Positions 1 through 64,000 of a stretch of DNA of 64,000 nucleotides are shown in pieces. Origin of the DNA: Gammaproteobacteria bacterium (lineage in GTDB: Bacteria; Pseudomonadota; Gammaproteobacteria; VBWC01). Numbering within the stretch: the stretch's first letter is position 1; each line of letters begins with the position of its first letter. The notes under the pieces were generated by a model. The model had not been told where the DNA came from. It ran no database searches and was given only the letters and a program-made list of their open reading frames with translations. The translations under genes were made by a program, and so were the position numbers. The stretch spans positions 80,001 through 144,000 of the forward strand of contig JAHFRU010000004.1 in the NCBI GenBank assembly GCA_023266115.1, given 5' to 3'.

Positions 1-49
1 GCAACTTTGCCTTCGCGCGCATATTCAGCCCGTGGAGCGCAAGTAAAAT

Positions 50-901
50 ATGGCCAGCAGTCCCGAGGCATTGGTCAGTGGCGCGAGGACGGTATCGTCG
101 TTGCCGACGACGTTTACGCGGCTCAATACCGCCGTTCAGGATCCGCGCAGTTCGAACCGTGATATTGCGAGCATCATCAGTGACGACGCCGGACTGTCGG
201 CGCGGTTGCTGCGAATGGTCAACAGCGCGCTCTACGCGTTCCCGTCCAAGATTTCGACGATTTCCCGTGCCGTCACCGTGGTCGGCACCAAACAACTGCG
301 CGACCTCGCGCTGGCGACGTCTGTACTGGACATGTTCAGGGATGTGCCATCCGATCAGGTCAATATGGAATCGTTCTGGAAGCACAACATCGCCTGCGGC
401 GTCACGGCCCGGGTGCTGGCGACGCTGCGGCGCGACCCGAACGCCGAGGAGTTCTTTGTCGCCGGCCTGCTGCACGACATCGGCCGGTTGCTGATGTTTA
501 CCGAGGCACCGGAACTTACCGCGCAGGCCTTCGGCAAGGCGCGAGACACGGGCACGCTGCTCTATAAAAACGAGCCGGAAGTATTTGGCTTTGACCACGC
601 TGGCGTCGGCGCCGCCCTGCTCAAGCAGTGGCAACTTCCCGCACAGATTATCGCGGCCGTCGGTTACCACCATCGCCCGTCGGCCAGTCGCGACCACCCG
701 ATCCACGCGGCCATCACCCATGTCGCCGACCTGATCGTAAACGCCCAGCAAATCGGCACCAGTGGCGAAGTGTTCACGCCGCCGCTCGATGTCGAGGCGT
801 GGCAGAAACTCGGGCTGCAGGAGCACATGCTATCCGCCATCATCAAACAGGCGAATCGCCAGATCGACGACGCGGCGCCGCTGTTACTCGAGGCGGCCTG
901 A
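50..901 (+). CDS. HDOD domain signalling protein
   Basis: ORF with HDOD/HD-like motifs ([41 protein letters not shown]); stop overlaps the ATG of the next gene. Confidence 0.85.
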
Positions 902-3036
902 TGGACGATTGTATTGACCATCTCAAGCAGGCCACCGCCGACATCGAGTACCTGCGCGGCCTGAATCGCTGGTACCTGAACGCGATCGACAAGTGCGTCA
1001 ATCTGGGCGATTTTCAGGCGCGCATCGAACAGGGTGCCGATCCGCAGACAGTCATCAACGAAACCTGCGCCAACACCGGCCGTCTGTTCGGCTTCGCGGC
1101 CGTCGGCTTTCTCGCGGTCGACCCCGAAGACGCCAGCTTCTTGCTCAAATACTGCGAACCCGAGACCCGGAGTGTGGCGCTGGCGGCCGAGGCCGATGCG
1201 CGCGTCGAGGACGGCACGTTCGCCTGGGCGATCGCGCAGTCGCGCTCGGTAGCCTGCGAGGCAGCCGACGGCAAGCACAGCACAGTGTTGCATGCGCTCG
1301 CCACCCGCAGCCGCGTCTACGGCATGTTCATCGGCACGCATACCAAGCCGTCCGCCAATTTCGATGACGGCGAACTCCATATGTTGTCCGTTGTACTGCA
1401 AAGTCTTGCCCGCGCGCTGGAGAGCCACGAGGTCTACCAGGCGAAGGTCGAGCAGAACAAGACGCTCGAGACCGAGATCGGCATACGCACCGAGCAGCTG
1501 GTCGAGGCACGCATGGTGGCCGAAAAGGCCAATGAATCGAAGAGCCAGTTCCTGGCCAATATGAGCCATGAAATGCGCACGCCGCTGACGTCCATTCTGG
1601 GCTTTGCCGACTCGCTGCAATACGACGAGCTGAGCGAGGATGAGCGGCGCCGCGCGATCAGGACCATCGGGCGTACCGGCAAACATCTGCTGGATATTAT
1701 TAGTGACGTGCTGGACCTGTCGAAGATCGAGTCCAACCGCCTGGCCATCGAACTGCTGCCGGTATCGCTCGCTGCGCTGCTGGCACAGGTCGAGTCCGTA
1801 TCCGGTTCGATTGCTCGCGACAAGGCGCTGCAGTTCACCATCGACTGCCAGTATCCGATGCCGCAGCAGATCGTGACCGACCCGACCCGGCTGTTGCAGG
1901 TGCTGTTTAACCTGTGCTCCAATGCGATCAAGTTTACCGATGAAGGAGCAGTGCGCATTGCCGTTAGCGCTGACCCGGCACGACAGACCCTGTATTTCGC
2001 CGTCACCGACAGCGGCATCGGCATGACACCCGAACAACAGCAGAAATTGTTTCAGCGCTTCACCCAGGCGGACACGTCGACCACGCGCCGTTTCGGTGGC
2101 ACCGGCCTTGGGCTGTGTATTTCAAGACAGCTCGCGGAGATGATGGGCGGCACGATCACAGTGAGCAGCGAAGCCGGTACGGGCAGTTGTTTTACCGCAT
2201 CGATCTCGACCGGGCCGCTGGATTCGAACAAAGTGATCAACAGCGACGCGGAGTTCGCCGAGTTGCGCGACACCGAGTCGCAGCGCCGTCAAAAGAAACG
2301 CCCGCACCAAACACTGACAGGCAGTATTCTCGTCGCGGAGGACACACCCACGATACGCGAACTGATCGCGCTGATCTTCCGCCCGACCGGCATCGCCGTA
2401 ACCTTCGTCGAGAATGGCCAGCTGGCCGTTGAACAGGCGCTGGCCGGCGAATTCGACATGATCCTGACCGATATCCAGATGCCGGTGATGGGTGGCCTCG
2501 AGGCGACACAGCTATTGCGCTCCACCGGTTTCAGCCGGCCGATTGTCGCACTGTCGGCGAACGCGCAGAAGCAGTCCGTGGACGAATGCCTGCGGGCCGG
2601 TTGCGATGCATTCCTAGAAAAACCCATCAATCGCGACAAGCTTTTCGAGGTAGTTGCCCGTTACCTCGGCAACGGTGCGGAACTGCCGGCCAACGCATCA
2701 CCGATCGACAATGCGGAAATGCAAATAATTGTAAAAAACTTTGTCGACGGCTTGCCGGCCGTGCTGGACGCGATCGAGAATGGATTGTCATCGCAAGATT
2801 GGGCGAAAATTAAAAGCAATGCTCACAAAATCAAGGGCTCCGCGGGTGGCTTCGGCTACCGGAAACTGGGCGATCTGGCCGCTGCGCTGGAAGCCACTGT
2901 CATCAACGAACGCTACGACGATACCCCGGATCTGGTCATGCAACTGGTGGCCGAGGCCGGCGACGTGGTGGAAAATATGCGCGACAAGCCGCTATCGAAA
3001 AGTAGCACGGCGTCGCGACACACCGCGGCGCGATAA
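901..3036 (+). CDS. Hybrid sensor histidine kinase (GAF-like N-terminus, HisKA/HATPase_c, receiver, C-terminal Hpt)
   Basis: Start [10 protein letters not shown] at 901 within the longer [20 protein letters not shown]-box, [13 protein letters not shown], receiver [10 protein letters not shown], Hpt-like [12 protein letters not shown]. Confidence 0.9.
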
Positions 3037-3060
3037 TTCGCGCGGGGAGCATCGGACAAT

Positions 3061-3474
3061 ATGAGCGACGGCAACAAACAACTTGCCACCATTTCCGTCC
3101 TGATCGTCGACGACGACGAGAACGCGCGGGTGTTTCTGCGCTCGTTCGCCCGCTCGCTTGGTTGCGAGAAGATCGAGGTCGTGCACTCCGGCCAGGAAGC
3201 GCTGAAACGGGCAAAAACGATGAAACCGGATATCGTCTTTCTCGATATAGAAATGCCCGGCGTCAGCGGTTTGGAAACGTTGCAGCAATTACTCGTCGAG
3301 AACGCCGGCCAGCATGTCGTCATGGTCAGCGCCCACAGCTCGCTGAATAACGTTCAGGGGGCGATCAAGTCGGGCGCGAAAGGCTTCGTCGTCAAACCGT
3401 ACAACGCCCTGAAAATCCGGGAAGCATTGCTCAACTATTTGCGCTCAACCGCATCGGCTACTCCGCCAGCGTAG
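3061..3474 (+). CDS. Response regulator receiver protein
   Basis: LIVDDDENARVFLR, VFLDIEMPGVSG, VVKPYN. Confidence 0.9.
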   Translation: MSDGNKQLATISVLIVDDDENARVFLRSFARSLGCEKIEVVHSGQEALKRAKTMKPDIVFLDIEMPGVSGLETLQQLLVENAGQHVVMVSAHSSLNNVQGAIKSGAKGFVVKPYNALKIREALLNYLRSTASATPPA

Positions 3475-3515
3475 GGACGTCCACTCCATCCTGCCGGATA
3501 TTGACGGTTGCCTGG

Positions 3516-4712
3516 TCAGGCTACCGTCACGCGCGCAAAACGTCGCTTGCCGACCTGAAACACATGGGTGCTACCGCGCGGAATCATCAAGCCGCGATCA
3601 TCGATGCGTTTACCATCCAGCCGCACCGCGCCCTGTTGAATCATGCGCAGCGCTTCTGACGTGCTGGAGGTCAGGTCCGCTTCCTTCAGCAGGTTGGCAA
3701 TAGCCAGCGCGTCGCCGCCGGCACTCACGTGTACTTCCGGCATCGCGTCGGGCATCTTGCCTTGCTGGAAGCGGGCGATAAACGCGTCTTTCGCGGCCGC
3801 CGCCGTGGCCGGCCCGTGAAAACGCCCGACGATCTCCAGCGCGAGCTCGAACTTGATATCGCGCGGGTTCACGCCACTCTCGGCCTGGCGCTTCAATCCG
3901 TCGATATCATCACCCGCCCGGAAACTCAGTAACTCGAAATAACGCCACATCAGCTCGTCGGATAGCGACATCAGCTTGCCGAACATTTCGTCGGCCGGCT
4001 CGGTAATACCGATGGTGTTGCCGAGCGACTTGGACATTTTCTGCACGCCGTCCAGGCCCTCCAGTATCGGCAGCGTCATCACCACCTGCGGCGGCTGACC
4101 GGCCAGTTTCTGCAATTCGCGTCCGACCAGCATGTTGAATTTCTGGTCAGTACCACCCAACTCAATATCGGCCTTGAGCGTTACCGAATCGTGGCCCTGA
4201 ATCAGCGGGTAGAGAAATTCGTGGATCGCGATCGGCTGACCTTCCGAATAACGCTTGTGAAAGTCATCGCGCTCCAGCATGCGGGCGACCGTGTGTTTGG
4301 CGGCCAGCGCGATCAGGTCGGCGGCGCTCATCTCACCCATCCAGCTGGAATTGAACATCACCAGCGTCTTTTCCGGGTCGAGAACCTTGTAAATCTGCGC
4401 CTCGTAGGTACGCGCGTTGTCGATCACTTCGTCGCGGGTCAACGGCCTGCGGGTCGCGTTCTTACCGGTCGGATCACCGATCATGCCGGTGAAGTCACCG
4501 ATAAGAAAAATCGCCTCGTGACCCAAGTCCTGGAACTGGCGCAGCTTGCGCAGCAATACGGTATGCCCGAGGTGTAAGTCGGGCGCGGTCGGATCGAAAC
4601 CCGCCTTAACCCGTAACGGCCGACCGAGTTTGAGCTTGGTGGCAAGCTCCTCCTCTGGAAGAATTTCCGAACATCCCCGTCGGATGTTCGCCAGAGCGGC
4701 TGAATGAGTCAC
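3516..4712 (-). CDS. tyrS: Tyrosyl-tRNA synthetase
   Basis: [32 protein letters not shown]-terminal S4-like domain. Confidence 0.95.
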
Positions 4713-4969
4713 GCATACCTCGTCTGATCAATTCGAACGGGGAAAGATACCGCAACCGCGCCAGAAAAGTAACGGCGGTGATGTGTGACGCAGATCACGG
4801 GCCGCTTCGTCGCACATCGCTACGTGATTCAGACACCGCGCCAAAAAATTGCTCGTTGACCGCTGCACATGGTTGGCGGTAAGGTACGCTGCACAATATC
4901 AGCGGCACCGCCGAGGGTTTTTTTTGCTTTGCAATAAAGCTCGTTACGACCTGGCCGATATAAAAAAAT

Positions 4970-6292
4970 ATGTCTAAAAAACATGTACATTTGATCGCAG
5001 CCACGGTGGGGGTAATCACCCTCGGGGCCGTGCTTGGCCTCGTTCCGCATCGCGTGGAGGCCACCCGGCCCGCGGTAACGACGACCGCAATCATCATTGA
5101 CGATGCGAACACGGAAATCAGCGCAGCCGCGGACACTGGGGTTGCCGCGGACGTGATCGCGAGCGCGCCGGCAGCGGCGGAGCTGTTACCGAACGCGTCG
5201 TGGGAAACAGCAACCGTGCGCAGCGGCGACAGTCTTTCGCAGATTTTCAAGCGCCACGGTATCAACGCCGCCGAATTACATGAACTGATTGCACTCGAAG
5301 GCGCGACGCGGCAACTGAAGCGGCTGTATCCCGGCGAGACCATCAAGGTCAAAACAACGTATGGCCGCCTGCAGGAACTGCGGTACGACATCAACGAAAG
5401 CCAGAGCCTCCATGTGCAACGGGCGGCCAGCGGTCTCGAAGCAACGCTGGTGCACCACGTACTGGACAAAGAAATTAAACAGGCGGCCGGTGTAATCGAC
5501 AGCTCGCTCTATCTCGCCGCACAAAAGGCCGGACTATCCGATAACCTGACGATGCAACTGGCCAGCATTTTTGGCTGGGATGTCGATTTCTTGCTCGACA
5601 TCCGCGAGGGTGACTCTTTTGCGGTGCTCTATGAGGAAATGTACCGGGACGGCAAGAAGGTGCGCGATGGCTCCATCATCGCGGCGGAATTCACCAACAC
5701 GGGCAACACGTATCAAGCTGTCAGATACACCGACGCCGACAATAACACCGAATATTTCACGCCTGATGGCAAGAGCCTGCGCAAGACATTTCTGCGATCA
5801 CCGGTCGATTTTGCCCGGGTCAGTTCGCGCTTCAGCCTGAATCGCAAGCACCCCATCCTGAACCGCATTCGTGCACACAAGGGCGTTGATTATGCGGCGC
5901 CAACCGGCACGCCGGTAAAGGCCACCGGCGATGGCAAGATTGTGGCGCGGGGCAATAGCGGCGGCTACGGCCGGACGGTAACCATTCAACACGGCCAGCA
6001 GTACACAACACTCTATGCGCATCTCTCAAGCTATGCGAAGAGCCTCGGCATCGGCTCGCGTGTGCGCCAGGGACAGGTCGTCGGCTATGTCGGCCAGTCA
6101 GGACTCGCGACCGGCCCGCACCTTCATTACGAATTCCGGGTTAACGGCGTTCACCGTAACCCGCTGACGGTGCCGCTGCCGGATGCCGCACCAATAGCCG
6201 CAGGTTACAAAACGGATTTTCTCGCCAAAACGCAGCCTCTGATTGCGCAACTCAATCTGATCAAACGTACGACCGTCGCTCTGAACCAGTAG
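4970..6292 (+). CDS. Peptidoglycan DD-metalloendopeptidase, M23 family (MepM-like) with LysM/OapA-like region
   Basis: HKGVDYAAPTGTPVKATGDG, TLYAHLS, GLATGPHLHYEF M23 motifs. Confidence 0.9.
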   Translation: MSKKHVHLIAATVGVITLGAVLGLVPHRVEATRPAVTTTAIIIDDANTEISAAADTGVAADVIASAPAAAELLPNASWETATVRSGDSLSQIFKRHGINAAELHELIALEGATRQLKRLYPGETIKVKTTYGRLQELRYDINESQSLHVQRAASGLEATLVHHVLDKEIKQAAGVIDSSLYLAAQKAGLSDNLTMQLASIFGWDVDFLLDIREGDSFAVLYEEMYRDGKKVRDGSIIAAEFTNTGNTYQAVRYTDADNNTEYFTPDGKSLRKTFLRSPVDFARVSSRFSLNRKHPILNRIRAHKGVDYAAPTGTPVKATGDGKIVARGNSGGYGRTVTIQHGQQYTTLYAHLSSYAKSLGIGSRVRQGQVVGYVGQSGLATGPHLHYEFRVNGVHRNPLTVPLPDAAPIAAGYKTDFLAKTQPLIAQLNLIKRTTVALNQ

Positions 6293-6403
6293 CTGCACGT
6301 CGCACCCCTGCGGCAACTTTCCTGCCTGACCTCGAGACCGATAGCCAAGTGCGCCCATGGTATGCTCGGGCCTGACGTTTCTTCAGATCAGGTGCGGCAG
6401 AAT

Positions 6404-7507
6404 ATGACTGAACTTTATCTAGGACTTATGTCAGGCACCAGCATGGACGGCGTTGACGCGGCGCTGGTGGATTTGTCTTCTGTTCCCCGGGTGATTTCCG
6501 CGCTGAGTTGTCCGCTTTCAACACAAATTCGCGAACGTCTCGGCTCGATCAGTGCTGCACATACCAGCAGCATGGATACCCTGGGTGAACTCGATCGCCT
6601 GGTCGGCGAATTGTTCGCGGCGGCCGCCAATCAGCTGATCAAGCAGGCAAAGATCAACAAGAATCAGATACGCGCCCTTGGCAGCCACGGCCAGACCATC
6701 CGTCATCGACCGGAGAATAATTTTCCGTACTCGCTGCAGATCGGCGATCCGAATACCATTGCTGAATTGACAGGCATTACGACGGTCGCCGATTTTCGCC
6801 GACGCGATATCGCGTCAGGCGGTCAGGGCGCACCGCTGGTTCCGGGATTTCACGCAGCAACGTTCCGCACCACTACAGAAAACCGCGTGGTGGTGAACAT
6901 CGGCGGCATCGCGAATATTACGGTGCTGGCGGCGGATTCAACTCGTCCCATCATCGGCTTCGATACCGGCCCGGGCAATACGCTCGTCGACGGTTGGATA
7001 CACAAGCATCAAGGCAAACCGTACGATGACAGCGGCGCCTGGGCCGCCACCGGCAATATCGATCAGGCGTTGCTGACCTCGCTGTTTCACGATGCCTATT
7101 TCGACCGGGAACCCCCCAAGAGCACTGGGCGAGAGTATTTTAACGTGGCATGGATCGAGCGACATTTAGCTGGAACAGTACCGCCCGCCAAAAACATACA
7201 GGCGACGCTATGTGAACTGACCGCGCTGTCCGTCGCGGAGGCGATCCAGCAACATGCGCCCGGGACAACCACCGTACTGGTATGCGGTGGCGGCAGCCGC
7301 AACGACGCACTGATGAACCGGCTACGATCGAGACTCGGGGATATAACAGTTTCTTCTACCGAAGCGTACGGTATCGCGCCGCAGTGGGTCGAGGCAGCCG
7401 CGTTCGCCTGGCTGGCAAAACAAACACTGGAAGGTCGTCCGGGGAATGTGCCATCGGTGACGGGCGCCAGTCGCCCCGCAGTGCTGGGCGGCATCTATCA
7501 CGCCTGA
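6404..7507 (+). CDS. anmK: Anhydro-N-acetylmuramic acid kinase
   Basis: MTELYLGLMSGTSMDGVDAAL start, NIGGIANIT, GFDTGPGN. Confidence 0.93.
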   Translation: MTELYLGLMSGTSMDGVDAALVDLSSVPRVISALSCPLSTQIRERLGSISAAHTSSMDTLGELDRLVGELFAAAANQLIKQAKINKNQIRALGSHGQTIRHRPENNFPYSLQIGDPNTIAELTGITTVADFRRRDIASGGQGAPLVPGFHAATFRTTTENRVVVNIGGIANITVLAADSTRPIIGFDTGPGNTLVDGWIHKHQGKPYDDSGAWAATGNIDQALLTSLFHDAYFDREPPKSTGREYFNVAWIERHLAGTVPPAKNIQATLCELTALSVAEAIQQHAPGTTTVLVCGGGSRNDALMNRLRSRLGDITVSSTEAYGIAPQWVEAAAFAWLAKQTLEGRPGNVPSVTGASRPAVLGGIYHA

Positions 7508-7520
7508 CTACCAAAAGAAA

Positions 7521-7550
7521 AATAGAAGGAGGCCGTAGCCTCCTTCTATT
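7521..7550 (-). terminator. Rho-independent terminator of erpA (between convergent anmK and erpA)
   Basis: Perfect 13-bp stem AATAGAAGGAGGC/GCCTCCTTCTATT with CGTA loop; U-rich tract follows on the minus strand. Confidence 0.75.
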
Positions 7551-7597
7551 AATCTGCGATGTCTGTATTGAGCGCCGCTATCGAGTCACGGTATCGC

Positions 7598-7969
7598 TTA
7601 TACCGAGAATGACGATCCACACCCGCAGGTGGTTTGCGCATTGGGGTTGCGGATGACAAAGTGCGCACCCTCAATGTCTTCCTTGTAGTCGATTTCCGCG
7701 TCCATCAAATACTGAAAACTCATCGGATCGACCAGCAGCGTCACGCCGCCCTTTTCAATAACGGTATCGCCGTCGTTGACGGTCTCATCAAAGGTAAAGC
7801 CATACTGAAACCCAGAACAGCCGCCGCCGCTGATAAACACGCGCAGCTTCAAGTTGCTGTTGTTTTCTTCGACGATCAGCTGCCTGACTTTCGCCACGGC
7901 GCTATCGGTAAAGATTACCGGTGATTCCATCTTGAGTTCGGCTGCTACAGTGCTCACAATCGTCTCCAA
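7598..7969 (-). CDS. erpA: Iron-sulfur cluster insertion protein ErpA
   Basis: A-type carrier: [17 protein letters not shown] ... [10 protein letters not shown]. Confidence 0.92.
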
Positions 7970-8085
7970 GGTATGTCTGGTATATATATCGACCGACTTC
8001 GTTCCATTATGAAAAAACCTACTATTTTAGTCAAATTTATTACGGACACGACGAACCGTTGCAACTGGTTGACGGATCATATTAT

Positions 8086-9129
8086 TTAGGGCAAAAGCGC
8101 AATGCTTTCAATCCCTGCGGACTCCGGATAGCCGAACATCAGGTTCATGTTCTGTACTGCCTGCCCCGCAGCGCCTTTGACCAGATTATCGATCACCGAC
8201 AACACCACCGCCACTTTGCCACCCTGTGGCCGGTGAACTGCCAGCCGGCAGATGTTCGCACCACGGACACTGCGGGTTTCCGGGTGCGCGCCTTCCGGCA
8301 GCACGTCGACAAACGGCTCGTTCGCGTAGCGCGTCTCATACAAGGCCTGAAGATCACCCGCCGCGCCGGTGACCGTCGCATAGAGCGTCGCGTGGATGCC
8401 GCGGATCATGGGCGTCAGATGCGGCACAAATGTCAGGCCGACATCCTTCCCCGCCATGCCTGACAAACCCTGGCGGATCTCCGGCAGGTGCCGGTGACCA
8501 GACGCGCCGTACGCCTTGAAGTTATCGCCGGCCTCACCCAGCAACATTGCGACAGTCGCCTTGCGACCGGCGCCACTGACGCCGGACTTGGCATCGGCGA
8601 TCAGCCCGCTCGTGTCGACGAGACCGGCTTCCAGCAACGGCAGAAAGCCGAGCTGGACCGCCGTGGGATAGCAACCCGGATTCGCCACCAGCCGCGCGTC
8701 GCGTATCGCATCGCGATGGATCTCGGGCAACCCGTATACCGCCTCTTGCAGCAGCTGCGGACAGGCGTGCGGCATGCCATACCACTGCTGCCACTGCGCA
8801 GCGTTTTTCAAGCGGAAATCCGCGGCGAGGTCGATCACCCGCACACCGGCATCGAGCAACGCCGGCACCATGGTCATCGCCGTACCGTTCGGCGTTGCGA
8901 AAAACACCAGATCGTTGTTCTTCAGCGCCGCGATATCGGGCTCGGTAAACGCGAGATCAATGTGGCCGCGCAGATTCGGAAACAGGTCGGACGCTGCCAC
9001 GCCCACCTCGGAGCGCGACGTGATCGCGGCCAGTTCGACCGATGGATGCAGCGCCAGCAGGCGTAGCAATTCAACGCCGGTATAGCCCGTGCCGCCAACC
9101 ACCGAAACCGTTATCTTTCTGCCAGCCAT
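8086..9129 (-). CDS. argC: N-acetyl-gamma-glutamyl-phosphate reductase
   Basis: [35 protein letters not shown]; start at [10 protein letters not shown]. Confidence 0.93.
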
Positions 9130-9224
9130 GCTCTCCACCTCTTGAGCGCGCATGATACGGGCTCGTGTCAAAAATCAAAAGCGACGCGCGGCGAACGCGC
9201 ACCTGTTTCATCCGCCCGCGATTG

Positions 9225-10247
9225 CTACCGGCTGAGTTGACCGCCTGCCTCGCCGGAAGGTTCCGTAGACAATGGATGGAAGGCACGATTGACATAGCTG
9301 GCGATCGCGTCGATGTCTCCGGCACCGAGCACCGACCGCCATGCCGACATGGTCGTGCCGGGCAGGCCGTCGCGAATCACGGCGATCAGACGGTCGCGCG
9401 TCATTCCTCCCATAACGGCCGGATCGGTCAGATCGCGCGGATGCGGCTCGAGAAACCTGCCGATCCAGCCCCCCCCGGTTCCGTCGGCGGCGTGACAAAA
9501 CGCGCAATTCGCCTGAAATAACCCTTCGCCGCGCTTTTCCTGGTCGGACAAATCGCCGATGGTCGGGGCAACCTCGTGCCGCGCGTAAGACGTCGCGCCG
9601 GAGACGGCGTCTGCCGGCCGACGAAATGAAAAGCCGCCGCGCGGAAACGATACCGCGCGCGCATCCCACAGCGGACCTTGGTCGGATACGCGCGCGCGGT
9701 CGTGACAGGTGATGCAGGCCGACAGGAACAGGCGCAGCCCGGCGCGCTGCTCAGGTGTCAGCTGTTCACCGGGCGTATCGATCGGAATCTCGCCCAGCGC
9801 AAACGGGAACGCCGCCTGGTAACGCTCATGATTGTCCCAGCCGTTCTCCGGGGTGTGATAATACGTGCCCACCGCCGCGCCCCGCATGAAGCCACCACGC
9901 ACGAAATCCACCACCAGCGCGATGTCTTCGTCCGTCAGCAACGTACTGAACGCCATCATCGCGGTACCGCTGCGACCGTGCGCCACGGAATCGATCATCT
10001 TCGCACGATCAATGCCTGCCGGCAGCTTCGCCGTAAAATCGGTCGGTGGTGGATCGAGATAAGTCGCGGCGAGCGTTTTCGCATCGCCGGCATAGCCGTG
10101 GCAGAAATAGCAACGTGCGTTATAGATCGCCTTGCCACGAACGAAGGCTTCGCTGGAATAAGCTGCATCCCGCGCACCGGGTGCTGACGCGGCGGATGAC
10201 GCATCGCTCGCGGGAGGGGTCGCAAACCCTAGTTCGTCAGTTTTTTT
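9225..10247 (-). CDS. C-terminal half of a probable multiheme cytochrome c (3 CXXCH: CYFCH, CITCH, CAFCH); in a different frame from the upstream cytochrome ORF and without a visible start codon
   Basis: The frame is open from the in-frame TAA at 10248-10250 down to 9225; the listed ATG ORF (9998) begins after the CYFCH heme motif. No ATG/GTG/TTG/CTG precedes the heme motif in this frame. Confidence 0.75.
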   Translation of the reverse strand, partial: KKTDELGFATPPASDASSAASAPGARDAAYSSEAFVRGKAIYNARCYFCHGYAGDAKTLAATYLDPPPTDFTAKLPAGIDRAKMIDSVAHGRSGTAMMAFSTLLTDEDIALVVDFVRGGFMRGAAVGTYYHTPENGWDNHERYQAAFPFALGEIPIDTPGEQLTPEQRAGLRLFLSACITCHDRARVSDQGPLWDARAVSFPRGGFSFRRPADAVSGATSYARHEVAPTIGDLSDQEKRGEGLFQANCAFCHAADGTGGGWIGRFLEPHPRDLTDPAVMGGMTRDRLIAVIRDGLPGTTMSAWRSVLGAGDIDAIASYVNRAFHPLSTEPSGEAGGQLSR

Positions 10248-11452
10248 TTATCCGCGGTCAAAAACGTCTGCAACACGTATTCCGCGACATCGGCAATCTG
10301 CTGCTCATCAAGCACCTTGCCCCAGGCAGGCATCACCGTACCCGGCTTGCCGTGCTGAATCGCGTTGAACAACGCCGGGCGATTTAACGTCCGCCGCGCA
10401 TCCGGATGGACGAAATTACGCGGCGGCGGATTCAGCGATTCGGCACGCGGCCCCTTACCATCACCGTCGAGGCCGTGACAGACATAGCAGTTACTCCGGT
10501 AAAATTCGCCACCGGCCACCGCATCGCCAACCAACTTACGCGGGAACGGCGCCGCCATATCCACCGCCATCGCCTGCGCCATCTGCGCCTCGGTCACCGG
10601 CGGATGCCCCGCCAGCGGGGTATGGGGATCGGCGTCTCGCGCGTGCGTCGCCGGGGTGACGGATCCAGGCGCCGCCGCGCCCTCCGGGTCCAAGGTTTTC
10701 ATGAACGCCGCGCGAATGAAATCGACGACGGCCTCGATATCGGCCGCCGACAAGCGCTTGGTAAAAGACATCATCGCCGTGCCGGACCTGCCGTTGGTCA
10801 CCGACCGAATCATGCGCTCGCGCGTCAATTCCGCGTGTGTTTTCGCCGAGGTAAAATCGCGCGGCGCCGGATTAAGACTGGCCTGGGTCCACACTGCACT
10901 GTTGCCGTTATCGCCATGACAAGGCGCGCAGTTCTTGATATAGATATGCTGCCCGTGTTCGTGACCCGGGGCTGGCACCGGGCTCTTCGCCGCGGCCGCG
11001 ACCGGTGGCGCCGCTGCCTGCGGCATGGCGGCATGTGGCACCGCTGCGGACGGGGTCGCCGTCGAAGGCGCTGCGATCATAAACGTTGCACGTACGTAAT
11101 CGACAATGGTCGCGATCTGATCGGGCGACAGCCGCGTACCCCAACCCACCATCGCGGTACCCGGTCGGCCATTGGTCACCGAGCGGAGCATGCGCTCGCG
11201 GGTCAGATCTTTTCGGATGGCGGGATCGCGGAAATTGCGCGGCGGCGGATCCAGCGCGAGCTGTGCCCGGCCGGTGCCGTCGCCGTTTTCGCCATGGCAC
11301 GGCGCGCAGAATTTCTGGTACAGCATCTGGCCGGGCACCGCGTTCGGTGGCCCGCTATCCTCGTACGCGTCTGCCTGTGCAGCGGCAACAACCAACGCCA
11401 GTGCCGTTGCCAGCGCCGGCCGTAGATATTGATACGCGGTGGTTTTTCGCAT
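10229..11452 (-). CDS. Multiheme cytochrome c, N-terminal part (3 CXXCH: CAPCH, CAPCH, CYVCH), ends just after an A9 tract
   Basis: Signal-peptide-like N-terminus; three approx. 90-aa repeats (CxxCHGxxGdG...LNPPPRNF...TRERM.RSVTNGRPGTAM...VDYVRATFM). Confidence 0.85.
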   Translation of the reverse strand: MRKTTAYQYLRPALATALALVVAAAQADAYEDSGPPNAVPGQMLYQKFCAPCHGENGDGTGRAQLALDPPPRNFRDPAIRKDLTRERMLRSVTNGRPGTAMVGWGTRLSPDQIATIVDYVRATFMIAAPSTATPSAAVPHAAMPQAAAPPVAAAAKSPVPAPGHEHGQHIYIKNCAPCHGDNGNSAVWTQASLNPAPRDFTSAKTHAELTRERMIRSVTNGRSGTAMMSFTKRLSAADIEAVVDFIRAAFMKTLDPEGAAAPGSVTPATHARDADPHTPLAGHPPVTEAQMAQAMAVDMAAPFPRKLVGDAVAGGEFYRSNCYVCHGLDGDGKGPRAESLNPPPRNFVHPDARRTLNRPALFNAIQHGKPGTVMPAWGKVLDEQQIADVAEYVLQTFLTADKKKLTN

Positions 11453-11497
11453 TACGCGGAGAAATCAGTTAACTTTGTAAAGAAACAAAGGGTTGCG

Positions 11498-11526
11498 TTC
11501 ACTTTCCCGCTCGCATAGGGTATACT
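11498..11526 (+). promoter_or_regulatory. Candidate sigma70-type promoter for the pentaheme cytochrome gene
   Basis: TTCACT - 17 bp - TATACT in the region between the divergent cytochrome genes. Confidence 0.4.
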
Positions 11527-11623
11527 GCACCATCGATACGTCTGTATTGATCGACAAATCGACTCCGGCGAGCCCGTACAAATCAAAACAGGCCAGCCGA
11601 TAAACGGTAGTATAGCGGTTTTT

Positions 11624-12430
11624 GTGCCGAAAGCGCTTCCTGATATGCCAAAGTACCAGCCAGCAATGCGAATCCTCGGCCTGCTCACCGCAGTGGCCGC
11701 AGGTATCTGGGGCGCCACCGCGATCGGTGCGGACGACATCGATCCTAACATTATCATTCCCGAGAAAATCCTCGGCTCCAAGCACGATTTCACCGGACTG
11801 AACCGGCGCGCTGGCGTCGCGGCGATGCCTGGCCTCGCTTTCTCCGATTACGGCACGCCGTGCATCTATTGCCATATTCCGCCGGATGAGGAGGAAATCG
11901 GCAGTTCATTCATGGGCGGCATCCCCGGCTGGAACCGCTTTAAGCAGGCTGGCGACTCCTTTAGCACCTATGACAGCCGTACCCTGGATAACAAGGTTCG
12001 CACACCCAGTTCGATCAGCCTGCTGTGCCTGTCCTGTCACGACGGCACGATGGCAGTCGACATGACGGTGTTCAAACCGGACGGCTGGGACAGCGCCGAG
12101 GACGCCGCGCTGCATCTAAAACTGAACGGTGCAGACGACCTGGAAAGCTGCGGCAAGTGCCATAACGGTAACGCGGCACACAGTATTGCGATCAAGCACA
12201 TCGGTACCGACCTGACCAACGACCACCCGATCTCGATGGAATACGCCGGCCTGAATTTCAAGGATCAGGATTTTCGTCCGCCGGACACACCGTTCGGCTT
12301 CAACAACGGCATCAAGCTTTACGACAACCGGGTCGAGTGCGCGACCTGTCATAACGTGCACAATCCAGACGTCAAGCTGTTGTTGCGCGTTGGCGCCGAA
12401 CAGTTGTGCGAAACGTGTCACATCAAGTAG
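11624..12430 (+). CDS. Pentaheme c-type cytochrome (doubled-CXXCH family)
   Basis: CIYCH, CLSCH, CGKCH, CATCH, CETCH; signal-peptide-like N-terminus; DLTNDHPIS motif shared with the 11-heme and 4-heme proteins of this window. Start could be 11624 or MPKYQ at 11645. Confidence 0.85.
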   Translation: MPKALPDMPKYQPAMRILGLLTAVAAGIWGATAIGADDIDPNIIIPEKILGSKHDFTGLNRRAGVAAMPGLAFSDYGTPCIYCHIPPDEEEIGSSFMGGIPGWNRFKQAGDSFSTYDSRTLDNKVRTPSSISLLCLSCHDGTMAVDMTVFKPDGWDSAEDAALHLKLNGADDLESCGKCHNGNAAHSIAIKHIGTDLTNDHPISMEYAGLNFKDQDFRPPDTPFGFNNGIKLYDNRVECATCHNVHNPDVKLLLRVGAEQLCETCHIK

Positions 12431-13503
12431 TCGCGACGCGCTTTTCCATCGTATTCCCGTTTGTCGTCCTGCTGCTGGCAGGGTGCGCCACCACGCCGGA
12501 ACCGCCGCTGGCGCTGGTAATCCCGGTATTTCCGCCACCGCCGGCCGAACCGCGCTTCATTTATGAACGGACGATACGCTACAACGAGGATGTCGAAGGG
12601 CCCGACCGCGCCGAACGTTTCCGGCGCTTCGCCACCGGCGCGCCGCGCGAGGTACTCGGCCTGGTCAAGCCATACGATGTCGCGGTTTTCGAGGGGCGTG
12701 TTTACGTCACCGACACTGTCCAGCGCGAGGTCTTTCTGTTTGATGTCCCGGGCGGTCGATTCAGGGAAATCGGCAAGGAAAAGCCGGGGCTGCTAGTCAA
12801 ACCGATCGGCATCGACATTTCATCGACCGGCACCCTCTACGTGTGCGATGTATCGGCGCGCCGCATCATGGCGTACGATCTGGAAGGAACCTTTTTACAC
12901 AGCATCGGCGACGACAAAACCCTGAGCCGGCCTTCTGATATCGCGGTCAGCCCGGATGGCGCGTTGGTGTACGTGGTCGACGTTGGTGGTGTCGACAGCG
13001 ACCAACATCACATCCAGGTGTTCGATGCGGCGAGCGGGAATCTGCTTAACACCATCGGCAAACGCGGCAGCGCGGACGGCGAGTTTAATCTGCCGATCCA
13101 GGCCACAGTCGCGCACGACGGCACACTGTACGTCGTGGATAAAGGCAATTTCCGGGTACAGGCGTTCGACGCCGCAGGCAAGTTCAAGCGTACTTTCGGC
13201 ACCGCCGGACGGATGCCGGGCCAGTTTTTCAGCCCGAAGGGCATCGCCACGGATAACGACGGCAATGTGTATGTTGTCGACACCGCCTTTGGCAACTTTC
13301 AGATATTCAACGACCAGGGCGAACTGCTGTTGTACGTCGGCGATCGAGGCCAGAGCGGCGCGCCGGCGAAATATTTGCTGCCCGCCGGTATCGACGTCGA
13401 CAAGGACGGGCGCGTCTACGTCGTCGACCAGTTCTTCCGCAAGATAGACGTGTTCCGACCGGCCGGCCTCGATGCCAACGCCGGCTACCACGGAACACGC
13501 TAG
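12406..13503 (+). CDS. NHL-repeat/6-bladed beta-propeller lipoprotein
   Basis: Lipobox LLLAGC; repeated GxxYVVDxxxxxIQVFD NHL units; overlaps the end of the pentaheme gene (GTG start). Confidence 0.82.
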   Translation: MRNVSHQVVATRFSIVFPFVVLLLAGCATTPEPPLALVIPVFPPPPAEPRFIYERTIRYNEDVEGPDRAERFRRFATGAPREVLGLVKPYDVAVFEGRVYVTDTVQREVFLFDVPGGRFREIGKEKPGLLVKPIGIDISSTGTLYVCDVSARRIMAYDLEGTFLHSIGDDKTLSRPSDIAVSPDGALVYVVDVGGVDSDQHHIQVFDAASGNLLNTIGKRGSADGEFNLPIQATVAHDGTLYVVDKGNFRVQAFDAAGKFKRTFGTAGRMPGQFFSPKGIATDNDGNVYVVDTAFGNFQIFNDQGELLLYVGDRGQSGAPAKYLLPAGIDVDKDGRVYVVDQFFRKIDVFRPAGLDANAGYHGTR

Positions 13504-13531
13504 CAGGCTGTTGAAAAACAGCCTGCTAGCG
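13498..13531. terminator. Perfect 15-bp inverted repeat with GAAA loop directly at the NHL gene stop codon
   Basis: CGCTAGCAGGCTGTT-GAAA-AACAGCCTGCTAGCG. Confidence 0.5.
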
Positions 13532-13680
13532 GTGCAGGGACGCACCACCATTACCATTTTTCAAACAGGTTTTCATCTGCTTGAAAAATGAAGCAACGCA
13601 CCCCTTATATTTACAGGGTGACACTTTTTGCGTTGCGTGTTGAAAAAGGCCATGGACAGACTTTTTCAACTTCCTGCTAG
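13500..13680. mobile_element. MITE-like non-coding element with approx. 19-bp terminal inverted repeats and several internal hairpins
   Basis: Left end CTAGCAGGCTGTTGAAAAA vs reverse complement of right end CTAGCAGGAAGTTGAAAAA (17/19); internal near-palindromes CATTTTTCAAACAG/CTGCTTGAAAAATG and GCAACGC/GCGTTGC; no ORF. Confidence 0.5.
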
Positions 13681-13685
13681 TACTA

Positions 13686-16181
13686 CTACACGATCAGCTC
13701 AGCTTGCGCGACAGCGGGAAGACCCCGGTCGGATTCCACCAGCCAGCGCTTGAATTCGGGTAACGGCAGCGGCGGTGATATGAAAAATCCCTGCACGGCA
13801 TCACATTCGAGCGCGACCAGCGCATTGTAGGTTTCCTCGTTTTCGACACCTTCGGCAACGACCTGTAAACCGAAGTTATGGGCCAGATCAATCGTCGATC
13901 TGACGATCGCTGCGTCGTTGCCATCCCTCACCAGATCGATAACAAACGATTTATCGATCTTCAGCTCATCGACCGGCAACCGCTTGAGATAGCCCAGCGA
14001 CGAATAGCCGGTGCCGAAATCATCGATCGACAACCTCACGCCCATGCCACTGATACGCGCCAGAATCTTCTCGGCGCGCACCGGATTCTCCATCAGGTCC
14101 GTTTCGGTGATCTCCAGGCGCAGGTTGGCACACGGCACCGCGCGCTCCTCGAATATCCTCGCCAGCTGATCGGGAAACTCGTGATCCTGCAGATTGCGCG
14201 CAGACAGATTGACGGCGACCTCAAGATCGATGCCTTGCTTCAGGCAATCGGCGCACTCGCGAAGTGCCGCCTTTATCACCCATAAGGTCAGCGGCCGGAT
14301 CAGGCCACTATGTTCGGCCAACGGAATGAATTCGTCCGGATCCATCAGGCCGTGCTCAGGGTGGTTCCAGCGGACCAGGGCTTCCGCCGCGAACACACGG
14401 CCGGTGTCCAGCCGGATCTTCGGCTGGTAATGCACGACAAGCTGCCCGGCATCGATAGCTGAACGCAGATCGTTTTGCAGCGCCAGATAGCGCAGGCTGT
14501 GCGGATCGTCGGATACATCGTATACCGCGTGACCGCTGCGGGAACGTTTCGCACTGTACATCGCCACATCGGCGCGCTTCATCAGCATCGCCTGATCCTT
14601 GCCGTGCTCCGGATACATCGCGATGCCGATGCTCGCCCCGACATGCAGCGTCTGACCGTCGAAGGCAAACGGACGTTCCATGCCCGAGTTGATCTTCCTT
14701 GCGATCTGTCTGGCGTGCTCGACGTCCGCCGTCGGCAGCAGGATGGCAAATTCATCGCCGCCCAGACGAGCCACCGTATCGGATTCGCGGACGGAGGCAT
14801 AAATACGCTCGGCGACCTGTTGCAACAACTGGTCGCCGATGTGATGGCCGAGCGTATCATTGATCTCCTTGAACTGATCCAGATCAATCAGCAACAGCGC
14901 CAGCGGCTTGCGCTGACGCTCCGCGCCAAGAATGGCCTGATTGAGGCGGTCATAGAGCAATGACCGGTTCGGCAGATTGGTCAGAGCATCGTGCAGCGCC
15001 TGATATTCCAGTAACGCGGTCTGCTCCTTGCGCTCGGTGATATCGCGCATAATGCCGACCAGCCGGCGCCGGTCGCCGGTCCACATTTCGCTCAGCGACA
15101 GCTCCAGCGGAAATACCGTGCCGCCCTTGCGTCGACCGGACAGTTCCCGTGTTACGCCCACGACATCGGCATGCCCGGACTGCAGGTAATGCTGCAAATA
15201 CCCGTCGTGCAGCGAGCCAAGCGGCTCCGGCATGAGGACGCTCACATTCTTGCCGATGAGCTCCTCCATTGAATAACCAAACAGACGGCCAGCCGCCGGA
15301 TTCGCCGCCTCGATAATGCCCTGTTCGTCCATGGCGACGATGCCGTCGAGTACGTTGTCCATCACCGCGCGTATCTGAGCCTCGCTCTCGGCCAGCTTGT
15401 CCAGCATGCGATTAAACTGTACGGCGACATCGCCCAGCTCATCCTCGCGCGTGACGGGCAACTTGACGCCGCGTTCGCCGAGACCGACACGCGCAATCGC
15501 CGCGCGCAGCGTGGCCACCGGCCGCAATACACTCAGACGGATGGCAAACCACATCGCCGCACCCAGCACGATAGTCAAAAAACCGGAGATAGCCCACAGG
15601 CTACGGCGCATGTCGCGGATGCGTGTCTCCGCCTGTTCCGTGGAATGCTGCAGTTTGAAAACGCCGCGCAGCGGCGATTGCTCGTATCCATGACAGGCCA
15701 GACATTCCTTGCCGGTATCGATAGGCACAAATACGGTTAACGTACCGGCCTTTTCGTCCAGCACGGATGCCGTCCGGCCTTGCAACGCCCGCTCAAACTC
15801 CCCGGCGTATTTGCTTTCCAGTCTGCCCGGGGTAACCGGGTCGCGCCGGAACCGGTCCATACCGAGGAAGTCGTTGACCTGCTGCAACGTGCTCAGATCG
15901 GTGAAGGCCTCGCTGCCGTCGCGCCGCAATACATCGATGTCGAACAGACCTGGCGTATCGTTCATGCGATCAAGCCATTCGCGTGCCAGCGTACCCTGAC
16001 CGTTGAGCATCAGCGTCTGCAGGCTGGCCAGCATGGTATTCGCATGTACCTGCGTCTGACTCAACTCCTCTTCGTAGATAGTTGCCGTCAGCTGACGATC
16101 GAGCCAGAAGCCTGCCGCCAGCATCAGGGCGATCAGGGTCGACGAGATCACGAGTGTCAGACGGGTACCAAGACTGGTCAT
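13686..16181 (-). CDS. Periplasmic-sensor HAMP-PAS-GGDEF-EAL protein with a CXXCH motif in the sensor region
   Basis: RLGGDEFAIL, EALVRW, IDDFGTGYSSLGYLKRLPVDELKIDKSFV, AEGVEN; ECLACHGYE in the predicted periplasmic region; start MTSLGTRLTLV at 16181. Confidence 0.9.
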   Translation of the reverse strand: MTSLGTRLTLVISSTLIALMLAAGFWLDRQLTATIYEEELSQTQVHANTMLASLQTLMLNGQGTLAREWLDRMNDTPGLFDIDVLRRDGSEAFTDLSTLQQVNDFLGMDRFRRDPVTPGRLESKYAGEFERALQGRTASVLDEKAGTLTVFVPIDTGKECLACHGYEQSPLRGVFKLQHSTEQAETRIRDMRRSLWAISGFLTIVLGAAMWFAIRLSVLRPVATLRAAIARVGLGERGVKLPVTREDELGDVAVQFNRMLDKLAESEAQIRAVMDNVLDGIVAMDEQGIIEAANPAAGRLFGYSMEELIGKNVSVLMPEPLGSLHDGYLQHYLQSGHADVVGVTRELSGRRKGGTVFPLELSLSEMWTGDRRRLVGIMRDITERKEQTALLEYQALHDALTNLPNRSLLYDRLNQAILGAERQRKPLALLLIDLDQFKEINDTLGHHIGDQLLQQVAERIYASVRESDTVARLGGDEFAILLPTADVEHARQIARKINSGMERPFAFDGQTLHVGASIGIAMYPEHGKDQAMLMKRADVAMYSAKRSRSGHAVYDVSDDPHSLRYLALQNDLRSAIDAGQLVVHYQPKIRLDTGRVFAAEALVRWNHPEHGLMDPDEFIPLAEHSGLIRPLTLWVIKAALRECADCLKQGIDLEVAVNLSARNLQDHEFPDQLARIFEERAVPCANLRLEITETDLMENPVRAEKILARISGMGVRLSIDDFGTGYSSLGYLKRLPVDELKIDKSFVIDLVRDGNDAAIVRSTIDLAHNFGLQVVAEGVENEETYNALVALECDAVQGFFISPPLPLPEFKRWLVESDRGLPAVAQAELIV

Positions 16182-16240
16182 ATGCAACTCGGATAAATCA
16201 CGGGCGTCGTCACCGAAGCGCAACGACGGCGCGGTGTCAC

Positions 16241-17434
16241 TCAGTGACCGGCGATCCGGGCGACGCCGCCGAAACTGCCCACCCACATGGCGCCATCCTG
16301 AGTATTGGCCATCGAAAACACGTTGTCGGCAAACAGGCCGTCGGCCGTCGTCATCACGGTAAATCCGGCGTCGCCGTCATTCATCCGCGCCAGACCGCCG
16401 CTGGTGCCGATCCAGAGACGGTCCGATGGATCGATATAAAGCATGAAGATATGGTTCGCAGGCAATCCGTCGGCAGTCGTGTAATTACGCCACGTATCAC
16501 CGTCGAAGCGCGCCAGTCCACCACCCCAGGTGCCGCACCAGATCACGCCCTGCTTGTCGACCGCCAGCGAGATGATGTAATTGGGATTGTACGCCACCTT
16601 GACATCATCCATCCCCTGTTCGGCCTTCTGCCGCGCATGATGCTGCGATGCCTTGGCGGGATCGTTGGTGAACTTGATCGCGTCGCGCACCAGTTCATAA
16701 GGCGCGCCCAGGCCATCGCTGTGTTTCCAGTGGCGCCAGGCACCGTCCTTGAAACGTGTCAGACCCTCTTCGGTGCCAAACCACATCGTGCCGTCAGGAC
16801 CTTCGTCGGCGCTGTAGACCCACGGGTTCGGAATACCACCCTGGGTGTTTTCCATCGTGTAGATATCCCACTGCGACGGATCGTCGAGCCTGGCCCCGCG
16901 CACGCGATTGATACCCGACCAGGTGGCGATCCACAGATCACCGTTCGACGCGAGCTTCACGTCATAGACGAACTGATCCGCAAGTCCATCCGGAATATTG
17001 TAGTTACGCCATTTCTGTGTGGCCGGATCCAGCACGGACAGGCCGCCGCCGTAGGTGCCGACGAACACGCGGTCGCCGATCTTGCTGACGTGGAACACCC
17101 CGTTAGACAGAATGCCCTCGACGCGGTTGTCAAACACCGTCTCCTTGTCGGTCGACGGCTGGTAACGGATCACGCCGCCGGAGGTGCCGATCCAGACCAT
17201 GTCACCGTCGAGAAAAATACTTTTGACGTTGCGGTTGCCGACGCGAAAATGCATGAACCGCGAATCACTCGCCGCTGCGGCCGCCGCCGGTACTGCCTTT
17301 GCCGCATCGCCGCCGGGCAGTACCGCCGGGGCGGTAGCCGTGCCGTTACGCGCGGTAAACACATAGGCCCCGGCCACGGCAACGCCGAGTATCACTATGA
17401 AGATCGCGACCCATTGATAGCTGATTTTCACCAT
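16241..17434 (-). CDS. Membrane-anchored seven-bladed propeller protein (two-component-regulator-propeller type, no kinase domain)
   Basis: N-terminal TM segment; seven WxGTxGG-like blades (VWIGTSGG, VFVGTYGG, LWIATWSG, MWFGTEEG, IWCGTWGG, LWIGTSGG, MWVGSFGG). Confidence 0.8.
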   Translation of the reverse strand: MVKISYQWVAIFIVILGVAVAGAYVFTARNGTATAPAVLPGGDAAKAVPAAAAAASDSRFMHFRVGNRNVKSIFLDGDMVWIGTSGGVIRYQPSTDKETVFDNRVEGILSNGVFHVSKIGDRVFVGTYGGGLSVLDPATQKWRNYNIPDGLADQFVYDVKLASNGDLWIATWSGINRVRGARLDDPSQWDIYTMENTQGGIPNPWVYSADEGPDGTMWFGTEEGLTRFKDGAWRHWKHSDGLGAPYELVRDAIKFTNDPAKASQHHARQKAEQGMDDVKVAYNPNYIISLAVDKQGVIWCGTWGGGLARFDGDTWRNYTTADGLPANHIFMLYIDPSDRLWIGTSGGLARMNDGDAGFTVMTTADGLFADNVFSMANTQDGAMWVGSFGGVARIAGH

Positions 17435-17487
17435 CGGCCTCCGTCAGCCTTGTACACCGGCGCACCACACCGCGCCGGCGAGCTACG

Positions 17488-18597
17488 TCACTTTACCACG
17501 GCGCGAGAATCTACTTGCGCGACGACATTGACCCCGCCCCGCATGCCTGCCCATATCTGGTTTCCCGGCGCCGCGGCCACCGCATAAATCGTATTGCCGA
17601 TCAGTCCGTCACGGCGCGTCAGTGTTTGCCACGTCTTCCCGTCAAAGCGCGACAAACCGCTGTCGGTACCGAACCACAACGTACCGCTGTCATCCTCGGC
17701 GATGCTGAAGACGATGTTACCGGCCAGACCGTCCGCAGTCGTATAGTTGCGCCACTGCCTGCCGTCGAAAACGCTGACGCCACCACCCCAGGTACCGGCC
17801 CATATCGTGTCGTCGGCACGCACATGCACGGTGAAAACGTAGTTCGGGTTATACGTCGTCTCGCCGCTGGTAAACACGCTGGGATCGTGCCGCGCGCGGG
17901 TGCCGAGCCCGGTGTTGACGCTCAGCGGCCGGTTATCCTTGTTCGGCGCGCCGAGGCCGTCGGCATGGGTCCACGCCTGCCACTGCGTGCCATCATACAT
18001 GGACATGCCGCCTTCCGTGCCGAACCAGACACGGTCTTTCGAATCGATGCCGATACCATAGACCCACTCGTTGACGAGTTCCTTGACGTAATTCGTGAAT
18101 TTGCCGTCGCGGTCAAACCGGCTCACGCCATACCACGTGCCTATCCACAGTGCGCCGCTCGACTGCTCGCCGAACGCATACACCCAGTAATCGGCGAGGC
18201 CGTGCATCGGAAAGAACGTGCGCCATTCGCCGTTGCGGTAACGGGAAGCACCGCCGCCGTTGGTGCCGAACCAGGTATTGCCCTGCTGATCATTCGCTAT
18301 GGCGAACACATATTCGTTGGCCAGTCCCTGCTGCCGGGTAAACGTGTCCTTGACCTCGCGCGAGGCGAGATCGATACCGAGCACGCCTATCGACGTGCCT
18401 ACCCATAACCGATTGGATTTCGCGTCGACCGAGAATGAACGCACGTAGGCATTTTCACCGACACCGAATGTTTCCTCGACTTGCCAGGCAGCCGGCGCCG
18501 CTACCGGGACAAGCTTGTCGCCGCACCCCGCCAGTACCAGCGCAGCCGTCAACGCGCCCGCCGCGCGCAACGCATTAAAGGTGCCGGCACCAGGCAT
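17488..18597 (-). CDS. Propeller lipoprotein, paralogous to the neighbouring 16241-17434 gene
   Basis: Lipobox LAGCGDK; seven blades with WxGT motifs; shared YNPNY and IW(C/A)GTWGGG segment. Confidence 0.8.
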   Translation of the reverse strand: MPGAGTFNALRAAGALTAALVLAGCGDKLVPVAAPAAWQVEETFGVGENAYVRSFSVDAKSNRLWVGTSIGVLGIDLASREVKDTFTRQQGLANEYVFAIANDQQGNTWFGTNGGGASRYRNGEWRTFFPMHGLADYWVYAFGEQSSGALWIGTWYGVSRFDRDGKFTNYVKELVNEWVYGIGIDSKDRVWFGTEGGMSMYDGTQWQAWTHADGLGAPNKDNRPLSVNTGLGTRARHDPSVFTSGETTYNPNYVFTVHVRADDTIWAGTWGGGVSVFDGRQWRNYTTADGLAGNIVFSIAEDDSGTLWFGTDSGLSRFDGKTWQTLTRRDGLIGNTIYAVAAAPGNQIWAGMRGGVNVVAQVDSRAVVK

Positions 18598-18938
18598 CAG
18601 CGCAATGTTCTCAGATAGGCGATGATGTCGAGGATCTGGTCATCGGTCAACAGGCCCTCGAACGCGGGCATGGCGACCTTGCCGGCCTTGATGGAGCTGA
18701 TCAGTGTCACATTCGGCTTGAACAGGCCTTCACCGCGCGAGAAGTCCGGCATACCGGGAAAATCCCCGCGGCCGCTGGCGCCGTGACAGCCCTCGCAGTG
18801 ACGCTGATAGAGCGTCGCGCCGGCGGTAACATCCGCGGCGAAGACCGGCGCGGATGCGAGCGCCAACCACATGACTAACAGTGCCGCGCCGACAGAATAG
18901 CCGCGTTTCACCAGAGATTGTGCCGTATTCATCGTCAT
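18597..18938 (-). CDS. Monoheme c-type cytochrome
   Basis: Signal-peptide-like N-terminus; CEGCHGASGRGDFPGMPDF; 113 aa. Confidence 0.87.
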   Translation of the reverse strand: MTMNTAQSLVKRGYSVGAALLVMWLALASAPVFAADVTAGATLYQRHCEGCHGASGRGDFPGMPDFSRGEGLFKPNVTLISSIKAGKVAMPAFEGLLTDDQILDIIAYLRTLR

Positions 18939-18992
18939 TCCCCTCGTTTCAACCGACAGATCATTGCCACCCGTAGAATTCCTTCCGCGCCG

Positions 18993-19649
18993 CTACCGCG
19001 GTGCCGACAACTCCTTGCTGACGCCCTTCACCCCGGCGGCAGCCCGAAGGTTTGCAGCGCCCTGGCCAGCATAGACCGCTTCCAGCGCCGCGACCATTTG
19101 CGGCGTATCCCAGACCCGGTCGCCAACCACGTGATGCACATACCGGTAGCCCGGCGCAATCACGAACGTGTCCGGGTATACCTTTGCCCCGAGCATATCC
19201 CTGGCAATGTTGCGATCACGGTCGATGAAGCTGGTCAAGCCGATCCCCTTGTCGAGCAGATATTCCCGCACCTGGTGATCATCGCTGTCAACTGCCAGGC
19301 CAACCACGGCAAACCGCTCCGGGTCCAACCGTTCACTCAAGCGCTGCAGACTCGGCAGTTCCTTGCGACACGGCGCACACCATGTCGCCCATACGTTCAG
19401 CAACACCACACGGTTGCCATAGGCCTCCAGCGACACCTTGCCGCCGTCCAGCGTTTCCATGAGAAACGGCGGCAGCAAATCGCCTTCCACCCATTTCACC
19501 GGTACCGGCGCGGGCGACTCGGTGCAGGCCGTTCCGGCAAATATGGCGACCGCCAACACTACCCCTGCCGCAACCGTGTGCGCCAGCCGCTTACGGCACC
19601 ACGCTGTCGATACTGACCTGGACATTCTCGCTACCCAGCGCCACCACAC
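18993..19649 (-). CDS. TlpA/ResA-like thioredoxin-fold protein
   Basis: VVLLNVWATWCAPCRKELPSLQRL; N-terminal export signal with TACTES. Confidence 0.85.
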   Translation of the reverse strand: MWWRWVARMSRSVSTAWCRKRLAHTVAAGVVLAVAIFAGTACTESPAPVPVKWVEGDLLPPFLMETLDGGKVSLEAYGNRVVLLNVWATWCAPCRKELPSLQRLSERLDPERFAVVGLAVDSDDHQVREYLLDKGIGLTSFIDRDRNIARDMLGAKVYPDTFVIAPGYRYVHHVVGDRVWDTPQMVAALEAVYAGQGAANLRAAAGVKGVSKELSAPR

Positions 19650-20853
19650 CGCTGGCGCCCTCGAGGTCGCCGCTGCCGCGCGTGGCGTTGCCCGCTTTCG
19701 AGATACGCGCCATCACGATAACCTCGGAAAAATCCGACAGTTTCATCTGCGGCATCACGGCGAGCGAGTCGTCGAGCGAGTACGTGTACGGCAGGTCGGC
19801 GACTGTAATGCGCCGGGCGGCCAGCGGCATCGGCGGACCCGACGATGCCCGCGCAAAGACAAACACCGCATCACCCGGCGCGACCCTGGCCTGCAGCGCC
19901 GGTGACAAGGTTACCGTTCCCGCGACGCGCTTGTCCGCGTCGTGTTTGTCCGCGGCAGTGCTCGCCGCGGCCGGCGCCGCCGGTCGCGGCGCGCCGCTAC
20001 GCATAAGCTGCTCCACCTCACCAACATTCCTGGCCATGGTTTCCGCCGCCTCCGATCCCGGTGCCAGCAAGCCCTGCAGATGTTTCCAGGTGGTCAGCGC
20101 CTCGTCATAATTACCGGACTCGTAGGCGGCGGTACCGGCGAGCCACAACGCCTTCTGATTGTTCGGATCGACCTCCAGCGCGCGGCGGATCAACTGCATC
20201 GGTTTGCCTTCCAGCTGCTCACCGCTCGACATGGCCAGCGCGTCGGCATAGTCGGCGTAGAGTTGCGCGTCGCTATGTACCAGCGCTGCGGCGTTCTCGA
20301 ACGCGACGGTCGCGTCCTGATACTGCTGCATCGCCAGCAGGCTGCGGCCGAGAATGGCCCAGCCCTCCGCGTCGTCCGGGTTTTGCTCGAGGCGCGCCGC
20401 CAGATTCTGCACCATCGCCAGAATTTGTTCCTGCGTCTGGAGATGACCCTTCTGAGCGGACGCCGCCTGTGTGGCCGGCGACATGGCCGCCGGATTGCCG
20501 AGCACCAGATAGATCGAAATTGTTGCCACAGGGATCGCCAGGCCAACGAACACCGCTGTAATCTTGCTTGACGTATGACCGACCGGCGCTGCGGCTTTTT
20601 CCTGCATACCGGCGACATCCTCAAGCAAGCGGTGCTCGAGTTCGCTGTGCGCCTGCGCGAACTGGTCAGCGCTCAACACACCGTTGTTCAGATCGTTCTC
20701 GAGCTCCGTCAACTGCTCGCGGAACAGCTCGATGTCCATCCGCTCCCGCGCCCGGGTATCAATAAAAACCGGCCGCCGCGCCACCAGCGGCGGCACTACG
20801 AACAACAATGCAGCACCGATCAACAGCGCTGCGACCACCCAGAATACCGTCAT
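19591..20853 (-). CDS. ccmI: Cytochrome c biogenesis protein CcmI (TPR)
   Basis: N-terminal TM region, LFREQLTELENDLNNGVLS, TPR (DAEGWAILGRSLLAMQQYQDA), position after ccmH. Confidence 0.88.
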   Translation of the reverse strand: MTVFWVVAALLIGAALLFVVPPLVARRPVFIDTRARERMDIELFREQLTELENDLNNGVLSADQFAQAHSELEHRLLEDVAGMQEKAAAPVGHTSSKITAVFVGLAIPVATISIYLVLGNPAAMSPATQAASAQKGHLQTQEQILAMVQNLAARLEQNPDDAEGWAILGRSLLAMQQYQDATVAFENAAALVHSDAQLYADYADALAMSSGEQLEGKPMQLIRRALEVDPNNQKALWLAGTAAYESGNYDEALTTWKHLQGLLAPGSEAAETMARNVGEVEQLMRSGAPRPAAPAAASTAADKHDADKRVAGTVTLSPALQARVAPGDAVFVFARASSGPPMPLAARRITVADLPYTYSLDDSLAVMPQMKLSDFSEVIVMARISKAGNATRGSGDLEGASGVVALGSENVQVSIDSVVP

Positions 20854-21326
20854 GCCTTGCCGTCCTCCGCCCCGTCAGCCAACAATGCCTCCAGACGCCG
20901 GCGCTCCACGTCCGACAATGGCGCCGCGGCGGCGCGCCGCCTGCGGCGACGGAAACTGATCACCAGCAGACCGGCAGCGATCACCAGCAGCAGCAGCGGT
21001 CCGAGCCACAACAGCGCCGTAGTCAATTTCAGCGGCGGGCGGAAACGGATAAAATCGCCGTAGCGCGCAACCAGGAAATCGACGACCTGCTCGTCCGACA
21101 TACCGTCACGCATCAGACCCTGTATCTTGCTGCGCATATCGGTCGCGAAATCGGCGTGGGACTCGGCCAGCGACTGGCCCTGACACACCAGACAGCGCAG
21201 CTCGGAGGACAGCGACATGACACGCGCCTCGAGCACCGGATCGGCTATCATCGGTTGCGCGTCACCGGCGAACGCCGGCACCGGCGTCACACCGATAAGC
21301 AATGCCAGCAGATAACAGCGCATCAT
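20850..21326 (-). CDS. ccmH: Cytochrome c maturation protein CcmH/CcmL
   Basis: ELRCLVCQGQSLAESHADFATDMR; FLVARYGDFIRFRPP. Confidence 0.92.
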   Translation of the reverse strand: MMRCYLLALLIGVTPVPAFAGDAQPMIADPVLEARVMSLSSELRCLVCQGQSLAESHADFATDMRSKIQGLMRDGMSDEQVVDFLVARYGDFIRFRPPLKLTTALLWLGPLLLLVIAAGLLVISFRRRRRRAAAAPLSDVERRRLEALLADGAEDGKA

Positions 21327-21859
21327 GAGTTTAACTCCCTGACCAACGGCAAGATCTTTTCACGCAGCGCGCTGTCGGTCAGCGCGCCGATCTGCTTGTA
21401 ACGAATAACGCCCCGTTTATCGATGACAAACGTTTCCGGGACACCGTACACGCCAAAATCGATGCCGACCTGGCCCGCCTCGTCGAACAGACTGGTGATA
21501 TACGGATTGCCGAGCGCGTTCAGCCATTCGATCGCGTCCGCGCGGGTATCCTTGTAGTTCAACCCGTAGATCGGCACTATATTTTCACGTGCCAGACGCA
21601 CCAGCAGCGGATGCTCCTGGCGGCAGGTCACGCACCACGACGCCCAGACATTCAGCAACCAGACCTGGCCGAGCATGTCCTCGCGGGCGATGGTCTGCTC
21701 TGGATGATGCACTGCAGGCAGCGCAAACGCGGGCGCCGTCTTGCCGATTAACGGCGACGGCACCTCACTCGGCTTGAGGCCTAGCCCCACATAGAGGAAT
21801 ACCACCAGCACAGCAAAAATCAGCAACGGTACGAAAAAACGCGCGTTCATCATGGACAA
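21323..21859 (-). CDS. ccmG: Thiol:disulfide interchange protein CcmG/DsbE
   Basis: VWLLNVWASWCVTCRQEHP; YGVPETFVIDKRG. Confidence 0.92.
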   Translation of the reverse strand: MSMMNARFFVPLLIFAVLVVFLYVGLGLKPSEVPSPLIGKTAPAFALPAVHHPEQTIAREDMLGQVWLLNVWASWCVTCRQEHPLLVRLARENIVPIYGLNYKDTRADAIEWLNALGNPYITSLFDEAGQVGIDFGVYGVPETFVIDKRGVIRYKQIGALTDSALREKILPLVRELNS

Positions 21860-21861
21860 CC

Positions 21862-23853
21862 CTAGCGAGAGGCGGGCTCCGCGGCGCCGGGCACCCCCGG
21901 CTCATCGCGCGCGGTACGCCGTGCGAATACGCGGTAACGACGATCGCTGACCGCAAGCAAACCGCCGAGTGCCATCAGCGCACAGCCGCCCCACACCCAG
22001 TCGACAAACGGCTTGTAATAAATACGCACGCTCCAGGCACCGTCAGCGACCGGCTCGCCGAGCGACACGTACAGGTCGCGGACCAGCCCGGTGTGTATCG
22101 CCGCCTCGGTCATCGGATTGCCCTGCACGTTGTAGACGCGTTTCTCGGGGTTCATCTCGAACAGCTCCTTGCCATCCTTTAACACACGAACCATCCCCAT
22201 CTGCGCCTTGAAGTTCGGCCCCTGAATCGGAATCACACCGTCGAAACGGAACGTGTAACCGCCCGCCTCTGCCGTGTCTCCGATCTTCATGAACACGTCT
22301 TTCTCTTCCTGGTAACCCTGTACGAGGGTCACGCCGATGATGAACACGGCGACGCCGAAGTGCGCCAGATTCATGCCCACGTACGCACGCGGCAGCATCG
22401 CGACGCGGCGCAGGATACCTTCCGCCCCCGTTTCACGCAGACGGCCGCGAAGGTTGATACCGATGGTGAATATCAGCCAGAACGCCAGCAACAGACCAAG
22501 ACTGATCAACGGCGTCCAGCGGCCCATGACAAACGGCAATATCAGTGCCGTCACGACGCCGGCGCCAAACGCCCACCGCACGCGCACCAGCAGTTCCGGC
22601 AATTCCTGCTTCTTCCAGCGCGCCAGCGGCGCCATTCCCATCAGGAATATCGCCGGCACCATCAGCGGCACAAAGACTGAATTGAAGTACGGCGGTCCGA
22701 CGGAGATCTTGCCGAGATCGAGCGCATCGAGCAATAGCGGATACAGGGTGCCGAGCAGCACGGTGCCTGCCGCCGCCACCATCAGTACGTTGTTGCTCAG
22801 CAGAAACGTCTCGCGGGACACCAGCTCGAACTTGCCGCCCAATCCGACCTTGGCGGCGCGCCACCCGAAGAGCGTCAGCGATCCGCCAACGACGACACCG
22901 AGAAACACCAGAATGAACAGACCGCGCTCCGGATCCGTCGCGAACGCATGCACCGACGTCAATACACCCGAACGCACCAGGAACGTCCCGAGCAGGCTCA
23001 GCGCAAACGCGAAGATCGCGAGCAACACCGTCCAGCTTTTGAACGCGCCGCGCTTCTCGGTAACCGCAAGTGAATGGATCAGCGCGGTGCCAACCAGCCA
23101 CGGCATGAACGACGCATTTTCAACCGGGTCCCAGAACCACCAGCCGCCCCAGCCGAGCTCGTAATAGGCCCACCAGCTGCCGAGCGCGATGCCGCAGGTC
23201 AGAATCGACCAGGCGACCGTGGTCCACGGCCGTGACCAGCGCGCCCAGGTCGCGTCGAGCCTGCCACTGATCAACGCGGCGATGGCAAACGCGTAGGCGA
23301 CGGAAAATCCGACGTAACCCATATAAAGCATCGGCGGATGTATCACGAGGCCCGGATCCTGCAACAATGGGTTCAAATCCTGGCCGTCGGCCGGGGCCGG
23401 CAACAGACGTTCGAACGGGTTGGACGTCACCAGCATAAACAGCAGAAAACCGATCGACACCAGGCCCATTACCGCGATCACGCGCGCGACCATGTCCTCC
23501 GGCAGGTGACGGCTGAACAGCGTTACCGCGACGGTCCAGCCGCCGAGCATCAATGCCCACAGCAGCAGCGACCCTTCATGGCCGCCCCAGACACCGGCGA
23601 TGCGATACTGGATCGGCAACGCCGAGTTCGAATGCATCGCGACGTACTGCACCGAAAAATCATGACTTATAAACGAGTAGGTCAAACAGGCGAACGCCAC
23701 CGCGACGAAAACAAACTGCCCTTGCGCGGCCGGCCGCGCGATCGCTATCCATGCCGGGATCGAGCGCGCCGTGCCGATCAGTGGCACGATACCCTGGATC
23801 AGCGCCAGGCACAGCGCGGTAATCAATGCAAAATGTCCGATCTCAGGAATCAT
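21862..23853 (-). CDS. ccmF: Heme lyase CcmF
   Basis: WGGHEGSLLLWALMLGGW; WGGWWFWDPVENASFMPWL. Confidence 0.95.
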   Translation of the reverse strand: MIPEIGHFALITALCLALIQGIVPLIGTARSIPAWIAIARPAAQGQFVFVAVAFACLTYSFISHDFSVQYVAMHSNSALPIQYRIAGVWGGHEGSLLLWALMLGGWTVAVTLFSRHLPEDMVARVIAVMGLVSIGFLLFMLVTSNPFERLLPAPADGQDLNPLLQDPGLVIHPPMLYMGYVGFSVAYAFAIAALISGRLDATWARWSRPWTTVAWSILTCGIALGSWWAYYELGWGGWWFWDPVENASFMPWLVGTALIHSLAVTEKRGAFKSWTVLLAIFAFALSLLGTFLVRSGVLTSVHAFATDPERGLFILVFLGVVVGGSLTLFGWRAAKVGLGGKFELVSRETFLLSNNVLMVAAAGTVLLGTLYPLLLDALDLGKISVGPPYFNSVFVPLMVPAIFLMGMAPLARWKKQELPELLVRVRWAFGAGVVTALILPFVMGRWTPLISLGLLLAFWLIFTIGINLRGRLRETGAEGILRRVAMLPRAYVGMNLAHFGVAVFIIGVTLVQGYQEEKDVFMKIGDTAEAGGYTFRFDGVIPIQGPNFKAQMGMVRVLKDGKELFEMNPEKRVYNVQGNPMTEAAIHTGLVRDLYVSLGEPVADGAWSVRIYYKPFVDWVWGGCALMALGGLLAVSDRRYRVFARRTARDEPGVPGAAEPASR

Positions 23854-23868
23854 TGTAAAGACCTCGCG

Positions 23869-24336
23869 TTATGGTGCCTGCATGGGCAAAGCTGCGTCTC
23901 CGGCAGCAGTATTTATCTTGGCCTTCGCCAGCGCGTCGGCCACTTCGGGCGGCATGTAGGTTTCGTCATGCTTGGCGAGCACCTCGGTGGCGCGGAAGCC
24001 GCCGTCATCGCCAAGCCGCCCCTGCGCCACGACCCCCTGACCCTCGCGGAACAGATCCGGCAGAATGCCGATGTACGTGACCTTGATATCCCTGGCGGTA
24101 TCGGTGACGACAAAATGCACGGTCAACCCGTCCTTCTCGCGTTGCAGACTGCCTTGCCGTACCAGGCCACCGAGGCGAAACGCCTTGTCGACCGGAGCCT
24201 CTTTCGCCACTACCTGCGACGGGCTGAAGAACAGCGCGATATTGCTGTTCAACGCGTTCAATACCAGCGTGGTCGCGACCGCGAGACCACCGATCCCGCC
24301 CGCGATAAAAATCAGCCGCTTATGTCTGGGCTTCAT
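23869..24336 (-). CDS. ccmE: Heme chaperone CcmE
   Basis: [28 protein letters not shown]. Confidence 0.94.
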
Positions 24337-24499
24337 GACCTACCCCGATTTTCGCTTTCCTAATACGACTCAGGCGCTGCAGAATCGTTCGGCGGCGCCG
24401 CATCAGCAGCAGCACCTCCGTCACCATGAACAGCGCGGTGACGCTGTAGGACATCCAGATGAAAAAACCATAGCCGCCCATGGCGAAAAACTCAGCCAT
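24320..24499 (-). CDS. ccmD: Heme exporter protein CcmD
   Basis: 59-aa [37 protein letters not shown] between ccmC and ccmE. Confidence 0.85.
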
Positions 24500-24501
24500 G
24501 G

Positions 24502-25245
24502 CTAGCGCAATCCCTCGACGGTTTCGTATATCCAGCTGCTCTGGCGTTCGCTTTCGAGAATTTCGCAACGCACGCGCATCAGCGCGACCGCTATCGTATA
24601 GGCCCAGAAGGCCAGCGTCACCAACAAAAGCGCCAGCAGCATTTCCGCGGCCATGGTCGGCGCCTTGGCGAAACTGATCGACGCGCCCTGGTGCAAGGTG
24701 TTCCACCATTTGACCGACCAGTAGATGATCGGGACATTGACGAGGCCGACCAGCGCCAGCAGACCGCCGGCACGCGCCGCACGCCGTGGATCGTCAATTG
24801 ACGCCTGCAGCGCAATAAAACCAATATAAAGAAACAACAGGATCAGCTCGGAGGTCAGGCGCGCGTCCCAGACCCAGTAGGTACCCCAGGTGGGCTTGCC
24901 CCACAGCGCACCGGTCCACAGCGCGATAAACGTAAACATCGCGCCGGTCGGCGCCAGCGCCGTTGCCATCATCGATGACAGCCGCGTATTCCAGATCAGA
25001 CCGGCGACCGCCCAGACGGCCATCACTATATAGGTGAACATCGACATCCACGCGGCGGGCACGTGAATGAACATGATGCGGTAGGACTCGCCCTGCTGGT
25101 AATCGGTCGGCGCGACGAAAAACCCGACGTACAGCCCGGCAACGCCGGTCAATACGCCGACCGCCATCGCCCATGGAATCATCCTGCCGGCCAGCGGATA
25201 GAAACTCGCCGGCGATGAATACTTGAACCAGTTAATCGCCATCAA
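24502..25245 (-). CDS. ccmC: Heme exporter protein CcmC
   Basis: FIHVPAAWMSMF; GTYWVWDARLTSELILLFLYIG. Confidence 0.94.
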   Translation of the reverse strand: MMAINWFKYSSPASFYPLAGRMIPWAMAVGVLTGVAGLYVGFFVAPTDYQQGESYRIMFIHVPAAWMSMFTYIVMAVWAVAGLIWNTRLSSMMATALAPTGAMFTFIALWTGALWGKPTWGTYWVWDARLTSELILLFLYIGFIALQASIDDPRRAARAGGLLALVGLVNVPIIYWSVKWWNTLHQGASISFAKAPTMAAEMLLALLLVTLAFWAYTIAVALMRVRCEILESERQSSWIYETVEGLR

Positions 25246-25275
25246 CCCTTCCGATGTATCAAAATTACCGGAGTC

Positions 25276-25944
25276 CTACTCCACCGAGATGCGTAACGCG
25301 GCGGCGGTCGCCCACGGCGCCAGTATCAAGGCGCCCAGCAGGAATGCTGCCAGCAGCGAATAATGCCCCTCGACGCCCATACCGCTCAGGCCTGCGTCAA
25401 CGGCGCCCGCGCCGAAAATCAGCACCGGCACATACAGCGGCAGCACCAGCAACGATAACAACACGCCGCCGCCGCGCAGCCCCAGGGTCAACGCCGCCCC
25501 AACCGCACCGAGCAGCGACAGCACCGGCGTACCGAGCAGCAGCGTAATCACCAGTATCCGCAACGCCTCGCCGCTGAGTCCGTACTGCAATCCCAGAACC
25601 GGCGCGATCAGCACCAGCGGCAGCCCGGACAATAACCAGTGCGCCAGCACCTTCGCCAGCGCCAGCGCCGCCAGAGGCTGCGGCGTCAACAACAACTGCT
25701 CCAGCACGCCGTCGCTGTAATCGCCGGCGAACAGCCGTCCCAGCGACAACATCGCCGCCAGCAATGCGGCGACCCAGATCACGCCCGGCCCCAGCACCCG
25801 CAACAATTCCGCGTCGGGCCCGACACCGAACGGAAACAGGCTGACCACAATGACAAAAAATATCAGCGTCGCCAGCACGTCGGCGCGGCGGCGCATCGCC
25901 AGCATCAGGTCGCGTATCAGTACACTGCGCACTGCGGCAAACAT
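25276..25944 (-). CDS. ccmB: Heme exporter protein CcmB
   Basis: Polytopic protein with FVIVVSLFPFGVGPDAELL, DGVLEQLLL; ccm operon context. Confidence 0.92.
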   Translation of the reverse strand: MFAAVRSVLIRDLMLAMRRRADVLATLIFFVIVVSLFPFGVGPDAELLRVLGPGVIWVAALLAAMLSLGRLFAGDYSDGVLEQLLLTPQPLAALALAKVLAHWLLSGLPLVLIAPVLGLQYGLSGEALRILVITLLLGTPVLSLLGAVGAALTLGLRGGGVLLSLLVLPLYVPVLIFGAGAVDAGLSGMGVEGHYSLLAAFLLGALILAPWATAAALRISVE

Positions 25945-25953
25945 CGGCGTCGT

Positions 25954-26571
25954 TCAGGCTCCCAGGTGGATCCGCTTGACGCGGCCCGCGTCGATCACGA
26001 ATTCCTGGTGCGTCGTCAGTATCACCACGCCGCCGCTGTCCAGATGCCCCGCCAGTATCGCCTGCAACGTCTTAACCGCGACTGAATCCAGCGCGGTAAA
26101 CGGTTCGTCGAGTATCCATAGTTTCGCGCCATTCAACAGCAACCGGGCCAGCGCAACGCGCCTTTTCTGCCCCTGCGAGAGCAGCTTGACCGGCAGGTCA
26201 TCGTAGCCGTCCAGCCCCATGCGGAACAGCGCCTCCTGCGTCTGTTGCGGCGTGATCCGGCTGCCGGCGAGCGTCGCGTTGATCGCCAGGTTTTCCCGGC
26301 CGCTTAACTCGTCCTTCAGCCCGTTCAGGTGACCGAGATACAGCAGCTGCGCCAGATAGTCCTCGGCGAGGGCGCGTACCGGACTGCCGCACCAGCGGAT
26401 TTCTCCCGCGGCGGGTTCCATCAGCCGGCAGACGGTTCTTAACAGGCTGGTCTTGCCGCTGCCGTTCGGGCCGTGGACATGCAGCAACTCGCCCGGCCGC
26501 AACGAAAAATTCATCGCGGTGAACAGCCGCCGGTCACCGCGCACGCATTCGAGATCGGTAACCTCCAGCAT
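25954..26571 (-). CDS. ccmA: Heme ABC exporter ATP-binding protein CcmA
   Basis: HGPNGSGKTSLLRTV Walker A; SQGQKRRVALARLLL signature; WILDEPFTALD. Confidence 0.94.
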   Translation of the reverse strand: MLEVTDLECVRGDRRLFTAMNFSLRPGELLHVHGPNGSGKTSLLRTVCRLMEPAAGEIRWCGSPVRALAEDYLAQLLYLGHLNGLKDELSGRENLAINATLAGSRITPQQTQEALFRMGLDGYDDLPVKLLSQGQKRRVALARLLLNGAKLWILDEPFTALDSVAVKTLQAILAGHLDSGGVVILTTHQEFVIDAGRVKRIHLGA

Positions 26572-26728
26572 CCTCGCCCGGCACCTTGCCCGCTACAAAG
26601 ACGCGGATTATACATGATCCACAGCCGCGATAACGCTTGATTTTCATTGGCTTGGCATGACGCACGGCGCGCGCGAGCCGGCGCAGGCGCCGCATTGAAA
26701 ATAACCCAACTACCTGAAAAATCAGGAA

Positions 26729-27526
26729 CTAGCGACCGCGGGCCAGGCGAAAGCCGACGTTGATATCGTGCAGCCCCGCCTCCAGGCTGCCCCGCGCCGC
26801 CGAGCGCAGGTAAGCCGGCGCACTGTCCCAGCCACCGCCACGCACCACCCGCAGGTTGCAATCTCCACCGGGAAATACTGCGGCGTCAGCGGGCGCGCCG
26901 TCATAATTGTCGTGCCAGCAGTCCTGCACCCATTCCCATACATTGCCGGACATATCAAACAGACCCCAGGGATTCGCCTGTTTCCCGCCGACGGCGTGGC
27001 TGCCAGTCCCTGGTGCGCCGCCAAACCACGCGTAGCGGACCAGTGCCGCCGCGTCGTCGCCAAAATACCAGGCGGTGGTCGAGCCGGCGCGCGCCGCGTA
27101 TTCCCACTCCGCCTCGGTCGGCAGACGGTAGTGCGTGGTCCCCTCGCTACGGTTCAACGCCTGAATAAACTCCTCCACCTCAAGCCAGGTGGCTTGCTCG
27201 ACCGGACGACGCGGATCCTTGAATTTACTGCGGTTTCTTCCCAACACCGCCTGCCACTGCGCCTGGGTGACTTCGTAGCGGCCGATCTCGAACGGCGCGA
27301 CACGAACCGTGCGCGCGGTAACATCATCGTTCCCCGCCCCCATGACGAACTCGCCTTCCGGCAATGCCACCATCTCGATGCCGACAGTGTTCGCGCGGAT
27401 CCCGGGGCCAACCGCTCGATGTTGCGTGTCGGTATCGGTGCGGCTGGCAAGCAGCGCGAGCGTCAACGCCACCGCGATGACGCTGATCACCGGCACCGAT
27501 ACCATGGTCCAGCTCGTTCGGGACAT
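26729..27526 (-). CDS. SUMF1/formylglycine-generating-enzyme-like domain protein, membrane-anchored
   Basis: FEIGRYEVTQAQW; YRLPTEAEWEYAARAG; GLFDMSGNVWEWVQD; RVVRGGGW; GFRLAR. Confidence 0.88.
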   Translation of the reverse strand: MSRTSWTMVSVPVISVIAVALTLALLASRTDTDTQHRAVGPGIRANTVGIEMVALPEGEFVMGAGNDDVTARTVRVAPFEIGRYEVTQAQWQAVLGRNRSKFKDPRRPVEQATWLEVEEFIQALNRSEGTTHYRLPTEAEWEYAARAGSTTAWYFGDDAAALVRYAWFGGAPGTGSHAVGGKQANPWGLFDMSGNVWEWVQDCWHDNYDGAPADAAVFPGGDCNLRVVRGGGWDSAPAYLRSAARGSLEAGLHDINVGFRLARGR

Positions 27527-27666
27527 ACACGTTACTCCGCTGCTCGGTCAGTCGATTGTGGTGCGCGCATGTTACCATTATCCGCTGCTTCGGTTGGACA
27601 GCGGCAATCCCCCCGGACCATGGTCCGGCGACTGTCCCCGCGCACTGACACAATTATCGTATTCAT

Positions 27667-28659
27667 GTGAAACCGGCGCGCATCCGTATGGACCAGGCGG
27701 TCATGACAAATCAATTCGACGCGCTCCGCAGGCATCTCGAGCAAGCCATCGTCGGCCAGCACGCGCTGCTCGAACGGCTGCTGATCAGTCTGCTGGCCGA
27801 TGGCCATCTACTGGTCGAGGGCCTGCCGGGACTCGCCAAGACTACGGCGGTGCGTGCGCTGGCAAGCGGCCTGGCGATGCGCTTCCAGCGCATCCAGTTC
27901 ACGCCCGACATGATCCCCGGCGATATCACCGGCACGGACATCTTCGTGCCGCGCGACGGCCATTTCGAATTCGTCGAGGGACCGGTGTTCAGCGACGTCA
28001 TCCTCGCCGATGAGATCAACCGCGCGCCGCCGAAGGTGCAATCGGCCCTGCTCGAGGCGATGCAGGAACGGCAGGTCACCGTCGGCACAACGACACGCGC
28101 GCTGCCGCCGGTGTTTCTGGTGATGGCGACGCAGAACCCGATCGATCACGAAGGCACCTACCCGTTGCCGGAGGCACAGCTCGACCGGTTTCTGCTGAAG
28201 GTCCAGCTCGGCTATCCGACCCAGGACGAGGAACTCGAGATCCTGCGCCGCGTCAGCCGGCAGCTGGCCAGCGACACCACCGCAGCGATTCTGCCGGTAC
28301 TGGCCAGCGACGATGTACTGGCCGCACGCCGCGAGGTCAACAGCATCTACCTCGACGCGATGCTGGAGCGTTATATCGTCGCGCTGGTGTCGGCGACGCG
28401 CGATCCGTCGCCGCGGGACCCCGAACTCGGCCAATGGCTGGAACGCGGTGCATCGCCGCGCGCGACGCTGGCGCTCGCGCGGGCCGGCAAGGCGCGCGCC
28501 TGGCTACACGGCCGCGACTTTGTCGAGCCGGGCGATCTGCTCGAACTCGCGCATGACGTGCTGAACCACCGTATCGCGCCAAGCTTCACCGCGCGCGCCG
28601 AGGGCATCGGCGTGGCGCGTATCATCGAACGCCTGCTGGATATCGTGCCGGTCCCTTGA
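27667..28659 (+). CDS. MoxR-family AAA ATPase
   Basis: GLPGLAKTTAVRALA; FTPDMIPGDITGTD; NPIDHEGTYPLPEAQLDRF. Confidence 0.92.
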   Translation: MKPARIRMDQAVMTNQFDALRRHLEQAIVGQHALLERLLISLLADGHLLVEGLPGLAKTTAVRALASGLAMRFQRIQFTPDMIPGDITGTDIFVPRDGHFEFVEGPVFSDVILADEINRAPPKVQSALLEAMQERQVTVGTTTRALPPVFLVMATQNPIDHEGTYPLPEAQLDRFLLKVQLGYPTQDEELEILRRVSRQLASDTTAAILPVLASDDVLAARREVNSIYLDAMLERYIVALVSATRDPSPRDPELGQWLERGASPRATLALARAGKARAWLHGRDFVEPGDLLELAHDVLNHRIAPSFTARAEGIGVARIIERLLDIVPVP

Positions 28660-29570
28660 ACGCCGTGAACCCGCAACCGTTGCTGACGGCTGCCGATCTT
28701 CAGCAACTCCAGTTTCTGTCACGGCGCCTGTCGCAACGCCAACGCCGCGCTGCGGTGTCGCCGTGGAGCGGGCCGCATGTGTCGGCAGCGCGCGGCCACG
28801 GGCTGGAATTCGCCGATCTGCGGCCGTATCAGGCCGGCGACGATATTCGCCACATGGACTGGCGCGCGACCGCGCGCACCGGCAAACCGACCACCAAGGT
28901 ATTTCTCGAAGACCGCCAGCGCACGCTGCATCTGATTGTCGACCGCCACCCCGGCATGTGGTTCGGCACTCGCGGTGACCTGAAGGCCACCGTCGCGGCG
29001 CGCCTCGCCGCGCTGCATGCGTTCGCCGCGCTGGATGCCGGCGACACGGTGTCCGCCACCATTATCGACCGGATCGAACACCACTATCCGTCGACCCGCA
29101 CATTGCAAGGCGTGCTGTCACTGTTGCGCGCTGTCTGCGCTCCGGCGGACTCGCCGGCCGTCCCGATACCGTCCGGGCGCCGGCCGCACCAGCTGCTGCG
29201 GCATTTGACGCGCGCCGTCGCGCGGCGGTCGACGGTTGTCATCGTCAGCGATTTCTCGTGGTTCGATGCGACGCTGGTCGGTCTGCTCGCACAACTCGCA
29301 CGCGACCACGACGTCACCGCACTGCGTGTCGTCGATCCGGCCGAACAGCATCTCGCCGATGTCGGCCTGATACGGTTCGTCTCGCCAGTGTCGGGAATCG
29401 CAACAGTGATCGATACCGGCGACAGTGAACTGCGCGGCGAATACGCACGCGCGACGCAACAGCACAGCGATGACTTGCAACAATGGTTCGCGCGCGCCGG
29501 CGTCGAACTAACGGTGATTGCGACCGACCGGAACCTGATCGATACACTGACCGCAGTGGCGAAGGCATAG
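28656..29570 (+). CDS. DUF58 domain protein
   Basis: RGHGLEFADLRPYQAGDDIRHMDWRATARTGKPTTKVF; TTG start overlapping moxR stop. Confidence 0.88.
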   Translation: MNAVNPQPLLTAADLQQLQFLSRRLSQRQRRAAVSPWSGPHVSAARGHGLEFADLRPYQAGDDIRHMDWRATARTGKPTTKVFLEDRQRTLHLIVDRHPGMWFGTRGDLKATVAARLAALHAFAALDAGDTVSATIIDRIEHHYPSTRTLQGVLSLLRAVCAPADSPAVPIPSGRRPHQLLRHLTRAVARRSTVVIVSDFSWFDATLVGLLAQLARDHDVTALRVVDPAEQHLADVGLIRFVSPVSGIATVIDTGDSELRGEYARATQQHSDDLQQWFARAGVELTVIATDRNLIDTLTAVAKA

Positions 29571-29572
29571 CG

Positions 29573-30049
29573 ATGGCGTCGACGAACCCATCGACCGACT
29601 GGCTGCAGGGCCTTGCCGATATCGAGTGGCCGGCGGCTCCCGACTGGTCATTGTTTTATCTGACGGCCGCAGCCATCACGCTAGTGCTGGGCGCCATTGT
29701 TGCCTACAGTATCTGGCGCTGGCGCCGGCCGGCGCGACGCGTGGACCGTCACGTCCTGGCACTCGCCAAACTGGCAGCACTGCAGACAAACTGGCAACGC
29801 GGCGCCATCGATGATCGCGCCGCCGCGTACCAGCTGGCCACGATATTGCGGCTGGGCCTGGGACTGGAGCAACTCACCACAGGGTGCCCCGATCTGCCTC
29901 ATGTGTCACCGACCGCGTGGCGGACGATGATCGCCCTGCTGCACCGTTATCGCTATTCACTGCAGGCGCCCGATAAGCTGCCGGCGGCGGCGTTCGCTAG
30001 CATCCGCGGCTGGCTACAGCGCGCCACGAACCACGGGACGGCGGCATGA
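29573..30049 (+). CDS. DUF4381-like membrane protein of the Bat operon
   Basis: Single TM after WPAAPDWSLFYLTAAAI; operon position between DUF58 and VWA genes. Confidence 0.7.
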   Translation: MASTNPSTDWLQGLADIEWPAAPDWSLFYLTAAAITLVLGAIVAYSIWRWRRPARRVDRHVLALAKLAALQTNWQRGAIDDRAAAYQLATILRLGLGLEQLTTGCPDLPHVSPTAWRTMIALLHRYRYSLQAPDKLPAAAFASIRGWLQRATNHGTAA

Positions 30050-31065
30050 TGCTGACGTTCGCTACACCGTTATGGCTCGCGGCATTACCGTTGCCGGCGC
30101 TGATCTGGGCGGCTTTGCGCAGGCCGCAATCGTCGCGACGGACGTCACCCGGCGCGGCGGCGCTGTTACACAGCCAGGCGGACCTGCTGGCGCGCCTCGC
30201 GGCGCGCCAGCAGCATGCTGTCTCCCGCATGCCATGGCTGTGGCTGGCGGGTTGCATGCTGCTGATCGGCGCACTGGCGCACCCGCAGTGGACGACGCCG
30301 AATACCGCGAGTGACTACTACGGCCGGGACGTCATGCTCGCGCTCGATGTCTCCGGTTCGATGCGCGCGCTGGATTTTTCCATCGACGGCCAGCCGACCG
30401 ACCGGCTGACGATGGTCAAGCGCATCGTCGACGGCTTTCTCGACGAGCGTCGCGGCGATCGCGTCGGCATCATCGTGTTCGCCGACGACGCCTACAGCCT
30501 GGCGCCGGTCACTACCGACAAGACCCTGTTGAAACAGGTCCTCGACGAGGTTGCCAACGGCACCATCGGCGAGAAGACCGCGCTCGGCAACGCGCTGGCG
30601 CTGGCCGTCAAACGACTGCGCGACCGCCGCGAGGAGGCGCGTGTGTTGATCCTGTTGACCGATGGCACCAACACATCGGGCGAGATCACGCCGGAGGCCG
30701 CGATCGCGATGGCGCGGTACTACCACGTGCGTGTCTACGCGGTCGGCATAGGTTCACAGGAACGTGCTGCATTTCCACGCGGCAAAATGCAAACAGCCGA
30801 ATTCGCCGAGCTGCCGGTCGATGACGCATTGCTGCAACACATCGCCGACGCGACCGGCGGCCGGTTTTTCGCTGCGCGCAACAGCGCGGACATGCAGCGC
30901 ATCCTGCACGATATCGACAAGCTGGCCGACGTTCCGGTAACCGACGAACGCGCCTGGCTGAGGCGCGACATCTACGCGCTGCCGCTCACCGCCGGCCTGC
31001 TGTTGCTGCTCGGCGCGCAGTGGCGCACGACGCGGCAGATACTGCCCGCGTCGCCGGTGATCTAG
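30046..31065 (+). CDS. VWA domain protein (BatA-like)
   Basis: MLALDVSGSMRALDF MIDAS motif; VGIIVFADDAYSLAPVT; LLTDGTNTSG. Confidence 0.88.
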   Translation: MMLTFATPLWLAALPLPALIWAALRRPQSSRRTSPGAAALLHSQADLLARLAARQQHAVSRMPWLWLAGCMLLIGALAHPQWTTPNTASDYYGRDVMLALDVSGSMRALDFSIDGQPTDRLTMVKRIVDGFLDERRGDRVGIIVFADDAYSLAPVTTDKTLLKQVLDEVANGTIGEKTALGNALALAVKRLRDRREEARVLILLTDGTNTSGEITPEAAIAMARYYHVRVYAVGIGSQERAAFPRGKMQTAEFAELPVDDALLQHIADATGGRFFAARNSADMQRILHDIDKLADVPVTDERAWLRRDIYALPLTAGLLLLLGAQWRTTRQILPASPVI

Positions 31066-31069
31066 CGCC

Positions 31070-32812
31070 ATGATCGAGCTACTGACCCAGCTGAAACTGC
31101 GCGAGCCCTTGTGGCTGTTGCTGGTGTTCGTGCCGTGGTTGCGCCACGCGTGGCGGCCAAACCTATGGCGCACCGCCGCGCGTCTCGAGCGTTTTGCCGA
31201 CGCGCATCTGCTGCGGCGGTTGCTGCGCGGCGACCCCACCGCGGCGCCGCGTGTCCGCCGGATGTTTTTGCTTGCGTGGCTGCTGGCGGCTGTCGCGGCC
31301 AGCAGCCCGTATCTGGCGCGCACGCAGGCTGCGACAACCGAACAGCGCGGCATAGATATTCTCGCGATTGTCGACATCTCGCCGTCGATGCGCGTCACCG
31401 ATATCGCACCGAACCGGCTCGCGCGCGCGCGCCTGGAACTGACCGATTTCGCGGCACGCCTGCAAGGCGACCGGATCGGCCTGATCGCCTTTTCGTCCAA
31501 CGCCTACACGCTGTTGCCGCTGACACTGGATCAGCGTGTCTTCCGTGAATACCTCGGCTATCTCGACAGCGACCTGGTGTTTCGTCACGGTTCGAATCTG
31601 GCGCGAGCACTGGAACAGGCCGAGTCCTATCTGCAGCGTGACGCGCAACCGGCACGCGCGGTGGTGCTGTTGACCGACGGCGAGTCACACTATCCGGGCG
31701 CCGTCGACGTTGCGCGGCGTCTCGGCAAGGCCGGCATCCCGGTACTGGTGATGGGCATAGCCACTGACGCCGGCGGCCCGGTACCGGCGGCCGGCGGCGG
31801 CTACATCAGCGCCGACGGCGAGGTGGTTACGTCACGGATTCAGCGCACGGTATTGCAGGATATCGCCGCGGCCAGCGGCGGTATCTACACCGATGTGCGC
31901 GATGACGACAACGACTGGCAACTCTTCTTTACGCGGCTGGACGCGGTCGGCCGCGACAACCGCTATCAGTTCGCGTCCGCCGAGCGCGGATATGCGCTGT
32001 TCCCATGGCTGCTGACCGGCGCGCTATTGCTGTTTATCAGCGCCGGCGTGCGGCGGGCCGAAGGTCTGGCGCTGCTGCTGCTGTGGCCGCTGTCGGCCGT
32101 GCCACCGGACGCGCAGGCGTGGATCTGGCAGGAACAACAGGCATGGGACGCATTGAATACCGGGAACTGCGCAGCAGCACAGACCGGTTATCAACGACTC
32201 GATTCGTATGACGGCTGGTTCGGCGCGGGCGTGGCGGCCTATCGCTGCGCGCAATGGCGCGATGCCGCGGACGCGTTTGGCAAGGCCGGCAAGCTCGCGT
32301 CTACCGACGACGAACGTGCCCGAGCCGCCTATAACCGTGGCAATAGTCATGCGCGTCTTGAAAACATCGACGACGCGGGGCGCGCCTTCGAAGAGGCGCT
32401 GAGACTCCGGCCGAGCTACCAGCAGGCGGCGCGAAACCTGACGTTGCTGCGCCGCCAACACGAGGCGATCAAGCTCGGCGGCGCGACGCCAGGGCCAGCC
32501 GCGGCGCTCGGCGACCGGCGCCAGTCTGACAGCAACGAACCGGTGACGCCCACACCGGCGCGCGACGCCACCGCAGCGCGACAGGCACCTGACGCCGACC
32601 CCGGTAATCGCCAGGCAGCCCGGCAGCAAACGGTCGCGTTACCCGAACTATTGGACGCCTGGCAACTGAACACAGACGGTGACGTCACGGAATTCGGCAG
32701 CGCGTTGCAACAACTCGAACGGCTCGAGGAAAAGAAAGCGGAGTTTCTGCGGCGACGCATGATCAGCCGGGAAACCCGCTACGGCAAGATACTGGAGGAC
32801 AAACCGTGGTGA
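31070..32812 (+). CDS. VWA-TPR protein (BatB/BatC-like fusion)
   Basis: ILAIVDISPSMRVTDI; VVLLTDGESHYPG; C-terminal TPR (ARAAYNRGNSHARLENIDDAGRAFEEALRLRP). Confidence 0.87.
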   Translation: MIELLTQLKLREPLWLLLVFVPWLRHAWRPNLWRTAARLERFADAHLLRRLLRGDPTAAPRVRRMFLLAWLLAAVAASSPYLARTQAATTEQRGIDILAIVDISPSMRVTDIAPNRLARARLELTDFAARLQGDRIGLIAFSSNAYTLLPLTLDQRVFREYLGYLDSDLVFRHGSNLARALEQAESYLQRDAQPARAVVLLTDGESHYPGAVDVARRLGKAGIPVLVMGIATDAGGPVPAAGGGYISADGEVVTSRIQRTVLQDIAAASGGIYTDVRDDDNDWQLFFTRLDAVGRDNRYQFASAERGYALFPWLLTGALLLFISAGVRRAEGLALLLLWPLSAVPPDAQAWIWQEQQAWDALNTGNCAAAQTGYQRLDSYDGWFGAGVAAYRCAQWRDAADAFGKAGKLASTDDERARAAYNRGNSHARLENIDDAGRAFEEALRLRPSYQQAARNLTLLRRQHEAIKLGGATPGPAAALGDRRQSDSNEPVTPTPARDATAARQAPDADPGNRQAARQQTVALPELLDAWQLNTDGDVTEFGSALQQLERLEEKKAEFLRRRMISRETRYGKILEDKPW

Positions 32813-34422
32813 CGGCATTACGTGTGCTTTTGTTGAGCGCGAGCCTGTGGGCCGTGGCCGCACCCGCCGCGCAGTTCACTGCAACGGTCGACCGCAGCGA
32901 GCTGTACCAGGATGAATATCTGGTGTTAACACTGGCGCTGGTCAACAGCGATACGCGGCTGCGCGCCGAGGGCGTCAAACCGAATATCGATCTGACCTTG
33001 CTGACCGATCAGTTCGATCTCGGCGCACCGACGTCGGATTACCGCTTCAACATCAACCGCGAGCGCGGCCGGTCGACATCGGGAATCGTCGTCCAGTTGT
33101 TTCCGCGACGTGCCGGCATGTTGCAGATCCCGCCGTTTACGATCGATGGAGTGAGCTCGGCACCACTGCCGATCCGCGTACTGGCGCCGGCCACCGACCG
33201 GACGCCCGAGGTGTTTGTCCGGTCAGCCGTTGCCAGCACCAGCGTCTGGCAACGCGAGCAACTGGTGGTTTATTCGGATCTGTACCACCGCGTCGAACTC
33301 ACCAGCGCAAAGACCGGCGGGCAACTGGAGACCGAGCCGGTCGATCCCGACATACGGCTGCTGCCGAAAAGCGAGCGCAGCGAAACGATCAATGGCGTCG
33401 AGTATCGCGTCGCGCGTAATGCATGGGTGATGTTTCCGCCGCACAGCGGCGGGCTCGCCGTGCATCTGCCGGACGTCTGGATCGAGACGGCGCAGGGCCG
33501 CAAGCAGCGGTTCCCGGTCCGGACGGAAAACGTCACCGTGAAACCGTTACCGGCCGACGTACCAGCGGGCATGGTGGTCGGTAAACCGGACATCGCGGCT
33601 ACCGCGCAAAGCAGCGTTTATGCGACAGGGCGCATGGCGTCGTGGGACATCACGGTACGTGCACCGGTACTGGATATCGCGATACCGGCGGAATTGCCGC
33701 TGATCGATTTTCCGGCGGCGCTGAAGGCCTACGCCAGTAATGCAAAACGCGCCAACGATATCCGCAGCGACGGCACCACCGGCATTGCGAGCTACACGCT
33801 GGCGCTGATACCGGCACAACCCGGGAGGCTGAGCCTGCCGCCGATCCGGTTTCCGTATTTTGACCCGGCACGCGGCGTGATCGATATCGCCAGCGCCGAC
33901 GGCCCGGAAATTGAGGTCGCGCGCGGCGAGCTGCCGCCGTCTATCGATGGTGTTCCTGCCTCAGCGGCCAGCGACACTGCCGGACCGTCGCCGACCGGTA
34001 TGTCGAATCTCATCTGGCAAGGCGTCGCACTGATCTTTGCCGCGCTGTGGCTGGTAACGCTGTGGCGATGGAAGCGGCACCGCACTATCGCGTCCGCGGG
34101 GAAAACAGGCGCGGCGGTCACGATGTCGCCGCGGTTTGCCGGCCGCCCGTTGATCCAGACGATGCTCGATGCATTGCGGTCGGAGACACTTGAGCGAGGT
34201 CTGGCGGAGTGGGAACAGCACCACGGTATAGACGAACCACTGCGGACGACCGTGCGCCGTCTGCAGGAACATTACTATGGCAAAACCCGGCCGGGCGACG
34301 CCGCAGCGCTACGTGCCGCCGTCGATACGGCGGTAACGCGCATTCGCAACACCCGCACGGCGGCCACGGATGGCCGGGACGACTGGTCGCCGGCGTCGTT
34401 CACGGCACGCGTGCAGTCCTGA
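32806..34422 (+). CDS. BatD-like oxygen-tolerance protein
   Basis: N-terminal signal then FTATVDRSELYQDEYLVLTL; C-terminal TM region; operon context. Confidence 0.82.
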   Translation: MVTALRVLLLSASLWAVAAPAAQFTATVDRSELYQDEYLVLTLALVNSDTRLRAEGVKPNIDLTLLTDQFDLGAPTSDYRFNINRERGRSTSGIVVQLFPRRAGMLQIPPFTIDGVSSAPLPIRVLAPATDRTPEVFVRSAVASTSVWQREQLVVYSDLYHRVELTSAKTGGQLETEPVDPDIRLLPKSERSETINGVEYRVARNAWVMFPPHSGGLAVHLPDVWIETAQGRKQRFPVRTENVTVKPLPADVPAGMVVGKPDIAATAQSSVYATGRMASWDITVRAPVLDIAIPAELPLIDFPAALKAYASNAKRANDIRSDGTTGIASYTLALIPAQPGRLSLPPIRFPYFDPARGVIDIASADGPEIEVARGELPPSIDGVPASAASDTAGPSPTGMSNLIWQGVALIFAALWLVTLWRWKRHRTIASAGKTGAAVTMSPRFAGRPLIQTMLDALRSETLERGLAEWEQHHGIDEPLRTTVRRLQEHYYGKTRPGDAAALRAAVDTAVTRIRNTRTAATDGRDDWSPASFTARVQS

Positions 34423-34520
34423 CGCCGGCGACCGTATCAATCAGGCTGTTGCCCCCGCACGACAACATCACCACCTGATGGCCCCGCCCTGGCGGTATGC
34501 TTCCGCTGCAGCATTCGCCT

Positions 34521-34910
34521 TTATTGCCCGACCGGTTCTTCAACACCCGAGTCAGTAGCTGCCTTTTTTTCGTCGACCTTGCGCTCTTCCATCATCTGCT
34601 TGCGCTCGTCGCGACGTCGCTGCATTGCCTCGCTGGTCTCGTTGCCTTTTTCGTGCGTCGAGCCGGCCTTCTTTCTGGCCTTTTTTGCGGCCTTGTCAGC
34701 GCCGTCTTCGTCGGCGTCCTGCACATCGCCTTCCGCCTTGTGCGCATGCCTGATCTTATGATGTTTCTTGTTGCCGGCGGCCTGGTGCTTGTGCTCTTTC
34801 TTCACGGCCGTATCTTGCCCGGCAAGTTGCACGAACGGCGCCGCCTGCCCGACGGACGCGGTCAGGTACCCGACACACAGGGCGGCGAATAATACGGATT
34901 TAACGCGCAT
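34521..34910 (-). CDS. Small secreted Lys/His/Glu-rich protein of unknown function
   Basis: 129 aa, signal-peptide-like N-terminus, then low-complexity charged region (KKEHKHQAAGNKKHHKIRHAHKAE...). Confidence 0.55.
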   Translation of the reverse strand: MRVKSVLFAALCVGYLTASVGQAAPFVQLAGQDTAVKKEHKHQAAGNKKHHKIRHAHKAEGDVQDADEDGADKAAKKARKKAGSTHEKGNETSEAMQRRRDERKQMMEERKVDEKKAATDSGVEEPVGQ

Positions 34911-35058
34911 GGTAGTTCCTCGGATGGTCTGTCAGGGATCACCGTTTACCGCATAGCCGCGTGACGGCGATGATCCAACCCGACACGCGGTGTTTGACAA
35001 ATGCTTGCCATTGCCGATGCACGGATGGACCTCGTGACGGACGGGCTCAAACAAGCGG

Positions 35059-35763
35059 TTACTGTTGCGGCAGCAGATCGATGACCTGGGGCGCATCGAT
35101 CCGCCGATCGACGTCGGCGCTGTTGCGCTCGGACCACTGGCGCGCGCCGCGATCAAGAAACTTCTGTTCCTCCACCGGCAGCGGGCCACGCTTTAACGTG
35201 CTTTCCCATTCCCACAATGCCGAGCGCGCCTTGCGCACATAGGGATCATCCGGTTTGGAAAGATGGATATAGGCGCGCATCGCACCCAGCGCGCCTTCCA
35301 GATCCTGCAGCTGCTCCAGCGCGACGGCCAGGCCCCAGTAGGCGTTGGCCTGATACGGCCGCAGGTCTATCGCCGTCTGGAAAAAATCCCGCGCCGCGTC
35401 ATAGCGCTGCGCGCCGATCAGCGCGAATCCCATGTTGACATGCGCCTCCGGCATGCGCGGCGCGAGCAGCAATACTCGGTGCAACGCGGTGATGGCGTTA
35501 TCATATTGCTTCGCATGCAGCATCGCGACCGCCTGCAGAAAGCGCGTATCGATCTCGCGTTGGGCAAGCTGGCTGGCGTGCCCGGCCGGGTCCAGCTTCG
35601 CATCCACTGTCGCGGTTGGCGGCGCGTGCGCTGACGCCGCTCGCAACATGCCGGGGCGTTGCATCAGCAGCGCAATCGCCGCAATCAGTGCCACGACACA
35701 GAGCAGCGATACCAGCGCGACCGGGACGTCCTGCTGCGGATGTTCTATCACTTGTCCGGTCAT
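35059..35763 (-). CDS. Membrane-anchored TPR protein
   Basis: TM segment then TPR-like units (DNAITALHRVLLLAPRMPEAHVNMGFALIGAQRYDAARDFFQTAIDLRP); overlaps the CcsA-like gene. Confidence 0.8.
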   Translation of the reverse strand: MTGQVIEHPQQDVPVALVSLLCVVALIAAIALLMQRPGMLRAASAHAPPTATVDAKLDPAGHASQLAQREIDTRFLQAVAMLHAKQYDNAITALHRVLLLAPRMPEAHVNMGFALIGAQRYDAARDFFQTAIDLRPYQANAYWGLAVALEQLQDLEGALGAMRAYIHLSKPDDPYVRKARSALWEWESTLKRGPLPVEEQKFLDRGARQWSERNSADVDRRIDAPQVIDLLPQQ

Positions 35764-36602
35764 ATCACACCCTTGTGCACCGCCTCACTGATGAACGGCG
35801 TGCTGAAATAGGTCATGAAGGCGACGACAAAAATAATCAGAATAAAGGCCGCGCCGAGGCGGATCGGTACGTTCCAGGCCAGACGCGCATGTATCGCGCC
35901 GCCCAGCGCCAGCCAGGTCAGGAACGCCGACGTTTCCAGCGCATCCCATGACCAGAATCGCCCCCAGGCATCCTGCGCCCAGACCGCGCCGGCGATCAGC
36001 ATCAGACTGTCAAACACCAGCGCCAGCACCATGAAGCGCCACGCATACCGGTCCAGCACGTCGTCCGCCGGCAGGTGGCGCAACCACGACGCGAACCAGC
36101 CGATCCAGCGCAGCAGGATCACCCCGGCGAGACCCGAACCCACCATGGAGAACGCCAGAAAAATCTTGCCGAAACCGACGTGTGCCCACAGCCAGTCGTT
36201 GTAATAGGTCGGCGGGAACGGCGCGTCCTTCGGTTCGATCATCAGCACCCACAGACCCAGCACCCAGATAATCGGCAGCGAGACGATCGCGCCGGGGCGC
36301 AGCAGCGGCAGACGCCAGTACACCAGCGTGTAGATGGTACCGAGGCTGAACAATTGGCTGACGAGCAGTTCGAACAGATTCACAAACGGGCCGTGCCCGA
36401 TCCGCACCCAGCGCACGCCGAGGGAAACGGCGAGCAACACTACTCCGCACACCATGAACAACAACACCAGACCTTCGTAGCTGCGCGTGCCCGCCGCCAG
36501 AACCCTTTGCTGTGCGATACCGCGAAACGCGTAAAACGCCGCTAGCGCATACGCCGCCAGACCGGCCCACAACCACGGCATTTCAGTCGCTTCGCTAAAC
36601 AT
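35760..36602 (-). CDS. CcsA/ResC-like cytochrome c assembly protein (System II)
   Basis: WAQDAWGRFWSWDALETSAFLTWL (WWD-like segment); polytopic; start MFSEATEMPW at 36602. Confidence 0.88.
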   Translation of the reverse strand: MFSEATEMPWLWAGLAAYALAAFYAFRGIAQQRVLAAGTRSYEGLVLLFMVCGVVLLAVSLGVRWVRIGHGPFVNLFELLVSQLFSLGTIYTLVYWRLPLLRPGAIVSLPIIWVLGLWVLMIEPKDAPFPPTYYNDWLWAHVGFGKIFLAFSMVGSGLAGVILLRWIGWFASWLRHLPADDVLDRYAWRFMVLALVFDSLMLIAGAVWAQDAWGRFWSWDALETSAFLTWLALGGAIHARLAWNVPIRLGAAFILIIFVVAFMTYFSTPFISEAVHKGVI

Positions 36603-36610
36603 CGTTGCTA

Positions 36611-37633
36611 TCAACCCTTGTTGGTCAGCGCTGCGGACGACGCCGAATTGAGCGCGGTGATCTTGTCGGTCGCCGCGTGCACCGCCGTGAACGTCCGCCA
36701 GTAATGCGAAGCAAGCCCGATGACGCCAAGTATGGACGCGAGAAACAACCAGCGCAGTGTCGGATCGAAAAATATCTTGTAACCCATCCACTGGCGCAAT
36801 TGTTCATAACGCAACCGTCCGCCGTCCAGTACCGTTTCGTCGCCGGGTTTCAGCTCGACACGACGGTCGCCATCGTTGACGACCAGCACGCTGCCGGTGC
36901 GCCGCACATCCAGCGTCCATGCGGCGTCCTGACGCAAGCCGGTATCCAGTTGCAACCAGAACTTGATTTCGCGGCCCCCGACGGGTGTCCAGCTGTTGCT
37001 CTGCTTGAAATCAAACAGTGGATAGGACGGCATGTTGACCGTGCCGGTGACGGGTGCACCGGCGTCGGGGAGCCAGGTCAGCACCGGCGTGAATCCCTTG
37101 TTGAACGTCGTGTAAAACCGGTAGCCATCGATCACCAGCGGCGTATCGTCACCGATCACGCGCGCCTGCCATTCGCCTTTTTCGTTGCGCACCCGGATAT
37201 GGCTGCGCGTCGACCCGCGCACCAGCATCGGCTGATAGTCAACCGTGAACGGGCCCTGGGCAAACTGCACCTGATCCAGATTGCCACTGTGGAACGGACC
37301 GCTTTTGACATCGATCGCGTCGTCGATCGTAAACTGCTGCCCGTCCACCATTTCCACATGAGCCTCGTAATGGGTCAGGCGACCGACCCCGACGAGCACG
37401 ACCACGGCGAGCAGGCCGATATGAAACATCAGTAATCCCGGCCGCCGGTTGATGCGTGGATTGGTCGCAATCGCCGCAACGAGATTCACCGCCAGCACCG
37501 ACAACGGCGCCACTAGCACCCACACCGGCACTTCCGCCGGATTGCCATAAATCAGCGACGAGCCGACCGCGAGCAGCGCCATACCGACGATGGTCAGCCG
37601 CGTTGAGGACAGTAGCTTGCGAAACACAATCAT
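36611..37633 (-). CDS. ResB-like cytochrome c biogenesis protein (System II)
   Basis: TM segments, RPGLLMFHIGLLAVVVLVGVGRLTHYEA; adjacent to CcsA-like gene. Confidence 0.83.
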   Translation of the reverse strand: MIVFRKLLSSTRLTIVGMALLAVGSSLIYGNPAEVPVWVLVAPLSVLAVNLVAAIATNPRINRRPGLLMFHIGLLAVVVLVGVGRLTHYEAHVEMVDGQQFTIDDAIDVKSGPFHSGNLDQVQFAQGPFTVDYQPMLVRGSTRSHIRVRNEKGEWQARVIGDDTPLVIDGYRFYTTFNKGFTPVLTWLPDAGAPVTGTVNMPSYPLFDFKQSNSWTPVGGREIKFWLQLDTGLRQDAAWTLDVRRTGSVLVVNDGDRRVELKPGDETVLDGGRLRYEQLRQWMGYKIFFDPTLRWLFLASILGVIGLASHYWRTFTAVHAATDKITALNSASSAALTNKG

Positions 37634-37728
37634 GGCGAGTTACACATCGTTGACAGAACACGGCCGACGCACCTGCGCGACCGGCTTGATCATCTTTCGC
37701 GAGATAAACCGGCAGGGGCCCGGCCGCG

Positions 37729-40443
37729 TCAGGGCAGATCCGCGCAGCCTTCGCCGGCGACATTGGTCATCCAGGCGAAACCAATATCGCCGCTGCCCGG
37801 CGGGCCCGCCGAACCGCAGTTCGAGTCCACCCATTCGCCACTCCTGGCGAAGGAGCGTACCTTGAGCACCGATCCATTGTAGTAAGGGCCGTTCTCATAA
37901 CGGGCTTGGGTGTTATTGCGCACCTGCGTGCCCGGCGCCAGACCGCCTTCCGGACCGACGTCGTTCAGGTTGGCGAGAAACACCTTGTTCTTCCATCCGT
38001 GCGGTATCGCGATATGGCAGTAATTACAGCGGAAATTCGTCCGTACCGCGTCAATGTGGCCGTTATGCAGATTCACAACGCGCACCGGTCCTATGCAGCC
38101 GAAACTATCCGTGGTCGTGCTGAATCCGCTGGCGCCGCCCGGCGCTTCACCGACGGTCTGCGCGCGTTTGCCATATGAGTTGTAATTATGGCATTTGAAA
38201 CACAGATGGTTGTCGGTGCCCGGCGTATTCCCTGCGGCGAACCCGTCGTCGCCGTGCGTTTCTATACCGGCGATATTAGGACCGACACCGGCCCACGGCC
38301 CCTTCAACAGAAAATCATTGTTCGAACCATGCGGCCCCCACGGACTGCCCTGCTCACCGCCGCTGGGTATCGCGGTACCGGTGGCGGTATTGGAGCCATG
38401 GCAATCGGTGCAGTACATGGTCTGGATACCCACGCCCTGCTCGAATGGCGGCAACCAGCTGCTGGATAACAGATTCATCTTGAGATCGCTGGTCTTCGGC
38501 GCGGGCCGATTAACGAAATAACCACCCGCCGAACCTGCACGCACCACCGGCGTTCTGCCGGTCTCCGTCAACACCGGGTGCCACGAGCGGTGGTTGTTTG
38601 CCGCGTACGCGGCGGCCGCGCCGCTGGAGGTACCGGAGGTTCCTTCGCCTTTATGATCGCCCGGCGACTGGTACTCCATGCCCTGGTTGGTGTACTGGCT
38701 CATGTTGTTGGTGCCCGCCGGGGTACCGCCGGAAAAACTGCCGAGGAACGGCGCCGTGTCGTAGGCGTAATTGGAATGGCATTTCAGACACACCTGGTAC
38801 TCGCGCGTCACGTGCGGGGCGCTGACCGCTGTGGTGGCGCCGGTTCCGCCGTCGCCGCGCTTGGCCTCGAAGGCGATCGGCTGGCTGCCAAACTGGGTAC
38901 CGGACCATGCCGTCGGTTCGACACCCCAGATACCACGTAGCACGCCGGAGGCAATATTTGTATGCACGGCCTCACCCGCCGCGCTGATCTGCGCCGGCGT
39001 GTGGGGATGGGTGCCTTCGGTGTCCGGAATCGCATTGTTGGCGTTGAACAAGCGGTTCTTCACCACGCGGTGCGGATTGTGGCAATCGGTACACTCCGCA
39101 TGACGGTTGTTCAGATTGCCCTTGCCCATGTTGAGCGGCGATTCGACGAAGTCCTTGCCGGCCTGATTGGGCACATCCGGATTCGGCGAACCGATGTTAT
39201 GCATTTCGGTTCCCGCCGGCTGATCGGCATTGGCGATCGGCATATGGCGGAACATCGTCGTGAAATCCGTCTTGATGTTCGGCACCTCGAAGGTAATGCC
39301 GCCCTGACCCTGCAGCGTCCCGCCGTCCGGCGAATGGCACGCGTAACAGGTTTCCTCGATCGCCGGGTTGCCACCCTGTTTGAATTTACCGCCGGTTGCA
39401 GCATCCACAAGCTGCGGCCCGTCGGTGCCTTCACGAAGAATGCGTCGCGAACCCTGCACCGTGTGCGGGTCATGGCAGTTCAGGCACGCGGCCTGCCAGA
39501 CCTGGATGTCTGCCGGAAATTCGCGTATCGCCGCAGCCTCCGGTGTATAGCGCTCGTTGCCGACGACCTGGCTCGCATGCGCGGAACCCGCCCAGCCTTC
39601 CTTGTCATGGCAGGCGACGCAGATAATATCGCTGCCGGGATCAAAATCGCCGCCCGTCGGCACGTTTTCCTGGAACCGGTTCACGCGCAGAAACTTGATG
39701 TTCTTGTTCGGATCCGTATCGCGGATATGCGGGTCGTGGCACGAAATACATTCCACCTTGTTGTCTTCCAGCGGAATTGTCGGCCGCCGGTCGATTTCCG
39801 GCGTCGTGGAATCCAGATTGCCTTGTTTGCGGTTGCGAACATGCGCGTTGCCAACCGGATTGCGCAGTTCACCGTCGCGATTGAACTGCGCCAGATCGTA
39901 GGTGAACGAAATGGGGTGGTCGTTGCTCAGGTCAGTGCCGAGGCGTCGCGTAAAGCCCGTGGTCGGGCCCGCTCCTTCCGGAATCGTACCGCCCGGCCCG
40001 GGATTGTTACCGGCCATCGCGATGTTCGGATTGCCCCGGCCGTTAAGTACGTTGACCGCGCCGACCGCCAGCGTACCGTCGTGACACGACAGGCACAGCT
40101 TCGACTTGCCATTTGGCTGGCTCAGATCTATGGCATCAAGCGATCCCGAGGTATACGGCGTATAGGTCGCCGCCGTCAGCGAACGGTTCCATAACGGCGC
40201 CCGCGGTTCCACGGAGGCGCCGTGCGGCGTATGGCAGAACGCGCATATCTGGGATTCGCTGGCGGCTTCGATATTACGTTTCGCGCCGCCGGGCAGCGTG
40301 GGTTCAACCGTATGGGAAAAGTTATGCCGCGTGTTGCGGATGTCCGCAATCCGGTCGGCGAAAGAACAGACCGACCATAGCGCCAGCAGTACACCGGCAC
40401 ACAGCCCGACCCGAGTTGGAATTGAACGCCACCTTTCCTTCAC
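37729..40443 (-). CDS. Undecaheme c-type cytochrome (11 CXXCH), secreted; UetJ-like candidate
   Basis: CAFCH, CLSCH, CISCH, CVACH, CLNCH, CYACH, CTDCH, CLKCH, CTDCH, CFKCH, CNYCH counted in the 904-aa translation; signal-peptide-like N-terminus. Confidence 0.92.
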   Translation of the reverse strand: MKERWRSIPTRVGLCAGVLLALWSVCSFADRIADIRNTRHNFSHTVEPTLPGGAKRNIEAASESQICAFCHTPHGASVEPRAPLWNRSLTAATYTPYTSGSLDAIDLSQPNGKSKLCLSCHDGTLAVGAVNVLNGRGNPNIAMAGNNPGPGGTIPEGAGPTTGFTRRLGTDLSNDHPISFTYDLAQFNRDGELRNPVGNAHVRNRKQGNLDSTTPEIDRRPTIPLEDNKVECISCHDPHIRDTDPNKNIKFLRVNRFQENVPTGGDFDPGSDIICVACHDKEGWAGSAHASQVVGNERYTPEAAAIREFPADIQVWQAACLNCHDPHTVQGSRRILREGTDGPQLVDAATGGKFKQGGNPAIEETCYACHSPDGGTLQGQGGITFEVPNIKTDFTTMFRHMPIANADQPAGTEMHNIGSPNPDVPNQAGKDFVESPLNMGKGNLNNRHAECTDCHNPHRVVKNRLFNANNAIPDTEGTHPHTPAQISAAGEAVHTNIASGVLRGIWGVEPTAWSGTQFGSQPIAFEAKRGDGGTGATTAVSAPHVTREYQVCLKCHSNYAYDTAPFLGSFSGGTPAGTNNMSQYTNQGMEYQSPGDHKGEGTSGTSSGAAAAYAANNHRSWHPVLTETGRTPVVRAGSAGGYFVNRPAPKTSDLKMNLLSSSWLPPFEQGVGIQTMYCTDCHGSNTATGTAIPSGGEQGSPWGPHGSNNDFLLKGPWAGVGPNIAGIETHGDDGFAAGNTPGTDNHLCFKCHNYNSYGKRAQTVGEAPGGASGFSTTTDSFGCIGPVRVVNLHNGHIDAVRTNFRCNYCHIAIPHGWKNKVFLANLNDVGPEGGLAPGTQVRNNTQARYENGPYYNGSVLKVRSFARSGEWVDSNCGSAGPPGSGDIGFAWMTNVAGEGCADLP

Positions 40444-41519
40444 GCGCCACCCAGATATTCGAATACCACCACGCGACCGTTAAACATGTCCGCCACATAG
40501 ACTTGTCGTCCGGTATCCGTCCAGACTCCGGCCGGTAAATAGAACTGGCCCGTCCCACTCCCAGTGCCACCGATAGGCATCAGCAGATTGCCGTCGGCAT
40601 TGAATACTAACAAATGGTCGTAAAACGATTCCACCACATAAATCAAACCGTTACTATCTACCGCCACGCCTTTCGGCCGCGGCAGGTCGCCGATGAACAG
40701 ACCCCGACGCCCGATGACCTTGCGGCTCTCCCCGGCAGGCGAAAGCACCTGGATACGCGAGTTAAACGTATCGGTCACGTAGAGCTCGCCGTTCGCAAAC
40801 GCCAGATAGGTCGGCGCATTGAACTCACCCGGCTCGGTGCCGGGCCTGCCCAGCGTCCTGACCAGATCACCCGCCCGGTCAAACACCTTGATATCGTGTG
40901 CCCGGCCGTCGGCGACATAAATCTCGCCACTCTGCGGATCCGTGGCCAGCCCCGTCGGCCGCAATATCTTGCCCTGTCCAATCGTGCCGACGGGCTCACC
41001 GAGCGCATTGAGCCGCACGACGTAGCCGAGCTCCGCGTCCGCCACCAGTAACTCGCCGTTGTCTCCGCCGGCAATTCCCACCGGCATCGAGAAACGCAGG
41101 TTCTTACCGGCCATTTCCCAGACATGCAGTCTGCCCGCCGGCACGTCAAACACATACACGGCCTGACGGCTGACATCGGTTACAAAAATTCGCCCGCTGG
41201 CGTCAACGTAACCGCGTTGCGGTCTTTGCAACACGACCGCCTGATGCTTACTCGACGCAAGCCCCACCAGCCATTTCAACGCCTTTTTACCAAATTGCAG
41301 CGCGGCATTCGGTTCGTCGGCCGGCGTAAAATTGTCTTCGCCGGTCAATTCGCCGACGTACCGGTAACGCGGCTGATCCGGCGGCGGCGGAAACACGTGC
41401 TGCTCCGGTCCTGGGGAACCCTGCAGCTGAAACCTTTCGGGCACAGCCGCGCACGCAGACAACAACAACGTTGCAATCACAAACGCGACGCCTGTTTTGC
41501 AACGCAACACGTTTCTCAC
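40440..41519 (-). CDS. NHL-repeat beta-propeller lipoprotein
   Basis: Lipobox LLLSAC; VFPPPPDQPRYRYVGEL; NHL repeats; stop overlaps GTG start of the undecaheme gene. Confidence 0.85.
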   Translation of the reverse strand: MRNVLRCKTGVAFVIATLLLSACAAVPERFQLQGSPGPEQHVFPPPPDQPRYRYVGELTGEDNFTPADEPNAALQFGKKALKWLVGLASSKHQAVVLQRPQRGYVDASGRIFVTDVSRQAVYVFDVPAGRLHVWEMAGKNLRFSMPVGIAGGDNGELLVADAELGYVVRLNALGEPVGTIGQGKILRPTGLATDPQSGEIYVADGRAHDIKVFDRAGDLVRTLGRPGTEPGEFNAPTYLAFANGELYVTDTFNSRIQVLSPAGESRKVIGRRGLFIGDLPRPKGVAVDSNGLIYVVESFYDHLLVFNADGNLLMPIGGTGSGTGQFYLPAGVWTDTGRQVYVADMFNGRVVVFEYLGGA

Positions 41520-41531
41520 TGTAGCGCTCGG

Positions 41532-42545
41532 CTATTCCTCAATCGCTTCCTTGACGACGCGCAATATCTGGATCCGGCCATTCAGGCTGTCAGCAACATA
41601 GATAAAACCCTGGTCCAGCCACATATCGGTGATACGCCGGAACTTGCCCGGTGCTGAACCGGTTCCGCCTGAACGCGCCACCAGCAGATCACCCTGATAG
41701 ATTTTGATCGTATTATCAATGAAATCGCTGACAAATACGAGGTTATCGTCACTGACGACAACACTGTTGGGGTAAGCAACCGAATCGCGCGGTAGCGAAT
41801 ATCGGTAGCTGCCGTCGTCGCCCAGCACCTGGATGCGGTCACCAACGCGAGCGATGATATAAAGTCCCTCGGGCCCGCGCGCCATCCCGGTGATATTCAG
41901 AAACTGTCCCTCGTGGGTACCGCGCTTGCCAATCGCCGTCAACGCCTCCCCTGTACTATTAAACACGACGACGTGATCCATCACACCGTCGGCGACAAAG
42001 ACATAACCGGTGCTGTCGTCCACCGACACCGACACCGGCCGGCGCAGGTTCAGGGTGTTCTTGAACTCGCGTATCTGACGACCGCGCTGGTCAAACTGCA
42101 GCACGCGCGCGCCACCCCAGTCAGCGATGAAAAAATCGAGATTTGGTGTCAGGAAGATATCGGTAACGTCGCCGGTTACCGTCCCCTGCAGATCGACGAG
42201 TTCGATAAACTCCCGTCGGTTCCGGTCAAAGCGCAGCACCTTCTGCTGATCCGCATCGACAATCAGGATCGTGTCCCCCCGCGCTGCAACAGCGACGGGC
42301 CGTTTAAGGCGTACGTCGCGGCGTCCGACGATACCATTGCCCTCGATGCCCGCCTCGATAGTTTCCCACGGCAGCAAGACCTCGGCGACCAGTCCAACCG
42401 CGGCAGCGGCCGTCGAGACGGTATCCGTTTCCTCTGAAAACAGGTTTTCGGTCTGCGGCGGCTGCAGACTGCAACCGCCGACAAGCAGCGAGCCGCTAAA
42501 GAATACGCTTAGCGCAAGAAACCGGATTCGCGCGATACGGAATGA
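41532..42545 (-). CDS. NHL-repeat beta-propeller lipoprotein
   Basis: Lipobox LLVGGC; repeated NHL-like units; start MSFRIARIRF at 42545 inside the previous gene. Confidence 0.82.
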   Translation of the reverse strand, partial: SFRIARIRFLALSVFFSGSLLVGGCSLQPPQTENLFSEETDTVSTAAAAVGLVAEVLLPWETIEAGIEGNGIVGRRDVRLKRPVAVAARGDTILIVDADQQKVLRFDRNRREFIELVDLQGTVTGDVTDIFLTPNLDFFIADWGGARVLQFDQRGRQIREFKNTLNLRRPVSVSVDDSTGYVFVADGVMDHVVVFNSTGEALTAIGKRGTHEGQFLNITGMARGPEGLYIIARVGDRIQVLGDDGSYRYSLPRDSVAYPNSVVVSDDNLVFVSDFIDNTIKIYQGDLLVARSGGTGSAPGKFRRITDMWLDQGFIYVADSLNGRIQILRVVKEAIEE

Positions 42546-43069
42546 CATCGTCCACAATTCATGGTTGGCGGAAAGGCAACTTTTCCGTGACAGACGCCGC
42601 AATACTCCCCCTGGATAATCGCGGACATCGTTACAGGATTACCGCCCTTCTGCGGAAGAAATATCGATGGGTGACAGTTCAGACAGGTCAACCATTCCGT
42701 GTGGGGCCGGTGCGGAAAACGAACATACGGCATCGACCCGGTATTCTTGAAAATGATATCGAAATCGGCCGGGAACATTTCCTCGTCACCCAACAGGCTT
42801 TTGCGCGGATTAATAAGCCCCGAATCCAGCACCTCCACCCAGTTGATGATGTTCTGACCGTCGCGGGGAAATCCCTTCATCGCTTCAAAAGGCTGCTGCA
42901 GGACATTGACAGCATCGTTGGTCGGGTCATGGATTCCGTCATCCGCGACGCGCACCTCTTCGCCACGCAACTGAAAGTGCTGGCCCCTGATCCAGACAGG
43001 CACCTCTGTCGCCATAGCACCAGACACAAGCACCGTCATCAACAGGAATACAAGACTAAGTCGCAACAT
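42509..43069 (-). CDS. Triheme c-type cytochrome
   Basis: CLNCH, CGVCH, CGRCH; DGIHDPTNDAV; FPHRPHTEWL; signal-peptide-like N-terminus. Confidence 0.87.
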   Translation of the reverse strand: MLRLSLVFLLMTVLVSGAMATEVPVWIRGQHFQLRGEEVRVADDGIHDPTNDAVNVLQQPFEAMKGFPRDGQNIINWVEVLDSGLINPRKSLLGDEEMFPADFDIIFKNTGSMPYVRFPHRPHTEWLTCLNCHPSIFLPQKGGNPVTMSAIIQGEYCGVCHGKVAFPPTMNCGRCHSVSRESGFLR

Positions 43070-43134
43070 GTATCACTCGCGCGTCAATTGCTTCAGATGC
43101 CGGTGGCCGCGCATGCGCGGCCACCGGGATATTA

Positions 43135-44511
43135 TCATCGTACGCCAGCCGTCATCAGCGCACGCTGCATTTGATTGGTTGCTTCCTGCATACCGATAAT
43201 AGCAGTTTCGTAGTCCCCTTTCTTCGCATAGCCTGCGGCTTCGCCAGCGATTTTCTTGCCTTTCTCTACAAAGGTGTTAATCAGTTGGACCACATCTTCC
43301 GCCGGTTGTTTCTGTTCCAGCGCCAAAGGGACCAGGTCCGCGAATCCTTTGTAGCGCGCAACTTCAAACTGATACTCTTCTGCCGGCGTTTTGAATTTCT
43401 GATCGTAAACCACTGCCTCGCCCTGGAACGCCTGGCTCAATGCCGACGTTACCATGGACTGCGCCTTTTCCAGCGTGTCCGCTGCTTCCTTGTATTTGCC
43501 GTCGGTAGACAACGCAATGGCGTCGTCCTCCATCTTTTGTATGGTTTTCGGGTCCAGATCCGACGAACTATCGCTACGTTTGGACTTCGTCTTGCGCTCG
43601 TACTGCTGCAGATAGGATTCCTTGTAGTTCCTCAGATTGCCAAGCAATTCGGCGTAGCGTACGCGGTGATCGACGCCATCACTTCCTTCCTTGGGCACAA
43701 GGCCTACAGCGGTGTTCGCATCATCAATTGCCTTTAACGCGCTTTCCATCGCAGCACTGTTATTTCCGCCCTGCAGCGCGGACTCCGACGCGGCAAGATC
43801 CGCCTTCGCCTGTTCCATTTTCGCCCGCGCTTCGGCGTGTCCACTGTCGGCGACACGTTTCGCCGACTGCGACATCGTCAGCATTTTCGCGTAGGCAATT
43901 TTCTGCTTTACGTCCGCATCGGAAACCACGACAGGCTTCGCGCCCCCTGATACGTCTCCCGGCTTGTGCTCAAGCGTGACCTTTTCACCTTCGTTGACAA
44001 TGTGCATCAGGCCGCCCATGTTCTTATGGTTACGACACTGATAAAACATCCGTCCTGGCGTCTGCTGGTTCGGCGAAAACGCCACCATACCCTTATAGGT
44101 AAATTGTCCAAGCACACCATCCGTCACGGTTCCGGCACCCCGACCGACTTCGTCGGTCGTCAGATAGAAATCGTGCTGGATATTGGTCTCGACATCAAAC
44201 GCGTAGGTTACGCCGCGGGTCAGTACCAGTTCCTTGCTTTCCTCTCCGTCGACGGCAAAACCGATCTCTTTGCCCTGGCCATAAAACATGTGGGCCGGCG
44301 TTTTTGGCTTCACGGTAACTGTGAATGTCCGTGCCGCCTTGCTAACCGCCGCGGCCAGTTCCTGCTTGGCGTCATCCGTCTTCGAGGCGGCAGCAGCAAG
44401 CATTAACGGTGCATGATCGGCCATATGGACGTGCGACGACTCGGCGTAAACACCAATGGGGAGCAGTATGGGCAGCGTCATCACGATGACGCTTCGGGTC
44501 AACTTCTTCAT
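43135..44511 (-). CDS. Cupredoxin-like periplasmic protein with C-terminal alpha-helical region
   Basis: NIQHDFYLTTDEVGRGAG ... FYQCRNHKNMGGLMHIV (C-x2-H-x2-M candidate copper site); helical C-terminal half; start MKKLTRSVIV at 44511. Confidence 0.78.
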   Translation of the reverse strand: MKKLTRSVIVMTLPILLPIGVYAESSHVHMADHAPLMLAAAASKTDDAKQELAAAVSKAARTFTVTVKPKTPAHMFYGQGKEIGFAVDGEESKELVLTRGVTYAFDVETNIQHDFYLTTDEVGRGAGTVTDGVLGQFTYKGMVAFSPNQQTPGRMFYQCRNHKNMGGLMHIVNEGEKVTLEHKPGDVSGGAKPVVVSDADVKQKIAYAKMLTMSQSAKRVADSGHAEARAKMEQAKADLAASESALQGGNNSAAMESALKAIDDANTAVGLVPKEGSDGVDHRVRYAELLGNLRNYKESYLQQYERKTKSKRSDSSSDLDPKTIQKMEDDAIALSTDGKYKEAADTLEKAQSMVTSALSQAFQGEAVVYDQKFKTPAEEYQFEVARYKGFADLVPLALEQKQPAEDVVQLINTFVEKGKKIAGEAAGYAKKGDYETAIIGMQEATNQMQRALMTAGVR

Positions 44512-44575
44512 GAACAATATCTCCTTACTGTTGATCACGTTACCCTGCCCCCCCCAGTGGCCAGCATTCCTGGAA

Positions 44576-45301
44576 CTACTTCCAGGGATTGTTCACCGTG
44601 GCACTGCTCAACGGCGGTTTCCAGTCATCGGGTTTCGGCTTCGAATGGCACTTCTTGCACGTCTTGGTTTCGATTGGAAATGAAACCTTGCCGTGGCAGA
44701 CACCGCATTTCTCGCCGAGCAAAATCGCCGACATACTGATCTGGTTGGCGCCTTTCTGCGGAATGAAAATCGCCGGATGGCAATTCGAGCAGGCGAGCCA
44801 TTCAGTATGTTGCCGATGCGGGAACACCACATCGGGCATCGATGCCTTGACCGGCCGGACGATATCCATATCCAGTACGAAGGGCTCTTCGTCGGGATTG
44901 ACTCGATCCCAACGCGGTGCAAGCGCCTTCTGATCGATCGACTTTACCCAATCGACCTGGTTACCGAACGTACTTTCCGGCAAACCCTTGAACGCCACCT
45001 TTGGGGGCTGTAACGCAAATGTTGCTTCGTTATTGGGATCGTGGATTCCGTCTTCCGGCGGAGGGAGGTTTGCCTCATGCTTCTTCAGGTTCTGGTTAAA
45101 TGTGTTTGCGGAAGATACGTCGGCGAGATGCATAACCTCGCTTTCGGAAATGGCCGCAAACACGGAACCCTGATCCGTGGACGAACTCCACTCAACCGCA
45201 GCCGGCTGTGCCGGTTGCAGTACCTCCGAACTCCAGGCGGTAACGGCAATCAACATCGTAACGAGAGCCGTCAGCCAACGTGCATGTGCTTTATAACTCA
45301 T
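44576..45301 (-). CDS. Triheme c-type cytochrome
   Basis: CSNCH, CGVCH, CKKCH; DGIHDPNNEAT; FPHRQHTEWLACSNCHPAIFIPQKGANQISMSAI closely matches the 42509-43069 product. Confidence 0.88.
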   Translation of the reverse strand: MSYKAHARWLTALVTMLIAVTAWSSEVLQPAQPAAVEWSSSTDQGSVFAAISESEVMHLADVSSANTFNQNLKKHEANLPPPEDGIHDPNNEATFALQPPKVAFKGLPESTFGNQVDWVKSIDQKALAPRWDRVNPDEEPFVLDMDIVRPVKASMPDVVFPHRQHTEWLACSNCHPAIFIPQKGANQISMSAILLGEKCGVCHGKVSFPIETKTCKKCHSKPKPDDWKPPLSSATVNNPWK

Positions 45302-45313
45302 GACGGTTACCCC

Positions 45314-45754
45314 TCACTTTTTGTCTGCAGGCTTTTCCAACGCCTTGTAGGTCGGCGCAATCAGACGCTGAACGGTACTGCCGTGAAAATGCGTCGGTGT
45401 TCCCGGAATTCCCGAGTGACACATACCGCAGTTTTCCACCGACCACGCGATTTCTCCGTTGTGGCAGGCACCACAAAACTGGCCATCAATAATCTTGGCC
45501 ATGTTGATTTTATTTCCGCCTGCCTTGAACTGAAATCCCAGATCGGCGTGACATACCTTGCACCGGAAGCGAACCCGGTGGAACCAGTGAGGGAAAATAA
45601 CCGGCCGCATGCCCGCAGCATCTGCATAGTTGTTGATCACAACGTCCGCATACTCGGCATGTGCCACCTGTGGTAGAGCAAAAGCGGTCAGACTTGCCAT
45701 CATCGCAAACACGGCTGACCTCCCCAGATTACGACGCTGTGCATTCAGTGCCAT
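45314..45754 (-). CDS. Triheme c-type cytochrome (cytochrome c7/c3-like)
   Basis: CKVCH, CGACH, CGMCH; VIFPHWFHRVRFRCKVCH; signal-peptide-like N-terminus. Confidence 0.87.
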   Translation of the reverse strand: MALNAQRRNLGRSAVFAMMASLTAFALPQVAHAEYADVVINNYADAAGMRPVIFPHWFHRVRFRCKVCHADLGFQFKAGGNKINMAKIIDGQFCGACHNGEIAWSVENCGMCHSGIPGTPTHFHGSTVQRLIAPTYKALEKPADKK

Positions 45755-45854
45755 AGCGATCTATCTCCTCGTTATTGCAAATAAAACAGTCAGATAATAA
45801 ACCGTTTTTTGCTCTTACCCCCCGCTGTATCGGCTGGCAAGGCAAAACTTCAAC

Positions 45855-47654
45855 CTAGAAACTACGCGTGACCTGGAAATAGATCAGGTCCGTTTGTTCC
45901 CCCCCTTGATCGAACATCCGCCAGCTCAGGCGCGTACTCACGAGCCCGATATTATAGTCCAATCGGTTCTCCCATTCGAATCGGTCGAGCCCTTTGTCAT
46001 TCGCCGCCTGAGAATGCGATAAATCCGACAGGTAGCGCAACCTCGGTATTCCGGCAACGCGCGAATGCTGGAAGGTTAATCTGGCCACCAGCGTTTCGGT
46101 TTCGCTCGTCCCTAAACTGCCAAAATCCTGATTGACCATCTGCCAGGTCAGGTTACCCATTAATGACATTAACCGGCTAAGTGGCTGCGTCCGGCTCAAC
46201 TGGAGGTTGAGAAACTGCTGCTCGTCATCCTGATCGCCAAAATTACGGGAATCCTGCAATATGGCCTGCATTAACGACGAGCCACCCCAGCGCAAATGGT
46301 TCCAGCTCGTCGTCATTGTATGGTCCAGTCGATACTCGGTTGCGCTGTTGCCGGACTGAATATTGGGGCTGAATGACTGGCCAACAGACCCGCGTATCGT
46401 CGAGAAATCGCTGGGCACCCAAAAACGGCTCAGATCATGCGATAACGTACCACCAAATGTCTGCCGGTTCTCGATGTCGCTGCTCTGTGTCGCGGCAAAA
46501 GCGTTCGCAAACCACTGATAGGTATATCCACTCAGATCGTGGACATCGGACTGGTACAGCGCACCGGTACGCAGATTGGTCACCGTCGACGAACCGCCGT
46601 CGCTCTCCAGGAGTGCCACGTCCCCGCGCGCATCCAGCCGCCAGCCCTTGGTCAGCTGGTAGAATCCCCCCAGCGTTCCGCTCAACGACGTGGTTTCCGT
46701 CGTTTTCGGTATGCCAGTGTAGACACTTAGCCCCGAAGCCGCCAGGTTGAACAGCCGCACACCGCCGGTGATGGTCAGCGGCCGATCCTGTGGCCGCCAG
46801 AACGCAAAACTGGAAATCTGTATCTGGTCGGTCTCGCGGCTGCCGCCGGTGCTCGCCACCTTGAAAGAATCGTCGGTCTGAACGATGTTCGTCAACGTAT
46901 CAACCCGCAAACTTTTGTGCGGAAAATAAAAATGATCGGCCTCGACGATAAGACTGTCGCGTTCCTCCCCCGTCCGCACCCGTTCGGTTGTCTGCGTGGT
47001 TAGCTCCGCGATCAGGCGCTGCCGGGGCATGCGCAGATCGGCCTCGAAACCCATAGACTGGTCTTGCACCACCCCGCTGATACTGGAGTCCCATTCGCTA
47101 AAATCGAGCTTGGCCCGGTATCGATGACCGGTCTGCGTGATATAGGCCTGGGTCAGCCCGAGCCGCTGGGTTTTGAAATCCTGGCCGATCTTTACCAGGG
47201 AATTTAAGGAATTGCTCGGCGCGGCGGCTGTCGTGTCCACGCGACTATCGGACGCCAGGTACATCATGGTGAACGGCGTGGCGCTCTGTGGCAGCAGGTT
47301 GAGGTTGAGCTCCCCTGTCGCGATTTTCGATTCGGTATCACCCCCGCCACCGTATTCCGTATTGTCCAGCGTCGCAGTCAATCTCGCACCCACCTGGGCA
47401 AACCAGGGCCGCCAGATATACGTGTTGCCGGCCAGCGTACCGAGATACTGATTGCTGATGGTTTTATCGTCGCCGGTGGTCAGCGAGCGATACGTGTATC
47501 CGACATTCCCGGACCAATCGATCGGCGGCAGATCGGCCGTAGACAATACGGGCACCGCCGCGAGCGAGATCGCGGCCACGGAAAATACGCTGCGGCTGGC
47601 CCACTGTCGCAATTGGCTCGAGGAATAATTTGTCAACCGCGTCCGCGACAGCAT
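45855..47654 (-). CDS. Outer-membrane beta-barrel protein (candidate porin of a porin-cytochrome conduit)
   Basis: 599 aa, signal-peptide-like N-terminus, alternating amphipathic strands, terminal aromatic (FQVTRSF). Confidence 0.75.
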   Translation of the reverse strand: MLSRTRLTNYSSSQLRQWASRSVFSVAAISLAAVPVLSTADLPPIDWSGNVGYTYRSLTTGDDKTISNQYLGTLAGNTYIWRPWFAQVGARLTATLDNTEYGGGGDTESKIATGELNLNLLPQSATPFTMMYLASDSRVDTTAAAPSNSLNSLVKIGQDFKTQRLGLTQAYITQTGHRYRAKLDFSEWDSSISGVVQDQSMGFEADLRMPRQRLIAELTTQTTERVRTGEERDSLIVEADHFYFPHKSLRVDTLTNIVQTDDSFKVASTGGSRETDQIQISSFAFWRPQDRPLTITGGVRLFNLAASGLSVYTGIPKTTETTSLSGTLGGFYQLTKGWRLDARGDVALLESDGGSSTVTNLRTGALYQSDVHDLSGYTYQWFANAFAATQSSDIENRQTFGGTLSHDLSRFWVPSDFSTIRGSVGQSFSPNIQSGNSATEYRLDHTMTTSWNHLRWGGSSLMQAILQDSRNFGDQDDEQQFLNLQLSRTQPLSRLMSLMGNLTWQMVNQDFGSLGTSETETLVARLTFQHSRVAGIPRLRYLSDLSHSQAANDKGLDRFEWENRLDYNIGLVSTRLSWRMFDQGGEQTDLIYFQVTRSF

Positions 47655-47666
47655 CTCAGATAGCCG

Positions 47667-48665
47667 TTATCGTTGCTGCTCTGGTTGCCCGTGCTGCCGT
47701 TGCGCGGGGTCCCGATAGATAGTAATGATGGTGTTGTCGTGCAAGTTCTGAATGAATGCATCCCACGTACGCTCCACCTGATCTCTCAACAACAGTTCCG
47801 TAGCGCGTTCATGTGCCCCGGAAAAATCGTTAAGCACTGACGAAATCGTCTCGTCCAGCCGCAGTATGGCGATCCCCTGAAGCAATCTGACCGGTTTCGA
47901 AACCTCGCCTGCATCCAAGCCATCCAACACCCGTTGCGCATCGGCCGCCAGCATGCCTTGGTGTACCGCGCCAAGATCGCCGCCTTGCTGCGCTGACTCG
48001 TGATCCGAATATTCACGCGCCAGCTTGCGGAAATCCGCGCCGTCACGAAGCTGCGCTACAAGCTGCTGCGCGCGCGCTGTCGCGTCCTGCCACTGCTGGT
48101 TCGTCGCCCACGGATCGACGTGCAGCAGAATCAGCGAAACACGGGCGCGCGCCGGGGTAACGAACTTGTCCTTGTGGTCGTCGTAATAACGGCGAATAGC
48201 CGCCTCATCCGGACGCGGAACGTCTTTTACACCGGCCTCTAGTTGCTCGAGCAAATCGTTTTCCTCAAGCTCGGAGCGCAATTGCCCGAGTAGTGCGTCA
48301 CGATGACTGCGCCACCCTGGCGATCGCTGGTTACGCGCATCCACCGTCGCGATCCGGCTATCGATTCTTTCTCGGCGCGGTACGTAGCCGCGGCGCTTCG
48401 CTTCCTGCAGCAACAACGTCCTGTCAATGACAGCCCGCTCTACCTCCCTGTTAAATTCCTCCACTTTCTCTGACGGCAAGCCGCCATGAAAAAAACGCTG
48501 GCGGGCAAGCGCGCGCGATACTGCTTCGTAGCGCTCCCAACCCACTTTCTCGTTGCCAACCACAGCAAACACCCCATCGCCAAGCCGCAATCCCGCTTGC
48601 CAGGCCGTTCCATCGTCAGCCAGAACCGCGGGCGACAGTGCAAAAACAAGCAGTAACCGCCACAT
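47667..48665 (-). CDS. PpiC/parvulin-type peptidyl-prolyl cis-trans isomerase, exported
   Basis: RARVSLILLHVDPWATNQQWQDATARAQQLVAQLRDGADFRKLAREYSDHESAQQGGDLGAVHQGML; signal-peptide-like N-terminus. Confidence 0.85.
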   Translation of the reverse strand: MWRLLLVFALSPAVLADDGTAWQAGLRLGDGVFAVVGNEKVGWERYEAVSRALARQRFFHGGLPSEKVEEFNREVERAVIDRTLLLQEAKRRGYVPRRERIDSRIATVDARNQRSPGWRSHRDALLGQLRSELEENDLLEQLEAGVKDVPRPDEAAIRRYYDDHKDKFVTPARARVSLILLHVDPWATNQQWQDATARAQQLVAQLRDGADFRKLAREYSDHESAQQGGDLGAVHQGMLAADAQRVLDGLDAGEVSKPVRLLQGIAILRLDETISSVLNDFSGAHERATELLLRDQVERTWDAFIQNLHDNTIITIYRDPAQRQHGQPEQQR

Positions 48666-48806
48666 ACCGCGACCGCCTCGTGGACCCGCACCAGTTTTCG
48701 TAACCGTATCCCTTTCTCCTGTGCGTCATCCGGGCACACCATCGCCGCCTTTCGGGGAATTGCATCCCCCGTTTACGGGGGGCCCCGCAAACCACACACA
48801 CTCACG

Positions 48807-49631
48807 TTATTTAGCGTGACAGGTCAGACAGACCGCACTGCCACTGGGATCAATCCGCAGAAAGGTGGGATTTTCATCCACGTGGGGATCATGGCAGGAA
48901 GCACATTCCACATACGGCTGCGGTTCACCGGCGTTGACACCCAGCGTCCCTGTTCGGGTATACAACTTGAGATCGGTTCTTTCGAAATTGGACGTACCGA
49001 TTGGCGTATTCATCCACCAGAAGCGTGTATCACCGACGAACGCCGATTGCGGCCGATTAAAATCAGGATCGCGGCCCGGGCCGGCAGGATTCGAAATGGA
49101 ATACCCGCCGCCGGCAAACTGCACGCCGATTGCGTGATCGTTCGTCAGATCCTTGCCGAGATTCGTAATAACGGTCGCGGGGCCGAGGCGCCCACCCACC
49201 GTTGCCGCCTGGCCACTCCAAACGCCATTGCTGAATGCCTGGACGTCAGCACCAGAACCTGGTTCGTTGATCAAGGAGTCCATTGCCTGGGTACCGTCAT
49301 GGCAGGACAAACAGGCAATTGAAACAGAACCAATCGGCTCTATCGAGGCATCGAGCGTTGTCGTGCCAAGTTGATCGTAGGTAGTAAAACTTCTTGGCTC
49401 AGCGAGATGCCGATTCCACAGCGGTACCGCCGCGGTCGCGTCGGCACCGTGCGGCGTATGGCAGAACACGCAGACTTCTGGCGTGCCACTGAAGTTGCTG
49501 GCCGCATTGACTCCGCCCATTCCGAGATTATGCTTTGTGTTTGCAATACCGGCCGTTGCGGTACCGCTCAACCCAAGCAAGGTTACCACCAAGAGCGTTG
49601 ACCAATACGGGTGTAGTCTTCCCGGTTTCAT
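48807..49631 (-). CDS. Tetraheme c-type cytochrome (doubled-CXXCH family)
   Basis: CVFCH, CLSCH, CASCH, CLTCH; FCHTPHG, PLWNR, DLTNDHAI motifs shared with the undecaheme protein N-terminus. Confidence 0.87.
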   Translation of the reverse strand: MKPGRLHPYWSTLLVVTLLGLSGTATAGIANTKHNLGMGGVNAASNFSGTPEVCVFCHTPHGADATAAVPLWNRHLAEPRSFTTYDQLGTTTLDASIEPIGSVSIACLSCHDGTQAMDSLINEPGSGADVQAFSNGVWSGQAATVGGRLGPATVITNLGKDLTNDHAIGVQFAGGGYSISNPAGPGRDPDFNRPQSAFVGDTRFWWMNTPIGTSNFERTDLKLYTRTGTLGVNAGEPQPYVECASCHDPHVDENPTFLRIDPSGSAVCLTCHAK

Positions 49632-49996
49632 TCTTACCCCCTATCCCCGCACGTTTTGTATCACAGTTTGCGAAAAACTGTCAATGAAAACCGTAAGTTA
49701 GAGTAAAATATTCCGACAGTCGCGGCGCGATGTCACTCGTTGCTCATCGGCCGCCGCGAACGATTTTTCAACGTAAAACACCAAGTTAGTCGCGGTTCAG
49801 TCCTGCCGGCCAGGCCGTCGGCCGCGGACACGGCGGATCACCAACAACCGACCTCGATGCTCCGTATAGCGAGCCCTCCCGCAACCGGATGCGCCGACTG
49901 TGACAACTCATGGGCGAATTCGCGCGTTTCCCGCGGACCGCGGTGTCGTTTATACCGGGGGCGATGCATTTGCACAATAGCTCAGAATACACAAAC

Positions 49997-50029
49997 AAAA
50001 AAGCCGGGCTTTATCGGCCCGGCTTTTTT
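49997..50029 (-). terminator. Rho-independent terminator downstream of the 50051-51106 gene (potentially bidirectional)
   Basis: AAAAAAGCCGGGC-TTTATCG-GCCCGGCTTTTTT. Confidence 0.85.
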
Positions 50030-50050
50030 GCGAAGAAGAACTAGCTCTTC

Positions 50051-51106
50051 TTAACCACCCACAACTGCAATGAACTCCAGCACAATGCTGTTTTCCGATA
50101 CTTCAGCAACACCGGACTCGCCGTTGTCTAGCTTGCGGTACTCAAGATTTGTGGTCAGCTTGTCGGTCGGCTTCCAGATGCCCACCAACGTCATGGTCTT
50201 ATCATTACTGTTGGTGGTAGCTTCGAAGTTGACGATGTCAAAACGACCGGTCACGCCCCAACCATTGCCAAAGTCATAGTTACCGAGCAGTGCGTAAGCG
50301 CTGTCGACTATCTTGCCCGCCGAGAAGATTTCGCCAGCGACGGTCAAACCACCGGTTTTCCAGACAGCGTTCAGGTCGATCAGATTCTCCATCGAAGCGG
50401 GGTTTCCGGCTTTGTTGCTTTCCTGAGTCAACACGCCCAATTCCAGCGCTAAGCCGTCCATTACCTCGCCATCGACCGCGAACAGTAATGAATTGGCTTC
50501 GTTGTTACCTCTGATTTCGTTCAACAGGCCGACCTGGATATTGGCAGGACCCACGCCAAACGCCAGCTCCGCGCCGCTAACGTTGTTGCCGGAATGAATC
50601 GATGTCTGACCGGCCAGTATGTTATAGATCTGGCCATGCGACACCGACCAGATGTTCGGGGCGTCTTCCGCTTCCAGACCAACCGGGTTATTGAATAAAC
50701 CGCTCTTCAGCGCCAAACCATCATAGATATTCCAGCTGAAAAACGCCTGTTCCAGGCTGGCACTGTTACCCGTGCCATTGTCCAACATCAGATCGACATC
50801 CATGCGGACGCTCAAATCGCCTTCAGCCGCCATCAAATCGACTTCGCCAGAGGTATTGAACTTATGCACGGTCGAGTTTGCAGCACTGCCATCTACATCC
50901 GTCGCAGTGGCGCTACAGGCAGCCATCGAACTGTTCGGGCCAGCGAATGAAAGACCGGTTACGCTACCATTCGGGTTATCACAGGTATCGTTCGCAATGT
51001 CGAACGTTACATCGGCAAAACCGCTGGCAGAAAAGTCCACGGCCTGAGCCGACAACGGTGCGGCAAACACGCTGGCTACTGCCATGGCAATAAGTTTCTT
51101 GTTCAT
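50051..51106 (-). CDS. Outer-membrane porin-like beta-barrel protein
   Basis: MNKKLIAMAVASVFAAPLSAQA signal peptide; FSASGFADVTFDIA; SWNIYDGLALKSGLFNNPVGLE. Confidence 0.75.
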   Translation of the reverse strand: MNKKLIAMAVASVFAAPLSAQAVDFSASGFADVTFDIANDTCDNPNGSVTGLSFAGPNSSMAACSATATDVDGSAANSTVHKFNTSGEVDLMAAEGDLSVRMDVDLMLDNGTGNSASLEQAFFSWNIYDGLALKSGLFNNPVGLEAEDAPNIWSVSHGQIYNILAGQTSIHSGNNVSGAELAFGVGPANIQVGLLNEIRGNNEANSLLFAVDGEVMDGLALELGVLTQESNKAGNPASMENLIDLNAVWKTGGLTVAGEIFSAGKIVDSAYALLGNYDFGNGWGVTGRFDIVNFEATTNSNDKTMTLVGIWKPTDKLTTNLEYRKLDNGESGVAEVSENSIVLEFIAVVGG

Positions 51107-51297
51107 GAGATGCGCTCTCCCCAATTGATTAATCAAGTCAAGGTTTTCCTTGAGCTGACCAATTTAGCAACTTTATTCCGAAATGCAACAGATATTTATC
51201 GAAAAAGCGACAAAGGAGGTAAATCGTTGCTTATATACAACACTGGAGCGCTATTGGGTGTGAAGCGGGCGAACACAAAAGATGGCGGGAAACGAGA

Positions 51298-51371
51298 TGG
51301 CTGGGGGACTAGGATTCGAACCTAGGTAAACGGAGTCAGAGTCCGTTGTCCTACCACTAGACGATCCCCCA
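51298..51371 (-). tRNA. tRNA-Gln (anticodon CTG), CCA encoded
   Basis: Minus strand TGGGGGATCGTCTAGTGGTAGGACAACGGACTCTGACTCCGTTTACCTAGGTTCGAATCCTAGTCCCCCAGCCA; acceptor TGGGGGA/TCCCCCA, anticodon loop CTCTGAC. Confidence 0.95.
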
Positions 51372-51491
51372 GTAGGAGCGCTTCTGAAGCACTACGATAC
51401 AAGCAATAGTACACCGGGGAAAGTGAGTGCGACGGTCCGACGATACGAAAGCCTACCCGGGCCGAAACCAGATCCGGCCCGGAGCGATAAC

Positions 51492-51893
51492 CTAGCGCTT
51501 CGAGTACTGAGGACGTTTACGGGCCTTGCGCAGACCGACCTTCTTGCGCTCGACTTCCCGCGCATCGCGCGTCACAAAACCCATCTTACGCAGCGGCGAC
51601 CGTAATGCCTCGTCATGTTCGATCAGCGCACGGCATATCCCGTGGCGTATGGCTCCGGCCTGTCCGCTTCCGCCGCCACCTTTCACCGTAACCTGGATAT
51701 CAAAATTACTTTCCATATTAACGGTCTGCAACGGCTGCCGGACGATCATACGCGCCGTCTCGCGCCCGAAATAGCTGTCCAGCGGCCGCTTGTTGACGGT
51801 GATCTGGCCCTTGCCAGGACGCAGAAAAACCCGCGCAGTGGACGTTTTGCGTCGACCTGTACTGTAATGGTGCTGCTGCTGTGCCATCGGCAT
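51492..51893 (-). CDS. rpsI: 30S ribosomal protein S9
   Basis: [26 protein letters not shown]-terminal [12 protein letters not shown]. Confidence 0.96.
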
Positions 51894-51916
51894 ACCTATA
51901 TAATCCCAATCCCAGT

Positions 51917-52345
51917 TTATATATCAAGCTGCTGCGGTTGTTGCGCAGTGTGTTTGTGCTCGGGCCCCGCGTAGACCTTTAGCTTGCCGAACATCGCGCG
52001 CCCCAGCGGATTTTTTGGCAGCATGCCCTTCACCGCCTTTTCAATAAGGCGCTCCGGCGCCTTTTCACGCAATTTCTCAAACGTGATTGTCTTCAGATTA
52101 CCAACGTACCCGGTGTGGCGGTGATAAAGCTTGTCAGTCGCTTTGTTCCCGGTCACCCGGACCTTGTCAGCGTTGACAACGATGATGTAATCACCGGTAT
52201 CCACATGCGGGGTATACACGGCCTTGTGTTTACCGCGCAGACGCCTCGCGATCTCGGTGGCGAGACGACCCAATGTCTTGCCTGCCGCGTCCACGACGTA
52301 CCACTCCCGTTGCACCGTTTCCGGCTTTGCGCTGAAAGTTTTCAT
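51917..52345 (-). CDS. rplM: 50S ribosomal protein L13
   Basis: [54 protein letters not shown]. Confidence 0.96.
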
Positions 52346-52484
52346 TTACGGAAACAACTCCATCGAAGCTCTTCGAAAGGGCGGGAATGGTACAAGAACC
52401 CGTCCCAAAGTACAAGCAAGAGTTCGCCGGGCGCTGGCCCCATGTCACTCCGCCAGCGTGGTCCAATAGCCCGGCGCTACTACT

Positions 52485-53531
52485 CTAGCGCTCCACCGGG
52501 ATAACGACCCCGTTGGGTGTAGCAGGCAGCTGCGGAAACATCTGTAGCGGGAGCTCGCCCGTGAGGCTGTTGAGAAACGCCACAATGGCGTCTACCTGCC
52601 CGCCGTTAAGGTCAATATTCACCTGCGTCTTTGCCATCACCCGAACCGCCTCATCCAGGGTCGCAACCGACCCGTTATGAAAATATGGCGCCGTCAACGC
52701 GACGTTCCGCCAGGTGGGCACGCGCCACATGTTCTTGTCCTCGTCCTGTTTGGTAACCTCGTAGCGGCCCAGATCCTGGGTGAGCCGATACTGGCTATCA
52801 TAGGTTGAGCCCGGGAAAACCGGGAATTTTTGAAAAAAACTCATGCCCATCGGCATGGATGCGGGTCCGGCGAAATTCGGACCGTTATGGCAACCCGTGC
52901 AGCCAACATCCTGGACCAGTTGCATGCCCAGCTTTGCTTTCTCGGATAAGCCGCCCTCTTCGCCACGCAAATACCGGTCAAACGGGCTATTCGGGGTCAC
53001 CAATGTACGCTCGTAGGCAGCGATGGCCTTGGCGACGTTGTCATAGGTCAGGGGGGTATTTCCGCCGAACACCGCGAGGAACTGGTCGCGATAACCCGGA
53101 ATCCGGTTCAGCCGGTCCAGCACGGCCTGCGCGTTCGGCATACCCATCTCGATCGGGTTAAGGATCGGGCCCTTGGCCTGATCTTCCAGTGTCGCGGCGC
53201 GGCCATCCCAGAACTGCGCGGTCAAAAACGCGGCGTTCCACACCGTTGGCGCCGAACGGCCGCCTTTCAGGCCGCTGACACCGATGGAAACCGAGCGATT
53301 GTCGGTGCCGCTCGCCATCACGTTGTGGCAGGAGTTGCACGACACCGTACCATCGATCGACAGCCGCGGATCAAAAAACAGCTGTTTGCCCAACTCCACC
53401 TTGGCGGCACTCATCGGATTATCCGATGGAATCGGCGGCAGCGCCGGCAGTGCTTCCATCGCGCTGGCCAGCGCCGGCAACCACGCCATTGCGCCAATAG
53501 CGATAATCGCTGCTCGCTTCATAGCGTTCAT
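52485..53531 (-). CDS. Diheme cytochrome c peroxidase (CcpA/MauG family)
   Basis: CNSCHNVMASGTDNRSVSIGVSG; CTGCHNGPNFAG; ELGKQLFFDPRLS. Confidence 0.92.
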   Translation of the reverse strand: MNAMKRAAIIAIGAMAWLPALASAMEALPALPPIPSDNPMSAAKVELGKQLFFDPRLSIDGTVSCNSCHNVMASGTDNRSVSIGVSGLKGGRSAPTVWNAAFLTAQFWDGRAATLEDQAKGPILNPIEMGMPNAQAVLDRLNRIPGYRDQFLAVFGGNTPLTYDNVAKAIAAYERTLVTPNSPFDRYLRGEEGGLSEKAKLGMQLVQDVGCTGCHNGPNFAGPASMPMGMSFFQKFPVFPGSTYDSQYRLTQDLGRYEVTKQDEDKNMWRVPTWRNVALTAPYFHNGSVATLDEAVRVMAKTQVNIDLNGGQVDAIVAFLNSLTGELPLQMFPQLPATPNGVVIPVER

Positions 53532-53636
53532 CAGAAACTCCTTTTTATTCTGTTGGATATATTCATCCCGGCGACTTTCCGGAATTCCATACCGACCGCC
53601 CGCGCCGGTGGCGCGGCAGTAGATATCTGCGAAGAC

Positions 53637-53945
53637 TCAGATTTTCAAGCGCTGTACGACCCGTCCGTTACAGAGGTGCTCGTCGATTATCTCATCGAGA
53701 TCGTCCCGGTCGACGTAGGTATACCAGACCGCCTCGGGGTAGACAACCAGCACTGGCCCCGCGCTGCAACGGTCCAGACACCCGGCGGTATTCACGCGCA
53801 CACCGCCCTTGCCGGCGATACCCATCTCCTTGGAGCGCACCTTCGCATAGTCGCGCATCGACTGCGCATCAAAGTTCTGGCAACAGGCGCTGCCATCGTC
53901 ACTCTGATTCACACAAAAAAACACGTGGTGGCGATAATACGACAT
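53637..53945 (-). CDS. (2Fe-2S) thioredoxin-like ferredoxin
   Basis: HHVFFCVNQSDDGSACC ... VNTAGCLDRCSAGPVLVVYPEAVWY. Confidence 0.88.
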   Translation of the reverse strand: MSYYRHHVFFCVNQSDDGSACCQNFDAQSMRDYAKVRSKEMGIAGKGGVRVNTAGCLDRCSAGPVLVVYPEAVWYTYVDRDDLDEIIDEHLCNGRVVQRLKI

Positions 53946-53989
53946 AAACCTCTATTCCGTAGAATAATTCAGCGACGCATTAGAGTATC

Positions 53990-55300
53990 ATGAACGATCT
54001 CCGTGAACCGTGTTTGCGCCCTAGTCCGTTGTCATTACGTTCCGCCGTAGATCCTGATATGCGAGTCGACCACAAGGCCAAGCTGGTTTCAGACGCCGAC
54101 CGCTGCGTGATGTGCGGCCTGTGCTCACCAAGCTGTCCAACCTACCTGAAGACCAGAAACGAGGCGGAATCGCCACGCGGCCGTGTAGCGTTGATCAACG
54201 CCTTCGCCAGCGGACAACTGGCGGTCACCGCACGCTTGCTGGCGCACGTCGAAAGCTGCCTGCTTTGCCGCGCATGCGAGGCGATATGCCCGTCGGGCGT
54301 CGAGGTCACAGCGCTGATTGATCGTGCGCGTGCCGAGGTGGCGACTGACCGGCATCGGTCTCAACGCCAGCGCGTGTTCGATCTCGTTTTAAACAATCCG
54401 CGATGGCTGCGCCTGTCGGGCAGGGCCTTACGCTGGGGCGAGCGCAGCGGTTTGCGGGCGTTCGCGAGATACTCTGGTGCGATGAAGGCGACCGGACTGA
54501 ATACTGTCGATGACCGGTTACCGGAAATCCCGGCCCAACTACGATTGCGTCGCTACTACCCCGCCGCCGGCGAGCCACGCGGCGATGTCGCGATGTTTCG
54601 CGGCTGCGCCACCGCCGTGCTCGATATGGCAACGCTGTTAGACGCGACCCACGTATTGAACCGCCTCGGTATCAATGTGCACGTCCCGCCGGATCAGGTC
54701 TGTTGCGGCGCATTGCATCACCACGACGGCGCACCGGAGGTCGCGGAATCCATGGCCAAAAAAAACGTGCGGGCGTTTGACCAACAGAACGTCGACGCGA
54801 TAGTGAGCGTCGCCAGCGGTTGCACTGCCATGCTCGCTGATTACGAAACCCTCTGGCACGGCGTTGCAGGCACGCCGGCTTTTGCCAGCAAGGTGACTGA
54901 TATTAACCGGTTTCTAATACAAACTTCCTGGCCGGCCGGTACGGTGGTTGCACCTCTGCGAAAACGTGTCGCCGTACACCTGCCGTGCAGCCAGGCGTTC
55001 GGGCTGAGTGACGCAACCTCGACCGCCGAGTTATTGAGGAAGATTCCTGACGTCGACCTTGTCGCGCTGCCCGGTAACAAGATTTGTTGCGGCGCCGCCG
55101 GCAGCCATATGTTGACGCACAGCGACATGGCCGATGCGCTGCTGGCCGACAAACTGGCCGAACTGAAAAAAATCGCACCGGACATCCTGGTGACGTCCAA
55201 TATCGGTTGCGCGTTGCACTTCCGCCACGGCTTGAAAAACGCCGGCCTCGACGTTGAGGTCCTGCACCCGGTCGCACTGCTCCGCCGCCAGATGACCTGA
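53990..55300 (+). CDS. 4Fe-4S (Fe-S)-binding protein, GlcF/heterodisulfide-reductase-like
   Basis: CVMCGLCSPSCPTY; CLLCRACEAICPSGV; two CCG-domain motifs (VCCGALHHHDG, KICCGAAGSH). Confidence 0.88.
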   Translation: MNDLREPCLRPSPLSLRSAVDPDMRVDHKAKLVSDADRCVMCGLCSPSCPTYLKTRNEAESPRGRVALINAFASGQLAVTARLLAHVESCLLCRACEAICPSGVEVTALIDRARAEVATDRHRSQRQRVFDLVLNNPRWLRLSGRALRWGERSGLRAFARYSGAMKATGLNTVDDRLPEIPAQLRLRRYYPAAGEPRGDVAMFRGCATAVLDMATLLDATHVLNRLGINVHVPPDQVCCGALHHHDGAPEVAESMAKKNVRAFDQQNVDAIVSVASGCTAMLADYETLWHGVAGTPAFASKVTDINRFLIQTSWPAGTVVAPLRKRVAVHLPCSQAFGLSDATSTAELLRKIPDVDLVALPGNKICCGAAGSHMLTHSDMADALLADKLAELKKIAPDILVTSNIGCALHFRHGLKNAGLDVEVLHPVALLRRQMT

Positions 55301-55350
55301 ACGCCAGCGGATCAGTCGCGGGCAGCACCGTTTTAAGGTAACCTGGACCC

Positions 55351-55995
55351 ATGGATACCCGCCGACAGACAGTCGCCGACCATATTATTGCCAACCTGGA
55401 TCAGGCTGCACGTACGGTGTTCGGCCGACCAACGCCCACCGAGCGGGCGAACCCCGGCGGATCGGTCGCAGAAAACCGGTTGAGCGACCGGGAACGGCTC
55501 GAGTCCGCTCGCTTAATGCGCGTCAACCACGCCGGTGAAGTGGCCGCGCAGGCCCTTTATCAGGGACAGGCGTTGACTGCAAAGCTGCCCGGCGTGCGCG
55601 CCCGCATGGAACGCGCAGCGCTTGAGGAAAACGATCATTTGCTCTGGTGCGAGCAACGGCTCGACGAACTGGGCAGCCACACCAGTTACCTGAATCCGCT
55701 GTGGCACGCGGGATCGCTGCTGATCGGCGCCTGCGCCGGCCTGGCGGGTGATAAGTGGAGCCTCGGCTTCGTCGCGGAGACCGAACACCAGGTGGTCGCC
55801 CACCTGCAAAATCACCTGTCGAGCCTGCCGCAGAGCGACCTCAAAAGCCGCGCGATTCTGGAGCAGATGGCTGAAGATGAGGGCCGCCATGCAACCGTGG
55901 CGGTGCAAGCGGGCGGCGCCAACCTGCCCGCGCCGGTGAAAACCGCGATGTCATTAATATCCAGCATCATGACGCGCACCGCCTACCGCCTCTAG
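55351..55995 (+). CDS. coq7: Demethoxyubiquinone hydroxylase Coq7
   Basis: [51 protein letters not shown]. Confidence 0.92.
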
Positions 55996-56028
55996 TTAGC
56001 CAGAGAATTCTCCAGGGGCGCAGGCGGA

Positions 56029-56865
56029 CTAACGAGTGACGTTTCTGCCGTAGAATATTTCGGCCATTTCCCGCTGCAAACGATCTTCTATCACCTTCTT
56101 TTCCTGGGCGGTGAGATCCTTGGCGTCGGACCCGAACAGGTAGTTGTTCAGATCGAAGTCTTTCAGAATCATCTTCGTGTGAAAGATATTCTCCTGATAG
56201 ACATTCACATCCACCATCTGATACCGGTTTCTCGTATCGCGCGACAGAAAATTCTGGATCGAATCGATCTTGTGATCGATGTAATGCTTGCTTCCCTTGA
56301 CGTCGCGCGTAAAGCCGCGCACACGATAATCCATGATCACGATATCCGATTCGAAACTGTGAATCAGGTAATTCAACGCCTTGAGCGGTGAAACGCGACC
56401 ACAGGTTGACACGTCGATATCGGCGCGGAACGTGCTGATATCGGTATCGGGATGACTTTCCGGATAGGTATGTACCGTCAAGTGACTCTTATCCAGATGC
56501 GCAACAACGGCGTCCGGTAGTGGGCCGGGCTCTTCCACATCCGAAACCTGCATCGTCGACGACTGCGTGTGCAACTGTTCCTCGGCGATCAGCATCGTCA
56601 CGCTGGCGCCCTGCGGATCGTAATCCTGATGCGCGATATTCAATATCGTCGCGCCGATGATGTTCGAGACGTCCGTGAGGATGTTCTTCAACCGCTCGGC
56701 GTTATAGGCGGTATTAATGTACTCGATATATTCACGGCGCTGCGCCGGCGACTTCGCATAGCAGACATCGTAAATATTAAAACTGAGCGACTTCGTCAGG
56801 TTGTTAAAACCATGCAACTTCAACTTCTTCAGTGGTTTCACGATCATGCGCAACGGCCCCAGCAA
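56029..56865 (-). CDS. speD: S-adenosylmethionine decarboxylase proenzyme
   Basis: [50 protein letters not shown]. Confidence 0.92.
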
Positions 56866-56983
56866 AAAACGAAAACCCGTACGGTCACCTTCCGCCTCCC
56901 GGCAGACCGCGTATTATTTCGCAAGCGTACCCGCTTCGCAAACCGTTCAATGACAAACGCCGCAGGAACGGTGGCTTTTTGGC

Positions 56984-57379
56984 CTATTTCCCGGCGATGG
57001 GCGGGTGGTGGATGAACTGCACCGAAATACCCGAGGGATCTTCGCAATAAAAGCTGCGGGCGCCATCGCGATGCGTACGCGGCGCCGTCTTCATGACGGC
57101 GCCATTGACCTTGAGATGGTCGTACCAGAGATCCACGTCGGTGGCGTGATTGAGCAGGAAGCCAATATGATCAAGGCGCTGGGGGCCATCGGGCGCGTGG
57201 CGGCTGTGGTGCAGCGCCAGATTATCGTTGCCGCTGGTCAGATAGACGTTGGCAGAATCCGGTCGCCACTCAACAGTCATGCCGACCAGATCGACATAAA
57301 AACGCTCGCTGGCCTCCAGATCGGCGACAAACAGCGCCACGTGGCACATGCCGGCGGTCGGGGGCGGTCGTTGTGCCAT
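56984..57379 (-). CDS. VOC/glyoxalase family protein
   Basis: HVALFVADLEASERFYVDLVGMTVEW; RSFYCEDPSGISVQFIHHP. Confidence 0.85.
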   Translation of the reverse strand: MAQRPPPTAGMCHVALFVADLEASERFYVDLVGMTVEWRPDSANVYLTSGNDNLALHHSRHAPDGPQRLDHIGFLLNHATDVDLWYDHLKVNGAVMKTAPRTHRDGARSFYCEDPSGISVQFIHHPPIAGK

Positions 57380-57382
57380 CGG

Positions 57383-57820
57383 TTACGGCCCGTTTCCCTG
57401 ACTGCCTGCCTCGACGATCTCGTAGCTGTGCGAGATGTCGACGACCTTGCCCAGCATGATCGACGCCGAACAATACTTGGTTGCGGTCAACTCGACCGCC
57501 CGGCGTACCGCTTCCTCCCTGATCCCGCGACCCGTCACGACGTAACGAACATGAATCTTGGTAAACACCTTCGGCGTCGCGCTGGCGCGCTCGCCGTCCA
57601 GTTCTACCACGCAATCCATGACATCGTGTCTGCCCTTGCGAAGGATGTGCACCACATCGTACGCGGTGCAGGCGCCCATACCCATCAGCAACAATTCCAT
57701 CGGTCTGGCGCCCAGATTCCGTCCCCCACCCTCTTTCGGACCGTCAATGACAATCGCGTGTCCGCTCTCCGATTCTCCGACGAACATCGCATCCTGAACC
57801 CATTTAATATTGATTTTCAT
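57383..57820 (-). CDS. OsmC-family protein
   Basis: GGGRNLGARPMELLLMGMGACTAYDVVHILRK; start MKINIKWVQD at 57820. Confidence 0.85.
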   Translation of the reverse strand: MKINIKWVQDAMFVGESESGHAIVIDGPKEGGGRNLGARPMELLLMGMGACTAYDVVHILRKGRHDVMDCVVELDGERASATPKVFTKIHVRYVVTGRGIREEAVRRAVELTATKYCSASIMLGKVVDISHSYEIVEAGSQGNGP

Positions 57821-57950
57821 GAACTGCCTCACAAAAAAAGCTAAACAGACACCTGTTCGCGGCCGACAATATAGACACAAAATTTATGCTGGCTTGCCTT
57901 TCAGTAATCAGCATCCGAGAATGGCAGTATTATAGGTTCAGCCTACATTT

Positions 57951-58586
57951 ATGGCACGCTTACAAAATAGTCTGGCCGATAACCCGACGATCGAACGGTT
58001 TCTCGCGCACTGCCATCGCCGGCGTTATCCTGCCAAGAGTGTGATTATCTACGCCGGGGACAAGCCGGATGTACTGTATTTCGTCATCCAGGGTTCGGTC
58101 AGCGTGCTAATCGAGGACGACGGCAACGAAATTGTCCTTGCCTACCTCAACGCCGGCGACTTCTTCGGCGAAATGGGTCTGTTCGACGAGGATCAGCAGC
58201 GCACCGCCTGGGTCCGGGCCAAGTCGCAGTGTGAGATCGCCGAAATTAGTTATACGAAATTCCGTCACCTCGCCCAGGAAGACCCGGAAATCCTCTTCAT
58301 GCTGGCTTCGCAGATGGCCTGCCGGCTGCGCCGCACGAGCAACAACGTCGGGCGCCTGGCCTTCATGGACGTCAGCGGCCGTATTGCCGGCACGCTGCTG
58401 GATCTGTGCAAGGAGCCGGACGCCGTCACCCATCCGGACGGCATGCAGATACGCATCACGCGCCAGGAGCTTGGCCGTATCGTCGGGTGCTCACGCGAGA
58501 TGGCCGGACGGGTTCTGAAAAGCCTCGAGTCACAAGGCCTGATCTCGGCCAAGGGTAAAACAGTCGTCGTCTTCGGCACTCGTTAA
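57951..58586 (+). CDS. crp: CRP/FNR-family regulator, Crp/Vfr-like
   Basis: [61 protein letters not shown]. Confidence 0.88.
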
Positions 58587-58635
58587 CGCACGACGGGCAG
58601 CGGACTGCCCGCCGACACGGCTGGGGTTATCGACA

Positions 58636-59298
58636 TCAGAAGCGGTAGGCGAAACCCAACGCTATCACCGGATACAATTCAAAAGCATCGAGCGCCTTGT
58701 TAAGATTCTTTTGCTCTTGCGCAAGCTCGGACTGGAATGTCGGATCCGTTGCCAGCGTACCGTCTGCCGTCAGCTTTGACTCAGTGCTTCCCTGGAACAG
58801 CACACCAATATCCAACACAAACGTAAACCTGTCGTCCTTGCTAACTGCGTTGCCCCAACCGATACCAACGTATGGCGTCAGATCGTCAAATGCCACGGTC
58901 CCGCGCAACGTTCCCACCTCGCTCGGTGTATAGACTGTGCTGCCGATCGTATAGGACGTATTCGTCGGTTTGGCGACTAACGACAATTCGTTGTTGTTGA
59001 ACGCAGCACCGGCACTCAGGCGCATGCCACCCGAAAATGGATGCCAGTCGAACATCATCATGATGGAGCTGAGGTTCAAATCGATATTATAGTCAACCCC
59101 GTCCTCGGCACCGTTGCGCGCCAAATTCAGCACGTTCAGCCCCACGCGCCCGTTGACGTTATGCATCAAATCCTTGGTTAGCTCAACACCGACACCAAGC
59201 GTACCAAGTTTGGCGCCCACACCGACATCCGCCATCGTCATCGACGGCAGCAGTAACGCGCCTGTGACCGTCGCCAACATCCCGTTCCTGATCATCAT
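58636..59298 (-). CDS. Outer-membrane protein with signal peptide, function unknown
   Basis: N-terminal signal; terminal FAYRF; LTPYVGIGWGNAV beta-barrel-like segment. Confidence 0.65.
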   Translation of the reverse strand: MMIRNGMLATVTGALLLPSMTMADVGVGAKLGTLGVGVELTKDLMHNVNGRVGLNVLNLARNGAEDGVDYNIDLNLSSIMMMFDWHPFSGGMRLSAGAAFNNNELSLVAKPTNTSYTIGSTVYTPSEVGTLRGTVAFDDLTPYVGIGWGNAVSKDDRFTFVLDIGVLFQGSTESKLTADGTLATDPTFQSELAQEQKNLNKALDAFELYPVIALGFAYRF

Positions 59299-59375
59299 CG
59301 TGTACCTCCCACGCTAGGCAGTTACGGTTGAAGAAACCGCTACAGGAAGCCGTATCGGCCTGTGATGGGCTATGT

Positions 59376-60179
59376 TTAGGTGTGCCCGTCGAACAACCGG
59401 CGCAGCTGCGCACCGGGATCCGAGGCGGTCATGAATGCCTCACCTACCAGAAACACGTTCACCCCATGGCGCCGCATACGGGCGACATCGGCCGGCGTAT
59501 GGATGCCGCTTTCCGTCACGACAATCCGGCCGGCAGGAATCACAGCGACCAAATCGAGCGTCGTTTCTAGACGGGTCTTGAAGGTCTTTAGATTACGGTT
59601 ATTGATGCCAATCAGCCGGGCATCAAGGGTGAGCGCGCGGACCAATTCCACGGCATCATGAACCTCGACCAGAACGTCCATGCCGAGACGCGCCGCCAAT
59701 GCCGCGAGTTCCCGCATATGCTCGTCGTCTAGCGCGGCAACAATTAACAGAATGCAGTCCGCGCCGATCGCACGCGCTTCGTATACCTGATACGGATCGA
59801 TGATGAAATCCTTGCGTAGCACCGGCAGACGACACGCGGCGCGCACCTGCACGAGATACTCATCGTCACCCTGGAAGAAATCTCGATCGGTCAGCACCGA
59901 CAGGCAAGTGGCGCCCGCCTGCTCATATGCCGTCGCTATCTCGACCGGGTAAAAATCCTCGCGCAGCACACCTTTGCTCGGCGAGGCTTTTTTTATCTCG
60001 GCAATGACCGCCGCATGACCGTGCGCAATCACGGACTCGATTGCCTGGCGAAAACCGCGCGGCATCGGCGCCGAACGCGCCCGGCTCTCCAGCTCCGCAA
60101 GCGATACTCGCGCGCGGCAGGCGGCAACTTCCTCCGCCTTGCGCCGCAGAATGGCTTGTAAGATATCCGGCTGTTGCAT
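59376..60179 (-). CDS. trpC: Indole-3-glycerol phosphate synthase
   Basis: [56 protein letters not shown]. Confidence 0.95.
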
Positions 60180-60237
60180 GGCTGCCTGTAACAATCGGTG
60201 ATTGCGCTATGACGTAAAGATCAAGGCAAAAGGCCTT

Positions 60238-61257
60238 TCACGCGAAGCGGTTGGTATATTGGACGAAACGATCCAGCCTGTCGCGCGCAGCACCGGAGGC
60301 AATCACTGCCTGTGCCCGGGCAACGCCCTCTGACAGTGTGGCTTCGATGTCGGCCGCATAAATCGCCGCACCGGCATTCAACATAACGACATCGCGCGCC
60401 GCGCCAGGCGTGTTGCCCAGCGCCGCACGCATCATGGCCAGGCTTTGCTGCGGGTTCTCGACCTTGAGTTCACGGATAGGCGCCCGCGCCAGACCAAATT
60501 GCTCTGGCGTAATCGTGTACGCGTTGATCAGGCCTTCCTTCAATTCCGCGACATCGGTAGGCGCGCCAATACTGATCTCGTCCAGCCCATCGTCGGCGTG
60601 TACGACAAGTACGTGTCGACTACCGAGGCGCGCCAGCGTTTCGGCAAGCGGAATCAGCCATTGGCGCGCGAACACGCCGACTACCTGACTCGGCGCTCCG
60701 GCCGGGTTCGTCAACGGTCCAAGCAGGTTGAACACCGTGCGCACACCCATTTCGCGCCGCGGCCCTATCGCATGCTTCATCGCACTGTGATACAGCGGCG
60801 CAAACATAAAACCCACGCCAACATCGACGATACACTGCGCGACCTGCGCCGGTGTCAGATCGAGATTCACACCGGCCGCCTCCAGCACATCGGCGCTGCC
60901 GCAGCTGCTGGACACTGACCGGTTGCCGTGCTTTGCGGAATGACCGCCGGCCGCCGCGACGACAAACGCGCTGGTGGTGGAGATATTGAAGGTATGCGCG
61001 GCGTCACCACCGGTGCCGCAGGTATCGACCAGATGCGGCACGTCGACCGCGACACGCGTCACCAGATCGCGCATGACCTGGGCTGCGGCGGCAATTTCCT
61101 CGACGGTCTCGCCCTTCATGCGCAGACCGATCAAAAATCCGCCGATCTGCGCCGGCGTCGCCTGACCGGTCATGATGGTACGCATCACGTCGGTCATCTC
61201 ACCGGCGCTGAGGTCGCGGCCTTCGGTCAACGCACGTATCGCCGTTTGAATATCCAT
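60238..61257 (-). CDS. trpD: Anthranilate phosphoribosyltransferase
   Basis: [41 protein letters not shown]. Confidence 0.96.
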
Positions 61258-61283
61258 CTGTTGCGCCGTCGATATCCGTAATT

Positions 61284-61871
61284 TCAGCCTGTAGTGCGTT
61301 CCAGAAAATTCTTCAGCAACTGGTGCCCATGCTCCGTCAGGATCGACTCGGGATGAAACTGCACACCCTCGACTGCCAGATGACGATGCCGCAGCCCCAT
61401 CACCTCGTCGACCGCGCCGTCAGCGTTTTGCGTCCAGGCCGTGATTTCCAGGCAGGCCGGCAGGCTGTCGCGCGCCACCACCAGCGAATGATAGCGCGTC
61501 GCCTGAAACGGACTCTGCAGCCCCGTGAATACCCCCGTGCCATTGTGGTGGATCGCCGACGTCTTGCCATGCATGACCGCGTGCGCATGCACCACCTTGC
61601 CGCCAAACACCTGCCCGATACACTGGTGACCCAGACACACGCCGAGCAGCGGAATCTTGCCGGCAAATGCCTGGATCACGTCGTTGGATACACCAGCCTC
61701 GTTGGGCGTGCATGGTCCCGGCGAGATCACAATCTGCGCCGGCTTCATGCGGTCGATTTCGCCCACCGACAACTGATCGTTACGGAACACGCGCACCTCG
61801 GCGCCGAGCTCACCCAGGTACTGCACCAGGTTATAGGTGAACGAATCGTAGTTGTCGATCATCAACAACAT
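61284..61871 (-). CDS. trpG: Anthranilate synthase component II (glutamine amidotransferase)
   Basis: [56 protein letters not shown]. Confidence 0.95.
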
Positions 61872-61879
61872 AGAGGCCC

Positions 61880-63361
61880 CTATCCGCCAAACCCGCCGCT
61901 CTCGGCCAACGCTACCGCGCGGAATATCGCGCGACCCTTGCTCATTGTTTCCTTCCATTCCAGTGACGGCACCGAATCTGCGACGATTCCGGCACCCACC
62001 TGGATATGCAACGTCTGGTCCTTGATCACCGCTGTACGTATCGAGATCGCCGTATCCATATTGTTACCCCAACCGAGGTAACCAACCGCCCCCGCATAGA
62101 TGCCGCGCTTGACCGGCTCCAGCTCATCGATGATCTCCATCGCGCGGACTTTCGGCGCACCGCTGACCGTGCCGGCGGGAAAGGTCGCGCGCAACACATC
62201 GATTGCCGTCCTGCCGGGTGTCAACCGGCCGGTGACGTTCGACACGATATGCATCACATGGGAATACCGCTCGACGACCATTTTTTCGGTCAGCGTGACG
62301 GTGCCGGTTTCTGCCACACGACCGACATCGTTACGCCCCAGATCCACCAGCATCAGATGTTCGGCGAGCTCCTTCGGGTCGCTCAGCAGATCCTGCTCGA
62401 GATTTCGGTCCTCCCGCTCGCTGCTCCCGCGGCGACGCGTCCCGGCGATCGGCCTGACGGTGACAAGATCGTCCTCAAGACGCACCAGAATTTCCGGCGA
62501 CGATCCGACGATATGAAACCCGCCAAGGTCCAGATAATACATATATGGCGACGGATTGAGGCGACGCAACGCGCGATACAGGCTGAGCGGCGCTGCGCTA
62601 AAGGGAATCGACAGGCGTTGAGACAACACCACCTGCATGATATCGCCTTCGACTATATACTCCTTGGCACGACCGACCGCCGCCTCGAACTGCTCGCGAC
62701 TGAAGTCCGACTTGAAGTCCTCTTCGTCGACCTGTGCCACCGGGTGTTGCCGGGTTTCCGCCTGCAACGGCGCATGCAGCAACGCGACCAGCGCGTCGAG
62801 ACGCTGCTTCGCCGCGCCCCATGCATCGGCTTGCTTCGGATCCGCATGGACTATCAAATAAAGCTTGCCGGCGAGGTTATCAAACACGACCACTTCGTCG
62901 GAAACCATCAGCAATATGTCTGGCGTCCCGACCGTATCGGGATTCGGGCAAGTACGAATACGCGGCTCGATGTACCTGACGGCGTCGTAGCCGAAGTAGC
63001 CCACCAGCCCACCGGTGAATTTCGGCAGATCGCGCAGTTGCGGTGACCGGAAACGCCCCTTGAACGATTCGATCCACGCCAGCGGGTCCCTGACACTGAT
63101 CGTCTCGTCCACGGTTCCGTTGTGCAGTAGTTCGACATCATTGTCGCGGACTCGCACAATCGTCGTGCAGGGCAGGCCGATAATCGAGTAACGACCCCAT
63201 TTCTCGCCGCCCTGCACTGATTCAAACAAATACGAATACGGGCCATCGGCCAGTTTCAGGTAGGTACTCAACGGCGTATCAAGATCGGCGGGAACTTCGC
63301 GTACGACGGGGATGCGGTTAAAACCGGCGGCAGCGTATTCCTTGAACTGTTCTAATGACAT
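61880..63361 (-). CDS. trpE: Anthranilate synthase component I
   Basis: [79 protein letters not shown]. Confidence 0.95.
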
Positions 63362-63394
63362 TGCGGCATGTGTGCTGGTTGCCCGGCCCCGGTT

Positions 63395-64000
63395 TCAGGC
63401 GGCACCCATCAATATACCGCGCAATGCGGCCAGCGTCTCGATTACCACATCCGGTTTCGCCTGACGGATATCCTCGCCGTGGTTATAGCCGTACGGAACG
63501 CAGGCCACCTGAAATCCCGCCGCCCGTGCAGCGGTCACATCGTTAACCGAATCACCGACCATCAACGCATCGGCAGGCGCGACCTTGAAAAACGCGGCGG
63601 CATGCAACAGCGGCATCGGGTCCGGCTTTTTGCGCGGCAGGGAGTCGCCGCTAACGACCAGCGCGAAATAATCATAGACACCGAGATCCTTCAACAACGG
63701 CTCGGTAAACTCCGCCGCCTTGTTGGTGACGCAACCGAGGGCAAACCCGGCGGACTGCAAGTCGTCGAGCCCTTCCTCGACACCTGCATACAAGCGGCTG
63801 CGCTTGCTGGTGTTGTCACGATACAACTGGAAAAACACCGGATAGGCCCGCTCGAACAATGCCTCATCGGGCTCACCTTCAAGCTTGCCGATCAATGCGC
63901 GGCGCACCAGACGCTCGACGCCGTTACCGACCCAGTCGCGTACGCGTTTCTCGCCATGCGGCGCCATATTGAGGTGTTTCATCATTTCGTCGACGCAGAA
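63395..64000 (-). CDS. gph: Phosphoglycolate phosphatase (HAD family), 5' end outside window
   Basis: GVTNKAAEFTEPLLKDLG; SGDSLPRKKPDPMPLLHAA; MVGDSVNDVTAARAAGF; frame open to the window edge. Confidence 0.88.
   Translation of the reverse strand, partial: FCVDEMMKHLNMAPHGEKRVRDWVGNGVERLVRRALIGKLEGEPDEALFERAYPVFFQLYRDNTSKRSRLYAGVEEGLDDLQSAGFALGCVTNKAAEFTEPLLKDLGVYDYFALVVSGDSLPRKKPDPMPLLHAAAFFKVAPADALMVGDSVNDVTAARAAGFQVACVPYGYNHGEDIRQAKPDVVIETLAALRGILMGAA

Follow-up and report, generated by a model that had tools for sequence, protein, structure and literature searches.

Anatomy of a Uet gene cluster in a RuBisCO-encoding gammaproteobacterium and its putative role in electron uptake

Uet and the cluster in the window

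The means by which autotrophs draw electrons from minerals and electrodes have long been in question. Uet, which has been studied by sequence and expression only, and mainly in a bacterium without a pure culture, comprises a tetraheme cytochrome (UetA), a peptidyl-prolyl isomerase (UetB), a beta-barrel (UetC), three triheme cytochromes (UetD, UetE, and UetG), two NHL proteins (UetH and UetI), and a cytochrome with 11 or 12 hemes (UetJ) (PMC10734462). In Candidatus Tenderia electrophaga, the trihemes are Tel_16515, Tel_16520, and Tel_16530, a TPR protein is Tel_16525, and the undecaheme cytochrome is Tel_16545 (PMC5371394). Uet is also present in iron-oxidising Gallionella (PMC10734462), and it was noted previously in the Leptothrix/Sphaerotilus group (PMC13386937).

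The window, i.e., the whole stretch of 64,000 nucleotides that was analysed, contains a uet cluster of ten ORFs at 37729..49631, all on the minus strand and in the order described for Uet: tetraheme, PPIase, barrel, triheme, triheme, (TPR/cupredoxin), triheme, NHL, NHL, and undecaheme. The genes are tightly packed, at distances of −94 to +141 nt; several neighbours overlap or lie 12 nt apart, and every ORF of the original prediction was confirmed in its place. The link drawn there to the uet cluster of Ca. Tenderia electrophaga holds as well. Components, gene order, heme counts and locus-tag spacing agree with the published descriptions (PMC10734462; PMC5371394), through which Ca. Tenderia electrophaga was compared, and the spacing of Tel_16515, Tel_16520, Tel_16525, Tel_16530, and Tel_16545 fits D, E, F, G, and J of the window exactly; the ten genes are likewise held in common with Gallionella and the Leptothrix/Sphaerotilus relatives. 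The count of 25 CXXCH motifs in five proteins needs correction, the number being 24 (4+3+3+3+11). With 11 CXXCH in UetJ and a barrel porin in UetC, the latter as a structural model, the window cluster is a member of the known, experimentally unproven Uet system.

The three c7-type triheme cytochromes, encoded on the minus strand by uetD (45314..45754), uetE (44576..45301; with an N-terminal extension), and uetG (42509..43069), all exceed the cut-off of NCBIfam TIGR04257 (nanowire_3heme), with E-values of 2.6e-18, 4.9e-17, and 3.7e-18, respectively. UetD, predicted to be periplasmic, aligns over four stretches to the triheme units of the dodecaheme c7 polymer GSU1996 (3ov0_A, E = 1.2e-41), which is one chain of four units, whereas Uet has three separate triheme proteins. 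The NHL-repeat lipoproteins (PF01436) are encoded by uetH (41532..42602, minus strand) and uetI (40440..41519, minus strand; E = 1e-28), and a lipobox is present in 43 of 58 relatives of UetH and in 83 of 102 relatives of UetI. The listed TTG start of uetH at 42602 is probably too early, as the lipoprotein signal is cleaner when translation begins from an ATG at about 42548. The product of uetB (47667..48665, minus strand) is a PpiC/SurA-type peptidyl-prolyl isomerase (PF00639, 3e-19) and a probable periplasmic chaperone for the barrel or the cytochromes.

A downstream maturation module

The ORFs neighbouring uet loci were clustered all against all. Beyond A to J, the only further frequent families were a ResB-like (58 loci), a CcsA-like (44 loci), and a TPR family (37 loci). 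All three have the orientation of uetJ and lie directly downstream of it. A porin gene upstream of the cluster was a far rarer neighbour. In the window, these are a ResB/CcsB-like cytochrome c maturation gene (36611..37633; PF05140, 2.9e-12; 340 aa), a gene for a CcsA/ResC-like heme-handling membrane protein (35760..36791; PF01578, 2.9e-19), whose true start is probably near 36620, and a TPR gene (35059..35763), whose product has an N-terminal membrane segment and matches TPR families, with a weak likeness to CcmH/CycH-TPR proteins. All three are on the minus strand. No strong terminator was found between uetJ and the ResB-like gene, but there is one upstream of uetA, a hairpin at 49995..50031 (minus strand; 15 pairs and a T-rich tail), which likely insulates the operon from the porin gene ahead of it.

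Among loci with sufficient downstream sequence, the ResB-like gene follows uetJ in 53 of 59, the CcsA-like gene in 42 of 49, and the TPR gene in 34 of 43; all three occur together in 34 of 43, invariably in the order J-ResB-CcsA-TPR. Sequence distances of the three are correlated with those of uetJ (r = 0.63, 0.60, and 0.52 for ResB, CcsA, and TPR, compared with 0.71 for uetA and 0.77 for uetC), to which common ancestry contributes. The functional unit is therefore 13 genes long, from uetA to the TPR gene. The ten genes recognized in the original prediction are real, but their span was rejected as the complete unit, since flank clustering adds these three.

The adjacent PF05140 and PF01578 genes, both over their cut-offs, correspond to the ResB/CcsB and CcsA/ResC pair of System II (Res/Ccs), in which the same two domain families stand side by side. 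In contrast to System II proper, the ResB-like protein, the single ResB of the host genome, is short, and the module accompanies rather than replaces a System I CcmF, which is encoded inside the window. Because the genome also has this System I CcmF, the ResB/CcsA/TPR genes are an extra and probably dedicated cytochrome maturation module, with the TPR protein as a candidate apocytochrome chaperone. We infer dedication to the uet cytochromes by analogy with Geobacter, for which it has been suggested that every ResB/ResC pair serves specifically the cytochromes next to it (PMC2700814). Attached maturation genes would explain a possible failure of ten-gene transfer to another host.

The outer membrane barrel, the cytochromes and the proposed path of electrons

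UetC (599 aa; 45855..47654, minus strand) has no Pfam or NCBIfam match, including to the MtrB/PioB family (TIGR03509). AlphaFold2 predicts a 28-strand barrel (pLDDT 89.2, pTM 0.67), in agreement with the original prediction of a beta-barrel, and the C-terminus is aromatic in UetC and in most of its relatives in the alignment. A Foldseek search with this model returned many outer membrane barrels, including MtrB (6r2q_B, TM 0.43), and no specific relative, and a UetC profile gave only chance-level matches in the PDB. A TIGR03509 search of the whole genome was empty, but control families likewise matched nowhere. As for DmsE/MtrA-type decaheme cytochromes, the best score in the cluster, 40 bits, fell short of the cut-off of 192.

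MtrCAB and MtoAB conduits have in common with Uet a large outer membrane barrel and multiheme cytochromes, and to this extent the comparison with MtrABC in the original prediction is sound. However, UetC lacks an MtrB/PioB match and has 28 predicted strands, while the barrel of MtrB has 26, and the Uet cytochromes are not MtrA- or MtrC-type decahemes over cut-off. A reading of the locus as an Mtr/Mto operon was rejected for want of family matches. Taken together, the original interpretation stands in part: its link to uet was right, its boundaries were too narrow, and its Mtr label applies to the logic of the conduit only. The PCC3 complexes of the iron oxidisers Sideroxydans and Gallionella resemble Uet in combining a predicted porin with large multiheme cytochromes, but those cytochromes have 21–27 and 10–35 hemes, and no triheme/NHL/PpiC set has been described for them (PMC10734462).

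UetF (467 aa; 43135..44538, minus strand) combines a cupredoxin with a TPR-like helical region (TPR-like matches). Pfam returned only a weak At5g54830-like match. The residues H122, C168, H171, and M174 form a type-1 copper pattern that is conserved in about 40 relatives, which bears out the cupredoxin assignment made earlier. The tree of UetJ splits in two: a gammaproteobacterial clade, to which the window belongs, in which UetF has the full copper site, and a second clade (Alpha- and Betaproteobacteria, Magnetococcales, and some Gammaproteobacteria), in which UetF is, as a rule, divided into two proteins that lack copper ligands; one locus (L040) departs from this, as it falls in the second clade and yet keeps the copper site. 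Copper in UetF is thus an option rather than a requirement.

Both larger cytochromes are related to OmcE, the cytochrome nanowire subunit of Geobacter. UetA (48807..49631, minus strand), a tetraheme cytochrome of the paired-CXXCH family with a Sec signal and without a lipobox, is homologous over its whole chain to OmcE (7tfs_A; phmmer E = 6.7e-24, in both halves and up to the C-terminal CHxK) and to a further solved multiheme protein (9yuq_N; 1.1e-23, both halves). The histidines of its four CXXCH and four distal-ligand histidines (H34, H61, H166, and H250) are retained in every one of 29 sequences, and the four distal positions are occupied by His in OmcE too. UetJ (37729..40443, minus strand), also of the paired-CXXCH family, consists of an OmcE-like four-heme N-domain (residues about 30–280) and a seven-heme extension, and 99 of its 103 relatives have 11 CXXCH. 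Residues 13–242 match OmcE (E = 3.3e-21; 2e-31 by profile), and the four CXXCH histidines of the N-domain as well as H40, H74, H176, and H239 are invariant in 23 of 23. AlphaFold2 gave no usable model of UetJ (pLDDT 38), as may be the case for a heme-packed chain modelled without cofactors. The relevance of Geobacter nanowires, which the original prediction sought in neighbouring NHL and PpiC genes, is therefore greater than stated there, as UetA itself is an OmcE homologue.

We consider it probable, with odds of roughly two in three (about 0.68), that Uet in this RuBisCO-encoding gammaproteobacterium is a 13-gene electron-uptake conduit from the outer membrane to the respiratory chain; electron transport across the outer membrane by the window cluster is plausible. 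In such a conduit, the ResB/CcsA pair and the TPR protein would attach heme to the cytochromes, UetB would escort the barrel and the cytochromes across the periplasm, and UetC would span the outer membrane as a wide barrel. On the outer side, a donor, whether solid or soluble (Fe(II), a mineral, or an electrode), would give up electrons to UetA and/or UetJ. The hemes of UetJ or UetA would carry the electrons through UetC, and in the periplasm they would be received by the trihemes UetD, UetE, and UetG and by UetF, the copper protein. From there they would enter the respiratory chain to support the respiration of O2 and, by reverse electron flow, the fixation of CO2. The lipoproteins UetH and UetI may act as outer membrane docking platforms. 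The match of the trihemes to periplasmic cytochromes of the c7/GSU1996 type is counted for this explanation.

The OmcE homology allows a refinement of the conduit, rather than its opposite, in which the locus is of the OmcE nanowire type: UetA would polymerise extracellularly into a heme filament, with UetJ as a base or cap at UetC, and the PpiC, NHL, TPR, ResB, and CcsA proteins would act in assembly and maturation. In OmcE filaments, one heme is ligated by a His of the neighbouring subunit (PMC9473688; PMC12954529), and this ligand is probably among the conserved His positions of UetA aligned above. The Geobacter omcE locus (ppcA, ResB/ResC, GSU0615-0617, omcE), in which a triheme c7 gene (ppcA, GSU0612) and a ResB/ResC pair (GSU0613-0614) adjoin (PMC2700814; PMC7894505), also resembles the uet locus in joining an OmcE-type cytochrome to triheme c7 and ResB/ResC-like genes, as judged from published descriptions, although OmcE forms filaments and UetA is known from sequence alone. 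Together with the invariant ligands of UetA and of the UetJ N-domain, these likenesses make UetA a candidate filament subunit and the nanowire reading reasonable. However, homology alone does not establish polymerisation, as these His may be ligands inside their own subunit, and what cytochrome filaments do physiologically is disputed (PMC13194489), and we therefore hold this reading tentatively, at about one chance in three. The fuller proposition, that aerobic CO2-fixing proteobacteria build OmcE-type UetA nanowires anchored by UetJ at a 28-strand barrel, with a dedicated maturation module and inward electron flow, is rather unlikely. If UetA does polymerise, cytochrome nanowires would no longer be confined to anaerobic metal reducers but would include those of aerobic lithoautotrophs.

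The conduit might also run outward and reduce Mn(III/IV), Fe(III), or an anode, serving respiration rather than lithotrophy. Ramlibacter, Piscinibacter, and Sphaerotilus, in which uet clusters occur, are known mainly as organotrophs, and the relatives OmcE and c7 act in outward transfer in Geobacter. Further, undecaheme cytochromes are reported for the manganese-reducing betaproteobacterium Ca. Dechloromonas occultata (PMC13264449), and the direction may therefore differ between taxa. Against outward flow, Uet has been described from cathode or iron oxidisers (PMC5371394; PMC10734462). In favour of the uptake conduit, the Tenderia uet trihemes are among the most highly expressed genes on the cathode, and uetJ expression clusters with ACIII, NUOR, and complex IV-2; against it, neither uetJ nor the trihemes show significant differential expression with potential (PMC5371394). 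The host genome (3.1 Mb, 46 contigs) encodes two RuBisCO large subunits and has heme-copper oxidase-type matches. Across 369 gammaproteobacterial genomes, RuBisCO was found in 39 of 40 UetC-positive compared with 150 of 329 UetC-negative genomes (p = 1.4e-11), or 36 of 40 compared with 134 of 329 under a stricter E-value limit (p = 1e-9), an association that is confounded by phylogeny; by family, it was found in 19 of 19 that are UetC-positive and in roughly half of the rest, the total family number being an estimate. Because of this near-obligate co-occurrence in Gammaproteobacteria, confounded by ancestry as it is, lithoautotrophic electron uptake is favoured, and outward flow is unlikely. 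Least probable by far is a role confined to the periplasm, in redox or metal homeostasis (e.g., for copper or oxidative stress), with no exchange of electrons with the outside. It would be in keeping with the cupredoxin in UetF and with the Sec-type N-termini that are all that most of the cytochromes have, localisation being predicted from sequence, but it is at odds with the conserved large barrel modelled in the middle of the operon, with two OmcE-type cytochromes, and with the absence of the copper domain from one of the two clades.

Distribution of Uet

UetC was found in 40 of the 369 gammaproteobacterial genomes. In a sample of 399 genomes from the whole phylum, 22 carried it, and a scan of GTDB genomes with UetJ gave at least 563 related stretches. 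The best 80 of these at least 563 come from Gamma-, Beta-, and Alphaproteobacteria, Magnetococcales, and one MAG labelled Nitrospirae. UetJ homologues with 11 CXXCH also occur in Gallionellaceae MAGs (L102, L124, and L133), and searches of plasmids with UetA and UetC found nothing. The clustering is far beyond chance, because the same gene order and heme counts (four in A, three in D and G, 11 in J) recur in dozens of genomes from many families.

Compared with the Uet literature, the original description of Uet lying outside the comparison, the system is far more widespread than reported, and the ResB/CcsA/TPR module, the homology of UetA to OmcE, the split into clades with a copper-binding or a divided UetF, and the occurrence in Alphaproteobacteria and Magnetococcales are all additional and absent there. 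The novelty of the 13-gene anatomy, the OmcE link, the clades, and the wider spread is provisional on that account. What makes the locus of interest is its larger anatomy, its relation to OmcE, and the existence of carriers in culture. Among the best 80 of the at least 563 stretches, these carriers are Ramlibacter alkalitolerans KACC 19305, Piscinibacter caeni, Rubrivivax sp. A210, and Sphaerotilus mobilis DSM 10617, and the order of the genes is maintained from one to another; with clusters in cultured strains of these four genera, Uet becomes testable. The match in the MAG labelled Nitrospirae lies on a short 5-kb contig that carries only UetJ.

Cytochrome maturation and other heme-protein genes

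CcmF of the System I cytochrome c maturation pathway is encoded within the same window as the uet cluster (21862-23853, minus strand), and the genome therefore carries System I alongside the System II-like pair linked to uet. A MauG/CcpA-type diheme peroxidase is encoded close to ribosomal protein genes, also on the minus strand (52485-53531).

On the plus strand, separate from the uet cluster, a two-gene OmcE-like/NHL pair (11624-13503) comprises a second paired-CXXCH cytochrome followed directly by an NHL propeller protein, and this cytochrome is related to the OmcE-like domain of UetJ, the undecaheme cytochrome (37% over 182 aa). Beyond the uet cluster, the same genome has two additional nanowire_3heme triheme genes (L001 and L005, on contigs C28 and C46), which are related to uetG, at 60% and 50%, respectively.

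Solitary and tandem uetJ genes

In five other loci (L082, L083, L096, L117, and L121), UetJ-type 11-heme genes stand alone, with none of the uet context around them. The solitary genes of L082 and L083 each precede a conserved gene of 350 aa resembling dihydroorotase. Elsewhere, uetJ is duplicated in tandem within one cluster (L073, L076, L077, L079, L090, and L124), and the ResB/CcsA/TPR genes are missing from four of these six loci within the stretch retrieved for each.

Porin upstream of the uet operon

Immediately upstream of the uet operon, with a strong terminator between them, lies a gene for a BBP2/OmpL-like porin (50051-51136, minus strand), and porins resembling it occupy the equivalent position in 19 related loci.
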